Shown here one piece after another: positions 1 to 54,835 of a DNA stretch of 54,835 bases. The notes beneath the pieces are model-generated. The model was not told the DNA's origin. It searched no databases and saw only the letters and a list, made by a program, of their open reading frames with translations. The DNA is from an uncultured Pelagibacteraceae bacterium (GTDB lineage Bacteria > Pseudomonadota > Alphaproteobacteria > Pelagibacterales > Pelagibacteraceae): NCBI GenBank assembly GCA_902523095.1, contig CABYYE010000005.1, positions 1-54,835 of the forward strand. Direction: 5' to 3'. Within the stretch, counting starts at the first letter, position 1; each line of letters opens with the position of its first letter. Position numbers and translations under genes: made by a program.

Positions 1-406
1 GATAAAAGTGTAAGTTCTTTAATGAATGACCTTTCTTTAAAAGGTTTGTTTCACTTGCAAAAAAAAAGAAATAGAAAAAATTAAGAAAGATTTTGAGGGT
101 GTAAAAATTAGTGATGAAGATACAGAAAGTATTATTGATAAAGTTTATAAAGAACATCAGTTTATAATTGATCCACATACTGCTACAGGATTTGGAGCAG
201 CTAGCAGAATTAAAAATTTAGGCGATATAATTGTACTAGGAACTGCCCATCCTTATAAATTTAACGAGACTATAAAAAAAGCTATAGGAAAAAATTTAGA
301 GGTACCTAAACATTTAAAATTGAATATAGATAAAAAAGAAGTATTTGATATTATCGGTAATTCAAATTCAGAGGTTAAAAATTATATTCTAAGTAAAATA
401 CAATGA
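1..406 (+). pseudogene. thrC: Threonine synthase, 3' part, frameshifted in an A9 run
   Basis: C-terminal part of threonine synthase, the PLP enzyme turning O-phosphohomoserine into threonine. The 5' end lies outside the window. Positions 1-66 read in frame 1 as a typical C-terminal segment (SLMNDLSLKGLFHLQKK), then hit a stop at 82-84. From 68 the sequence continues in frame 2 (EIEKIKKDFEG, then DPHTATGFGAA, a hallmark of the family) to the stop at 404-406. The break coincides with nine A residues at 59-67; eight would restore one frame. The gene is either truly broken, rescued by slippage, or carries a sequencing/assembly indel. The stop overlaps the ATG of the downstream peroxiredoxin (403) by 4 nt, and thrB lies nearby on the other strand, so the threonine context is coherent. 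Family call is firm; the status as a pseudogene is uncertain. Confidence 0.8.
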
Positions 407-888
407 AAATAAAAACAGGTGATAAACTGCCAAGCTCAAAATTATTTTATCTTGATAAAAGTGATAATGTAAAAAAAATTGATATTTTAGATTTATGTAA
501 AAATAGGACTATAATCTTAGGTATGCCAGGTGCATTTACCAAAACTTGTTCTGCACTCCACTTACCTGGATACATAAAAAACTACGAATTAGCCTTAAAA
601 AAAGGAATTTCAAAAATTGTTTGTATTGCAGTTAATGATCCTAATGTTATGAAAGCCTGGGGTGAAAGTCAAAATATTGATGATAAAATATTCATGGTTG
701 GCGATCCTTTTCTTAATTTTACAAAAGCTATTGGCGCTGAAGTAGATAAGTCTGAAAAAGGACTTGGAATTAGATCGAACCGTTACACTATGTTAGTAGA
801 AAATATTAAAATTATTAAAATAGAAGAGGAAAAAGAAACGGCTGCTTGCGAACTTTCTGCTGCTCAAAATTTTTTAAATGCTATTTAG
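403..888 (+). CDS. Peroxiredoxin, Prx5/redoxin type
   Basis: Thiol peroxidase of 161 residues that would reduce hydrogen and alkyl peroxides in the cytoplasm. The signature GMPGAFTKTCS places the peroxidatic cysteine at C49, followed by the HLPGY segment typical of the Prx5 subgroup. A second cysteine in TAACELS (C149) sits where Prx5 enzymes carry the resolving cysteine, so an atypical two-Cys mechanism is likely. The ATG overlaps the stop of the thrC reading frame by 4 nt, implying coupled translation. Its 3' end overlaps the convergent rnhA by 8 nt. The electron donor is not visible from sequence; glutaredoxin/glutathione or thioredoxin are the usual options. Confidence 0.88.
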   Translation: MKIKTGDKLPSSKLFYLDKSDNVKKIDILDLCKNRTIILGMPGAFTKTCSALHLPGYIKNYELALKKGISKIVCIAVNDPNVMKAWGESQNIDDKIFMVGDPFLNFTKAIGAEVDKSEKGLGIRSNRYTMLVENIKIIKIEEEKETAACELSAAQNFLNAI

Positions 889-1306
889 TCTCAGAAACTG
901 CTAATTCATCAACAAGATTATTATATTCATTTCCTGCGTGAGCTTTAACCCATTTCCATGTAACTTTATGTTTTAAACATGAATTATCTAATTTTATCCA
1001 AAGATCTTTGTTTTTAACAGGTTTCTTAGTAGAACTCCTCCAATTATTTAATTTCCACTTTTTAATCCAATCAGTAATTCCATCTTTTACATATTTTGAA
1101 TCTGTATAAATCGTTATTTCAGATTTTTTTTTTATTTTATTAAGAGCCATAATTGGAGCTATTAACTCCATTCTATTATTGGTTGTTTTGCTCTCCTTTC
1201 CAGATATCGTTTTTTGATTTAAGTCACTATCTAAAATAATTGCAGCCCATCCTCCTTTTCCGGGATTTCCCGAGCAAGCGCCATCTGTATAAATTTTAAA
1301 TTTCAT
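881..1306 (-). CDS. rnhA: Ribonuclease HI
   Basis: Endonuclease that cuts RNA in RNA-DNA hybrids (R-loops, primers). 141 residues, normal for a bacterial RNase HI. The opening YTDGACSGNPGKGGWA and the four metal-binding acidic residues are present: D8, E47 (NNRMEL), D69 (YTDSKYV) and D133, with the assisting histidine H123 in VKAHAGNEYN. It is the last gene of the long minus-strand run; its start overlaps the thrB stop by one base, so translation is probably coupled. The stop overlaps the peroxiredoxin gene on the other strand by 8 nt, leaving no room for a separate terminator. Confidence 0.95.
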   Translation of the reverse strand: MKFKIYTDGACSGNPGKGGWAAIILDSDLNQKTISGKESKTTNNRMELIAPIMALNKIKKKSEITIYTDSKYVKDGITDWIKKWKLNNWRSSTKKPVKNKDLWIKLDNSCLKHKVTWKWVKAHAGNEYNNLVDELAVSETK

Positions 1307-2274
1307 TAAAAAAAATAATCCTCATAATTTTTAGAGTTTTTATGAAATTCTAACCTTTTAAGATATTCGATAGGATCCTTAACCTTTACAACAGCCCCCT
1401 TAACTGTGTTAAGCGAGTCAAAAACTCTTGTGAGTAAAAATCTTAATGCCGCTCCCTGGGACAATACTTTAATACTATTTTTTTCTTGATCGTTTAATTT
1501 TTTTATAGAAGTATAACCATCAATAAAACTCCTTGCTTTAGTTACATTAAAACTTAAATTATTTTTTTTTCCTTCAAAACATAGTGCATTAAAACAAATT
1601 GCTATTTCAAAAGCAAAAAAATCTTCACAAGAAAAATAAAAATCAATTATACCACTAAATTTTTCATCTCTAAAGAAAATGTTATCATGAAAAAGATCTG
1701 CATGAATTATACCTTTTGGTAAATTTTGTGGCCAATTTCTCTCAACATCATTAAGATTTTCTTCTATAAGTTTTGGAAGATCTTTATGAAATTTTGAACA
1801 ATTATCTTTAATTGAATTAAAAATTTTTCTCCATGATTTTACAGAAAGGTCATTTTCTCTTTTTAATTTAAAACTTTTTGTTATCTCATGCATTTTAGCT
1901 ACTTCCACTCCAACAGCCTTACAATTAACAGGAGATAAATTTTGTTTTGCTTTTCCTTCCAAAAAGGAAACAACCATCATTTGTTTGTTTCCATAATTTG
2001 TTAAAGTGCTATTTTTATTATTTATAATTGGCACAGGGCATTTAAAATTTGACTTATTTAACGATGTCATTAATTCGGAAAAAAAAGGAAGATCATCTGA
2101 TTTTACTCTTTTTTCATATATTGTAAGTATATATTTAACTTTATTTACTAATAAACAATAATTAGTATTTTCAATACCTTCCTCAATACCTTCAAATGAG
2201 TCAAGTTTTCCTAATTTATAATTTGACAAAATTTCCTCAATATTGTTTTTTTTTAATTTTGTATAAACAGCCAT
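1306..2274 (-). CDS. thrB: Homoserine kinase, APH-fold (ThrB type II)
   Basis: Phosphorylates homoserine with ATP for threonine synthesis. 322 residues, of the aminoglycoside-phosphotransferase-like ThrB type found in Alphaproteobacteria, not the GHMP type of enteric bacteria. The catalytic loop HADLFHDNIFF (191-201, base D193) and the metal-binding IIDFYFS (209-215) are intact. It lies between ispH and rnhA with one-base overlaps on both sides, a common alphaproteobacterial arrangement. Threonine synthase, the next enzyme, is encoded a kilobase away on the opposite strand and is frameshifted here. Confidence 0.92.
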   Translation of the reverse strand: MAVYTKLKKNNIEEILSNYKLGKLDSFEGIEEGIENTNYCLLVNKVKYILTIYEKRVKSDDLPFFSELMTSLNKSNFKCPVPIINNKNSTLTNYGNKQMMVVSFLEGKAKQNLSPVNCKAVGVEVAKMHEITKSFKLKRENDLSVKSWRKIFNSIKDNCSKFHKDLPKLIEENLNDVERNWPQNLPKGIIHADLFHDNIFFRDEKFSGIIDFYFSCEDFFAFEIAICFNALCFEGKKNNLSFNVTKARSFIDGYTSIKKLNDQEKNSIKVLSQGAALRFLLTRVFDSLNTVKGAVVKVKDPIEYLKRLEFHKNSKNYEDYFF

Positions 2275-3218
2275 TAATTCAATTCTTTTGGTAATTTAAA
2301 AACTACTTTTTCTTCAGCAACCACTACTTCTTCAATAGAAACTTTTCTGTCTTTTGTTATGTTTTTTAACAATGCTTGAACTAATTTCTCTGGAGCAGAG
2401 GCGCCAGAAGATATTCCTATAGTATCTGAGTTATTTATTTCATTATAAGGAATTTCCTTTTCAGAATGCATCAAGTGCGAATTATTGCAACCAGCCTTTT
2501 TAGCTACTTCAACCAATCTAACAGAATTAGATGAGTTACGACTTCCGACTACAAAAAATATGTCACATCTTGATGCAATTTCTTTTACAGCAGATTGTCT
2601 ATTTGTTGTTGCGTAACAAATATCTTCTTTAACCGGACTTTTGATATTAGGAAATTTTTTTTTTAGGCAGTCTATAATTTCTGCTGTATCATCAACTGAT
2701 AAAGTTGTTTGCGTAATATAAGCTAGTGGTTTTTTGAAATCAGTTATAATTAAATTTTCAACATCACTTTTAGTTTCAATTAGTTTTATAGAACCCCTAG
2801 GAAGCTGGCCCATTGTACCTACTACTTCAGGATGGTTTTTATGACCAATTAATAAAATTTCATACCCTTTTTTATTTAATTGTTCAGACTCTCTATGCAC
2901 TTTAGACACAAGAGGACATGTTGCGTCAACATATGATAAGTTTTTAAATTTTGCCTCTTCAGGAACTGATTTTGGAACGCCATGTGCCGAAAATATAACT
3001 GGTCGAGTATTGTCTTTTATATCAGCTAATTCATCTACAAAAATAGCTCCCTTTTTTTTAAGTTCATCAACAACTTGTTTATTATGAACAATTTCATGCC
3101 GTACATATACTGGGGATCCATATTTGTTAATAGATTTTTCTACAATTTCAATTGCACGTTTTACTCCAGCACAAAAACCTCTTGGAGAGGCTAGATAAAT
3201 CTTAAGTTCTTTTTTCAT
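2274..3218 (-). CDS. ispH: 4-hydroxy-3-methylbut-2-enyl diphosphate reductase
   Basis: Iron-sulfur enzyme catalysing the last step of the MEP pathway, giving IPP and DMAPP. 314 residues. The three cluster cysteines are at C16 (RGFCAGVKRAI), C101 (DATCPLV) and C201 (DICYATTNRQ), with active-site histidines H41, H79 (SAHGVP) and H129 (KNHPEVVG). The ATG lies inside the end of blh (17-nt overlap), so it is translationally linked to the retinal genes upstream. This fits a supply role: isoprenoid precursors made here feed the carotenoid genes of the same transcript, as well as ubiquinone and undecaprenol. Confidence 0.96.
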   Translation of the reverse strand: MKKELKIYLASPRGFCAGVKRAIEIVEKSINKYGSPVYVRHEIVHNKQVVDELKKKGAIFVDELADIKDNTRPVIFSAHGVPKSVPEEAKFKNLSYVDATCPLVSKVHRESEQLNKKGYEILLIGHKNHPEVVGTMGQLPRGSIKLIETKSDVENLIITDFKKPLAYITQTTLSVDDTAEIIDCLKKKFPNIKSPVKEDICYATTNRQSAVKEIASRCDIFFVVGSRNSSNSVRLVEVAKKAGCNNSHLMHSEKEIPYNEINNSDTIGISSGASAPEKLVQALLKNITKDRKVSIEEVVVAEEKVVFKLPKELN

Positions 3219-4107
3219 ATTTTTCTAAAAGATATTCAAGCAATATATGCGGAAAAGTTAATGACGCCAAACCAATAAAAATAACCTTATAAATAGCCTC
3301 ATCAAGTGTATAAAAATTGTTAAGAAAATAAATTGTAATTAAGAATATAAGACTAGTAATAAAAGTTAAAGGAAGAGCTTTTTTAATAAATTTTTTTAAA
3401 CCTTGCCTAAAAGAATTGTCTAACTCAAAAATTAGACTAATTGAATGCCTAATTGAGTGCAAAAAGCAAAAATATAAAGTGAATGCCAATACTGGCGTTA
3501 AGAAGACGTTTAAAATAATTAAAGATAAAAAATCCATTATCATAAGTGCTTTCGTATCAATATTTTTATTATTTGAAAGATAGATTGAAGAAATGAAACT
3601 TAAGAACAGAAAGAATATTAAAAAATAATTATTAAAAAAGGAATACTCAAATACTTGAAAATTTAAAATTCTAAAAATCTCATTTGTTGCTGCTTTATTA
3701 AATAAAAGAGGTGCAATAATAATAGATGAGCCTTTTAAGAAAAATAAAAGTTCTGTAAATAAAAAACTTTTTTTAAAATAAAAAACAGTATCCTCTTTAC
3801 CAAAATGGTAAGAGGCAACAATTAAAAAAAGTAGTAAAACAATATTAGGAATTATTAACCAGAGAATTATTATTAATAAAGATACTAAGATATATATTGC
3901 ATAGAACAAAGAAATTGATTTATATCCAAATAAGTTTAAAAGTTTATTACCCTTGATATTATCTAAAGATCCATGAGAAATCCCAATAATAAGAATTAAA
4001 AATAAACAAAATATAATTGGTTCATACTTAAATAAAAAATATATTGGGGACAATAGAATACTAAAATTAAAAAATATGATTGAATGTTTATAGTTTATAG
4101 TTTTCAT
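3202..4107 (-). CDS. blh: Beta-carotene 15,15'-dioxygenase, Brp/Blh family
   Basis: Integral-membrane oxygenase that splits beta-carotene into two retinals, the chromophore of proteorhodopsin. 301 residues, almost entirely hydrophobic helices. The conserved iron-ligand histidine motifs are recognisable: HGSLDN (H45), SYHFGKED (H101), FLHSIRHSI (around 215-225) and FPHILLEYL (H287). It starts 2 nt after the crtY stop and its 3' end overlaps ispH by 17 nt. The placement after crtI-crtB-crtY completes the route from geranylgeranyl diphosphate to retinal. The rhodopsin itself is not in the window. Confidence 0.9.
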   Translation of the reverse strand: MKTINYKHSIIFFNFSILLSPIYFLFKYEPIIFCLFLILIIGISHGSLDNIKGNKLLNLFGYKSISLFYAIYILVSLLIIILWLIIPNIVLLLFLIVASYHFGKEDTVFYFKKSFLFTELLFFLKGSSIIIAPLLFNKAATNEIFRILNFQVFEYSFFNNYFLIFFLFLSFISSIYLSNNKNIDTKALMIMDFLSLIILNVFLTPVLAFTLYFCFLHSIRHSISLIFELDNSFRQGLKKFIKKALPLTFITSLIFLITIYFLNNFYTLDEAIYKVIFIGLASLTFPHILLEYLLEKYEKRT

Positions 4108-4109
4108 TT

Positions 4110-5174
4110 TTAAAATAATGCTTTAATAAATGTTAGTTTTGGCATTTTTCTTATTATATTAATATCTTCAATTAAATTACTTTTATTTGATAAAAACTTA
4201 ATAACTGTAGCAGGAGAGCATTCAAACATTTTATAAAAAATATTTGGCATTTTTTTTGGATTATTTTTTAGAACTTTCAAAAAAATTTTATCAAGAAATT
4301 CATATTTTTTACCTATGTTGAATTTTTCAATTTTTGTAAGATTATCTAAATTTTTTTGAATATAGTGGCTGTGTTCTTGAATATTCAAAAAAGTGTATCC
4401 AGTACTTAACCTTGTCATCCCACCAGCAGATCCAATATTAATTTCGTTTTTTTTGTATTTTATTTTTGGAGTATAAAGTGGGATCATTCCTTTCTCCGTA
4501 AATACTATCTTATAATTTTTAATACCTAATTTATTTTTAATATAATTTTCTAGTTGTAAATCATAATCCATCAAATTTTGATTTTCCAGGTTAGAAAGCC
4601 AAGTCGTTTCAATTAATGCTCTTTTTTTGTTAAAAGGTAATGTGTAAAAAAAATGTACCTCACCTTTCTGATCACAATTAAAATCCATGAGATTGAAAAT
4701 TTCATCATCAAAAATATCTTTTTCTGTCTCTATTTCAAAACCTTGAAAATGTTGAAATAAATTTTTTTTATCTATTACAGAATCATTAACACTATTAAAA
4801 ACAATTGAATCTTTATAGTCTATTTGAATTAAATCCTTATAAAAACTAATATTTGAATTAGTGGAAAGTTTTGTATTTATTTTTTTATAAAATTTGCCAC
4901 TATCAATACTTTGATAGGGGAATTCTTTTGTCATCAACTCATTGAATCCATTAGATGTATTTATTGAAAAATTGTTCCAACTTTTTATTACGCAATCTTC
5001 AAAATTATGATTGAATACTTTCCAAAACGACCAGGTTTTATCTCTTTTATAATCTTGACGAGGTTCAATAATAGCAAGTGTTTTGTTTTTAAGTTTTCCA
5101 TTGATTTCAAGCTCATAAGCCAAAGATAATCCTGCACAACCGCCTCCAATTATAACGTAATCAAACTCTTTCAT
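4110..5174 (-). CDS. crtY: Lycopene beta-cyclase (CrtY)
   Basis: Cyclises both ends of lycopene to give beta-carotene. 354 residues, close to the 380-390 of characterised CrtY enzymes. The N-terminus carries the dinucleotide-binding fold DYVIIGGGCAGLSLAYEL (4-22), followed by an acidic loop with PRQDYKRDKTWSFW, a motif characteristic of CrtY-type cyclases. SAGGMTRLSTGYTF further on matches the conserved G-MT--STGY segment. The start lies 14 nt inside the end of crtB. Probably membrane-associated. No other cyclase type fits the sequence. Confidence 0.9.
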   Translation of the reverse strand: MKEFDYVIIGGGCAGLSLAYELEINGKLKNKTLAIIEPRQDYKRDKTWSFWKVFNHNFEDCVIKSWNNFSINTSNGFNELMTKEFPYQSIDSGKFYKKINTKLSTNSNISFYKDLIQIDYKDSIVFNSVNDSVIDKKNLFQHFQGFEIETEKDIFDDEIFNLMDFNCDQKGEVHFFYTLPFNKKRALIETTWLSNLENQNLMDYDLQLENYIKNKLGIKNYKIVFTEKGMIPLYTPKIKYKKNEINIGSAGGMTRLSTGYTFLNIQEHSHYIQKNLDNLTKIEKFNIGKKYEFLDKIFLKVLKNNPKKMPNIFYKMFECSPATVIKFLSNKSNLIEDINIIRKMPKLTFIKALF

Positions 5175-6006
5175 TTAAATCAATCTCCTCAGCTAAAATA
5201 TCATGATCTTTATGATGATCGTAACCTACTTTTTTAACAAAAAATAATTTAAAGAAATCAAAAATAGATAAAAATGTTTCAATCAATTTACTAATAAAAG
5301 GAACATATATTTTTCCAGCATAATTATAATTCTCCATATTTTTTTGTTTAAGAATATAATCACCAATCTTTTTATAAACTCTCCTAGCAACAATGACAGC
5401 AAATCTTGATCGCATAGGTATTTTACTTATCGAATTAAAAGATTTGTCATAAAACACTTCTGAGTCTTTAATAGTTTTCCTGATCGACGAAAATTCTGTG
5501 TCTATGTATTTACGATTATTTTTATTATCTTCATTTACATCTCTAGCAATATTTGTAAGTTGCATTGCGATTCCTAAATCTATAGCACCTTTTAAAGCTT
5601 CTTTATCTTTGACTTGTAATATTTTAGACATCATTAATCCGACAGTTCCAGCAACTCTATAAGAATATATTAATAAATCTTTTTTAGATTTTATAATTAC
5701 TTTCCCTTCTAAATCTGTCTCAATACCATCAAATAAATCCAATACTACCTTTTTAGAAATATTATCACTATCAATTATTGTTAACATTTCTCCTATAATA
5801 GGGTTATCAAAATTTCTATTCAAAAAATCTTTTTTAAATCTAAAAAAACAATCCTTTTTTATTTGTTGTCCATTATCAGTATCGGCAATATCATCTAAAG
5901 TTCTACAAAAATTATATAAACTTATAGATTTTTTTAATATTACTTTTGGAAGAAAAAAGCTTGCCCAATAAAAAGATTTTGCGTGCTTTTGAAGTAAATT
6001 AATCAT
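5161..6006 (-). CDS. crtB: Phytoene synthase
   Basis: Condenses two geranylgeranyl diphosphates into phytoene, the first committed carotenoid step. 281 residues, a squalene/phytoene-synthase fold. Both Mg2+-binding aspartate motifs are present: RTLDDIADTD (35-44) and NIARDVNED (152-160). The ATG overlaps the end of crtI (ATGA overlap, 4 nt) and the 3' end overlaps crtY by 14 nt, so the four crt/blh genes are tightly coupled. The substrate would come from a GGPP synthase (crtE) that is not encoded in this window. Confidence 0.94.
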   Translation of the reverse strand: MINLLQKHAKSFYWASFFLPKVILKKSISLYNFCRTLDDIADTDNGQQIKKDCFFRFKKDFLNRNFDNPIIGEMLTIIDSDNISKKVVLDLFDGIETDLEGKVIIKSKKDLLIYSYRVAGTVGLMMSKILQVKDKEALKGAIDLGIAMQLTNIARDVNEDNKNNRKYIDTEFSSIRKTIKDSEVFYDKSFNSISKIPMRSRFAVIVARRVYKKIGDYILKQKNMENYNYAGKIYVPFISKLIETFLSIFDFFKLFFVKKVGYDHHKDHDILAEEIDLNERV

Positions 6007-7472
6007 TTAAATAAATTGTCTAAAACTTTTGCTGAAGAAAGTACACCAGGCATACCAGCACCAGGATGTGTACCAGCACCTACAAAGAATAAATTTTTAA
6101 ATACTTCTGATTGATTGTGAAACCTAAAATAAGCTGATTGTGAGAATTTCGGTTGTATCGAAAATCCTGAACCGTGCATGGTCGCTAAGTCATTTTCAAA
6201 ATAATCTGGTGTTAAATAAAAATCACTTACAACATTCTCTTTTATTTCAGGTAAAATAGATTTATCCATTTTATCTAAAATTAAATTTTTAAACTTTTCG
6301 CCCTCAATTGACCAATCTATATTTGAAAGATTATTTGGCACAGGTACTAAAACATAAAATGCATCTTGACCATTAGGAGCCATGTTAGGGTCAGTAGCAG
6401 ATGGTCTATGTAAGTAATAACTTATATCCTTAGACAAAATTTTTTTTTCAAAAATTTTATTTAAGTGTTTTTCATATGAATCTCCAAAATAAATTGTGTG
6501 ATGAGCTACGTCTTTATATTGTTTTTTTGAACCAAAATAATAAACAAACAAGCCCATTGAATAGTCCATCCTATTCATCTTTTGATTAAATAAAAAACTA
6601 TAATTATTTTTAGATTTAATTAAATTTTTGTAAACATTAGGAGGATCTGAATTGCAGACCACATAATCACAATTAATAATCTTTGAATCATTAATTTTAA
6701 TGCCATTAACTTTATTATCCTTTAATATTATTTCAGTTACTTCTGCTTTTTTAATAATTTTTATATTTTCCTCGTTCATTAGTTTTTCTAATGCTTTAAC
6801 AACATTACCAGTTCCTCCCATTGAGTAATGAATTCCCCACTTTTTTTCTAAAAATAAAATAAGCGTATAAATTGAAGTTGTTGTGAAAGGATTGCCCCCC
6901 ACCAAAAGTGGATGCATGCTAAAAACTCTTTTTAACTTTTCGTTAGAAATATAGTTTGAAACTAATTTGTAAACTGATTTATAGCTTTTTAGTCTCAATA
7001 GCGCAGGTATTTGTTTAAACATAAATGATAAATTATTAAATGGTTTGTCAGACAAATCAGTGAAACCTTTATTGAAAATTTTTTCAGTAAAATTTACTAA
7101 ATTATAATATCCATTTAAATCCGTATCTGAAAATTTCTTTATTTCTTTTTCCATTGATTCTTTGTCACCAGAGTAATCAAAAGTTTGACCATCTTTGAAT
7201 ACAAAACGATACCATAAATCTAGAGGTATTATCTTGACATAATCTGATATCCTTTTATTAAATAAAGAAAATAATTCTTCAAAAAGATAAGGTGCAGTTA
7301 TTACAGTTGGACCACCATCATAAATAAAATTTCCTTTTTTAAAAACCCTTGCTCTTCCACCTAAGTCTGGAAGTTTTTCAACTAAAGTTATATCATAACC
7401 TTTAGCTCTTAATCTCAAAGATGCTGCAAGACCTCCAAAACCTGAGCCTATAATAATTATTTTTTTCGCCAT
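6003..7472 (-). CDS. crtI: Phytoene desaturase
   Basis: FAD enzyme that desaturates phytoene to lycopene in four steps. 489 residues, the normal bacterial CrtI length. The N-terminal FAD site IIIIGSGFGGLAASLRLRA leads to the DLGGRARVF segment, and the C-terminal CrtI signature FFVGAGTHPGAGMPGVLSSAK is intact. It is the first of the retinal-pathway genes and begins only 17 nt after the stop of atpF, with no room for an obvious separate promoter. It may therefore be read from F0-operon transcripts, or from a promoter inside atpF. Confidence 0.95.
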   Translation of the reverse strand: MAKKIIIIGSGFGGLAASLRLRAKGYDITLVEKLPDLGGRARVFKKGNFIYDGGPTVITAPYLFEELFSLFNKRISDYVKIIPLDLWYRFVFKDGQTFDYSGDKESMEKEIKKFSDTDLNGYYNLVNFTEKIFNKGFTDLSDKPFNNLSFMFKQIPALLRLKSYKSVYKLVSNYISNEKLKRVFSMHPLLVGGNPFTTTSIYTLILFLEKKWGIHYSMGGTGNVVKALEKLMNEENIKIIKKAEVTEIILKDNKVNGIKINDSKIINCDYVVCNSDPPNVYKNLIKSKNNYSFLFNQKMNRMDYSMGLFVYYFGSKKQYKDVAHHTIYFGDSYEKHLNKIFEKKILSKDISYYLHRPSATDPNMAPNGQDAFYVLVPVPNNLSNIDWSIEGEKFKNLILDKMDKSILPEIKENVVSDFYLTPDYFENDLATMHGSGFSIQPKFSQSAYFRFHNQSEVFKNLFFVGAGTHPGAGMPGVLSSAKVLDNLFK

Positions 7473-7489
7473 TTTATTTATGGCCTATA

Positions 7490-7987
7490 TTAACTGGATT
7501 TTTTCTTAAGTGCTAATTTTGTTTCCTTGATACTAGAATTAAAAATTCTGTCTAGTTTGCTTTTATCCAAAGAATTAACCAATAATTTTTCTGTGGATTT
7601 AAGAGCTATCATAATTGAAGCATTTTTTATATCTTTTAAAGCTTGAGCTTTCATTTGTCTTATTCTTTCTTCTGAATTTCTTTTTTTATTTTCCATCAAA
7701 TTATGAAATTCAGAATTTATTTTAATCTTATTTTTTTCTGCTTGTTCGTTAGCTTTGTCTATCATTAATCGCATTTCGATCTTAGAGTTGCTAATTTTTT
7801 TTTCGTGTTCAATTAAAATTCCTTTAGCTTCCTCTTTAAGTTTCTCTGCTTCATTAATTTGATTTTTAATATTGCTGATATTGTTATCTAGTATACTTTT
7901 TACTTTTTGAGGGACTTTAAAATATATTAAAACTCCTAAAAAAATTAAAAAAGATATCGCTACCCAGAAAGTTGCATCAATTGTCAT
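7490..7987 (-). CDS. atpF: ATP synthase F0 subunit b
   Basis: Peripheral-stalk subunit of ATP synthase, linking membrane F0 to F1. 165 residues: one N-terminal membrane helix (about residues 5-24, FWVAISFLIFLGVLIYF) followed by a long charged helix, the standard b-subunit plan. Its start overlaps the end of the b' gene by 4 nt (ATGA). Genes for F1 are not in the window, so this genome keeps F0 and F1 in separate clusters, as many Alphaproteobacteria do. Seventeen bases after its stop crtI begins, which makes this the junction between ATP synthase and retinal genes. Confidence 0.9.
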   Translation of the reverse strand: MTIDATFWVAISFLIFLGVLIYFKVPQKVKSILDNNISNIKNQINEAEKLKEEAKGILIEHEKKISNSKIEMRLMIDKANEQAEKNKIKINSEFHNLMENKKRNSEERIRQMKAQALKDIKNASIMIALKSTEKLLVNSLDKSKLDRIFNSSIKETKLALKKKSS

Positions 7988-8559
7988 AAATATTTTTCTA
8001 TATTTTTTTTAGAAATATCCTCAACAACAGCTTTAACACTACTTTCATTAAGCTTATCACCTGATAATTTTTCAATTATATTAGAAGCTATATCTTGTGA
8101 TATTATATTAATTGAATTAATCGAGTCTTTTTTTTGGATTAAAATTTCTTTTTGCACTTTTGAAACCTCACTATCAATTTCTTTCTCAATTTTTTCTTTT
8201 ATATTTTGAATTTCTTTGTCTAACTTTAATTTTGAGTCTAATAAAATTTTTGTTACTTCTCTCTTTGAATTTTCTAGGATTTGTTGATACTCTTTTAGTT
8301 TTTGTTCTGATAAATTTTTTATTCTGTTAGCCTCATCTAAATCTTCTTTAATTTTATTTTCTCTATCATCGATATTTTTTTTAATTTTAGGCAAATAAAA
8401 TTTAGAAATTGAAAAATATAATAAAGAAAAAACTAATATTAACCAAAATGCTTGAGAAGCCCAATATGTTGGATCAAGCTGAGGCATACCAACCTCAGCA
8501 GCTATTACGTCTGATCCAATAGTCATAATGACTATAACACATCCTAAAAGTCTTCTCAT
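7984..8559 (-). CDS. atpF': ATP synthase F0 subunit b'
   Basis: Second stalk subunit, pairing with b as in photosynthetic and alphaproteobacterial ATP synthases. 191 residues. The conserved PQLDPTYWASQAFWLILVF segment and the membrane helix start near residue 26; the rest is a charged coiled coil. From the first ATG the protein also has about 24 extra N-terminal residues that resemble a signal peptide (MRRLLGCVIVIMTIG, then SDVIAA-EVG). Later ATGs at 8526 (M12) or 8487 (M25) would remove this. I kept the first because it sits 9 nt after the atpE stop. Overlaps atpF by 4 nt. Confidence 0.88.
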   Translation of the reverse strand: MRRLLGCVIVIMTIGSDVIAAEVGMPQLDPTYWASQAFWLILVFSLLYFSISKFYLPKIKKNIDDRENKIKEDLDEANRIKNLSEQKLKEYQQILENSKREVTKILLDSKLKLDKEIQNIKEKIEKEIDSEVSKVQKEILIQKKDSINSINIISQDIASNIIEKLSGDKLNESSVKAVVEDISKKNIEKYL

Positions 8560-8568
8560 TTTACTTTA

Positions 8569-8796
8569 TTAAAATGCAAATAAAATTATTAAAGCTACAA
8601 CAAGACCAAATAAACCTGTCGCTTCAGCCAAAGCAAATCCTAAAAGTAAATTAGGAAATTGCTTTTGTGCTGCCGAAGGGTTTCTCATCGCTCCAGATAA
8701 GTAATTACCAAAGATAATTCCTATACCCACTCCTGCTCCAGCTAGTGCGATTGCAGCGAGACCCGCTCCAATCATTTTTGCTGCTTCTAACTCCAT
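8569..8796 (-). CDS. atpE: ATP synthase F0 subunit c
   Basis: Proteolipid that forms the rotating c-ring and carries protons. 75 residues, two membrane helices joined by the polar loop GAMRNPSAAQKQF with the usual RNP. The ion-carrying carboxylate is E58 in GFALAEATGLFG. The residues around it match proton-type c subunits of Alphaproteobacteria and mitochondria; I see no clear sodium-binding signature. It follows atpB by 12 nt and has a very strong Shine-Dalgarno sequence, consistent with the need for many c copies per enzyme. Confidence 0.96.
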   Translation of the reverse strand: MELEAAKMIGAGLAAIALAGAGVGIGIIFGNYLSGAMRNPSAAQKQFPNLLLGFALAEATGLFGLVVALIILFAF

Positions 8797-8800
8797 TTTT

Positions 8801-8807
8801 CCTCCTT
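8801..8807 (-). promoter_or_regulatory. Strong Shine-Dalgarno of atpE
   Basis: The minus strand reads AAGGAGG, then AAAA, then the ATG of atpE at 8796. This is a perfect anti-16S match, whereas the other starts I inspected in this window show weak or no Shine-Dalgarno. Probably raises translation of the c subunit relative to its neighbours. Confidence 0.8.
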
Positions 8808-8808
8808 T

Positions 8809-9543
8809 TTAATGGTGTAAATTTAGTGCATCATTTAAATAGATGCAGGTTAATATTGCAAAAACATAAGCTTGAAGAAATGCTACCAAAATTTCTAAGC
8901 CAGTTAATGCTACTGAAAAACTAAGTGGTAACCAACCACCTAATACTCCTAAACTAATTACAAATCCCCCGAATACTTTTAACATAGTGTGACCAGCCAT
9001 CATATTAGCAAATAATCGTACCGACAAACTAACTGGTCTACTTAAATAAGATATAATTTCAATTATTGTAATCAAAGGTAATAATATTGCTGGAACTCCT
9101 TTAGGTATAAAAATACTTAAATATTTAAAACCATGTTTTAAAAAACCGATAATGGTCACTGCAATAAATATAAATAGAGCCATAATTAAAGTCACTATAA
9201 TATGACTTGTTACAGTAAATGCATACGGCAACATACCAATCATGTTACATAATAAAACAAACATAAATAAACTAAATATAAACGGAAAATATGGTTTTGC
9301 TTTTGACCCAGCGGTATCACTTATCATCTTAGCTACAAAATTATATAGCAGTTCGGAAATTAATTGAACTTTATTTGGGATAATCCTTTTGTCCTTCGAT
9401 CCAAAAAATAAGAAAAGAGCAATAGCAGTTGCACTAAGCACCATAAATAAACTTGAATTTGTAAAAGATAAATCTAAGCCAGAAATTTTAATTTCCGGTC
9501 CAATTTTGTAAACATTAAACTGTTGCATTGGATTATTTGCCAT
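8809..9543 (-). CDS. atpB: ATP synthase F0 subunit a
   Basis: Membrane subunit providing the proton half-channels. 244 residues, hydrophobic with five to six helices. The essential arginine is in the conserved SVRLFANMMAGH helix, and the last helix (EILVAFLQAYVFAILTCIYL) has the usual glutamine and C-terminal NDALNLHH typical of alphaproteobacterial a subunits. It sits between atpI (12 nt gap) and atpE (12 nt gap) in the standard F0 order I-B-E-F'-F. Confidence 0.96.
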   Translation of the reverse strand: MANNPMQQFNVYKIGPEIKISGLDLSFTNSSLFMVLSATAIALFLFFGSKDKRIIPNKVQLISELLYNFVAKMISDTAGSKAKPYFPFIFSLFMFVLLCNMIGMLPYAFTVTSHIIVTLIMALFIFIAVTIIGFLKHGFKYLSIFIPKGVPAILLPLITIIEIISYLSRPVSLSVRLFANMMAGHTMLKVFGGFVISLGVLGGWLPLSFSVALTGLEILVAFLQAYVFAILTCIYLNDALNLHH

Positions 9544-9555
9544 AATATTCCTTAT

Positions 9556-9837
9556 CTAATCGTTTTTTTGCATTCTTTTTGCAGATCTTATAACATTAAG
9601 TATTCCAGCTATAGCACCTAAAAAAAAGAAAATTATTATTAACCAAGGTTTAGTATCAAACCAGTTATCTAAAATAAACCCAATTATTGTCCCAACTCCT
9701 ACTGCGGCTACTAACTCTGTGCCTAATTTAAAGGCATTGCCCATAAATGATCCTTTTTCGTCTTCATTAAGGGCTGTTTTTTGAAACTTATTTTTTGCAA
9801 TTTTTAGGCGAGTTTTAAAATCATCTTGATTTTTCAT
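9556..9837 (-). CDS. atpI: ATP synthase assembly protein AtpI
   Basis: Small membrane protein of 93 residues with two hydrophobic helices (around 34-54 and 62-80) joined by LDNWFDTKPW, the pattern of AtpI/AtpQ-type accessory proteins. Members help c-ring assembly or Mg2+ handling in other bacteria. Position as first gene of the F0 cluster supports the call. It follows smc by only 8 nt, so the F0 genes have no obvious private promoter next to their first gene. Confidence 0.85.
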   Translation of the reverse strand: MKNQDDFKTRLKIAKNKFQKTALNEDEKGSFMGNAFKLGTELVAAVGVGTIIGFILDNWFDTKPWLIIIFFFLGAIAGILNVIRSAKRMQKND

Positions 9838-9845
9838 AGAATTTT

Positions 9846-12290
9846 TTACGCGACTAATTCTTCGGCTTTCTGTAAATCCACCGAAACAAGCTGACTCACA
9901 CCTTGCTCTGCCATTGTTACTCCATACAATCTATGCATTCTAGACATTGTTAAAGCGTGATGTGTAATAATAATAAATTTAGTTTTAGTTATTTTTGTTA
10001 ATTCATCTAGTAAAGCACAAAATCTTGTAACGTTAGCGTCATCTAAAGGAGCGTCAACTTCATCTAAAATACTTATAGGTGAGGGGTTGACCAAAAAAAC
10101 TGCGAATATCAATGATAAAGCAGTTAGTGCTTGTTCTCCTCCGGATAACAAAGTTATAGATTGAAGTCTTTTACCTGGCGGTGAAACAAACATTTCTAGA
10201 CCTGCTTCTAAAGGATCATCTGAGTCAACCAACTCAATTTTTGCATTACCCCCATTGAATAATTTAGTATACACTTCATTAAATTTCCTATTAACTTTGG
10301 TAAAAGCCTCAAGAAGTCTTTCCCTTCCTTTTTGATTAAGTTCATCTATGCTTGCTTTTAACTTCACTATAGCAGAATAAAGATCTGCTCTGTCATCTTC
10401 CATTTTTTTAATTTCTGACTCATATTTCTTTGTTTCCTCATCAGCCTTTAGATTTACTGACCCAAAAGACTCTCTTTGTTTTTTTATTTTTTCTACCTTA
10501 ATTGACTGTTCATCTATATTTGGTAAATTTTCTTGCGACAAATCACTTAAATCAGATTTTGCTAATAAAGAAGTATCATTTTCTATACTTAGTTCGCTTT
10601 TAACTGAATACATCAAATCCTTCTTCCTATTATCTATACCGTCTACGGTAGCTTCATTTCTTGCTTTATTTTCTTTTAAATCTGATAACTTTATTTGAAC
10701 TTCTTTTAAATTTTGATTAATTAAATTAATTTTTGACTCGGATTCATTTAATTCAATCTCTAATTCTTCATTCCTTTTTTTTGTATTTTCTAAATTTTGT
10801 AAATTTTGACCTTTCGATGTGGCTATTCTCTCTGGGTTTTTCTTATTTTCATCATGCTCTATCTTAATTTTTTGTTTTCGTTCATTTAGTTCAAAAATCA
10901 TTTTCTCAGAATTTGTTTTCAAATTTCTCCAATTTTCCAATTCCACATCAATATTTTTTATTCTCTCTTTCCTTTTAATAGAGTCGCTTTGAATAGATTT
11001 ATTTTTACCATATTTTTCCGCGTACTCTTCTTGGGATAATGTAATTTTTTGAACTAGTGATTTTAGTTCTTGAAAAATATCTTTTGATAATTGTTTTTTT
11101 TCATCAATATATTTTTCAATTCTATTAAGTATTGCATCTAGCTGATTTTTAAGATTGTTCAAGTTTAATTTAGATGTATCTAACTCCTTTTCTGAAGTTG
11201 TTTCCACTTCTAACAATTTGTTTTCAGTTTTTAATAGTTCTTCCTTCTCTTTTGAAATTCTTTTTTCATTAAGTTCAGCATCTAAAGAAATACTTTTCTC
11301 TCTTTCTAAATCAGACTCAATTGTTTTAATTGATTTTTCAAGTTTGACTTGTTGATTTTTAACTCTAGTGTCTTCATCATCAAGACTTGTAATTTCTAGA
11401 TTTAACTTCTGTAATTTTGCTGTGTTTTCCATTTTTTTGTCTCTTAATGGAGTAATTTTTTTATTTTCTTCCTCTAGAAGTAAATTGTTATGATTAAGGT
11501 CAATTTTTACCGCGCTAATTTCGTCATCTATTTCGCTTAGTTTTTCCAATATATTTTTTTTATCTTTTTCAATTTCTTGAATCTTTAGATAGTACAGTCC
11601 AGCCTCTACCTGTTTAATTTTTTGAGAAATTTCTCTATATTTTGTTGCTTCCTCTGCTTGTTTTTTTAAATTATCTAATTGTTTCTGTTGTTGTTTTCTT
11701 AACTCATCAGCTCTTTTTAAATTATTTTCTGCAGCATTTAGCCTTGTTTCAGCCTCGTGTCTTCTAGCATGTATTCCAGATATACCAGCTGCTTCTTCTA
11801 AAATGGCCCTTCTTTCAATTGGTTTGGAGGTAACAAGTTGTCCAATTCTTCCTTGACTTATTAATGAAGGAGAATGAGCACCTGTCGATAGATCAGCGAA
11901 GAAAGTTTGAACATCACGAGCTCTTACTTCTTTATTATTAATAAAATATTTAGAACCTTTGTCTTTTTCAATTTTTCTTTTTATCTCAATTTCATCTAAT
12001 TCATTATACTGTGGCGGACCATCTTTGGTTTTATTATCTAAATATAAAGTTACTTCAGAAATATTTTTTGAAGGTCTATTAGATGTGCCAGAGAAAATCA
12101 CATCCTCCATACCTGAGCCTCTCATGCTTTTAGCGGAGTTTTCTCCCATGCACCATCTTAATGACTCAACAATATTTGATTTACCGCAACCATTTGGCCC
12201 AACTACACCTGTTAAACCTTCTTCTATTAAAAAGTTGGTTTTTTCTGAAAAAGATTTAAATCCATTAATTTCTAATTTTTTAAATTGCAT
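9846..12290 (-). CDS. smc: Chromosome segregation protein SMC, short form apparently lacking the hinge
   Basis: SMC ATPase that organises and separates chromosomes. The two ATPase halves are clear: Walker A GPNGCGKSN (31-39) in the N-terminal head, and signature LSGGEQ (715-720) plus Walker B ISILDEVDAPLDD (739-751) in the C-terminal head. The protein is only 814 residues; bacterial SMCs are usually near 1150. Residues about 170-680 are continuous charged coiled coil and I find no globular hinge with its glycine-rich segments. The reading frame is uninterrupted, so this is not an evident frameshift. The start ATG directly abuts the dsbA-like stop. Partners scpA and scpB are not in the window. 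Confidence 0.92.
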   Translation of the reverse strand: MQFKKLEINGFKSFSEKTNFLIEEGLTGVVGPNGCGKSNIVESLRWCMGENSAKSMRGSGMEDVIFSGTSNRPSKNISEVTLYLDNKTKDGPPQYNELDEIEIKRKIEKDKGSKYFINNKEVRARDVQTFFADLSTGAHSPSLISQGRIGQLVTSKPIERRAILEEAAGISGIHARRHEAETRLNAAENNLKRADELRKQQQKQLDNLKKQAEEATKYREISQKIKQVEAGLYYLKIQEIEKDKKNILEKLSEIDDEISAVKIDLNHNNLLLEEENKKITPLRDKKMENTAKLQKLNLEITSLDDEDTRVKNQQVKLEKSIKTIESDLEREKSISLDAELNEKRISKEKEELLKTENKLLEVETTSEKELDTSKLNLNNLKNQLDAILNRIEKYIDEKKQLSKDIFQELKSLVQKITLSQEEYAEKYGKNKSIQSDSIKRKERIKNIDVELENWRNLKTNSEKMIFELNERKQKIKIEHDENKKNPERIATSKGQNLQNLENTKKRNEELEIELNESESKINLINQNLKEVQIKLSDLKENKARNEATVDGIDNRKKDLMYSVKSELSIENDTSLLAKSDLSDLSQENLPNIDEQSIKVEKIKKQRESFGSVNLKADEETKKYESEIKKMEDDRADLYSAIVKLKASIDELNQKGRERLLEAFTKVNRKFNEVYTKLFNGGNAKIELVDSDDPLEAGLEMFVSPPGKRLQSITLLSGGEQALTALSLIFAVFLVNPSPISILDEVDAPLDDANVTRFCALLDELTKITKTKFIIITHHALTMSRMHRLYGVTMAEQGVSQLVSVDLQKAEELVA

Positions 12291-12893
12291 CTATAAATTT
12301 TTTTCTATGACCTTTTTAAATAATTCATAATTATGCTGGCCTTCAAATTTTTTTTCATTAATTAAAATAGTTGGAGTAGATTGGATCTTATATTTTTTTT
12401 GCGCTTCTATTCTCTCATTTAGAATTTGATCTTGCACTTTTTCATTTTTTAAACATTTATTCATTTTCAAATCATCTAAACCAAATTTTAATCCAATTTT
12501 TTTTATAGAATCATTAATTAAATTTATATCAGATCCTACTGCCCATTGATTTTGTTTTTTGTATATTTCACCCAATAATTGAAATCTTTTAATATTATTT
12601 GAATGACACCTGATTATGATTTCTGCGTTTAACGCTGCAAGATCTAGTGGAAAGCCATGATGTTCAAATTTTACTAGACCTTTGTCAATGTAATCTTTTT
12701 TTAAATCTTCAAATATCTTTTCATGAAAATTAGCACAGTGTGGGCAAGTTAGTGATGAAAAAATTTTAACTATTACTTTTGATTCTGAATTTCCAATACT
12801 AAGTATTTTGTTATTAAAATTTTCAGAATATGTCGAGCTAGGCAATAATACCAGTATTAATATCAAAAATAAAAATTTATTTATTTCTCTCAT
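12291..12893 (-). CDS. DsbA-family thiol oxidoreductase (secreted)
   Basis: Periplasmic thioredoxin-fold protein of 200 residues. An N-terminal signal peptide (hydrophobic FLFLILILVLLPSS, cleavage probably near residue 23) precedes the active site C50-P-H-C53, the classic DsbA dipeptide. The cis-proline loop is in QSTPTILINEKKF. Likely a disulfide oxidase or a relative such as BdbD/DsbA-like proteins; no DsbB is nearby. Its 5' end lies 17 nt inside dciA, and smc starts immediately after its stop. The order dciA-dsbA-smc beside mutY is conserved in Alphaproteobacteria. Confidence 0.87.
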   Translation of the reverse strand: MREINKFLFLILILVLLPSSTYSENFNNKILSIGNSESKVIVKIFSSLTCPHCANFHEKIFEDLKKDYIDKGLVKFEHHGFPLDLAALNAEIIIRCHSNNIKRFQLLGEIYKKQNQWAVGSDINLINDSIKKIGLKFGLDDLKMNKCLKNEKVQDQILNERIEAQKKYKIQSTPTILINEKKFEGQHNYELFKKVIEKNL

Positions 12894-13362
12894 TGAAAGC
12901 CTTTACTAAATTATTTAATGAACTCTTTAACTCTGAACTGTTTATTTCCTCTAAATTTTTAACTATCTTTTTTTTGTTTTTAATTTTTGGAAAATCAATT
13001 TCTTTCGTATCAACTTTTTCTTGAACAATTTTTAATTTTACATTACTGATACATTCGTAGCCAAAAAAACTGTTTATCTTGTCAATAATTTCTGCCTTGG
13101 AATATTCTATTTCAAGTTCTTTTCCATGTCGCACATTTAACATTAAAGTTCCCATTCTCATTTCTTTACCCATCTTAACAGATGTCGGGTAACAAGAGTC
13201 CGAGATACTTTTGCTAACTATTCTTGTCCAATTATCAACAATGTTTGAATAATTATACCCACCTTTTCTTAAATATTTTTTCAAAGTTTTAGGTAATGAA
13301 CTTGCAAACGGTCTCAGTCCTTGTATGAAATTGTTAATTTTATTATTATCTTTACTATGCAT
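12877..13362 (-). CDS. dciA: DUF721/DciA-family protein (replicative helicase loader relative)
   Basis: 161-residue protein of the DUF721/DciA family. The family core is recognisable: GLRPFASSLPKTLKKYLRKGG at the N-terminus, then IVDNWTRIVSKSISDSCYPTSV and a KH-like part with LMLNVRHGKELEIEYSKAEIIDKINSFFGY (written here in pieces of one region, about 75-105). DciA loads the DnaB helicase in bacteria lacking DnaC, which fits an alphaproteobacterium. The start ATG is the reverse complement of CAT at 13360-13362, directly adjoining the mutY ATG, so the two divergent genes have no spacer. Confidence 0.82.
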   Translation of the reverse strand: MHSKDNNKINNFIQGLRPFASSLPKTLKKYLRKGGYNYSNIVDNWTRIVSKSISDSCYPTSVKMGKEMRMGTLMLNVRHGKELEIEYSKAEIIDKINSFFGYECISNVKLKIVQEKVDTKEIDFPKIKNKKKIVKNLEEINSSELKSSLNNLVKAFNERNK

Positions 13363-14358
13363 TTAAATTATAATTTACCAAAAAAAATTCTTACGTGGTA
13401 CGATAATAATAAACGCATTTTGCCCTGGCGTGTTAGCAAAAATTCGCCAAAAAAGCTTTATTACAGACTTTTAAGCGAGTTTATGTTGCAACAAACTCAG
13501 GTTAAAACTGTAATTCCTTATTTTAACAACTTTATTAAAAGATATAAAAATTTAAAATCTTTATCACAAGGTAAAGAGAGGGATATATTAAAAATGTGGG
13601 AAGGTTTAGGTTACTATAGAAGAGCCAGAAATCTACTATTAACAGTAAAAATATTAGTTAAAGAACACAACTCTCAACTTCCAAAAACACTTGAAGAAAT
13701 AAAAAAATTACCAGGTATCGGCAACTACACTGGAAACGCCTTATTGGGATTAGTTCACAACAAACCTTCTGTGGCTATAGATGGAAATGTAAAAAGAGTA
13801 TTTTCTAGAAATCTCAACAAAGAAGAAAAAATAATAGATTTTGAACAACTAGTTAAAGTAAATAAAAAAAATCTTTTTACTTTAAATCGTAACGCGGATT
13901 TTGTTGAAGCTTTAATGGAATTTGGGGCCTTAATATGCAAACCAAAAGAACCAAAATGCAACGTTTGTTGTTTGAATAAAACTTGTAAGTATTATAAATC
14001 TTCAAAAAAAATTACGACTTACAAAAAAAAAATGATTAAAATAAAAAATTACAATATCTTTTGTTATATAAATAGAAACAAACAAATTGCTCTTACCAAA
14101 AATAACCAAATCGGTTTTCTAAAAAATTTTAATATGCCATTTATACAAGAAGGAAAAAATATTTCTGGTTATGAAAATTGGAAATTTTTAAAAAATTATA
14201 AAAACTCTATATCTAATCTTAAATTAAATATAAACTTATATTATAAATTTTCAAATAAAATACCGGCAACTTACAATTGGTACTCATTAGATAGAAATAA
14301 AGAATTTATTCCTAGTTTTACAAAAAAAATATTTAGACAAATTTCAACTTTATTTTAA
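13357..14358 (+). CDS. mutY: A/G-specific adenine glycosylase MutY
   Basis: Removes adenine mispaired with 8-oxoguanine. 333 residues from the ATG at 13357; an in-frame TTG at 13321 adds residues with no family match, so I reject it. Visible are the N-terminal WY--N-R-LPWR, catalytic E41 in SEFMLQQTQV, the helix-hairpin-helix LPGIGNYTGNALLG (118-131), catalytic D142 in VAIDGNVKRV and the 4Fe-4S cysteines C194-X6-C201-X2-C204-X5-C210. The C-terminal NUDIX-like domain is short and diverged. The stop overlaps the next ATG by one base. Confidence 0.94.
   Translation: MHLNYNLPKKILTWYDNNKRILPWRVSKNSPKKLYYRLLSEFMLQQTQVKTVIPYFNNFIKRYKNLKSLSQGKERDILKMWEGLGYYRRARNLLLTVKILVKEHNSQLPKTLEEIKKLPGIGNYTGNALLGLVHNKPSVAIDGNVKRVFSRNLNKEEKIIDFEQLVKVNKKNLFTLNRNADFVEALMEFGALICKPKEPKCNVCCLNKTCKYYKSSKKITTYKKKMIKIKNYNIFCYINRNKQIALTKNNQIGFLKNFNMPFIQEGKNISGYENWKFLKNYKNSISNLKLNINLYYKFSNKIPATYNWYSLDRNKEFIPSFTKKIFRQISTLF
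13367..13372 (-). promoter_or_regulatory. Candidate -10 box of dciA
   Basis: Minus strand reads TATAAT, then TTAA, then the ATG of dciA at 13362. The match to the sigma-70 -10 consensus is perfect but no convincing -35 is seen. The distance would place transcription start at or next to the ATG, giving a leaderless mRNA. The box lies inside the mutY coding region. Confidence 0.5.
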
Positions 14359-15491
14359 TGAAAAAAAAATTAGCTATCATAGGTTCTGGAATAGCTGGGT
14401 TAACTTTTGCAAATTTTTTAAAAAGTTATTCAGAACACGAATTTATTATTTACGAAAAAAATGAAAGCTTACCCCTCGACGAAGGTTATGGCATCCAACT
14501 ATCTACCAATAGTATAAAAATTTTAAATAAAATAAATTTTAAAAATATAAATAAAGAAAATCTTTTTAATCCTTTTGGTGTAGATTTTTATGGAATAGAT
14601 AATAAAAAAATATGTGATTTAGATCTTTCTCAGTTTAATGACGATAATTGTAAGTATTCTACTTTAAAAAGATCGACTTTAATCGAGTTTCTTAAGGATG
14701 ATATCTACAATCAACATATAAGATTTGGAAAAAAAATTAAAGAGGTCTCAGAATTGAAGGGAAAAATTTTATTAAAATTTGATGATAATACAAATGATTT
14801 AGTAGATTTTGTAATCGGCGCAGATGGGATTTTTTCTAATACAAGATCCTTTTTTGAAAAGAAAAAACACGAGCCAAAATTTAGAAAAGCAATTGCATTT
14901 AGAAAGATTATAAAATTTAACGACGAACTAAATGTTAATAAAAAAAATATAAGTTTGTTAATGGGTAAAAATTGCCATTTAGTAGTCTACCCAATTAATA
15001 AAAAGGATGAATTTAATCTGGTTTGTATAATTAGAGACAATTTAATCAATCCAAAAAATACTAAAGATTTAATAGAGAAAAAAGTTTTAAATCAAAATCC
15101 TAATCTTAGAAAAATTTTTGATGGTGAGACGAAATCATGGCCATTATACTCAACGCATCATTTTATTCCTTCTACAAATAATAAAGTTTTTTACATCGGA
15201 GATGCATTTAATGGTTTTTTACCAACTCTTGCACAAGGAGCTGGGCAGTCTATTGAGAGCGCTTATGAATTGTTTAAACTGCTTAAAGAGGAAAAATTGG
15301 ACATACAAAAAACCTATTTCAAAAAAAGATCTAAAAGAGCCTTAGCTGTGAGAAAAAGAGCAAACTTTAATTTTTTCGTATTTCATTTTTCAAGTACATT
15401 TATGCAAAATATAAGAAATTTTTTAATGAAAATGTTAATTAAAAAAAAAGGCTTTATTAACTATTACTTAGGTACAATTTATAAAAACTAA
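14358..15491 (+). CDS. FAD-dependent monooxygenase, PHBH/salicylate hydroxylase-like
   Basis: 377-residue group A flavoprotein monooxygenase. The N-terminal FAD fold is KLAIIGSGIAGLTFANFL (4-21), the mid-protein DG motif is VIGADGIFSNTR, and the second FAD/ribose motif is FYIGDAFNGFLPTLAQGAGQ, where most relatives have GDAAH instead of GDAFN. Substrate cannot be read from sequence; aromatic compounds or ubiquinone precursors are possible. It is translationally linked to mutY by a one-base overlap and its stop interlocks with the convergent ccrM stop (CTAA, 15488-15491). Confidence 0.8.
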   Translation: MKKKLAIIGSGIAGLTFANFLKSYSEHEFIIYEKNESLPLDEGYGIQLSTNSIKILNKINFKNINKENLFNPFGVDFYGIDNKKICDLDLSQFNDDNCKYSTLKRSTLIEFLKDDIYNQHIRFGKKIKEVSELKGKILLKFDDNTNDLVDFVIGADGIFSNTRSFFEKKKHEPKFRKAIAFRKIIKFNDELNVNKKNISLLMGKNCHLVVYPINKKDEFNLVCIIRDNLINPKNTKDLIEKKVLNQNPNLRKIFDGETKSWPLYSTHHFIPSTNNKVFYIGDAFNGFLPTLAQGAGQSIESAYELFKLLKEEKLDIQKTYFKKRSKRALAVRKRANFNFFVFHFSSTFMQNIRNFLMKMLIKKKGFINYYLGTIYKN

Positions 15492-16561
15492 ATTTGTTTA
15501 TCTGAAATAAATTTTTGCCTGAGACTATCAATCACTACTGTAGATCCATCAATATTACAGTGCCAATAAGTCCAACCATTATAACTTTCTGCGCCCATTA
15601 TCTTTGCTGCTACTTTATGTATTGAACCCTCTGTCTCTTTATATCTAATACTTCCATCTGCCATTATCTTAGCATTAAATTTTTTTTTATGGTCAAATAG
15701 TGTTGTCCCAGGTTTAATTATTCCTAATTCGACAAGTGAACCAAAAGGTATTCGAGGTTTTGACTTATTATTTTCAATTGTGTCAAGATAATCATCTTTA
15801 ATTTTTAAAGTTTTACTTATCCTTTCTTTGGCAGCAAAAAAATATTTTTTATCTTTTTCAATTCCACAATAATTTCTACCTAATTTCTTGGATACTACAG
15901 CAGAAGTTCCAGTACCCAAAAAAGGATCAAAAATTGTATCACCTTTATTTGTAGTAGCTAATATAATTCTATGAAGCAATGATTCTGGCTTTTGTGTAGA
16001 ATGAACTTTTTTACCATTACTTTTTAATCTTTCTTTTCCATTACAAATAGGCAGAATCCAATCTGATCTCATTTGTAAATCATCGTTTAAACATTTAAGA
16101 GACTGATAATTAAATGTATATTTAGATTTTTTATTTTTAGATGCCCAAATTAAAGTCTCATGGGCATTCGTAAACCTGGTACCTCTAAAATTGGGCATAG
16201 GATTATTTTTCCTCCAAATAACATCATTCAGCAACCAGTAATTTAAATTTTGTAAATGATATCCCAATCTAAATATATTATGATAAGATCCAATTACCCA
16301 AATACATCCATTTTCTTTTAAAACTCTTTTACATTCAATTAGCCAAGCTTTACAAAAGTTGTCATAATCTTCGAAACTATCAAACTGATCCCATTTATCG
16401 TTAACTCCATTAACTTTACTCGCGTCAGGTCGAGTTAACATTTCTCCAATTTGCATATTGTAGGGAGGGTCGGCAAAGATTAAATCGAAAGTTTGGTCAG
16501 GAATTTTTTTTAATTCCTTCAAACAATCCCCATTAAAAATTTTGTTTAAAAACTTTGACAT
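15488..16561 (-). CDS. ccrM: Cell-cycle DNA adenine methyltransferase CcrM (GANTC)
   Basis: N6-adenine methyltransferase expected to methylate GANTC, as in Caulobacter and other Alphaproteobacteria. 357 residues, full CcrM length. Catalytic DPPY is at 31-34 and the SAM-binding FDPFLGTGT at 211-219, the beta-class order; VHSTQKP (186-191) is also typical. The C-terminal domain (about 270-357, with GIIKPGTTLFDHKKKF and the WTYWHC segment) is the CcrM-specific DNA-contacting region that separates it from shorter restriction methylases such as HinfI. No restriction enzyme lies beside it. Upstream are two GANTC sites and a palindrome, suggesting cell-cycle autoregulation. Confidence 0.93.
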   Translation of the reverse strand: MSKFLNKIFNGDCLKELKKIPDQTFDLIFADPPYNMQIGEMLTRPDASKVNGVNDKWDQFDSFEDYDNFCKAWLIECKRVLKENGCIWVIGSYHNIFRLGYHLQNLNYWLLNDVIWRKNNPMPNFRGTRFTNAHETLIWASKNKKSKYTFNYQSLKCLNDDLQMRSDWILPICNGKERLKSNGKKVHSTQKPESLLHRIILATTNKGDTIFDPFLGTGTSAVVSKKLGRNYCGIEKDKKYFFAAKERISKTLKIKDDYLDTIENNKSKPRIPFGSLVELGIIKPGTTLFDHKKKFNAKIMADGSIRYKETEGSIHKVAAKIMGAESYNGWTYWHCNIDGSTVVIDSLRQKFISDKQI

Positions 16562-16639
16562 TATCTAGATTCAACCTTAAATTGAATTTAAGGTCAAACC
16601 ATTTTAGAAAAATAAAGAAACCTCTTGTGCCAAAGATTC
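16562..16639 (-). promoter_or_regulatory. ccrM control region: GANTC sites and CtrA-like palindrome
   Basis: The 78-base gap between rnhB and ccrM holds a perfect inverted repeat at 16574-16594: ten-base arms ACCTTAAATT and AATTTAAGGT around one G. Inside it is TTAA-N7-TTAA (16577-16591), the core of the CtrA box. Two GANTC sites (GATTC) flank it at 16568-16572 and 16635-16639. The palindrome ends 12 nt before the ccrM ATG and no T tract follows on the minus strand, so an operator is more likely than a terminator. Confidence 0.6.
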
Positions 16640-17212
16640 TTATTTGGACAATATCTTGTGTATCGGCTTGAAACCTTTCCTATGATGAATTGTAATTCCG
16701 TATTTTTTTAAACCATCCAAATGAGCCCTGGTACCGTAGCCAAAGTTTTTTTCCCAAGCATAGTTAGAAAATTTTTTTGATAATTTTATCATTAATTTAT
16801 CCCTAAATACTTTTGCGATAATAGATGCTGCACTAATAACTTTAATTTTTTCATCACCTTTAATAATTGTTTTAAAATTTTTTAGTCCTGCAGGAGCAAA
16901 ATTACCATCAATTAAGATTTTCTCAGGTTGAATTGGAAGCAAGTTGATGGCTCTTTTCATTGAAAACAAAGCGGCTTGTAAAATATTGAAATTTAAAATT
17001 TCATCTACTGAGGCTAGTCCGATAGCATAATGAGAGTTAGATTTAATATGCTCTGAAATTCCCTCTCTTTTTTTAAAAGAAATCTTTTTCGAGTCTTTTA
17101 GGAGTTTGAGATCTATACCTTTTTTTAAAATTACCGCAGCTGAAACTACTGGGCCTGCTAAGCATCCTCTGCCAACTTCATCGACACCAGCAATAATTAA
17201 ATCTTTATTCAA
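16640..17212 (-). CDS. rnhB: Ribonuclease HII
   Basis: Cuts RNA at RNA-DNA junctions and removes single ribonucleotides from DNA. 190 residues, typical length. The hallmark IAGVDEVGRGCLAGP (7-21) carries catalytic D11 and E12, and AASIIAKVFRD with LIDGN upstream gives the remaining acidic residues; the C-terminal GYGTRAHLDGLKKYG and HHRKGFKP segments are diagnostic of the family. It directly follows the uracil-DNA glycosylase gene. The genome therefore has both RNase HI (rnhA at 881) and HII. Confidence 0.95.
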   Translation of the reverse strand: MNKDLIIAGVDEVGRGCLAGPVVSAAVILKKGIDLKLLKDSKKISFKKREGISEHIKSNSHYAIGLASVDEILNFNILQAALFSMKRAINLLPIQPEKILIDGNFAPAGLKNFKTIIKGDEKIKVISAASIIAKVFRDKLMIKLSKKFSNYAWEKNFGYGTRAHLDGLKKYGITIHHRKGFKPIHKILSK

Positions 17213-17914
17213 TTATATTCTTAAAAAATTTTTTTTATCTCTTATCATTTTAAGATCAATCCAAGCTTGTTTTTTTTGAGCAGGTTGTCTCATTAAATAC
17301 GCTGGATGAAATGTGACAATTACAGATGTTTTACAATCTCCAACTTTTTTTTCAATCCATTTGCCCCTAACTTTCGATATAACATTATCACTTCCAATTA
17401 TCGCGTTAAGAGCTGTGCTACCAAGTAAAACTAATATTTTAGGGTTAATAATTTCAATGTGATTAATTATGTAAGGTAAATATCGATCTATTTCACTATC
17501 TGTCGGTTTTCTATTTTCAGGAGGTCGAAAATTCACTACATTTGTGATGTAAACGTTTTTTCTATTAAGATCTATAGAGGCTAACATTTTATCTAATAGT
17601 ACCCCCGCGCGACCAACAAAGGGTAATCCTTCCTGATCTTCGTTAGAACCAGGACCCTCGCCAATTAACATAATTTTCGCCTCTGGGTTGCCATCTGAAA
17701 AAACAAGGTTAGTCGCTCCTTTTTTGAAAGAACAGTTTTTAATTTTAGATATCGTTTTTTTTAAATTTTCTAATTTCTTTGTCTTTTCATTGGATACTCC
17801 AAATAAGTCACTTTTATATCTATTGATTGCTTTATTGTTGTAAATTAAATTGTAATTAATAAGTTTATAATAACTAATTAATTTGATTGTTTTAGAATTT
17901 GTTTTTTTTATCAT
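17213..17914 (-). CDS. Uracil-DNA glycosylase, family 4-like
   Basis: 233-residue member of the UDG family 4/5-like group that removes uracil from DNA. Motifs: MLIGEGPGSNEDQEGLPFVG (motif A region), YITNVVNFRPPENRKPT and the C-terminal HPAYLMRQPAQK. The thermophile family 4 enzymes bind a 4Fe-4S cluster through four cysteines; here the N-terminal region has only one clear cysteine of that set (KNCSFKKGATNLVF), as in many alphaproteobacterial relatives, so cluster binding is doubtful. The gene abuts rnhB and is divergent from the TPR gene with 8 bases between starts. Confidence 0.83.
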   Translation of the reverse strand: MIKKTNSKTIKLISYYKLINYNLIYNNKAINRYKSDLFGVSNEKTKKLENLKKTISKIKNCSFKKGATNLVFSDGNPEAKIMLIGEGPGSNEDQEGLPFVGRAGVLLDKMLASIDLNRKNVYITNVVNFRPPENRKPTDSEIDRYLPYIINHIEIINPKILVLLGSTALNAIIGSDNVISKVRGKWIEKKVGDCKTSVIVTFHPAYLMRQPAQKKQAWIDLKMIRDKKNFLRI

Positions 17915-17919
17915 ATGTA

Positions 17920-17949
17920 TTTATGAAATTTTTAAAAACTATATTTCAA
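17920..17949 (-). promoter_or_regulatory. Candidate promoter of the udg-rnhB genes
   Basis: Minus strand reads TTGAAA (17949-17944), 18 bases, CATAAA (17925-17920), then five bases and the ATG at 17914. Good -35 match, fair -10. It overlaps the start of the divergent TPR gene and would yield an essentially leaderless mRNA. Confidence 0.45.
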
Positions 17950-19617
17950 CTTACAACACATATCTTTTTTGTCATTATCTTTTTTTCCACAGCCAATAGT
18001 AAAACTATAGATAAATTTGATGAGTCCAAGTATGTATCTGATTATTTTTTAGGAACTTTATACTTAAAAGAGAACCAATACGAAAACTCGTTTAATATTT
18101 TCAAAAGATTAGACGGACTTGAACGTAGTTACTCTAAATTTTCTAATCAATATCTTTTTTCACTTATTAATTCTGGTAATTTTCGACTTGCTTTTCAATA
18201 TTCCAAAAAAATTGAGAAACAGAAATTAAGCACTTTTGAAAGTGACCTTATTATCGGATTTTATTATTTAAAAAATAAAAAATATAATTTGGCAAATGAA
18301 TATTTTTTAAGATTAAAAAACAAAAATACGCAATTTATTTTAAATGAATTCGTTTTAAATTCCTTAATAAATTGGACTAATTTTAACAATTTAAATTTTA
18401 TTCAAGCCGAAAAAAAAATTAATGAAATAAATTTAAAATATAAAAATTTGAAAAGAATACAAAATGCTTTTTTACATTGTTATTACGACACAAAAAAGAC
18501 TGAAGAATTTTTTGAAAAATTGAGATTAAGTAACGATACTGATTTTTCAAGATACAGTTATTTTTATTTAGTTCATCTGTTTGAAAAAGGTAAATTTGAT
18601 AAAATTAATAAAATATTAAACTCATCTTTAGAAAAATACCCTAGAAACCTTTTATTAAATCAATTTAAAATTGATTATAAAAATGATCGATACAAAGTTG
18701 ATTTTAATTGTAAGGATCCAACCCATGTTATTGCTGAAGTATTTTATATAGTTGCTAGCGCATTATCTACACAGTCACTTTATAATTTTTCAACTTTCTA
18801 TTTAAACTTAGCAAAATATTTAAATAGTGATTTTATCACATTTGAAATATTATTAGCAGAAAATTTTTATAATTTAGGAAGTGTAGATATAGCGAAAAAT
18901 ATTTACAATAAGATAGGTAAACGTGGATCTGCATTTTTATGGTTTGCATCAAAACAAAATGCTTCAATTTTAATTAAAGAAAAAAATAAGAATAAAGCAC
19001 TTAAGCTATTAAAAAATAACTATAATAAAAACGAAGAAAAAAATATGTATGTAAAATTTGATTATGCAAAATTTTTAAAAAATAATGAAAAATATGAAAA
19101 ATCAATAGAAATTTATTCAGAAATTATTTCTGAAATTAATAAAGAACACCCATTATATCCCCAAGTAACTGATGGAAGAGGTGTTGCTTTAGAAAGAATT
19201 GGTAGGTGGGATGAGGCCGAACAAGATTTGTTATCTTCACTTGAAGTTAGTCCCAACCAGGCTTACGTGATTAATTATCTTGCATATTCTTGGATTGAAC
19301 AAGGTATAAAAATTGAAAAATCATTGAAGATGCTTGAAAAAGCTAATAATTTGAAATCCAATGACCCTTATATTATAGACTCTTTGGGCTGGGCTCTTTT
19401 CAAATTAGGTAATTACCAAGAGGCAAAAAAATATTTAAGAACTGCAGTAGAATTATTACCTTCAGATCCGACAGTAAATGACCATTACGGAGATGCATTG
19501 TGGAAAAACGGTGACACCCTTCAAGCAAGATATTATTGGAGATATGTACTAAATCTTGATGATGTGGAAGAAAATTTAAAACAAAAATTAAAAGATAAAT
19601 TGGTTTTAGGTTTATAA
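17923..19617 (+). CDS. TPR-repeat protein with signal peptide
   Basis: 564 residues from the ATG at 17923; an upstream TTG at 17899 would spoil the signal peptide. The N-terminus (FLKTIFQLTTHIFFVIIFFSTANS) looks like a secretion signal. The rest is helical, with clear tetratricopeptide repeats in the C-terminal part, for example YPQVTDGRGVALERIGRWDE, NQAYVINYLAYSWIEQG, DPYIIDSLGWALFKLGNYQE and DPTVNDHYGDALWKNGD. The last repeats resemble those of Alphaproteobacteria genes that precede ispE. Exact role unknown; probably a periplasmic or membrane-anchored scaffold. ispE starts 8 bases later. Confidence 0.82.
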   Translation: MKFLKTIFQLTTHIFFVIIFFSTANSKTIDKFDESKYVSDYFLGTLYLKENQYENSFNIFKRLDGLERSYSKFSNQYLFSLINSGNFRLAFQYSKKIEKQKLSTFESDLIIGFYYLKNKKYNLANEYFLRLKNKNTQFILNEFVLNSLINWTNFNNLNFIQAEKKINEINLKYKNLKRIQNAFLHCYYDTKKTEEFFEKLRLSNDTDFSRYSYFYLVHLFEKGKFDKINKILNSSLEKYPRNLLLNQFKIDYKNDRYKVDFNCKDPTHVIAEVFYIVASALSTQSLYNFSTFYLNLAKYLNSDFITFEILLAENFYNLGSVDIAKNIYNKIGKRGSAFLWFASKQNASILIKEKNKNKALKLLKNNYNKNEEKNMYVKFDYAKFLKNNEKYEKSIEIYSEIISEINKEHPLYPQVTDGRGVALERIGRWDEAEQDLLSSLEVSPNQAYVINYLAYSWIEQGIKIEKSLKMLEKANNLKSNDPYIIDSLGWALFKLGNYQEAKKYLRTAVELLPSDPTVNDHYGDALWKNGDTLQARYYWRYVLNLDDVEENLKQKLKDKLVLGL

Positions 19618-19625
19618 TTTTAAAG

Positions 19626-20468
19626 ATGTTAAAATCTTATTCAAAAATTAATTTGTCTTTAAGTATTATTAAAAAATTTAAAGATAGAAATTTGCATCAG
19701 TTACAATCCTTTTATTGCTTGATAAATATATTTGATGAAATCGAAATAAATAAAAACAACCTTAAAAAAGATATTGTAAAATTTAGTGGCAAATTTTCAA
19801 GGCATACTAATAATAAAAAAAATTCTATAATTGATATCTTAAAAATATTAAGAAAAAATAAACTTATATCTTCATATTACTCAATTTACGTTAATAAAAA
19901 AATTCCAGTTTTTTCTGGAATGGGAGGCGGCACAAGTAACGCAGCTTGTATTACAAAACATCTATTGACAAAAAAAAAACATAATAAGATTTTGAGTCAA
20001 TTAATGTCAATTAAGGGGGTTGGGACAGATTTAAGGCTTTTTTTTTGTAAACAAGGTTTTTTAAAAAAGATTGACAAAATAGTAGTTTTTAAAAAAAAGT
20101 ATAAATTGCATTTTTTAGTTGTGTATCCCAATGTAAGGTGTAGTACGCGACAAATTTACTCTAAAGTAAAAAAATTCTCACCCGTTTTTCAATATAATTC
20201 TAAAAAGAATCTTAGAAAAAGTGAATTTTTAAAAATCTTAGTTAGAAAAAATAACGATTTACAAACAGTTGTTTTTGAAAAATATCCAGCTATTAAAAGA
20301 TTGATAGTTGAAATACAAAAACAAAAAGGGTGCTATTTTTCAAGGATGACAGGATCAGGATCTATTTGTTATGGTGTATTTGAAAGTAATAATTTGGCCA
20401 ATCAAGCTTTAAAAAGTTTAAAATCTAAACACCCAAAATATTGGTGTGCAGTTGCAAAAACTATTTAA
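19626..20468 (+). CDS. ispE: 4-diphosphocytidyl-2-C-methyl-D-erythritol kinase
   Basis: GHMP kinase that phosphorylates CDP-methylerythritol in the MEP isoprenoid pathway. 280 residues. The substrate segment SYSKINLSLSI near the N-terminus matches the PAKINL motif, the ATP loop is PVFSGMGGGTSNAACI (around 97-112), and GVGTDLRLFF keeps the conserved aspartate. The sequence is diverged (the usual DGYH reads DRNLH) but motifs come in the right order and at the right spacing. It is the second MEP gene in the window after ispH and supplies the same pathway. Confidence 0.88.
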   Translation: MLKSYSKINLSLSIIKKFKDRNLHQLQSFYCLINIFDEIEINKNNLKKDIVKFSGKFSRHTNNKKNSIIDILKILRKNKLISSYYSIYVNKKIPVFSGMGGGTSNAACITKHLLTKKKHNKILSQLMSIKGVGTDLRLFFCKQGFLKKIDKIVVFKKKYKLHFLVVYPNVRCSTRQIYSKVKKFSPVFQYNSKKNLRKSEFLKILVRKNNDLQTVVFEKYPAIKRLIVEIQKQKGCYFSRMTGSGSICYGVFESNNLANQALKSLKSKHPKYWCAVAKTI

Positions 20469-20502
20469 ATAAGCAAATTTATGGTATATGAAATTTATAT
20501 AT

Positions 20503-20576
20503 TGGGGCATAGCCAAGCGGTAAGGCAGCGGTTTTTGATACCGCCATCCTAGGTTCGAATCCTAGTGCCCCAGCCA
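20503..20576 (+). tRNA. tRNA-Gln (anticodon TTG)
   Basis: Cloverleaf is complete: acceptor TGGGGCA paired with TGCCCCA, anticodon stem GCGGT/ACCGC around the loop TTTTGAT (anticodon TTG), and T arm CCTAG-GTTCGAAT-CCTAG. The discriminator is G and the CCA end is encoded. It sits 34 bases after ispE and 8 bases before the tRNA CCA-adding enzyme gene. Confidence 0.96.
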
Positions 20577-20584
20577 AAACTAAT

Positions 20585-21835
20585 ATGCTCGAATTTTTCA
20601 AAAATATTAAAAAATCATTATTTCCTTTTTATAAAAACCATCACATTAAGTTTATCTTTAAAAAATTAAAAGAAGACTTTCCCGACGATCAAAGAGTAAT
20701 TATGTTTGTTGGCGGTTGTGTTAGAAAACATTTAACAAATGTTAAAGTTGATGACATTGATATGGCCACTTCATTAACCTCAAAACAAATTAAAGATAAA
20801 TTAATTAACACGAAATATAGTGTCATTGATACAGGGATAGAACATGGCACAGTTACTATAGTTTCAGGTAAATTTAAGATTGAAATTACAACACTTAGAA
20901 AAGATATAAAAACTGATGGTCGACATGCAGAAATAGAATACACTAACGATTGGCAAGCAGATTCTGAAAGAAGAGATTTTACAATTAATGCAATTTATTT
21001 AGATGATAAAGGAAAAATTTTTGATCCTCAACAAGGTCTAACTGACTTAAAAAATAAGAATATAAAATTTATTGGTGATCCACAAAAGAGAATAGAAGAA
21101 GATTATTTAAGGATAATTCGGTTTATCAGATTTTCAATTGAATATGAAAGTTATTACGAAAAAAATACTCTTGAAGTTTTGAAATTAAACTTGGATGGTA
21201 TAAAAAAAATTTCAAAAGAAAGAATTTTAAATGAATTATTGAAAATTTTAAGTCTCAAAAATTTTTTAAAGATTAATAAAGATGAAAATTTAAAAGAAAT
21301 ATTTTTACTTATATTTCCAGAACTTAAATATCTTAACAGACTTAACAATTTACAATTAATTCCTAATAAAGAAAAAATTGATGTTAAAATACTTTTAAGC
21401 ACCCTTTTAGTAGATGGAAAAGATAATCATGAATACTTTTCACATAAATATAATATATCAAATAATTTAAAGGAAAATATTGAACTTTTATCAAATAATT
21501 TTCAAGTTTTACAAAAAGATAGAAACTTTTTTACATCAAATTTAAAAAAGAATATTTACTTTTATGGTAAAGAGCATCTTATCGCTTTAAATATTTTAAA
21601 TTTCTCTGATAGAAAAAAAAATAGATTAAAAGATTATCTAATAACATTAGAAAAAATAAAGAAATCTGAAATTCCCGATTTTCCTTTTGATGGAAATTAC
21701 TTAAAAAGAAAAGGAATGAGCGAAGGTCTATTAATTGGAAATACATTAAAATCTCTTGAAAAAGAATGGTTAAATAATAATTTTCAAATTTCAGAACAGA
21801 AAGTTTTAGATTTGATTAAAAAAAATTTAAATTAA
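20585..21835 (+). CDS. cca: CCA tRNA nucleotidyltransferase / poly(A) polymerase family
   Basis: Adds or repairs the CCA end of tRNAs. 416 residues, class II nucleotidyltransferase. The head contains MFVGGCVRKHL (GGxVRD-like; the usual D is K here) and the metal-binding VDDIDMAT with the DxD pair. ERRDFTINAIYLD, then GDPQKRIEEDYLRIIRFIRFS, mark motifs C-D of bacterial CCA/PcnB enzymes. The neck/body is diverged. CCA versus poly(A) polymerase activity cannot be separated from sequence alone; the size and alphaproteobacterial context favour CCA addition. The stop interlocks with the greA stop (TTAA, 21832-21835). Confidence 0.88.
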   Translation: MLEFFKNIKKSLFPFYKNHHIKFIFKKLKEDFPDDQRVIMFVGGCVRKHLTNVKVDDIDMATSLTSKQIKDKLINTKYSVIDTGIEHGTVTIVSGKFKIEITTLRKDIKTDGRHAEIEYTNDWQADSERRDFTINAIYLDDKGKIFDPQQGLTDLKNKNIKFIGDPQKRIEEDYLRIIRFIRFSIEYESYYEKNTLEVLKLNLDGIKKISKERILNELLKILSLKNFLKINKDENLKEIFLLIFPELKYLNRLNNLQLIPNKEKIDVKILLSTLLVDGKDNHEYFSHKYNISNNLKENIELLSNNFQVLQKDRNFFTSNLKKNIYFYGKEHLIALNILNFSDRKKNRLKDYLITLEKIKKSEIPDFPFDGNYLKRKGMSEGLLIGNTLKSLEKEWLNNNFQISEQKVLDLIKKNLN

Positions 21836-22308
21836 ATATATTGAACGTCCTCGATTTCCAAATTTCTTTCTCCTGAAGGAGTGCTAACTGAAACTAAGTC
21901 TTGTTTTTTTTTACCGATTAATGCTTGTCCAATTGGACTTTTATAAAAAATTAAGTTTTTTGATATATCAGCCTCATCTTGACCTACTAATCGATAAGTA
22001 ATTTTTTTTTCATTATCTGAGTCCTTAACTCTAACAGTAGATCCAAATATAACTTTGCCGTTATTTTCAATTTTTGTCACATCAATTACATTTGCTCTTG
22101 CAATCAGGTCATTTATTGCAAGCACTCTCCCTTCAAGTAAACCCTGTTGTTCTTTCGCAGCATGGTACTCAGCATTCTCTTTTAAATCTCCATGAGACCT
22201 TGCTTCTGCAATTGCTGCAACTATTTTAGGTCGTTGAATATTTTTTAAATTTTCTAGTTCAGATTTCAAATTTTCTAAACCCTTTACAGTAATCGGCTCT
22301 TTATCCAT
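21832..22308 (-). CDS. greA: Transcription elongation factor GreA
   Basis: Rescues backtracked RNA polymerase by stimulating transcript cleavage. 158 residues, standard. The N-terminal coiled coil (residues about 8-75) has the signature ARSHGDLKENAEYHAAKEQQ with the acidic tip pair, followed by the FKBP-like C-terminal domain containing FYKSPIGQALIGKKKQD. Starts 3 bases after hemF. In many relatives greA lies beside carB; here it has been separated. Confidence 0.95.
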   Translation of the reverse strand: MDKEPITVKGLENLKSELENLKNIQRPKIVAAIAEARSHGDLKENAEYHAAKEQQGLLEGRVLAINDLIARANVIDVTKIENNGKVIFGSTVRVKDSDNEKKITYRLVGQDEADISKNLIFYKSPIGQALIGKKKQDLVSVSTPSGERNLEIEDVQYI

Positions 22309-22311
22309 AAT

Positions 22312-23133
22312 TTATTTCCATCTTGCTAAAGGTGGTAGAGACATTAATATTGACTCAGTATTTCCTCCAGAGTTAAGACCAAACTTAGTACCTCTATCAT
22401 ACAGCAGATTAAACTCTACGTATCTTCCTCTTTTAAGCAATTGTTTTTCCTTATCTTTTTTCGTCCACTTTACTTTTTTCTTTCTTTCAATTACTTTTTT
22501 TGAAATGTCAATAAAAGTAAATCCGACCTCTCTTACAAATTTAAAGTTTTTAACCCAATTTTCTTTTTCATAATCAAAAAATATCCCGCCTATACCTCGA
22601 ATCTCTTTTCTGTGTGGTAAATAAAAATATTTATCGCACCATAGTTTGTATTTTTTATAATTTTTTTTGTTATTTAAACAAACTTTTTTAAGTAATTTTT
22701 GTATTAATTCTTTTTCTTTTGTATCATTTATAGACGGTGTTGCATCCATTCCTCCCCCAAACCACTCTTTTGTAGTCACAATATATCTAGTATTGAAATG
22801 CAAAGCTGGAATTTTAGGATTTTTCATATGAGCTACTACAGAAACGCCTGATGCCCAATATTTTCCATCTTTTTGTGCGCCTAGTATTTTAGATCTAAAT
22901 TCTTTTTTAAATTTACCAGACACAGTAGACTTGTTAACACCTACTTTTTCAAAAACATTTCCTTCAGTTAATAAATAGGAAACTCCACCTCCTTCTTTTC
23001 TATCTTTTTTATACCATTCACGTTTTAAAAATTTTTTCTTTCCTTCTAAAGACTCAAATTCTTTACATATTAGATTTTGTAAATAAGAAAACCAACTATC
23101 TACTACTTTTTTTCTGTAAGATAAGTTTATCAT
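22312..23133 (-). CDS. hemF: Oxygen-dependent coproporphyrinogen III oxidase
   Basis: Decarboxylates coproporphyrinogen III to protoporphyrinogen IX in haem synthesis using O2. 273 residues, slightly short. Signatures are GGGVSYLLTEGNVFEKVGVN, PALHFNTRY, WFGGGMDATPS, RGIGGIFFDY, and the C-terminal RGRYVEFNLLYDRGTKFGL with SLPPLARW. An aerobic lifestyle fits. It overlaps trmL by one base at its start and is followed by greA after 3 bases. Confidence 0.95.
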   Translation of the reverse strand: MINLSYRKKVVDSWFSYLQNLICKEFESLEGKKKFLKREWYKKDRKEGGGVSYLLTEGNVFEKVGVNKSTVSGKFKKEFRSKILGAQKDGKYWASGVSVVAHMKNPKIPALHFNTRYIVTTKEWFGGGMDATPSINDTKEKELIQKLLKKVCLNNKKNYKKYKLWCDKYFYLPHRKEIRGIGGIFFDYEKENWVKNFKFVREVGFTFIDISKKVIERKKKVKWTKKDKEKQLLKRGRYVEFNLLYDRGTKFGLNSGGNTESILMSLPPLARWK

Positions 23134-23582
23134 TAAATATAAAAATTATTTTGTCTTAATGCTTCGGAGACAACTATCGCTGCTGTCATAGCTACGTTTA
23201 AAGATCTAGCATTTTTATTCATTGGAATTTTTAGTTTATTTTTTATAGATTTGTGTAATTGACTTGGAACTCCCGCACTTTCTCTTCCAAACAAAAGAAC
23301 ATCATCTTTCTTGAACCTAAATTTGTGATAGGACTTTTTAGCTTTAGTTGTCATTAAAATAACTCTTAATTTTTGATTTTTTTTAATGAATATATCATAA
23401 TTTCCATATCTAATAATTGAACTTAATCCAGTATAATCCATTGCTACTTTTTTAAACCTAGCATCATTTAAATCAAATCCACAAGGTTCAATAATATGAA
23501 TTTTTAAGTTTAGACATGCTCCCAGTCTTATTATGGCAGCAGTATTTTGAGGAATGTCTGGTTTAAAGAGAGCTATGTGCAT
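23133..23582 (-). CDS. trmL: tRNA (cytidine/uridine-34-2'-O)-methyltransferase TrmL
   Basis: SPOUT-class methylase modifying the wobble base of tRNA-Leu isoacceptors. 149 residues, typical for TrmL. Start MHIALFKPDIPQNTAAIIRL is the family N-terminus with the substrate-binding NT. The trefoil-knot SAM site is LLFGRESAGVP (around 99-109) and KIPMNKNARSLNVAMTAAIV. It is divergent from petA with a 99-base spacer and leads into hemF with a one-base overlap. Confidence 0.92.
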   Translation of the reverse strand: MHIALFKPDIPQNTAAIIRLGACLNLKIHIIEPCGFDLNDARFKKVAMDYTGLSSIIRYGNYDIFIKKNQKLRVILMTTKAKKSYHKFRFKKDDVLLFGRESAGVPSQLHKSIKNKLKIPMNKNARSLNVAMTAAIVVSEALRQNNFYI

Positions 23583-23640
23583 TATTTTTGCTTATTTTAC
23601 TTAATTTATGTGTCATTCTGACCCTAGAAATATCTTAATT

Positions 23641-23670
23641 TTGGTTTATTTAAACATTAAACATTATAAA
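23641..23670 (+). promoter_or_regulatory. Candidate petABC promoter
   Basis: TTGGTT (23641-23646), an 18-base spacer and TATAAA (23665-23670), eleven bases before the petA ATG at 23682. The 99-base trmL-petA gap is one of the longest in the window. The rest of the gap shows only AT-rich sequence. Confidence 0.45.
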
Positions 23671-23681
23671 CACTAAGTTAA

Positions 23682-24203
23682 ATGAGCAAAGAAGAAAAAA
23701 AAGTAAATCGAAGAGATTTTTTATATACAGCTAGCTATACAGTAGGAGCGGTAGGAGTAGGTGCTGTTGTTTGGCCTCTTATTGATCAAATGAATCCTGA
23801 TAAAGCTCAAAAAGCTCTTGCAACAACAGAGGTTGATATTAGTAATATTGAGCCTGGTAAAGAAATAACTGTTCTTTGGAGAGGAAAACCTGTTTTTTTA
23901 AAGAGAAGAACGCCCGAAGAGATAGCTGAGGCGAGATCAGTCAGTTTGGACGATTTGCCCGATCCACAAAAGGATGAAGAAAGAGTAATAGAAGGTAAGG
24001 ATGAGTGGTTAGTAATGCTTGGGGTGTGTACTCACTTAGGTTGCGTGCCACTTAAAAATAAAGGAGATTTTAAAGGATGGTTTTGTCCCTGTCACGGTTC
24101 ACATTATGATGTATCAGGGAGAATTAGAAAAGGTCCAGCGCCAAAAAATATGGAAATACCAAAATTTGAATTCGTTGATAATAATACAATTAAAATTGGA
24201 TAA
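23682..24203 (+). CDS. petA: Ubiquinol-cytochrome c reductase, Rieske iron-sulfur subunit
   Basis: Carries electrons from ubiquinol to cytochrome c1 in the bc1 complex. 173 residues. N-terminal twin-arginine motif RRDFL (10-14) precedes the membrane anchor, consistent with Tat export of a folded Fe-S protein. The 2Fe-2S ligands are C116, H118 (CTHLGC) and C135, H138 (CPCHGSHYD), with the C121-C137 disulfide pair. First gene of petABC; petB starts 8 bases later. Confidence 0.97.
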
Positions 24204-24211
24204 ATAATTAT

Positions 24212-25471
24212 ATGAGTGATCATGAATACAAACCAAAATCAAAAGCTGGGAAATGGTTTAACGATCGTTTACCTTTATTAACCTTAGGAGCACATTTAAC
24301 AGATTATCCTACTCCCAAAAATTTAAATTATTGGTGGACTTTTGGTGGAATTTTGACTTTTTGTTTATTAACCCAAATTATAACTGGTGTAGTTTTGGCT
24401 ATGCATTACGTAGCTCATGCTGATCTAGCTTTTGCAAGTGTTGAGCATATTATGAGAGACGTAAATTATGGTTGGTTAATTAGATATATTCATAGTAACG
24501 GAGCTTCAATGTTCTTTTTAGCGGTATATATTCACATTTTTAGATCTTTATTTTATGGTTCTTACAAATCTCCAAGAGAAGTTATATGGATCATTGGGCT
24601 ATTAATTTATTTATTGATGATGGCTGCAGCATTCATGGGGTATGTCTTACCTTGGGGTCAAATGAGTTTCTGGGGTGCTACTGTAATTACGAATTTATTC
24701 AGCGCTATACCATTAGTTGGAGAAAGCATCACAACATGGTTGTGGGGTGCATATTCTGTAGATAATCCAACTCTTAATAGATTTTTCAGTTTACACTATT
24801 TGATACCATTCTTGATACTAGGATTGGTCGTCTTACATATTTGGGCTTTACATGTCCCAGGAAACAACAATCCAGTAGGAATTGATATAAAAAAACCTTC
24901 AAAAGATACGGTGCCTTTCCATCCTTACATTACTATTAAAGACGCATTTGCATTGTTAATGTTTATGATAGTTTTTGCAGGTTTTGTTTTTTTTACACCA
25001 AATGTTCTAGGACACTCTGATAATTATATACCTGCAAATCCTTTAGTGACGCCTGCACACATTGTGCCTGAATGGTATTTATTGCCTTTCTACGCAATAT
25101 TAAGATCAGTACCTGACAAACTTGGCGGAGTCATTTTGATGTTTGGAGCTATATTTATTCTATTTGTTCTGCCTTGGCTTGATACATCAAAAGTTAGATC
25201 AGCAGTTTTTAGACCTTTATACAGACAATTTTATTGGATATTTGTAATTGATGTTTTAATGCTAGGTTATATTGGAGCAATGCCAGCTGAAGGGATATAT
25301 TTAGTTTTGGCAAGAGTTGGAACAATCTATTATTTTTTACATTTTATCGTAGTATTGCCTGTTGTGGGTCTTCTAGAAAAAACTGAACCTATACCTATGA
25401 GTATTTCAGATCCAGTTCTATCTAGTGGTGCAGAACCCTCTCTTGCAAAGAAAGATAATGTCAAAATTTAA
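24212..25471 (+). CDS. petB: Cytochrome b of the bc1 complex
   Basis: Membrane core of the bc1 complex, holding haems bL and bH and both quinone sites. 419 residues with eight or so hydrophobic helices. Haem-ligating histidines are in [31 protein letters not shown] and the second pair in [20 protein letters not shown]. The Qo-site PEWY motif is intact ([14 protein letters not shown]). It ends 14 nt inside petC, so the two are translationally coupled. Confidence 0.97.
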
Positions 25472-26240
25472 TTTTATAAAAATTTTTATTTTAGCTCTGT
25501 TTTTATCATCTACAAATTTGGTTAAAGCTGTAGAACAAAACGATCCAATTAAAGTAAATTGGAGCTTCAAAGGTTTGACAGGTAAATTTGATAGAGCTTC
25601 ACTACAAAGAGGCTTTCAAGTATATAAAGAAGTTTGCTCATCTTGCCATTCTATGCAGTATTTGAGCTATAGAAATTTAGGTGAGCTGGGAGGACCTGAA
25701 TTTTCCGAGGAAGAGGTAAAAGCCATAGCTGCAAGTGTTGAAATAGAAGATGGTCCTGATAGTCAAGGTGAAATGTTTTTTAGACCTGGACGGCCATCAG
25801 ATAAATTTAAGAGTCCTTACCCAAATATAAATGCTTCAATAGCTGCAAATGGGGGGGCTTATCCACCTGATATGTCAGTTTTAGTAAAAGCTAGGCCTGG
25901 AGGTTCAAATTATATCTATTCCGTACTGGTAGGCTATGAAGATCCACCGTCCGGCATGGTTTTAGACGACGGTGTCTATTACAATAAATATATGATTGGA
26001 AACAAGATTAAAATGTCTGCGCCTTTAACTGAAGGTATTGTTGAATATACTGATGGAACTCAACCATCTGTCGATCAAATGGCAAAAGATGTAACTACTT
26101 TTTTATCTTGGGCTGCTGAACCAGAACTTGAAGAGAGACACAGGACAGGTGTAAAAGTAATTATATATTTAATACTTCTTACAATCTTGGTCTATCTATC
26201 TATGAAAAAAATATGGTCAAGGGTTGACTCTGAAGTTTAG
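25458..26240 (+). CDS. petC: Cytochrome c1
   Basis: Haem-c subunit passing electrons from the Rieske protein to soluble cytochrome c. 260 residues from the ATG at 25458; a longer frame from 25425 lacks a sensible N-terminus, whereas this start gives a signal peptide ([19 protein letters not shown]). Haem attachment CSSCH is at 60-64; the methionine ligand is likely in [10 protein letters not shown]-terminal anchor helix ([18 protein letters not shown]) completes the plan. The 3' end overlaps the convergent ychF by 24 nt. Confidence 0.95.
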
Positions 26241-27287
26241 TACATCGCCGTCTTTTACAACATAGTCTTTCCCTTCAATTCTTAATTTACCATTTTCTTT
26301 ACACTTCTCTGCACTTCCAAATTTTATAAAATCCTCACACGAAACAGCTTCAGCTCTAATAAAATTTTTTTCAAAGTCGGTATGTATGACACTTGCTGCT
26401 TTTGGAGCCAAGGTATTTTTTTTTACTGTCCAAGCCCTACTTTCCTCAGGACCTGAGGTAAAAAATGTATCTAAATTTAAAAGATCATATCCTTCTTTAA
26501 TTAATTTATTAAGACCTGTTTTGTTCAGACCAATTTCCCTCATAAAAATTTCTCTTTCATTTTTATCTAAACTTGTAATTTGATCCTCTATATCTGCACA
26601 AATTGTAACAATTTTTTCCTCATTCATTTTTGATTTTATTAATTGTGTATATTCATTACCTTTAATTAAACTTGCCTCATCAACATTGCATACAATAATT
26701 TTAGGTTTTACACTCAACAAACCAAAATTTGATAAAAATGATTTTTCTTCTTCATTTTCAATTGAAATATCTCTTCCTTGATTCAACTGATCGATTTTAT
26801 TATTCAATATTTCTATTTCTTTATCTTTAAGTAATTTCTTCTTACCTTTCTCGATTTTTTTCTGAATTAAGTCAATGTCAGACAATCTAATTTCAGTTTG
26901 AATAGTATCGAGGTCGTTGAGTGGGCTGATCTTAGAGTTAACATGAGTTATTTTTTCAGAGTCAAAACATCTAACTAAGTGAATAATTGCATCCACCTCT
27001 CTAATATGCGCGAGAAACTTATTGCCTAAACCTTCACCTTTTGAGGCACCTTCTACTAATCCCGCTATATCAACAAAAGTAATATTAGTATAAATTTTTT
27101 TTTTTGACTTAGATAATTTTGATAACTCATCCAATCTTGGGTCTATTACATCTACAATTCCAATATTGGGATCTATTGTACAAAATGGGAAATTTGCAGC
27201 TTCAGCATTTTTTGAAGCTGTTAGGGCATTAAACAAAGTAGATTTTCCAACATTAGGAAGACCCACGATTCCACATTTAAATCCCAT
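26217..27287 (-). CDS. ychF: Redox/ribosome-associated ATPase YchF (Obg family)
   Basis: P-loop NTPase of the Obg/YchF group that binds ribosomes. 356 residues. P-loop GLPNVGKST (9-17), [20 protein letters not shown] for G3, and the YchF-specific CNVDE in place of NKxD, explaining ATP preference in this family. The C-terminal TGS-like domain ([12 protein letters not shown], then [15 protein letters not shown]) is present. It overlaps pth by 11 nt at its start. Pairing of pth and ychF is widespread in bacteria. Confidence 0.96.
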
Positions 27288-27849
27288 TAAGGTTTTGATT
27301 AACTTTACTTGAGAATAAATCTATTTTTTTATCAATCAAGGTTGGAATTAATTTTACAATACTATTTGTAATCTCATTAATTTTTTCTTCCTCATCGTCT
27401 TTAAAATCTTCTAAAACATGATTATTAACTTTTTTTTTTTGTTTAGGGTGACCAATTCCTATTCTTACTCTTGAATAATCTTTTCCGATGAATTTGTCTA
27501 TAGATTCAATACCATTGTGGCCAGCGCTACCACCACCAAATTTTGCTTTTACCTTTCCAAAATCTATATCCAAATCATCATGAAAAACAAAAACATTCTT
27601 TGCATCTATTTTGAAATAATCTATTAGTTCCTTTATTGCTGTTCCTGAATTATTCATAAAAGTTAGAGGTTTTATTGCGTATATTTTTTTAGACTCAATG
27701 TTTCCAGTAGTTAATAAGCCTTTGAACTTTGGTTTTTGTTTAGACAGTTTAAAGTGTAGATTTATAGCATCAATAATTTTAAATCCTATATTGTGTCTAG
27801 TATTGACATAATTTGCACCAGGATTTCCTAATCCAACAAGTAAAAGCAT
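27277..27849 (-). CDS. pth: Peptidyl-tRNA hydrolase
   Basis: Recycles peptidyl-tRNAs dropped from ribosomes. 190 residues. N-terminal LVGLGNPGANYVNTRHNIGF contains catalytic H19; FMNNSG and VFHDDLDIDFGK with the catalytic aspartate, and GGGSAGHNGIESI, are all typical Pth signatures. It lies between rplY (5-base gap) and ychF (overlap), the common rplY-pth-ychF order. Confidence 0.96.
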   Translation of the reverse strand: MLLLVGLGNPGANYVNTRHNIGFKIIDAINLHFKLSKQKPKFKGLLTTGNIESKKIYAIKPLTFMNNSGTAIKELIDYFKIDAKNVFVFHDDLDIDFGKVKAKFGGGSAGHNGIESIDKFIGKDYSRVRIGIGHPKQKKKVNNHVLEDFKDDEEEKINEITNSIVKLIPTLIDKKIDLFSSKVNQNLNGI

Positions 27850-27854
27850 ATTAA

Positions 27855-28625
27855 TTATTTTTTCTCGGCAGGTTTTTTTTCAGCAGGTTTTTTATCTTCA
27901 GATTTTTTTTCACCTCCGCCTTTTTTGTCACCACTCGCAGCCTCTTTAGTTTTGTCATCTTTTTTAGCTGCGTCACCTTCCTTAGCAGCACCTTCAGCAC
28001 CTTCAGCTGGAGTTTCTCCCTCAGCACCCTCTACTGTTTCTTCTGCAGGTTTCTCTGGTTCTTTGATTACTGTAGGTGCAGCGACTGTTGCAATAACAAA
28101 GTCTCTATCTGTAATCGTAGGATTAACATTTTCTGGTAATTTGACAGACGAAATCTTTAAACTTGTTCCAATATCTGTTCCTGTTAAATCGATGACTATC
28201 TCATCAGGTATATTTTCTGCTGGACATTTCATTTCAACTGCTCTTCTAACAATGTTAAGCACTCCACCTCTTTTTAACCCTGGAGAATCTGGGTGATTAA
28301 TAAATTTTACTGGAATCTCTAGAATTATTTTTTTTCCAGCTATTACTCTCATAAAATCGATGTGAATAGGCTCTTCAGAAACGACATGATAAGATACATC
28401 ACGAGGCAAAACCTTTTCTTTTTTTCCTTCAATCTCTAACTCTAATACTTTTGATAAAAAATTATCTGAATTAATTATTTCTCTGATAGCTTTTTTTTCT
28501 ATTGAAATTTTTTGATTAGGATCTTTACCACCATAAAGTATGGCAGGTATCAATCCTGAGTTTCTCAACTTATTAGTTGCCCCGGTTGAGGTACTCTCTC
28601 TTTTTATTGCTTTTAAGTTGCTCAT
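27855..28625 (-). CDS. rplY: 50S ribosomal protein L25/CTC family with long charged tail
   Basis: Binds 5S rRNA in the large subunit. 256 residues: an L25 domain (about 1-90), a TL5/CTC beta domain (about 95-185, with PGLKRGGVLNIVRRAVEM), and a 60-residue tail of Ala, Glu, Gly and Lys (AEETVEGAEGETPAEGAEGA and on to KKPAEKKPAEKK). The tail has no aromatic residues, looks disordered, and its codons are visibly richer in G and C than the surroundings. The last ten codons are a 15-base tandem repeat. Starts 53 bases after prs. Confidence 0.93.
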   Translation of the reverse strand: MSNLKAIKRESTSTGATNKLRNSGLIPAILYGGKDPNQKISIEKKAIREIINSDNFLSKVLELEIEGKKEKVLPRDVSYHVVSEEPIHIDFMRVIAGKKIILEIPVKFINHPDSPGLKRGGVLNIVRRAVEMKCPAENIPDEIVIDLTGTDIGTSLKISSVKLPENVNPTITDRDFVIATVAAPTVIKEPEKPAEETVEGAEGETPAEGAEGAAKEGDAAKKDDKTKEAASGDKKGGGEKKSEDKKPAEKKPAEKK

Positions 28626-28678
28626 CTATATTTTTTGTTGAAAGGCTATATAACGCAAGTTATTTGAGAAAACAAGTA

Positions 28679-29611
28679 TTAATTAAATAAATCTGATACT
28701 GAGTTGGAATTAGCTATTCTTTTTATTGCTTCAGACATTAAAGGAGAAATAGATAGAAGCTCAATTTTATTGTTATTTTTAATTTTTTTTGAATTATCGA
28801 TTGTATCAGTAATAATTAGTTTTTTTATTTTTGAATTTTTAATTTTTTTAACAGCTTCTCCACTTAAAACTGCGTGTGTAATAAATACGTAAACTTCATT
28901 AGCTCCACTTTTTTTCAAAGCATCAACAGCATTAACAATAGTTCCGCCACTATCTATAATATCATCAACAATTATACATGTTTTATTTTTCACATTTCCA
29001 ATGATGTTCATAACTTGTGATTTTCCTGGAGCAGGCCTTCTTTTATCGATTATTGCTAGTTCTGCCTTTATTCTAGTTGCCAACCCCCTCGTTCTTTGAA
29101 CTCCACCAACGTCTGGAGAAACACAAATAAGTTTTTTGTTATTGAATTTTTTTTTTATATATTTTGCAAATAATGGAGTTGTAAATAAGTTGTCTACCGG
29201 CATATCAAAAAAACCTTGGATTTGTCCTGCGTGCAAATCGACAGTTACAACTCTACTTGCACCAGCATTAGAAATTAAATTTGCTACGACTTTAGCTGAA
29301 ATAGAAGTTCTAGGAGCAACTTTTCTATCTTGTCTTGCATAACCGAAGTATGGAATTACAGCAGTAATATTTTTTGCGGAAGACCTTCTTAGTGCATCAA
29401 TAACAAGCAACAATTCCATTAAATTATCATTAGCTGGATTCGAAGTAGATTGAATTACAAATACGCTGTTGCCTCTTATGTTCTCATTAATTTCTACGTA
29501 AATTTCTCCGTCTGCAAATCTCTTTATATTTGTATTTACTAATTTTAATTTTAGTTTATTTGCAATATCTTTGCTTAGTTTAAGATTACTTGTGCCAGAT
29601 AAAATTTTCAT
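28679..29611 (-). CDS. prs: Ribose-phosphate pyrophosphokinase
   Basis: Makes PRPP from ribose-5-phosphate and ATP for nucleotide, histidine and tryptophan synthesis. 310 residues, full length. Signatures: RDKVAPRTSISAK-type segment (DRKVAPRTSISAKVVA), VVTVDLHAGQIQGFF with the metal-binding histidine, and PRPP loop CIIVDDIIDSGGT. A 126-base gap upstream holds a good promoter and a palindrome. rplY, pth and ychF follow, probably in one transcript. Confidence 0.96.
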   Translation of the reverse strand: MKILSGTSNLKLSKDIANKLKLKLVNTNIKRFADGEIYVEINENIRGNSVFVIQSTSNPANDNLMELLLVIDALRRSSAKNITAVIPYFGYARQDRKVAPRTSISAKVVANLISNAGASRVVTVDLHAGQIQGFFDMPVDNLFTTPLFAKYIKKKFNNKKLICVSPDVGGVQRTRGLATRIKAELAIIDKRRPAPGKSQVMNIIGNVKNKTCIIVDDIIDSGGTIVNAVDALKKSGANEVYVFITHAVLSGEAVKKIKNSKIKKLIITDTIDNSKKIKNNNKIELLSISPLMSEAIKRIANSNSVSDLFN

Positions 29612-29623
29612 GAAATGTATTTA

Positions 29624-29652
29624 CTTATACAATTATTTTTAAAAGTTTTCAA
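29624..29652 (-). promoter_or_regulatory. Promoter of prs
   Basis: Minus strand: TTGAAA (29652-29647), a 17-base spacer, TATAAG (29629-29624), then 12 bases to the ATG at 29611. Near-consensus sigma-70 layout. Predicted 5' UTR is about six bases without a Shine-Dalgarno. Confidence 0.6.
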
Positions 29653-29665
29653 ATCTTATTCATTT

Positions 29666-29683
29666 TTAATTATCGATAATTAA
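29666..29683. promoter_or_regulatory. 18-bp perfect palindrome upstream of the prs promoter
   Basis: TTAATTATC directly followed by GATAATTAA. Centre lies about 57 bases upstream of the predicted prs start, where an activator or repressor could bind. No T tract follows on either strand, so a terminator for pgeF is unlikely. AT-richness makes chance matches possible. The remaining 126-base gap (29612-29737) shows nothing else. Confidence 0.4.
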
Positions 29684-29737
29684 TATGTTGTTTCAGATTT
29701 ATACTTTAAAGAGCTTTAACAACTTAAAATATAATGA

Positions 29738-30508
29738 TTAATTTTGGCTAAACTTTGTCAAACAAATTATCGATATACATCTACCGTAGTCAACATCTCT
29801 TAATTTTTGAGATCTTCTATAGCTAAAAAATACATTTTTTTCTTTGAATGTATCATAATTAACATGATCCACCTTAACTTTTAATCTAATTAATTTATCA
29901 TAAACGTATTTTCTTAAATCAAACAGTCTTTTATCTTTATTCTTTTTGGTAAAATAAACAGAGTTTTTCTTCGACTTTGTTTTAAATCTTTTATAAAAAT
30001 TATAGTCCACTTCATAACTTTCTTTTCCTATACATGGACCAATACTTGCTACGATTTTATTTTGTTTTTTAAATTTTTTAAATTTAGATATAGTTTTTTC
30101 AATGACACCTAAAAATGCTCCTTTCCATCCCGCGTGAATACAACCGATAGCTTGATTTTCAGTATCATATAAAATTATTGGAACACAATCTGCTGTTACA
30201 ACTCCCAATCCAAATCCACTTAAATTAGTCACAGTTGCATCACAATTGAATTTTTTTTTGTATTTATTCTTTTTATCAACAAAGATTACTTTGTTACTAT
30301 GAGTTTGATGCATAAGAATTAGTTTTTTTTTGTCTAATTTCATTTTTTTAGATACTAAAGATAAGTTTTTTCTTACATTATTTTTGTTATCTTTAGAGCC
30401 TCTTCCACAATTCAAACTTTTATAAATTCCTGTTGAGAAGCCTCCCTTTCTTGAGAAAAAACAATGGTTGATATTTTTAAACTTCTTTAAATTTTTTGAA
30501 TAAAACAT
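29738..30508 (-). CDS. pgeF: Peptidoglycan editing factor PgeF / laccase-domain protein
   Basis: 256-residue member of the YfiH/PgeF (laccase domain, DUF152) family. Conserved metal/nucleoside-site motifs: MHQTHSNKVIFVD, CDATVTNLSGFGLGVVTADC and IGCIHAGWKGAFLGVI, plus SIGPCIGKESYEV and FFSYRR near the C-terminus. In E. coli the protein removes mis-incorporated serine from peptidoglycan precursors; some relatives act on purine nucleosides, so the activity is inferred. It follows midA with a one-base overlap. Confidence 0.88.
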   Translation of the reverse strand: MFYSKNLKKFKNINHCFFSRKGGFSTGIYKSLNCGRGSKDNKNNVRKNLSLVSKKMKLDKKKLILMHQTHSNKVIFVDKKNKYKKKFNCDATVTNLSGFGLGVVTADCVPIILYDTENQAIGCIHAGWKGAFLGVIEKTISKFKKFKKQNKIVASIGPCIGKESYEVDYNFYKRFKTKSKKNSVYFTKKNKDKRLFDLRKYVYDKLIRLKVKVDHVNYDTFKEKNVFFSYRRSQKLRDVDYGRCISIICLTKFSQN

Positions 30509-31569
30509 TAGCTGAATCCCGGAAAATTATCTTTATTGAATTTATAAGCAAAAATTACTTTAAATAAATCACCCATTAATTTTGCGTCAACAAGTCTTTT
30601 TAATCTAAAATATAAATCAGATTTATCTTTAAAACTCATTTTTTTACTTAAAATTTCAGCTCGTTGGAAAATACCCATTTTTTCCAAAAAATTTTTTTGT
30701 GTTTGAATATTTTTAACTTTCAACTTATTTCTTATAAAATACTCTTTTAAAAGCTTAAAATTAACAAGAGAAGTAATATCTGCTTTACCTAAGTTTTCTA
30801 ATAAATCATTTTTTTTATGTTTAAAAACAGATTGTAAGGTATCTTTATTTTCAGCTGAAATATACCCATAGTCTATCAATAACAACCCTCCCTTTTGTTT
30901 TGTTATCTTTTTTGTAATCCTGTCCAATTCACTAAAACCCAATTTTGGAAATTCAATAAAATTCAAGTTCTGCAATGTTTTAAATTTTTTTATTTGTTTA
31001 ATCTCTTTTTTTTTTGCTTTTTTATAAATTTCTTTTATTTCATTTTTTTTACTAAGCAAATAGTACTTTTCTAATAAAACTTTCTTTTTAAATAAAAACT
31101 GTTTAATAGGCAAAGCATCAAAAAATTCGTTACCGAAAAAAAAGATTGGTCCTTTTTTTATACTATTAAAATTATTAATCCATTTTACTTTTGGACTATT
31201 AATTTTATCTTTTTGTATCTTTTTTAATAAATTACTTTTCTCATATAAATAAATATTAGTTGATTTTTTAAACTCTGGGAATTTATTAAAAGTTTTAATT
31301 AAAACTTTTGTAAGACTTCCATCCCCAGGACCAAGTTCAACAATGTTAAAACTTTTAGGTTTTTTTAAGTTATTCCAAACCGACACAAACCAAATACCAA
31401 TAATTTCTGAAAATAAACTTGAGATACCTGGTGAAGTAATAAAATCACCTTTATTTCCGAACGGAATATTAGAAGAATAATAACCGTCTTTTTTATTAAA
31501 AAGCACATTTTCAAAAAATCTATCTACCGGAAGTGCTTTATAATCATTAAAAAAGTTTTGATTAATCAT
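30508..31569 (-). CDS. SAM-dependent methyltransferase, MidA/NDUFAF7 family
   Basis: 353-residue protein of the DUF185 family. The mitochondrial relative NDUFAF7 methylates an arginine of a complex I subunit during assembly. Family features visible: DGYYSSNIPFGNKGDFITSP near the N-terminus, EIIGIWFVSVW, the SAM-binding VELGPGDGSLT (about 88-98), and FFGNEFFDALPIKQF. Starts inside the lgt stop (4-nt overlap). The lgt-midA-pgeF order is conserved in Alphaproteobacteria. A complex I role is inferred from the family. Confidence 0.85.
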   Translation of the reverse strand: MINQNFFNDYKALPVDRFFENVLFNKKDGYYSSNIPFGNKGDFITSPGISSLFSEIIGIWFVSVWNNLKKPKSFNIVELGPGDGSLTKVLIKTFNKFPEFKKSTNIYLYEKSNLLKKIQKDKINSPKVKWINNFNSIKKGPIFFFGNEFFDALPIKQFLFKKKVLLEKYYLLSKKNEIKEIYKKAKKKEIKQIKKFKTLQNLNFIEFPKLGFSELDRITKKITKQKGGLLLIDYGYISAENKDTLQSVFKHKKNDLLENLGKADITSLVNFKLLKEYFIRNKLKVKNIQTQKNFLEKMGIFQRAEILSKKMSFKDKSDLYFRLKRLVDAKLMGDLFKVIFAYKFNKDNFPGFS

Positions 31570-32345
31570 CTTTTTTTTAAAAAAATAATTCCACCAACCA
31601 CTATCATAAATGTACTTAAAATTGTTCCCATGCTAAAAATATTAAGTATATATCCAATTTGTTTATCAGGTTCTCTAAATAGTTCAGCAAATATTCTAAA
31701 AAATCCATAAATAATTAAAAACATATAAGAACAAGTGCCAATTTTATAGTTTTTTTTAAAAAAAATAAAATTCATTACAAAAAATAATACCAAGCCTTCT
31801 AATAATGCTTCGTATATTTGCGATGGATGTCTTACAAGATTATCAAACTTAGGAAATACTACACCCCAAATAATATTAGTTGTTTTACCCACTAATTCAC
31901 CATTAATAAAATTAGCAATTCTTCCAAAAAATATTCCTATGGGAGACACACATGCAATTATGTCCAATAAAAAAAATGTAGAAATCTTTTTTTTTAAGGA
32001 AAATAAATAGGTACCAAACACTACTCCTATTAAAGCTCCATGAAAAGACATGCCTCCTTGCCAAATTTTTAGTATTTCGAAAGGATTGAAAAGATAATAG
32101 TTAAAATTATAAAATAGTGTGTATCCTAGTCTACCACCAATTATTATGGAGACAATCAAGTATGTAATTAAATTATCAAATTCTTTAATTTCAAATCTAT
32201 AGTCAGTAATTTTAAATTTCTTTAAGATAATCTTCTTAGCAAACCACCATCCTAGCAAAATTCCTATAATATAAGCTAAAGAATACCATCTTATTTCAAT
32301 AATACCTAAACTTATTAAAACAGGGTCTAAATTATGCGTATACAT
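31566..32345 (-). CDS. lgt: Prolipoprotein diacylglyceryl transferase
   Basis: Inner-membrane enzyme attaching diacylglycerol to the lipobox cysteine of lipoproteins. 259 residues, seven hydrophobic helices. Signatures: IRWYSLAYIIGILLGW at the N-terminus, GGRLGYTLFYN, GGMSFHGALIGV, and the Lgt fingerprint GRIANFINGELVG, followed by RHPSQIYEALLEG. Divergent from ubiK across 51 bases. Confidence 0.96.
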   Translation of the reverse strand: MYTHNLDPVLISLGIIEIRWYSLAYIIGILLGWWFAKKIILKKFKITDYRFEIKEFDNLITYLIVSIIIGGRLGYTLFYNFNYYLFNPFEILKIWQGGMSFHGALIGVVFGTYLFSLKKKISTFFLLDIIACVSPIGIFFGRIANFINGELVGKTTNIIWGVVFPKFDNLVRHPSQIYEALLEGLVLFFVMNFIFFKKNYKIGTCSYMFLIIYGFFRIFAELFREPDKQIGYILNIFSMGTILSTFMIVVGGIIFLKKR

Positions 32346-32396
32346 ATTTCACCATATCATAATTGAAATTTAATTTCCTATCAAATAAGATCAATT

Positions 32397-32642
32397 ATGA
32401 GTAATTCAGAAAAAATATTAAAGACTTTGTCAAATCTGATAGAAAATGGAATTTTAACTTCTAAAGATTTTAAAAAAGAGATTTCTAACAACTTTAAATT
32501 TGAAAAAGATAAACTTATTGATAAGTTACAACTTGTTTCTAGAAAAGAGTTTGAAGTTTTAAAAAAAATAGTTCAAAAACAAGACTCAATTATAAAAAAG
32601 CTTTCTAATCAAAAAAAAACTAAAAAGGTAAAGAAATCTTAA
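32397..32642 (+). CDS. ubiK: UbiK-family accessory factor (BMFP)
   Basis: 81-residue, highly charged coiled-coil protein of the BMFP/UbiK family, an accessory factor that helps the ubiquinone-synthesis complex in proteobacteria. The family's C-terminal segment LVSRKEFEVLKKIVQKQD (residues about 47-64) is well conserved, followed by a Lys-rich tail. Its 3' end overlaps the end of convergent envZ by 23 nt. Ubiquinone relevance fits the bc1 genes in the window. Confidence 0.82.
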   Translation: MSNSEKILKTLSNLIENGILTSKDFKKEISNNFKFEKDKLIDKLQLVSRKEFEVLKKIVQKQDSIIKKLSNQKKTKKVKKS

Positions 32643-33936
32643 CCATTAACCCTTTATATTTGCTTTTCCCTAACTGAACGTTACCTCCATGAGAATTTAT
32701 AATATCTTCTACTATAGCCATACCTAAACCAACCCCAGATTTATTCAAACTTCTACTTTTATCAAGTCTAAAAAAAGGTTTGAAAACATTTTTAAATTGA
32801 TCTTCTGGAATACCTGGACCATCGTCTTCAACAGTTATCACAACTCTATTTGAACCTGTTTGCATATTTACAAAAACATTTTCCCCATAAATAAGCCCAT
32901 TTTGAATTACATTTTCAAAACATCTCTTCAATGCAGAATATCTCCCATTTAACATTGCATTTGCTAGAATCTCTAAATTTAATTTTTCGCTATTTAAATC
33001 CTTTTCAATTTCACTAAGTATTTTCGATAAATCTACTCTAGCTGTTTCTTCTTGAGCCTGGGTTTTAGCAAACTGCAAATAATCATTTAACATTTTTTCC
33101 ATTTCATCTATATCTCTAGACATTTTTTCTGAAATGCTCTTTTCCTTAATCATAGCTAGTTGCAATTTTAATCTTGTTAGAGGTGTTCTTAAATCATGAC
33201 TTATCCCAGATAACATTTCCGATCTTTGATTTAAATGTCGATTAATTCTTTTTGCCATTCTATCAAACTCATAAGCTGCTTTTCTTATTTCTGCTGCCCC
33301 AGAAGGTCTAAAATCATTAATATAATTTCCTTTACCAAATCTTTCAGCAGCCTTTGCTAACTTTACTAAAGGTCTCGTTTGATTTTTAAGAAATATCAAA
33401 GCAATTAATATTAGAGCAATCGAGGGTACTGTGGTCCATAAAACAAAAAGTCTGACAGATGAAGCCGAGATCATTTCTTTAGGAACTAAAAACTCAATCA
33501 CTTCATTATCTAATTTAATTTTTATTTCTACTGCATTTTTGAATTTAGATGTACTAAACCAATATTTATTGTTTCCAAATGCTGATTTTAACTCTCTTCT
33601 CAACGATCTATCCATTGGACTGAATTTCCTTTCTCCACTTGTGTTAGGAAATACATTTTGATTTATATCAATTTCAAAATTGAAATTATTTTTGTAGCTG
33701 TCAGTAAAAAATTCTAAATTATCTTTATTATTTAAATATACTTCTTGGATAGTTTTTAGTTGAGACACTAAAGATCTAGTTATATTCTTATTTGCTTTTA
33801 TCCAGATGCTATCATAAAAAACTATAGTAATTATAATTTGTAAAATAATTGTTGGAGCAGCCACTATTATTAACGCTCTATAAAATAATCTTTTAGGTAA
33901 AATTATTTTTAAAAATTTATTCAATCCAAAGAACAT
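32620..33936 (-). CDS. envZ: EnvZ-like sensor histidine kinase
   Basis: 438-residue membrane sensor kinase. Two membrane helices (about 20-41 and 165-185) enclose a periplasmic sensor of roughly 120 residues; a HAMP segment follows (FLKNQTRPLVKLAKAAERFG). Phospho-acceptor H247 is in SGISHDLRTPLTRLK. ATP-binding boxes: N box ENVIQNGLIYG, G1 VEDDGPGIPE, F box FKPFFRLD, G2 SGVGLGMAIV. Overlaps its partner ompR by 20 nt. The stimulus is unknown; EnvZ-like fits the domain order and alphaproteobacterial sequence. Confidence 0.92.
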   Translation of the reverse strand: MFFGLNKFLKIILPKRLFYRALIIVAAPTIILQIIITIVFYDSIWIKANKNITRSLVSQLKTIQEVYLNNKDNLEFFTDSYKNNFNFEIDINQNVFPNTSGERKFSPMDRSLRRELKSAFGNNKYWFSTSKFKNAVEIKIKLDNEVIEFLVPKEMISASSVRLFVLWTTVPSIALILIALIFLKNQTRPLVKLAKAAERFGKGNYINDFRPSGAAEIRKAAYEFDRMAKRINRHLNQRSEMLSGISHDLRTPLTRLKLQLAMIKEKSISEKMSRDIDEMEKMLNDYLQFAKTQAQEETARVDLSKILSEIEKDLNSEKLNLEILANAMLNGRYSALKRCFENVIQNGLIYGENVFVNMQTGSNRVVITVEDDGPGIPEDQFKNVFKPFFRLDKSRSLNKSGVGLGMAIVEDIINSHGGNVQLGKSKYKGLMVKISLPF

Positions 33937-34594
33937 AGCCAGATCCCCTTATTGTTTGTAGGTATTTAGGATTTTTAGGATTCATTTCAATTTTTTGTCT
34001 TAACCGAGTAATCATAACATCAATTGATCTTTCCTGACTTATACCTGAAATATTTCCAATTTCTTCTCTTGAAAAAGTTTTTCCTGGGCTGGAAAGCATT
34101 TCAATTAAAACTTTTTTTTCAGATTGATTGATTTTTTTATTATTTTCACCCAAGAGTATCACCATCTTATTTAAATCAATCTGGGCTTTACCAACATAAT
34201 ATTTAGATTTTAAGTCAATTTTCTTATTTTTTTCAATTATGTTTTTTATTCTAAGAAGCAATTCTTTTGGTTCAAAGGGTTTACCCAAGTAGTCATCAGC
34301 ACCTAATTCTAATCCCTTTATTCTGTTTTCCACTTCACCTTTTGCTGTAAGCAATATAATTGGTAATTTTAATTCTTTTTTAATTTCTTTAGTCAACTCG
34401 TAACCATTTTGACCTGGCATCATCACATCAAGTACAATTAAATCAAATTTGAAATAGGTAATTTTAGCTTTAGCATCTTCCGCATTCTCGGAAGTCGAAA
34501 CTAGATAATTATTCTCACTCAAATATTCCTTAAGTAAATCTCTAATTCTATCATCATCGTCTACAACCAGTATGTGTATTTTTTTATTTTCCAT
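33917..34594 (-). CDS. ompR: OmpR/PetR-type response regulator
   Basis: 225 residues from the ATG at 34594 (two TTG codons just upstream at 34600 and 34597 are possible but less likely). Receiver domain with acidic pocket VVDDDDRIRDLL and phospho-acceptor aspartate D56 in LIVLDVMMPG; lysine in LTAKGE. C-terminal winged-helix DNA-binding domain with SREEIGNISG and QERSIDVMITRLRQKIE. Pairs with EnvZ downstream (overlap 20 nt) and overlaps petP upstream (11 nt). Alphaproteobacterial orthologues are called PetR. Confidence 0.93.
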   Translation of the reverse strand: MENKKIHILVVDDDDRIRDLLKEYLSENNYLVSTSENAEDAKAKITYFKFDLIVLDVMMPGQNGYELTKEIKKELKLPIILLTAKGEVENRIKGLELGADDYLGKPFEPKELLLRIKNIIEKNKKIDLKSKYYVGKAQIDLNKMVILLGENNKKINQSEKKVLIEMLSSPGKTFSREEIGNISGISQERSIDVMITRLRQKIEMNPKNPKYLQTIRGSGYVLWIE

Positions 34595-35024
34595 CAACAA
34601 TTTTTTTTAAAACTTCTTTAAACTTTATAACTGAGTCTGAATTAGAGTTTTTGAGTGCATTAAATATTCTTTTTTTTTGACTGTTGTATACTGCATCAAA
34701 AAAAATTTTTCCTTCTTTATTTAAAAATAAATTTTTTTTTCTTGTATCTTTTTGATCTTTAACTTCTTTTACCATTTTTGAATTCATTAAATCCCTTAAA
34801 ACTCTATTAAGACTTTGTTTTGTCACTTTTAATTTAAATATTAATTCACCAGGACTAATTCCAGGATGCCTTTCAATTAGATTTAAAGACCTCAAATGAG
34901 CAGGTCCAAAAAACTTTTTTGATAAGACTTTTTGTGGATCTGAAAAGGTTTCTCGGTAGGCATAAAATAAAAGTTGAATAAAATCTTTAATTTGTTCGTC
35001 TTTAAGATAAAGTAAATCTTTCAT
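34584..35024 (-). CDS. petP: MarR-family regulator (PetP-like)
   Basis: 146-residue winged-helix regulator. The MarR wHTH core reads AHLRSLNLIERHPGISPGEL, LKVTKQSLNRVLRDLMNSKM, and the wing is VKEVKDQKDTRKKNLFL. In Rhodobacter capsulatus the equivalent pair petP-petR was tied to cytochrome bc1 expression, and bc1 genes occur in this window at 23682. The order petP-ompR-envZ, divergent from ilvE, fits this assignment. Ligand unknown; MarR proteins often bind their own upstream region, here the 77-base gap. Confidence 0.83.
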   Translation of the reverse strand: MKDLLYLKDEQIKDFIQLLFYAYRETFSDPQKVLSKKFFGPAHLRSLNLIERHPGISPGELIFKLKVTKQSLNRVLRDLMNSKMVKEVKDQKDTRKKNLFLNKEGKIFFDAVYNSQKKRIFNALKNSNSDSVIKFKEVLKKIVDGK

Positions 35025-35101
35025 AATGGTAAGTTATATTGACTTATCCTAATAAGAAATATACTTTTTTGTAACAAAAAAATCTATATATTTACTTCTT
35101 A
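35025..35101. promoter_or_regulatory. petP/ilvE divergent control region
   Basis: Contains TTGACT (35039-35044), a 15-base spacer and TATACT (35060-35065) towards ilvE, and a second -10-like TATATA at 35085-35090, eleven bases before the ilvE ATG. A small inverted repeat CTTAT-CCTA-ATAAG (35043-35056) overlaps the first spacer and could serve as a MarR-type operator. All are weak, short matches. Confidence 0.35.
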
Positions 35102-35989
35102 ATGGAAAGCATACCATACGATAAAAGAAACGGAAAAATTTGGTTTAACGGTAAAACCGTTGATTGGGGAGATGCAAATATTCATATTTTAAACCATGGG
35201 TTACATTATGCAAGCTGCGTTTTTGAAGGTGAACGTGTTTACGATGGTGAAATTTTTAGATTGGATGAACATACTGATAGATTATTTTATTCAGCTAAAA
35301 GAATGGGAATAAAAGTTCCATACAGTCAAAAAGAAATTAATGATGCAAGCAAAAGTATAATAAATATTCAAAAAGTTAAAAATGGATATGTAAGACCTGT
35401 GATTTGGAGAGGAAGTGAAATGATGGCGATATCAGCGCAAAAAAATAAAATCCATGTAGCAATCGCAACTTGGGAATGGGGGTCCTATTTTGATCCTAAG
35501 TTAAAACTTAAAGGTATAAAATTAAATATTTCCTCTTGGAGAAGACCTAGTCCAAACTCGGTTCCTTGGGACACTAAGGCAGCTGGTCTTTACATGATTT
35601 GTACCTTATCAAAACATGAAGCTGAGGCTCAAGGTTTTACCGACTCGCTTATGTTAGATCATGAGGGTAATATAGCTGAAGCAACTGGAGCAAACGTTTT
35701 TTTCAAAGATAAGTCAGGGCAAATACATACTCCAATTCCAGACTCTTTTTTAAACGGCATTACTAGAAGAGAAGTGATTAAAATTGCAAAGTCAAAAGGT
35801 ATAAAGATTTTAGAAAGAAAAATCAAACCAGAGGAAATGAAAAATTTTGAAGGATGTTTTTTAACTGGAACAGCAGCAGAAGTAACTCCAGTTTCTCAGA
35901 TAGATGGCTATAACTTTAAAGTTTGTAGTACTATATCTGAGTTATCAGATGCTTATCAAAATTTAGTTAGAAAAAAATCTGCTGCTTAA
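35102..35989 (+). CDS. ilvE: Branched-chain amino acid aminotransferase
   Basis: PLP enzyme (fold type IV) for the last step of Leu, Ile and Val synthesis. 295 residues. N-terminal KIWFNGKTVDWGDANIHILN and HYASCVFEGERVY are typical; the PLP lysine lies in WDTKAAGLY, and EAEAQGFTDSLMLDHEGNIAEATGANVF is the family signature region (about 180-208). FLTGTAAEVTPV binds the cofactor phosphate. Its stop interlocks with convergent pgsA (TTAA at 35986-35989). Confidence 0.94.
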   Translation: MESIPYDKRNGKIWFNGKTVDWGDANIHILNHGLHYASCVFEGERVYDGEIFRLDEHTDRLFYSAKRMGIKVPYSQKEINDASKSIINIQKVKNGYVRPVIWRGSEMMAISAQKNKIHVAIATWEWGSYFDPKLKLKGIKLNISSWRRPSPNSVPWDTKAAGLYMICTLSKHEAEAQGFTDSLMLDHEGNIAEATGANVFFKDKSGQIHTPIPDSFLNGITRREVIKIAKSKGIKILERKIKPEEMKNFEGCFLTGTAAEVTPVSQIDGYNFKVCSTISELSDAYQNLVRKKSAA

Positions 35990-36564
35990 TCTTTATTGTC
36001 CTCATTAATAGCATGGTCGATACCTTTTCTTACATAATCATAACCAGTATATAATGTTAAAAAAGCTGAAAGCCAAAGAAGTATAATACCAATAGTTTGT
36101 GCATTGTAATCTTGAAAATTAATAAGCTTATTTCCACTTTCTCCAGTTAATAAAATTGCGATTGATAGCATTTGTAATAATGTTTTTAATTTTGATAGGC
36201 TAGTTACTTGAATAGATACACTTGTTTTAGCCAAAAATTCTCTAAGACCAGATATTAAAATTTCTCTTGTGAGGATAATTATAGCAGCTATAACTTCATA
36301 ATTTTTTATTGTACCATTCATTACTAATAATATTAATGCCGCTGCAACAATAATTTTATCAGCAATAGGATCTAACAATTCTCCTAGACGAGACTCTTCT
36401 TTAAATAGTCTTGCTAAAAGCCCATCTAAATAATCAGTAAAGCTTGCCAAGACAAATAAAAAAAATGGAATTAAATCTCCAAAAAAACCTGGAATAAAAA
36501 AAGCTAAAACAAATATTGGAACAATAATTATTCTTCCTATAGTTAATATATTTGGTATTTTCAT
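35986..36564 (-). CDS. pgsA: Phosphatidylglycerophosphate synthase
   Basis: CDP-diacylglycerol-glycerol-3-phosphate phosphatidyltransferase, making PG precursor in the inner membrane. 192 residues from the ATG at 36564, where the family N-terminus KIPNILTIGR begins; an upstream start at 36600 is rejected. The CDP-alcohol phosphotransferase motif is complete: DYLDGLLAR, then G-E-L-L-D-P-I-A-D. Several membrane helices. Starts one base after the uvrC stop, the usual alphaproteobacterial uvrC-pgsA pair. Confidence 0.93.
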   Translation of the reverse strand: MKIPNILTIGRIIIVPIFVLAFFIPGFFGDLIPFFLFVLASFTDYLDGLLARLFKEESRLGELLDPIADKIIVAAALILLVMNGTIKNYEVIAAIIILTREILISGLREFLAKTSVSIQVTSLSKLKTLLQMLSIAILLTGESGNKLINFQDYNAQTIGIILLWLSAFLTLYTGYDYVRKGIDHAINEDNKD

Positions 36565-36565
36565 T

Positions 36566-38401
36566 TTATTCGTGGAAATAATTGTATATCTTCTTTGCAA
36601 TACTGTCTTCTATTCCTTCTACAGACTTCAAGTCATCAAAACTAGCTGATTCCACAGCTCTAGCGGAACCAAAATGATTTAACAAAGCCCTTTTTCTTTG
36701 TCGACCAATTCCTTGAATTTGATCAAGCAACGATTTACTCAAGTTTTTCCTCCTTTTTGCTCTATGAGTGTTAATTGCAAATCTATGTGCTTCATCTCTT
36801 AGTCTTTGAATGAAAAAAAGCAAAGAATCATTCCTGTCTAAAATAAATTCTTTATTTTTATAATAAATTTTTTCTTCACCGGCATTTCTTCTTTTTCCCT
36901 TAGCAATAGCCAAGATAGGTAAATCATGTAAACCTAGTTCGTTTAAAACTTCTCTAGAGACTGAGTATTGCCCTTTTCCACCGTCGATCATAACTAGATC
37001 TGGTAAAGAAAGGGATCCTGATTTTTCTTTAATGGCTTTCGAAAATCTTCTAAACAAAACTTCTTTCATCATTCCATAATCATCACCTTTGACTTTATTG
37101 TTTTTGATATTAAATTTTCTATATCTTTTTTTAATAAATCCTTCGTTTCCAAAACAAATTAAAGCTCCAATTGAGTCAGATCCTTGAATATGGCTATTGT
37201 CATAAACTTCAATTAAATCAATATTGCTATTTAGTTTGAATTTTTTTGCCAAATTTTCAATTAAATTGTTATTTGTATCAGATTGAATTAGTTTTTGAGT
37301 TAAGGCCTGTTTTGCATTTTTTTCTGCAAGTTTTGAAATGCTAATTTCGTTTTTAGACTTCGCTTGCTTTATTACAACTTGCTTGTTCTCCTTAATTGAA
37401 AATGTTTTTTCTAATAGAGTTTTTTCGCTTAACTCATGATTAGTTATAATGAGTATTGGTATTGATTTGTTTTCATAAAACTGAGATATAAAAGAAGAAA
37501 GAATATCTTTAATTGTATCATCTGGATCATGCTTGGGATAAAAAGCCTGATTACCCCAGTTTTGTTTAGATCTAAAAAAGAAAACTTGTATGCAAGTTTT
37601 CCCTGTTTCTTTGTAAATGCTAATAACATCTGCTTCGCTTAAGTTAGTTTGATTAATTTTTTGCGATGTTTGTATTTGAGTCAAAGCTTTTATTCTATCT
37701 CTTGAAATTGCTGCTTTTTCATAATCAAGCTCTTTGCTTGCTTTTTCCATTTCTTTTGATAGATTTTTTTGAATTCTTCTGGATTTGCCAGAGATAAAGT
37801 CTATAGCATCGTTTACAGTAGATAAATATTCTTTTTCTGAGATGTGCTGCACGCAAGGGGCAGAGCATCTTTTTATTTGATAAAGTATGCACGGTCTTTC
37901 TCTATTTTTAAAAACAGTGTCATCGCAAACTCTAAGCTGAAATATTTTTTGTAATATCTTAATAGTCCAATTAGCTGAACCTATGGAAGCAAAAGGTCCA
38001 AAATAATATCCAGATTTAGATTTTTTACCCCTTAACTTTGTTAGTTGAGGCCATTTATCTTTATTGCCAATATAGATATAAGGAAAAGACTTATCATCTC
38101 TTAAAAGAATATTGTATCTTGGTTTGTGCTTCTTGATTAAGTTTGCCTCTAAAAGTAGTGCCTCACTCTCATTATTTGTAGTAGTAGTTTCAAGATTGTG
38201 AGTAAGAGATAACATTCTTTCAGTTCTTATGGGTAAATTAGAGTCGGATACATAACTTTTAAGCCTATTAGGAATATTTTTCGCTTTTCCTATGTAAAGA
38301 ATTTCCCCTGAAGAACTTAACATTTTATAAACTCCAGGATTTTTGGATATCAAAGGTATTTTATCTTTAATTATTTTTTTTCCTTGTTCTAAACTGTTCA
38401 T
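36566..38401 (-). CDS. uvrC: Excinuclease ABC subunit C
   Basis: Makes the two incisions in nucleotide excision repair. 611 residues. GIY-YIG nuclease domain at the N-terminus ([22 protein letters not shown] region, 19-40), cysteine patch [16 protein letters not shown] motif [15 protein letters not shown] for UvrB contact, RNase H-like C-terminal nuclease ([20 protein letters not shown] and MIDGGKGQ) and helix-hairpin-helix pair ([18 protein letters not shown]). Starts on the last base of folB and is followed by pgsA. Confidence 0.96.
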
Positions 38402-38787
38402 TATATTCTCGTTTTTACAACTTCTATACCAACTGAGCTTGTTTCTTTAATAATATCTAATTTTTCAATTTTTAATTTAATTTTCTTAATTTTTTTATTT
38501 TTTAACATTTCGTCTAATAAAGACTCCGACAAACTTTCAAGTAATTCAAAGTGTGTTTTTTTAGTCAATCTTTTAATATCGTTTATAATGCTCTCATAAT
38601 TGACAATAGATTTAATGTCAGGTTTCAGGTTTGGATCAGTAGTAATCTCAATGTTAAACTTTACTCTTTGTTTTTCTAGTTTTTCAAATTGATGAATGCC
38701 TACCGATAATAATAAAATTAAATCTTTAACAATGATTTTTTTACTATATTTAAATTTTTGCTTATTTTTAAACTTTAAAATTTTCAT
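38401..38787 (-). CDS. folB: Dihydroneopterin aldolase
   Basis: Folate-pathway enzyme converting dihydroneopterin to hydroxymethyl-dihydropterin. 128 residues. Core reads [26 protein letters not shown] (in one region, about 23-48), then [13 protein letters not shown] with the conserved tyrosine, and [16 protein letters not shown] with the catalytic-site glutamate; the C-terminal strand is [12 protein letters not shown]. The N-terminus has about 18 extra Lys-rich residues. Overlaps the SDR gene by 4 nt and uvrC by one base. Confidence 0.87.
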
Positions 38788-39539
38788 TCTTTTGCGTTAA
38801 CAATATCAGGTGTTTCCCAAGCTAAACGTTGTCCGCTATCTACATTTATAATTTCACCAGTTATATTATCATTATTTATCAAAAACTTAACTGCTGAACT
38901 AACGTTTTTTGTATTTACTTTCTTTTCAAGTAATGTTGATTTCCATTGTTTTTTAAAATGTTTTTCAGATTGGCGTTTATTTTTAAGTGTCGGTCCAGGA
39001 GAAACTGCGTTTACTCTTATATTTGGTGCAAGCTTCATAGCAGAAGTTTTAGTTAAAGTTGCAAGACCAGATTTACTTAAAGTGTAAGAAAAAAAGAATG
39101 GAGTTAATTTTTCAACTCGTTGATCAATAATATTTACAATATTTCCACTACTACCCTTATATACTTTGGCGAAGTTTTTAATTAAAATTGCAGGAGCCTT
39201 GAGATTAACATTTATATGCTTTAAAAAACTTTTGTCAGAAAAATCAGTCAAATTATCATTTTCAAAAACTGACGCGTTATTAATTAAACAATCTAAACCT
39301 TTCATTTTTTTATATGCATAAGGAATTATTTTTTGAGTTTGTCTAAAATTATTTAATTCAGCTTTAAAAAGATAAACAATAGAACCTAAATTTTCTAGCT
39401 CTTTTTTTAGTTTTTTTGCAGCAAAATAAGATTTCGAATAATGAATAACAATTTGAGTATCGTAACTTGCTAGTTCTAAAGCTATAGATCTACCAATTCG
39501 ATTTGCCCCACCAGTAACTATTATTTTTTTGGCTTCCAT
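38784..39539 (-). CDS. SDR oxidoreductase, pteridine reductase/FolM-like
   Basis: 251-residue short-chain dehydrogenase. Rossmann start [18 protein letters not shown] (6-23), NNASVF, and catalytic YTLSKSG (Y-x3-K). [12 protein letters not shown] and the C-terminal DSGQRLAW resemble pteridine reductases (PTR1/FolM), in which the Asn-Arg pair favours NADPH. Position next to folB supports a role in pterin or dihydrofolate reduction, but this is inferred. It starts 19 nt inside uvrB. Confidence 0.78.
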
Positions 39540-41689
39540 TTTTTTTGTTGCTTCTTTACTTTAGTCCCAGGCATACCAAGCGTTGATCTACCTTTTGGAT
39601 AAACTTTATTTTTAAGGTTATACTGACCTATTTTTGGGTTCAAAGTTATTTCTAATTCACTAGCCTCTAATTTTCTTATTTCATCTCTTATCTTAGCTGC
39701 TTCCTCAAACTCTAGATTGGCAGCTGACTCTTTCATCTTTTTATTTAATCCTTTAAGATGTTTTTTTAGATTACCTCCAATATTAGAGTCTTTAATATTT
39801 ACATAATCTTTTTCGTAAACTGACTCTAAAATATCTCCTATTTCTTTTTTTACTGATTCAGCTGTGATATTATTTTTTTTATTGTATTCTTGCTGCTTCG
39901 ATCTTCTTCGATCGGTCTCTTTAATAGCTTTTTCTATACTTTTGGTTTTTTTATCTGCATACAGAATAACTTTTCCGTCAATATTTCTGGCAGCTCTTCC
40001 AATGGTTTGAATTAAAGATGTTTCTGACCTCAAAAATCCCTCTTTATCAGCATCTAGAATTCCTACCAACCCACACTCTGGAATATCTAGTCCTTCTCTT
40101 AAAAGATTTATTCCAACCAAAATATCAAATACTCCAAGTCTTAAATCTCTTATAATTTCAATCCTCTCTAATGTATCAATGTCAGAGTGCATGTATCTAA
40201 CCTTCAGACCATTTTCATGAAGGTATTCTGTTAAATCTTCTGCCATTTTTTTTGTTAGTGTTGTTGCCAAAACACGATAGCCTTTTTCTATAACTTTTGC
40301 AGCTTCATGCATCAAATCATCCACTTGTGTTTTTGCTGGCCTAATCTCAACAGGCGGGTCAATCAACCCTGTTGGTCTAATTATTTGATCAATAAATTTG
40401 TTGTTAGTTTGTTTTAATTCCCAGGGGCCTGGTGTTGCAGAAACAAATACTGTTTGAGTCCTCATCATATCCCATTCTTCAAACTTAAGGGGTCTATTAT
40501 CCATACAGGAAGGAAGTCTAAAACCATATTCAGCCAATGTACTCTTTCTTGTTCTATCTCCTTTGTACATCCCGTTTAATTGCGGTACTGTTACGTGACT
40601 TTCATCTACAAATATAATTGTGTTATCTGGAAAATATTCAAATAGTGTTGGTGGAGGTTCGCCAGCTTTTCTTCCAGATAAAAACCTAGAATAGTTTTCA
40701 ATACCAGCACATGTTCCTGTAGCCTCTATCATTTCTAGATCAAACTTTGTTCTTTCTCTCAATCTTTGTTCTTCTAATAATTTGTTATTTGCTCTATGTT
40801 TTTTTAATGTCTCTGCTAACTCAGATTTTATTTGTTTAATTGCCTGCTCCATTGTTGGCTTAGGAGTTATATAGTGACTGTTTGCGTAAATCTTAATTAT
40901 AGAATAACTATTAGTTTTATCCCCTGTTAAAGGATCAAATTCTTCTATTTTTTCTAATTTATTTAAATTAAAACTTATTCTCCACGCTCTATCTTCAAGG
41001 TGAGACGGAAAAATTTCTAAATTTTCTCCCCTCACTCTAAAAGTACCTCTAAAAAAATTTTGATCATTTCTTTTATATTGAAGCATTACAAATGTCCTTA
41101 TTAATTCATCTCTACTATATTCGTTATTTTTTTTAAGCGTTATGGTCATCTTGCTATAAGCTTCTACTGATCCGAGCCCATAAATACATGAAACACTTGC
41201 TACAATGATAACGTCATCTCTCTCTAGCAATGATCTTGTCGCTGAGTGTCTCATTCTATCTATCTGCTCATTAATCGAAGCTTCTTTTTCTATGTAAGTA
41301 TCTGACCTAGGAACATAAGCTTCTGGTGTATAATAGTCATAATAAGAAACAAAATATTCAACAGCATTATCTGGAAAAAAACTTTTAAATTCTCCATATA
41401 ATTGCGCAGCTAAAGTTTTATTTGGAGCTAGGACCAAAGCGGGTCTATTAGTAGCTTCTATTACTTTAGCCATAGTAAAAGTTTTTCCAGAACCTGTCAC
41501 CCCAAGCAGGACTTGTTCATTTTTTTTGTCTTTAATATTTTTAGTTAATAATTTTATAGCCTGAGGTTGATCACCAGCTGGTTGAAAGTCACTTTTAATT
41601 TTAAACTTAATACCACCTTCTAACTTCTTCTTAATAGAGTTGTTAGTAGTTTCAATATCTAGTATTTTTTCTTGATAAGTATTTTGCAT
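39521..41689 (-). CDS. uvrB: Excinuclease ABC subunit B
   Basis: Damage-verifying helicase-like ATPase of nucleotide excision repair. 722 residues. Walker A GVTGSGKT (63-70), beta-hairpin region [24 protein letters not shown]-like VDESHV, helicase motif [14 protein letters not shown], and C-terminal UVR motif [15 protein letters not shown] for UvrC binding. First gene of the uvrB-SDR-folB-uvrC-pgsA block; divergent from aspC across 41 bases. A basic tail ([14 protein letters not shown]) ends the protein. Confidence 0.97.
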
Positions 41690-41696
41690 TTTGTGT

Positions 41697-43861
<2,165 letters not shown>

Positions 43862-43874
43862 TATGATATGTTTA

Positions 43875-43880
43875 TATAGT
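43875..43880 (+). promoter_or_regulatory. Candidate -10 box of the ELM1-like gene
   Basis: TATAGT followed by five bases (AACTA) and the ATG at 43886. No clear -35. Same geometry as dciA, udg and aspC, and again consistent with a leaderless mRNA. Confidence 0.4.
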
Positions 43881-43885
43881 AACTA

Positions 43886-44836
43886 ATGTTGGAATTAAAA
43901 GCACTTCTTTTAACTCAGGGTATGCACGGCATGGTAAGCCAAGTAGAAGGTTTAGCAAAGGCATTAAAACTTAACTATAAACATCAAAACATTAAATTAA
44001 AAAAATTATGGAATTTTATTCCACCAAAATTTACTCCAATTTCAGAGAACTTATTAACAGAAAAATTTGTTTGTGATAGCAAGATTATCATTTCGTGTGG
44101 AAGAAAAAGTGTTATCCCATCCATAGCTTTAAAAAAAAGGTTGGGTAATCAAATTTTTAATATTCATATTCAAGATCCAAAAGTTTCTTTTCAGCATTTT
44201 GATCTAATAATTAGTCCTGAACATGACGGTATTAAAGGACAGAACATTTTGACTACAAAAGGTTCTATCCACTATTTAACAAAAAAAGAAATAGTAGAAA
44301 ATATTAAATATTTACCCTTAGACAAAAATAAAAAAAAGATTGTAACCTTTGTTATTGGGGGGCCAAATAAATATTATGATTATTCTGACGATCAAATTCA
44401 TCATCTTTTTAATAAAGTTAAAACAATGTTTACTCCTGACAAATATAAGATTGTTGTAATACCTTCCTATAGAACACCGGAAGAAATAATAAAGAGAGCC
44501 TATAATACATTCAGCGTTAACCATTACGTAGTTAAAAAAATTGATAAAAAAGCTTATCTAAGTTCATTGGCCTTAGCAGATTTTATAATTGTAACATGTG
44601 ACTCAACTTCGATGATATCAGAGGCAGCAGTTACTGGTAAACCAGTTTATATGGCCATGATGAAACCAAAAAGAAGTATAAGACGTTTTCAAAGTTTCTA
44701 TACTCAGTTTAAAGATCTTGGAGTGGCAAAAGAATTGAAAGACAATGTTGACAATTGGAGTTATGATAAGTTAGATGAAGTAAATAGAATTGCTCCTATA
44801 ATAAAAGAAAAAATGAAATCAAATGGAATTATTTAA
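43886..44836 (+). CDS. Mitochondrial fission ELM1-like (DUF1022) protein
   Basis: 316-residue member of the ELM1/DUF1022 family. GMHGMVSQVEGLAKALKL at the N-terminus, the ISCGRKSVIPSIALKKR segment, IHIQDPKVSFQHFDLIISPEHDG and a C-terminal FIIVTCDSTSMISEAAVTGKPVY resemble GT-B-type sugar-nucleotide-binding folds. Plant ELM1 acts in mitochondrial fission; the bacterial role is not established, and envelope glycan or lipid modification is one possibility. It overlaps the 2-oxoglutarate oxygenase gene by 14 nt, suggesting joint function. Confidence 0.82.
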   Translation: MLELKALLLTQGMHGMVSQVEGLAKALKLNYKHQNIKLKKLWNFIPPKFTPISENLLTEKFVCDSKIIISCGRKSVIPSIALKKRLGNQIFNIHIQDPKVSFQHFDLIISPEHDGIKGQNILTTKGSIHYLTKKEIVENIKYLPLDKNKKKIVTFVIGGPNKYYDYSDDQIHHLFNKVKTMFTPDKYKIVVIPSYRTPEEIIKRAYNTFSVNHYVVKKIDKKAYLSSLALADFIIVTCDSTSMISEAAVTGKPVYMAMMKPKRSIRRFQSFYTQFKDLGVAKELKDNVDNWSYDKLDEVNRIAPIIKEKMKSNGII

Positions 44837-45488
44837 ATCTTTAGAAAAAAGAACAAAACTATTTAGTACTCCTTTCAAGCATTTTGAAATAAATCAACCT
44901 CTTACAGAAAATGCTATTCAAGAGATTTCTAAAGCTGACATAGCCGACCCAAGAAAGCAAAATCTTAATTACGACGGGACCAGAGCCTTAGATGGTGGAG
45001 AGGGTAGCTTTAGAGCTGGCATTAAAGATGGTGGTAAAGCTAAAAAGTTAAGATGTTATGTTACTAAAGGTAACTCAAATCAATTTCCTTATCTTACAAG
45101 TTTTATTGAAGAGTTAAGATCACCTCAAGTTTATAAAAAGATCGGATCATTAATTGGAAAAGACTTAAATAATTCATATGTGAGACTAGAGGTAATTTGT
45201 GATCGTGAAGGTTTCTGGTTGAAACCTCATTGCGATATAGAGGAAAAATTGATGTCTTCTATCGTTTTTGTTAATATGCATAATGAGTCAGAAAATTTAG
45301 GAACAGATTTTTATGATGAAAAATTAAACAAAGTTAAAACGGTTCCTTATAAACATAATTATGGGTACTTCTTTACAAGCGGACCGAATACATGGCATGG
45401 AATGGAGAAAAAAGAAATTAGAAAAGAGAGAAGATGCATCCAGATAAACTACGTTACTTTTGAGACTGATTGGAAAGTAAAAAGTTAG
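44823..45488 (+). CDS. 2-oxoglutarate/Fe(II) oxygenase-like protein
   Basis: 221 residues. The second half shows the 2OG oxygenase facial triad: H136 and D138 in [10 protein letters not shown]192 in NTWHGMEKK, and an arginine pair (R203, R204) for 2-oxoglutarate in ERRCIQINY. Spacing fits prolyl-4-hydroxylase-like oxygenases. Substrate is unknown. It starts 14 nt inside the ELM1-like gene and its stop interlocks with the carB stop (TTAG, 45485-45488). Alternatively a sugar or protein hydroxylase; sequence does not decide. Confidence 0.75.
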
Positions 45489-48400
45489 ATATCTTGCAAA
45501 GAAGTAACACTAATATTTTTAAATTTTAAAGATTTTATACCCTCTAAACAAACTTTTGCCGTTGACATATTGGTACAATAAGGAACTTTATTTGCTAAAG
45601 TGGCTCTTCTTAAAGCTATCGCATCGCTTAATTGAGACTCACTATTTCCGCCACCTGTATTAATAACTAAAGCTATTTTTTTAGCGTTAAGAACATCGAC
45701 AATATGTGGAGATCCCTGATTTACTTTATTTATTTTCTTACACCTAATTCCATGTTGTCTTATATATTCAGCGGTACCTTCTGTTCCACAAAGTTTAAAA
45801 TTCAATTTAACCAATTGTTTTGCTAATTGTACTCCTTCCTCTTTGTGACTATTTTTCAAAGAGATAAAAGCTAAACCACTCTTTGGAAGAGAATTGGAGG
45901 CTGCAATTTGACTTTTTGCAAATGCCATTCCAAAGTTTTTATCAAAGCCCATAACTTCACCTGTCGACTTCATTTCTGGCCCTAATAAAAGATCGCTATT
46001 TGGAAATTTATTAAATGGGAATACAGCCTCTTTTACTGCAAACATATTTTTAGCTTTACTTTTCAGATTGAATTTAGATAATTTTTCTCCAGTCATTACT
46101 CTGGAGGCTATTTTAGCAAGTGGTAAATTTTTTGCTTTTGAAACAAATGGAACTGTTCTACTTGCTCTTGGATTAACTTCTATTACATAAATCTCATCAT
46201 TTTTAATAGCGTACTGCACATTCATAAAGCCTTTAACCTTTAGTGCTAAAGCTAATTTTTTTGTTTGATTTTCAATTTCTTTTATTAAAAAAGATTTGAT
46301 TGAAACAGGCGGCAAACTACAAGCAGAATCACCAGAGTGTATTCCAGCTTCTTCTATGTGTTGCATAACACCTGCAACAAAAACATTTTTACCATCTGAT
46401 ATTGCATCAACATCTACTTCCATAGCGTTATCAATAAATTTATCTATTAAGATTGGATTTTTCTCTGCTACCTTAAATGCTTTCTTTACAAAGTCCTTAA
46501 GCTGTTTTTTTTCATGAACTATTTCCATGGCTCTTCCACCTAATACATACGAAGGTCTGACCATTAAAGGTAAGCCGATTTTTTTTGCAATTTTAATAGC
46601 CTGAGGAAAATTTTTTGCTATACCGCTTTTCGCCTGTTTTAGTTTTAGTCTATCCAACAATCCTCTGAATCTATCTCTATCTTCTGCCAGGTCAATTGAC
46701 GCATACTGAGTTCCTAAAATTGGAAGTTTTTTTTCTTGTAAAAATTTTGCAAGTTTAATTGGTGTTTGCCCGCCAAATTGTGCAATAATTCCTTTTAAAT
46801 TTCCTTTAGACTTCTCTCTTTTAATAATATTAAATACATATTCATCAATTAAAGGTTCAAAATATAATCTATCACTAGTGTCATAATCTGTTGAAACTGT
46901 TTCTGGATTACAATTAATCATTATCGTTTCATATTTAGCTTTTTTAAGAGCAAAACTAGCTTGACAGCAACAATAATCGAATTCTATTCCTTGACCAATT
47001 CTATTAGGACCTCCACCGAGTATTATAATTTTTTCTCTGTCAGAAGGATAAGCTTCACACTCTGAAATTAATGAAAAATTTCTTTGATAAGTAGAGTACA
47101 TGTAAGGAGTAAAAGACTTAAACTCTGCAGCACAAGTATCTACTTTTTTATAAACGGGTAAAACTTTTAAGGCCTCTCTCTTCCTTCTAATTGCTTCTTC
47201 TGAGTTTTTTGTAAGTTCTGATAATTTTTTATCAGAAAAACCAATTGATTTAATATAATTGAATTCAATAAAATTTTTTGGAAGCCCGTTCTTCTTAATT
47301 TTCATTTCACTATCTATAATTTCTTTTATTTGATTTAAAAACCAAGGATCTATTTTTGATAGTTTGTGTATTTTATCAAAATTAATTTTTTTTCTAAAAG
47401 CTTCACCTACAAGCAAAATCTTATTTGGAACATTCTCTTTTAATTTTTTTTTAATTTGTTTAACATTTAAGTTAAATATTTGATCCAAACCTGAAAAACC
47501 TGTTTCCAAAGAAACCAAAGCTTTCTGCAAAGACTCTTTAAAATTTCTTCCTATCGCCATAGCCTCACCAACAGATTTCATAGAAGTGCCTAAAATTGCT
47601 GCTGAGGTTGAAAATTTTTCAAAAGTAAATCTTGGAATTTTAGTAACAACGTAGTCTATGGTTGGCTCAAAAGAGGCTGGTGTAACTTTAGTAATTTCGT
47701 TTTTTAATTCATCCAAGGTATATCCAACTGCTAACTTTGCAGCAACTTTTGCTATTGGAAAACCAGTTGCTTTAGAAGCTAAAGCTGACGATCTTGAAAC
47801 TCTAGGGTTCATTTCAATAATTACCATTCTTCCATTTTTCGGATTGATAGCAAATTGAACATTTGATCCACCAGTTTCAACTCCAATTTTTCTTAAACAA
47901 GCTATAGAAGCGTTTCTCATGACTTGATATTCTTTATCAGTTAAGGTTAGGGCAGGAGCAATCGTTACAGAATCCCCAGTATGAATTCCCATAGGATCTA
48001 AATTTTCAATTGAACAAATTATTATACAATTATCTCTTTTGTCTCTTACAACCTCCATTTCAAATTCCTTCCAACCCTCTAAACATTCTTCAACTAGAAC
48101 CTGTTTTACAGGAGATTCATGAAGACCATTTTTTATTATTTTGAAAAATTCTTTTTTGTTTTTAGCAATTCCTCCTCCTAGACCACCCAAGGTGAAAGCT
48201 GGTCTTATTATTGCAGGTAATCCAATTTGTTTTAAAACTCTTGAAGCTTGGTTAAAATTATTCACGATTTTAGATTTTGGTAAATCTAAACCAATTTCAA
48301 TCATATTTTTTCTAAATTTTTTTCTATCCTCTGCATTTGCTATTGCTTTTGAGTTGGCACCTATTAATTCAATTTTATATTTTTTAAGTATGCCTTTTTT

Positions 48401-48709
48401 TTCAGCCTCCATTGCTAAATTTAATGCAGTTTGACCACCCATAGTTGGCAAAATAGCATTAGGCTTCTCTTTGAGAAGAATTTTTTCAAGAACCTCTAAT
48501 GTAATAGGTTCTATATAAGTTTTATCAGCAACATTAGGATCCGTCATGATTGTTGCAGGATTAGAATTAATCAAAATTACTTTAAAACCTTCATCTTTAA
48601 GAGCTTTGCATGCTTGAGTGCCCGAGTAGTCAAATTCACAGGCTTGACCAATAATGATTGGACCCGCTCCTACAACTAATACTTTTTTAATATCTTTTCT
48701 TTTTGGCAT
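45485..48709 (-). CDS. carB: Carbamoyl-phosphate synthase large chain
   Basis: Makes carbamoyl phosphate from bicarbonate, ammonia and two ATP, for arginine and pyrimidines. 1074 residues, full length. Two ATP-grasp halves each begin with the paired motifs [20 protein letters not shown] and [35 protein letters not shown] and [13 protein letters not shown] are the matching metal-site segments. The C-terminal MGS-like allosteric domain (about 930-1074) ends with [13 protein letters not shown]. Overlaps carA by 23 nt. Confidence 0.98.
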
Positions 48710-49895
48710 TTTTTTTCATACTCTTAATAAATTGTTTGAATAAATACACACTATCTTGCGGACCAGGATTAGACTCAGGATGATATTGAACTGAAAAAAC
48801 TGGTTTATTTTTTAACTGAATACCCTCAATACTATTGTCAAAAAGAGACTGATGAGTAATCTTTATATTTTTAGGTAAATTTTTTCTAACAACTTCAAAA
48901 CCATGATTTTGACTTGTTATTTCTACATTGCCCTCAATTAAATTCTTAACCGGGTGATTAGCCCCTCTATGGCCTAGTTTCATTTTTTCAGTTCTTGCTC
49001 CCAAAGATAAAGATAATAGTTGATGACCCAAACAGATACCAAAGATAGGCAAATTATTTTTAATTAATTCTTGGATAATTGGTATAGCGTATTTTCCAGT
49101 TGCTGCAGGATCTCCAGGACCATTTGATAAAAATATTCCATTAGGTTTAAGTTTAAGTATATCCAATACATTTGTTTTACACGAAACGATCGTGACCTTA
49201 CATTTGAAGTCTGAAAAATATCTTAAAATATTTTTTTTAATTCCATAATCAATTGCTACAACATGCAATAATTTCTTTTTATTTTTTAAAAAACCTTCAC
49301 CTTTTTTCCAAGTTTTAAAGTCTTGCCAGACGTAATTTTTTTTTGTTGTTACTTTTTCAGCTAAATCTAGATTTTTAAGTCCACTCCATTTTTGAGTAGT
49401 TTTAAGTAGTTTTTTGATATTAAAAATTTTTTTTTTAAAAAAAGATATTGTTCCCTTCGGAGCGCCTTTATCTCTGATGAAATTTGTCAAATTTCTGGTA
49501 TCGATACCGGTAATTCCAACAATTTTATTTTTTCTTAACCACTCATCTAAGTGTTTTAAAGATCTATAATTAGAAGGATCGGTTATCTCTGTGTTAATAA
49601 TAACTCCCTTGGTCCATATCCTATCAGACTCATGATCTTCTTTATTAGTTCCTACATTTCCAACATGAGGAAAAGTAAAATTAATAATTTGATCAGCGTA
49701 GGAAGGATCAGAAATTATTTCTTGGTACCCGGTAATTGAAGTATTAAAACAGACTTCTCCAGTTGCAACGCCTTGATAGCCTAAACCCGCACCTTTAAAA
49801 AACTTACCGTTCTGAAGAACTAAAATAGCAGTGGAATCGATCTTTTTAAGATTTTTTTTAGAGTTTATATTTTGACTAATCTTCTTCAAATACAA
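48687..49895 (-). CDS. carA: Carbamoyl-phosphate synthase small chain
   Basis: Glutaminase subunit delivering ammonia to CarB. 402 residues if it starts at TTG 49895; a second TTG at 49889 is also possible and no ATG occurs in frame upstream of the conserved core ([20 protein letters not shown]). Glutaminase nucleophile is the cysteine of [15 protein letters not shown], with the histidine and glutamate in [31 protein letters not shown] is the N-terminal signature. The N-terminal 20 residues are Lys- and Asn-rich and unlike the family, so the start is uncertain. Confidence 0.93.
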
Positions 49896-49905
49896 CTCAT
49901 GAGTT
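49894..49905. promoter_or_regulatory. 12-bp palindrome over the carA start
   Basis: AACTCATGAGTT, a perfect palindrome spanning the TTG start of carA. It contains an out-of-frame ATG on the minus strand (49900) opening a four-codon frame (ATG AGT TGT ATT TGA) that ends just past the carA TTG. Could be chance, a leader peptide, or evidence that the start annotation is off. A possible -10 (TATAAG, minus 49922-49917) lies upstream. Confidence 0.3.
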
Positions 49906-49931
49906 AAAGTAAAAAACTTATAAACATGATT

Positions 49932-49960
49932 TTGCGAAACATATGAAATAGAAATATAAT
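49932..49960 (+). promoter_or_regulatory. Promoter of the yqeY-dnaG-rpoD genes
   Basis: TTGCGA (49932-49937), exactly 17 bases, then consensus TATAAT (49955-49960), 59 bases before the yqeY ATG at 50020. It is the best promoter match on the plus strand in the window and faces the primase and sigma-factor genes. Confidence 0.6.
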
Positions 49961-50019
49961 CGTCAAGAAAGTTCTTTTTATTTTAGGTAAGAATTGTGAT
50001 TAAAATAAATTTAAAATTT

Positions 50020-50475
50020 ATGCCTCTTAAAAAACAAATAGAAGACAAGCTAAACGAAGCATTAAAAGCTAAAGATAAAAATACCTATCCAACTTTAAGG
50101 CTTATAGTCTCAGCGATAAAAGATGCTGAAATAGCAGGTCGTTCTAAAGGTCTTAAAGAGATTAAAGACTCTGACATAAGTGGCATTTTAAAAAAGATGA
50201 TTAAACAAAGGAATGAATCTTGTGAGGTTTACAAAAAGGCTGGTCGAACTGAACTTTTGGAAAATGAGACTAAAGAAATAAAAATTATAGGTACTTTTTT
50301 GCCTAAACAACTGAGCGAAGAGGAAACAAAAAAAATTTGTGAGGAAATAATTAAGTCAGTCGAAGCCTCATCAATGAAAGACATGGGGAAAGTTATGGGA
50401 GCAATGAAAGCAAAATATGCTGATACTTTGGACTTTTCAAAAGTAAGTAGAATCATTAAAGGACTTTTAAATTAG
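50020..50475 (+). CDS. yqeY: GatB/YqeY-domain protein
   Basis: 151 residues from the ATG at 50020; a GTG at 49996 would add eight atypical residues. The family N-terminus PLKKQIEDKLNEALKAKDKN and TLRLIVSAIKDAEIAGR are conserved, as is MGKVMGAMKAKY near the C-terminus. Resembles the tail domain of the tRNA amidotransferase GatB; the stand-alone protein's role is not settled. Its TAG is directly followed by the dnaG ATG. In Alphaproteobacteria it often takes the place of rpsU in the dnaG-rpoD operon. Confidence 0.9.
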   Translation: MPLKKQIEDKLNEALKAKDKNTYPTLRLIVSAIKDAEIAGRSKGLKEIKDSDISGILKKMIKQRNESCEVYKKAGRTELLENETKEIKIIGTFLPKQLSEEETKKICEEIIKSVEASSMKDMGKVMGAMKAKYADTLDFSKVSRIIKGLLN

Positions 50476-52263
50476 ATGAAATATCCAAAAGAATATCTTG
50501 ATGAAATAAAATTAAGATTAAAAGTTTCCCAAGTTGTAAGTAAAACAGTACAACTTAAAAAAAGAGGAAAAGAATTTATAGGTCTTTCACCATTTAAAAA
50601 TGAAAAAAGTCCATCTTTTACCGTAAATGACGAAAAAGAGTTTTATCATTGTTTTAGTAGTGGTGAGCATGGAAATATTTTTGATTTTTTAATGAAAACA
50701 AAATCTATTGGATTTGGTGAAGCAGTAAAAATCTTAGCAGCAGAAGCCGGAATGCAGCCTTACAGATTTTCAAATTTTGATAAGAAAAAAGATATACGTT
50801 ATCAAACTTACAAAAGTATTTACAAAGAATATGCTAATTATTTTGCATCAGAACTATTTAATAAACAAAATGAGAATGCGCTTAATTACCTAATTAGAAG
50901 AGGGTTAAGTAAAAATATAATTAAAGAATTTAATCTAGGATTTGTGCCATGGAAAAATGATTTTTATAAAAACCTTTTATCAAAATATTCTGAAGAGGAA
51001 ATTGGTTTAACAGGACTATATTACAAAAACGATAAAAGCGGGAAATTTATCGACAGATTTAATTCTAGAATAATTTTTCCTATCAATAATATTCAAGGTG
51101 ATGCCATTGCATTTGGTGGAAGAATTATTCAACAAAATAAATTAGCAAAATATATTAACAGTCCTGAAACAGAGTTTTATAAAAAAGGAAATATCATTTT
51201 TAATTTAGATAAGGCTAAACAATGTAGAGTTGATACAAATAATATAATTGTAGTAGAGGGCTATATGGATGTAGTGAGTGTTTATGCATCAGGTATAAAA
51301 AATGTAATATCAAACTCTGGTACTGCATTGACAGAAAGACAGATCAACTTAATCTGGAAATTCTTTTCAAATCCAATTATATGTTTAGATGGTGATCAGA
51401 GCGGTCAAAAAGCAGCTTTACGTATTGCTGAAAAACTTTTTCCTCATATAAACGATGAAAACAAAATTCACTTTTCTATACTTCCAGATGGATGCGATCC
51501 TGATGACTATATTAAAAAAAATAGTAAGGACAAATTTTTAAACTTGTTAAATAATAAGATAATTATTCAAGATTATATTTGGAATCATTATTTTAGCAGG
51601 GTGAATAGATCAAATCCTTTTGAAATTTCAAAATTTGAAAAAGAGATTAAAAGACTTTGCTACACAATCAAAGATGAAACTCTCCAAAAATATGTTTTAG
51701 AAGGTTATTTAAATAAGATCAAAAGGTTTACTCCGATTCAAAATCTAAGAGGAGCTTATAACAAGTTCTACAAAGGAAATAAAAATGATTATTTTTTATT
51801 AAATGAAACAAAATCCCTTCATGCTAAAAAAAATAACTTTTCTAAATTTGAAATTAAAGAATTTTCAATATTATTTATTATCCTAAATTATTTTGATATA
51901 GCTTTAAAAAAATCTACTGAGCTTTCTAATATCGTTTTTATTTCTGAAAAAAACGAAGGTTTGAAAAATTTGATTATTGATTCACTAGTTAAAGGTGAAG
52001 ATAAGCAAGTTATACAATCTAGTTTAATTAGCAAATATAAAGAATTAATTAATAAAATTAATGAAAATTCAAGTATTCAAATTATTTTAAAGGAAAAAAA
52101 CGAATTATCGATAATAGAATTTCTAGATGAACTTATCGATGAACTTAAAGAACTTTATAATTTGAAGAAGATAGAATCTTTAGAAAAAAAACTAATAAAT
52201 AACCTAGACGAAAACTCATATTCAGAGCTTTTAAAGCTTAAAAGCCAGATAAATAGGGAGTAA
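50476..52263 (+). CDS. dnaG: DNA primase
   Basis: Makes RNA primers for replication. 595 residues. The N-terminal CHC2-type domain is recognisable (GLSPFKNEKSPSFTVNDEKE, about 35-54) but three of the four usual zinc ligands are replaced: CPFH reads SPFK and CFGC reads CFSS. The catalytic toprim domain is intact (IIVVEGYMDVVSVYASG and CLDGDQSGQKAALR). The C-terminal DnaB-binding part is low in conservation. The ATG abuts the yqeY stop. rpoD starts 60 bases after its stop. Confidence 0.94.
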   Translation: MKYPKEYLDEIKLRLKVSQVVSKTVQLKKRGKEFIGLSPFKNEKSPSFTVNDEKEFYHCFSSGEHGNIFDFLMKTKSIGFGEAVKILAAEAGMQPYRFSNFDKKKDIRYQTYKSIYKEYANYFASELFNKQNENALNYLIRRGLSKNIIKEFNLGFVPWKNDFYKNLLSKYSEEEIGLTGLYYKNDKSGKFIDRFNSRIIFPINNIQGDAIAFGGRIIQQNKLAKYINSPETEFYKKGNIIFNLDKAKQCRVDTNNIIVVEGYMDVVSVYASGIKNVISNSGTALTERQINLIWKFFSNPIICLDGDQSGQKAALRIAEKLFPHINDENKIHFSILPDGCDPDDYIKKNSKDKFLNLLNNKIIIQDYIWNHYFSRVNRSNPFEISKFEKEIKRLCYTIKDETLQKYVLEGYLNKIKRFTPIQNLRGAYNKFYKGNKNDYFLLNETKSLHAKKNNFSKFEIKEFSILFIILNYFDIALKKSTELSNIVFISEKNEGLKNLIIDSLVKGEDKQVIQSSLISKYKELINKINENSSIQIILKEKNELSIIEFLDELIDELKELYNLKKIESLEKKLINNLDENSYSELLKLKSQINRE

Positions 52264-52296
52264 AAAAAGATAGATTTTTTCAAACTAGTCACTATA

Positions 52297-52302
52297 TATA
52301 AT
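52297..52302 (+). promoter_or_regulatory. Candidate internal -10 box before rpoD
   Basis: Consensus TATAAT 21 bases before the rpoD ATG, inside the 60-base dnaG-rpoD gap. The -35 region is only a T-rich stretch. May allow rpoD expression independent of dnaG. Confidence 0.4.
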
Positions 52303-52323
52303 CCACTACCCAAACATATTTAA

Positions 52324-54183
52324 ATGGCTGAAAAAATAATAACAAAATCTTTTGAAAGACTGCTGGACAAAGGTAAACATCGGGGTTTCATTACATATGA
52401 AGAATTAGGTAAGTCTTTGGGGAAAAGAAATGGCACCCCTGAAAATATTGAAAAGGCTTTAATAGTTTTAGTTGATGAAAAAATTACTCTAGTAGAAAAA
52501 AAGTCTCAATTTCAATCTAATAAAAAAAAGGAGACAACAAGTTCTACTGAGGAAAAAACTTCTGATAAAAGTGATGATCCAATTCGAATGTATCTTAGAG
52601 AAATGGGAGGTGTCGAACTTCTTTCAAGAGAAGGAGAAATAGCAATAGCTAAAAGAATAGAAGCAGGAAAAGATGTAATGATAAATGCTTTAACTCAAAG
52701 TCCTTTGGTTGGTAAAAAAATATTTGAATGGAAAGATCTAATTGAGAAACAACAGCTTTTAGTAAGAGATATAATTGATATTGACTCTACTTATGAGGAT
52801 TTTGAGGCTTTAGCAGAGGGAGATGATTTAAAGATTAATAAAAAAGATAAAGATAAAGAATTAAAAAATGAGGACAATAAAAAACCTGAGGAAGAAAATG
52901 TAACTGACGATGATGAATTTAATGTTTCTCTAGCAAAAATGGAGGAAGAGATTAAACCTAAAATTTTGAATATTTTAGACTCTTTAAATAAAAACTATTC
53001 CAAACTTCAAAAATATCAAAAAGAAAAACTAGAGTGTTTATTAGATGCAAAAGAATTATCAGTCTCAAAAAATAAAAATTTTAAAAAGATCCAAGGTGTC
53101 TTAGTCGACAATTTTAAAAATTTACAGTTAGCGCCTCATATAGTGGAGGAATTGGTACAATCCCATTACAAAGAAAATAAAAAGATAGTCTCTCTCGAGG
53201 GCGTTCTTTTAAGATTAGCTATGGATAATAAAATTACTAGAGAGGAATTCCTAAAATATTATTTGGGTAATGAAATCAATCCAAAATTTGAGTCATTTTT
53301 AAAAGAAAATAACGTTTGGAAAGCATTTTTTAAGAAATACAAAAAAGATTTTTCTGAAATTAAAGAAAGATTAGTAGAGTTTAGTAAAAAAATAGGCCTT
53401 TCAGTTGGTGAATTTAAAAGATTAGTAAGTAGAATTCAGAAAGGAGAAAGGGAGTCAAGAATAGCAAAAAAAGAAATGGTAGAAGCTAACTTGAGATTGG
53501 TAATTTCTATTGCAAAAAAATATACTAATCGAGGACTTCAATTTTTAGATCTTATACAAGAAGGTAATATTGGATTAATGAAAGCTGTAGATAAATTTGA
53601 GTATCGACGTGGTTATAAATTTTCTACTTACGCTACATGGTGGATAAGACAAGCCATAACAAGATCTATTGCTGATCAAGCAAGAACCATAAGAATTCCG
53701 GTTCATATGATAGAAACAATTAATAAGATCGTTCGAACTCAAAGACAGATTATGAGTGAATTCGGTAGAGAGCCGACACCTGAAGAGTTAGCAAAAAAAC
53801 TAGCAATGCCTTTAGAAAAAGTTAGAAAAGTTTTAAAAATTGCTAAAGAACCTGTTTCACTTGAAACTCCTGTAGGTGATGAAGAAGATAGTAGCTTAGG
53901 AGACTTTATTGAGGATAAAAATGCTCTACAACCTCTTGATACAGCGATACAATCAAATTTAAGTGAGTCTACGACTAAAATTTTAGCTTCACTTACCCCG
54001 CGAGAGGAAAGAGTCTTAAGGATGCGTTTTGGAATCGGCATGAATACTGATCACACTCTTGAAGAAGTTGGTTTGCAATTCTCTGTTACTAGGGAAAGAA
54101 TTAGACAAATTGAGGCTAAAGCACTCAGAAAACTCAAGCATCCAAGTAGATCAAAACAACTAAAAAGTTTTCTAGAAAAATAA
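52324..54183 (+). CDS. rpoD: RNA polymerase primary sigma factor (RpoD)
   Basis: Housekeeping sigma-70. 619 residues. Region 1.2 starts [22 protein letters not shown] (about 88-109); a long acidic and Lys-rich non-conserved insert follows. Region 2 reads [20 protein letters not shown] and [22 protein letters not shown]; region 3 has [12 protein letters not shown]; region 4.2 ends with [20 protein letters not shown]. Region 2.4/4.2 residues match group 1 sigmas, so promoters should follow TTGACA/TATAAT-type consensus, in line with the candidates listed here. Last protein gene before the tRNA. Confidence 0.97.
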
Positions 54184-54209
54184 TTCTTTCTATTGTAAAA
54201 CAATGATAA

Positions 54210-54286
54210 GGGCCTGTAGCTCAGTTGGTTAGAGCAGTACACTCATAATGTATTGGTCCCAGGTTCGAGTCCTGGCGGGCCCACCA
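54210..54286 (+). tRNA. tRNA with CAT anticodon, probably tRNA-Ile2 (lysidine type)
   Basis: Complete cloverleaf with encoded CCA: acceptor GGGCCTG/CGGGCCC, D arm GCTC-AGTTGGTTA-GAGC, anticodon stem GTACA/TGTAT around CTCATAA (anticodon CAT), T arm with GGTTCGAGTCC. Discriminator A. Three amino acids use CAT tRNAs; the acceptor resembles bacterial tRNA-Ile(GAT), and C4-G69 and C5-G68 are the pairs recognised by the lysidine synthase TilS in E. coli. I therefore favour Ile2 over elongator Met. It lies 26 bases after rpoD. Confidence 0.85.
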
Positions 54287-54325
54287 ATAAAATTAATACT
54301 TTTAAAAATTTGTTGTTGGGATTAC

Positions 54326-54835
54326 TTACTTTTTATTAATAAATTCATCAAGTTTTGCTATAAGAACATTAATATCATTATTATTAGATCCTAATATTGA
54401 AGCGAACTCTTCTTTTTGAGCTCTAGCTAAACTTAATCCTTCTACAATTAAATCTCTAATTAAAGGTTTTTCAGGATTTTTAGTATAAATCCTCCAATCA
54501 ATTTTAATTTCTAGCTGATTTTCACTTTTAGGAATTAAAGATTTAACAATTGTATAATTTGAACTTTTTTTTTCAGCGCTTATAACTTTAAATTTATTTG
54601 ATGAATAATCAGTCAACCTTGAAGTTAATGTCTTTAAGAAGTATTTCTCAAAAGAAGACTGGTAAAGTTTTAAATCATCTTTATTAATTGATTTTCTCAA
54701 TTCTCCTAGCGTGTACAATCCTAAAGCATTTATATCAACATTTTCTAAGGCAACGTTCTCAATAAAATCCTCTTTTTGATCTTTATTTAAGTTTTTGTCT
54801 GAAAGTTTAGTAAGAGCATCATTAACTAATTCAGA
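54326..54835 (-). CDS. mlaC: MlaC/Ttg2D-family phospholipid-binding protein, 3' part
   Basis: C-terminal 169 codons of an MlaC-like periplasmic protein; the frame is open to the window edge, so the start and signal peptide lie beyond 54835. Recognisable are LGLYTLGELRKSINKDDLKLYQ, FEKYFLKTLTSRL, and the C-terminal IDWRIYTKNPEKPLIRDLIV with VEGLSLARAQKEEFASIL, the region that in MlaC forms the lipid pocket. It would shuttle phospholipids between outer and inner membrane with an Mla ABC transporter that is not visible here. Convergent with the tRNA gene across a 39-base gap. Confidence 0.82.
   Translation of the reverse strand, partial: SELVNDALTKLSDKNLNKDQKEDFIENVALENVDINALGLYTLGELRKSINKDDLKLYQSSFEKYFLKTLTSRLTDYSSNKFKVISAEKKSSNYTIVKSLIPKSENQLEIKIDWRIYTKNPEKPLIRDLIVEGLSLARAQKEEFASILGSNNNDINVLIAKLDEFINKK

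Follow-up and report, generated by a model that had tools for sequence, protein, structure and literature searches.

The 78 bases that precede ccrM in an uncultured bacterium of the Pelagibacteraceae (SAR11) can be read, with somewhat more confidence than doubt, as a sigma-70-type core promoter with built-in CcrM sites, through which the methyltransferase gene would be autoregulated by methylation without CtrA. At least one GANTC lies in the core of 139 of 147 distinct SAR11 ccrM promoters. In the ocean, SAR11 bacteria rank with the most abundant cells, and they carry few regulators.

The ccrM promoter of the window genome

The window, i.e., the whole stretch of 54,835 nucleotides that was analysed, belongs to a 75% complete assembly (886 kb, 36 contigs), and the nearest named relatives of its ccrM are Pelagibacteraceae (SAR11). 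The encoded methyltransferase matches NF050803 (E 1.3e-169, 563.7 bits), below the 830-bit cut-off of that Caulobacter-type equivalog, and the CcrM structure PDB 6pbd (E 2.3e-135). Its ATG occupies 16561-16559 on the minus strand, and an intergenic gap of 78 bases (16562-16639) separates it from rnhB. The features of the locus are listed below, where type A denotes the promoter form of the window's clade.

15488-16561, minus strand: ccrM, adenine DNA methyltransferase, 357 aa (NF050803; methylase and RAMA domains; PDB 6pbd)
16568-16572, minus strand: GANTC on the right (GAATC), which shares bases with the putative -10; 73 of 93 distinct type-A promoters retain it
16569-16574, minus strand: putative -10 element TTGAAT at a 17-bp spacer, assigned by its spacing and by where TCTAAT stands in other SAR11 genera
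16569-16587, minus strand: dyad ATTCAA-N7-TTGAAT, present in 39 of 41 same-genus genomes
16574-16594, no strand: perfect 21-bp palindrome, private to the window genome (exact copy at 1 of 170 loci)
16584-16588, minus strand: eroded left GANTC, AATTC here and GATTC in most relatives; GANTC in 82 of 93 type-A promoters
16592-16597, minus strand: -35 element TTGACC; TTGAC conserved at 170 of 170 loci
16602-16615, minus strand: T-rich run followed by AAAA, upstream of the -35 element; column conservation in 93 type-A promoters
16617-16621, minus strand: eroded upstream GANTC, GTTTC here and GACTC in many relatives (sequence reading)
16635-16639, minus strand: distal GANTC (GAATC), directly past the rnhB stop (sequence reading)
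16640-17209, minus strand: rnhB (RNase HII), upstream of ccrM on the same strand (PF01351, E 2.3e-38)

Transcription is predicted to start at or adjoining the ATG, which would make the putative transcript near-leaderless. Because the putative -10 of TTGACC-N17-TTGAAT has no A at position 2, where other SAR11 genera display TCTAAT, a consensus scan left the promoter unreported; it gave instead a promoter-like match on the opposite strand (16555-16583, plus strand, 10/12), and the promoter sites found in the region numbered 2 vs 2.0 in shuffles. That opposite-strand match, TTGACA-N17-TAAATT, leads from the ccrM start codons towards rnhB and holds a GATTC in its spacer. No terminator was found in the region, and the search for structured RNA there retrieved a sole match, mir-80, far below threshold. 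The T-rich run with its AAAA (16602-16615) resembles an UP element.

Both GANTC sites that the original prediction counted in the 78 bases are present, at 16568-16572 and 16635-16639. Only the first belongs to the core promoter, where it lies on the putative -10; the second is a distal site after rnhB. The window species retains this one core GANTC, the core partner typical of its relatives having been lost.

Elsewhere in the window, positions 3202-7472 contain genes that resemble, by eye from their translations, those of carotenoid/retinal synthesis (desaturase, synthase, cyclase, and cleavage enzyme).

Palindrome, CtrA box, and the CtrA hypothesis

The palindrome proved exact as originally described: 21 bp, with 10-bp arms around one central base, it encloses TTAA-N7-TTAA (16577-16591) and is separated from the ccrM ATG by 12 bases (16562-16573). 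Taken singly, the palindrome, the CtrA-box core, and the GANTC pair are each statistically unremarkable. GANTC is rarer than expected in the window (103 vs 148), in which 12 adjacent GANTC pairs nevertheless span 78 bp or less, and TTAA-N7-TTAA was observed 16 times vs 18.9 expected. Odd palindromes with arms of at least 10 bases occur in 14 of 60 shuffled windows, and the window itself holds two more long palindromes: an odd one of 21 bp (42294-42314, 10-bp arms) and an even one of 22 bp (31288-31309, 11-bp arms). The 19-bp core of the palindrome occurs once without mismatch in the 886-kb, 75% complete assembly. Since all three features lie at chance level, any significance can come only from comparison with relatives. 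Despite the overall depletion, four GANTC cluster at 39726-39859 in a uvrB-like open reading frame (ORF) and three at 53965-54036 in an rpoD-like one, both named by eye.

Such a comparison speaks against conservation of the palindrome, which was not found at the other 169 of the 170 SAR11 ccrM loci compared, own locus included. We consider it very probable that the palindrome as such is functionless, a chance by-product of promoter parts composed of the ACC that ends the -35 element, the conserved ATTCAATTT core, and AAGG, a frequent variant; the change of GATTC to AATTC beside the -35 tail would have created it by chance. Arms at the same centre typically measure 3 bases (101 of 110 loci), with 7 as the next longest and 10 in the window, and 14 of the 60 shuffled windows hold a comparable palindrome. 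Two observations weigh in the opposite direction, namely, that the palindrome is unique in its assembly and that it is located on the promoter.

The original prediction had CtrA bind this palindrome and activate ccrM as in Caulobacter. The box core is indeed in place at 16577-16591, and the ccrM promoter of S. meliloti is bound and activated by CtrA (PMC4433202), as far as the consulted part of that source goes. However, none of 58 Pelagibacteraceae genomes (the own genome, 75% complete, and 57 others that are at least 92% complete) has a ctrA (NF045991) above cut-off, the best match reaching 148 bits vs the required 350. The palindrome is private to one genome, and TTAA-N7-TTAA occurs in the window at chance frequency and within 100 nt upstream of ccrM at 7 of 189 SAR11 loci, scattered. 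Because the palindrome is unconserved and ctrA is missing above cut-off, the CtrA reading is rejected as very improbable. In a second search, the same model placed ctrA above cut-off in 40 of 60 other alphaproteobacteria, and no ctrA was found in the own, 75% complete assembly at E 1e-60; Caulobacter was above the cut-off in both searches. The excerpted text of Brilli 2010 (PMC2877005) describes Pelagibacter as having no ctrA ortholog, and that of Adhikari 2021 (PMC7987155) agrees with the absence of CtrA.

Several response regulators were encountered in these searches. The best match of the own genome to the ctrA model, far below cut-off, is the regulator at 33917-34600, an OmpR-family protein that stands in a row with a MarR-family gene and a histidine kinase (32620-35024), which we take to be PetPR-like. 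The top Trans_reg_C matches near gcrA in relatives were considered as ctrA candidates; the one tested is phoB in a pst-phoU cluster, and the others appear by eye to be regulators that we would label PetR-like and ChvI-like and a degenerate orphan regulator. The own genome also encodes an orphan response regulator (L156:930-1556, 208 aa) that is degenerate and adjoins a gene named YkuD-like by eye, and similar pairs are found in relatives, the second SAR11 family included.

GANTC sites in ccrM promoters of SAR11 and other Alphaproteobacteria

The SAR11 set comprised 170 ccrM loci (80 from genomes of named species and 90, the own among them, from a second genome set) with 147 distinct promoters, for which gene starts were taken from the protein match and not from annotation; counts of promoters refer to distinct sequences, not to independent events. 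All 170 loci have a TTGAC upstream of ccrM, at a distance of 35-68 nt from the start of the match. Within the 30 nt that follow the -35 hexamer, the 147 distinct promoters hold 230 GANTC vs 8.3 expected from the window's GANTC density, and the offsets of these sites behind the hexamer are limited to 1-4, 14, and 19. Two core GANTC are displayed by 91 promoters, one by 48, and none by 8. At the left site the N is variable (82 GATTC, 17 GAATC, 11 GACTC, and 6 GAGTC), so the GANTC methylation site itself is apparently under selection.

Several forms of this promoter can be distinguished. Type A (93 distinct promoters) reads TTGACC-N3-GATTCAATTT-N3-GTTGAATC, with the left GANTC present in 82, the right in 73, and both lost in 2; the window promoter is one of the 11 in which the left site has been lost. 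Furthermore, the 60 nt that precede the -35 element of type-A promoters contain 1.3 GANTC on average vs 0.11 expected. A common form in another SAR11 group is TTGACN-N3-GAATC-N6-GAGTCTAATT, a third group displays GAGTCTAATTCAACGTAAAGTTGAATC, and the second SAR11 family employs TTGACC-TC-GATTC-N6-GAATC-ATATT and variants of it, some of which have just the right site. One ccrM homologue (L110, genome G027) contains one in-frame TAA.

The paired layout occurs above chance in SAR11 only at ccrM. The pattern TTGACN{2,4}GANTCN{6,12}GANTC matched 71 times in 144 family genomes, with 52 matches at ccrM, as assigned by hand against ccrM positions, and 19 elsewhere vs 25 for the backwards control. These other matches were considered as second promoters of the same kind, a reading that was dropped on finding 13 of 17 examined (of the 19) inside ORFs longer than 120 aa. 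Outside long ORFs, TTGAC-N4-GACTC-N12-GAATC was seen in two genomes of one genus (L224 and L225); this element could be a further methylated promoter or an RNA gene.

In type A, the GANTC sites lie at the edges of a dyad whose conservation calls for separate consideration. Of 41 same-genus genomes, 39 contain ATTCAA-N7-TTGAAT, in roughly one copy each. Among the 30 matches retrieved as loci, 25 lie within 40 nt upstream of ccrM; six more genomes have the dyad at ccrM by coordinates and eight by sequence likeness only, and ten further places yielded it a single time each. A looser pattern, TTCAAYNNNNRGTTGA, stands at ccrM in 12 of 12 genomes of another genus. The type-A column table was selected by a pattern fixing TTGAC, ATWCAA, and TTGAA, so that only its other columns count as evidence, and in it the letters that complete the GANTC sites (G 88%, C 78%) rank below the surrounding ATTCAATTT and GTTGAAT in conservation; in the T-rich run, the T columns are 81-97% and three A columns 98-100% conserved. 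The stronger conservation of the dyad letters suggests that a second factor may act.

One such factor would be an unknown dimeric regulator that binds TTCAA-N7-TTGAA, with the GANTC at its edges being secondary or merely modulating. The placement of most dyad matches at ccrM in the window's genus, its counterpart in all 12 genomes of the other genus, and the ranking of dyad letters above GANTC-completing letters in type A favour this reading, as does a similar dyad (by eye) that is shifted relative to the promoter in other genera, as an operator might be. However, no candidate protein emerged, none being seen among the neighbours of ccrM, and the feature conserved outside SAR11 is the spacing of GANTC. 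In type A the dyad's right half falls on the putative -10, and in the other genus on the -35 element, so part of the dyad conservation may be promoter conservation. In the other genus, moreover, 27 of 39 TTCAAYNNNNRGTTGA matches lie away from ccrM vs 15 for the backwards control, with recurrence in two intergenic places. On balance, we regard a dimeric regulator of this kind as unlikely. Examination of 30 TTCAAYNNNNRGTTGA matches placed 11 at ccrM, 12 within ORFs, and the remaining 7 outside long ORFs. The recurrent places, seen in two genomes each (L297 and L300; L312 and L317), precede a transporter solute-binding-like gene and an ammonium-transporter-like gene, as named by eye.

The comparison was extended beyond SAR11 to the class, in which ccrM was matched in 92 of 124 genomes at E 1e-60. 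Upstream DNA was read in 60 of the 90 ccrM-positive genomes outside Pelagibacterales, a non-random sample drawn mostly from the top of the match list, with three families sampled twice. TTGAC-N14/15-GANTC precedes ccrM in 30 of these 60 genomes, at exactly 14 in 27 of the 30 occurrences, compared with 0.145 on average and never more than 1 in 200 shuffles; the other 30 genomes do not have the fixed spacing. The paired form (gaps of 2-4 and 4-12) was detected in 20 of the 60 genomes and in 0 of 100 shuffled sets, and 23 of the 30 genomes with the fixed-spacing element also possess a left GANTC. The right GANTC is followed by A in 30 of 30 and, four bases later, by T in 29 of 30. This pattern fits a weak -10 (CANNNT) at a 17-base spacer, which the right GANTC would then abut, and the SAR11 promoter forms look like relatives of this layout.

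That half of the sampled genomes outside SAR11 have the layout at ccrM suggests ancestral control. We tentatively propose, with belief a little short of an even chance, a dedicated self-reading ccrM promoter (TTGAC, GANTC, GANTC-ANNNT) that is ancestral across Alphaproteobacteria, that predates CtrA control or does not depend on it, and that survives in SAR11 as the core of the cell-cycle circuit. One SAR11 lineage would have fused it with a new operator, GATTCAA-N7-TTGAATC, and be losing its methylation sites singly, as in the window species. With CtrA, the paired element is found in 19 of 47 genomes and without it in 1 of 13 (p 0.04), a difference that is uncorrected for relatedness and for that reason carries no weight here.

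Proposed methylation-dependent autoregulation and known systems

In the mechanism that we favour, CcrM would methylate the GANTC sites in and beside the -35/-10 interval of its own gene, GcrA or another methylation-sensitive step would read their state and set promoter strength, and replication, by leaving the sites hemimethylated, would reset the promoter. Expression of ccrM would thereby be coupled to the CcrM protein and to the replication fork with CtrA not needed, and full methylation could be either activating or silencing. The window species possesses a worn copy of the conserved promoter, with one core GANTC left inside the conserved ATTCAA-N7-TTGAAT dyad. The poor putative -10 of type A, the 30 of 60 genomes outside SAR11 without the fixed spacing, the 8 of 147 SAR11 promoters without a core GANTC, and the 2 of 93 type-A promoters with neither site count against autoregulation; the last two promoters, together with the weaker conservation of the GANTC-completing letters in type A, indicate that something else is also selected.

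GcrA is a candidate reader of the marks at the ccrM promoter. In the partial texts consulted, GANTC sites of Pelagibacter are reported as methylated in a CcrM-type manner (PMC9516812; all but 5 of 3482 GANTC fully methylated in NP1, and 42 unmethylated in all samples in a MAG), and GcrA is described as a sigma-70 cofactor that prefers methylated promoters (PMC7403470; PMC3667746); it binds methylated GANTC promoters, of which 4 of 5 tested are crippled by mutation of GANTC (PMC3667746). Adhikari 2021 (PMC7987155) predicts that ccrM belongs to the core targets of GcrA in many orders. A family search identified gcrA in 33 of 41 genomes, including the own (G000:C19, ORF 9872-10381), whose product aligns with both domains of the solved Caulobacter GcrA. 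The original prediction held that the cell-cycle circuit survives in this genome; with GANTC conserved in ccrM core promoters and gcrA present, the GcrA/CcrM half may indeed survive, but not the CtrA half.

At class level, GcrA was above cut-off in 50 of 60 genomes by a detection that may miss divergent copies. All 10 genomes without it carry a TTGAC-GANTC element and 20 of the 50 with it have none, an association that runs in the wrong direction for the element (Fisher p 0.02; p 0.72 for the pair, 60 genomes). Occurrence of such elements in GcrA-negative genomes leaves room for direct polymerase effects or for another reader. Methylation could, for instance, hamper RNA polymerase directly, giving negative autoregulation without GcrA, in which hemimethylation at the fork fires ccrM. 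In 30 of 60 genomes outside SAR11 the inferred -10 directly adjoins the right GANTC, as such an effect would have it, and the 10 GcrA-negative genomes point the same way; furthermore, in the consulted portion of a study of the Agrobacterium gcrA promoter in engineered E. coli, a detectable effect of GANTC methylation is read as repression (PMC11514494). In Caulobacter, however, transcription starts with GANTC between -35 and -10 constitute one class, activated at 40-60 min (PMC4287350, seen in part), and GcrA is present in most genomes (33 of 41 and 50 of 60). We therefore consider a direct effect on polymerase distinctly unlikely, with methylation-dependent autoregulation, read by GcrA or otherwise, as the preferred account.

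GANTC within 50 bp accompanies just 31% of GcrA-enriched cell-cycle start sites in Caulobacter (PMC4287350), and the extended motif YGAKTCK is a Caulobacter proposal, with no such preference in Brevundimonas (PMC7987155), both according to partial texts. The window site departs from YGAKTCK, reading AGATTCA / TGAATCT at 16567-16573.

How SAR11 times DNA methylation without CtrA is a question for which the fixed layout offers a testable mechanism of epigenetic feedback, and species that have naturally lost single sites, such as the window species, provide ready-made mutants. The distribution of the layout suggests ancestral promoter control of ccrM, accompanied by CtrA control in some model species.

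In Caulobacter, GANTC lies near the ccrM promoter. The ccrM promoters of Caulobacter and S. meliloti, which control the same gene, are CtrA-activated in the portions of the literature at hand (PMC4433202; PMC3667746), unlike those of SAR11, where ctrA is not found above cut-off. Caulobacter ctrA P1, mipZ, and podJ likewise display GANTC near or between -35 and -10 (PMC3667746, PMC4287350; partial texts), the difference being that the SAR11 target is ccrM itself and that no CtrA was found. Caulobacter GcrA/CcrM promoters, again from partial texts, also carry one or two sites each, with GcrA and CcrM present, whereas the window site departs from YGAKTCK and its GcrA dependence is putative. A partial search of the literature retrieved no earlier description of this ccrM promoter layout, for which we do not claim unpublished status. 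The closest precedent is Adhikari 2021 (PMC7987155), in which ccrM is likewise a likely GcrA target and extended GANTC motifs are considered in -200..+100; the portion of that study at hand contains no promoter architecture, and the present comparison adds to it the fixed -35/GANTC/-10 spacing, the SAR11 versions of the promoter, and their erosion.
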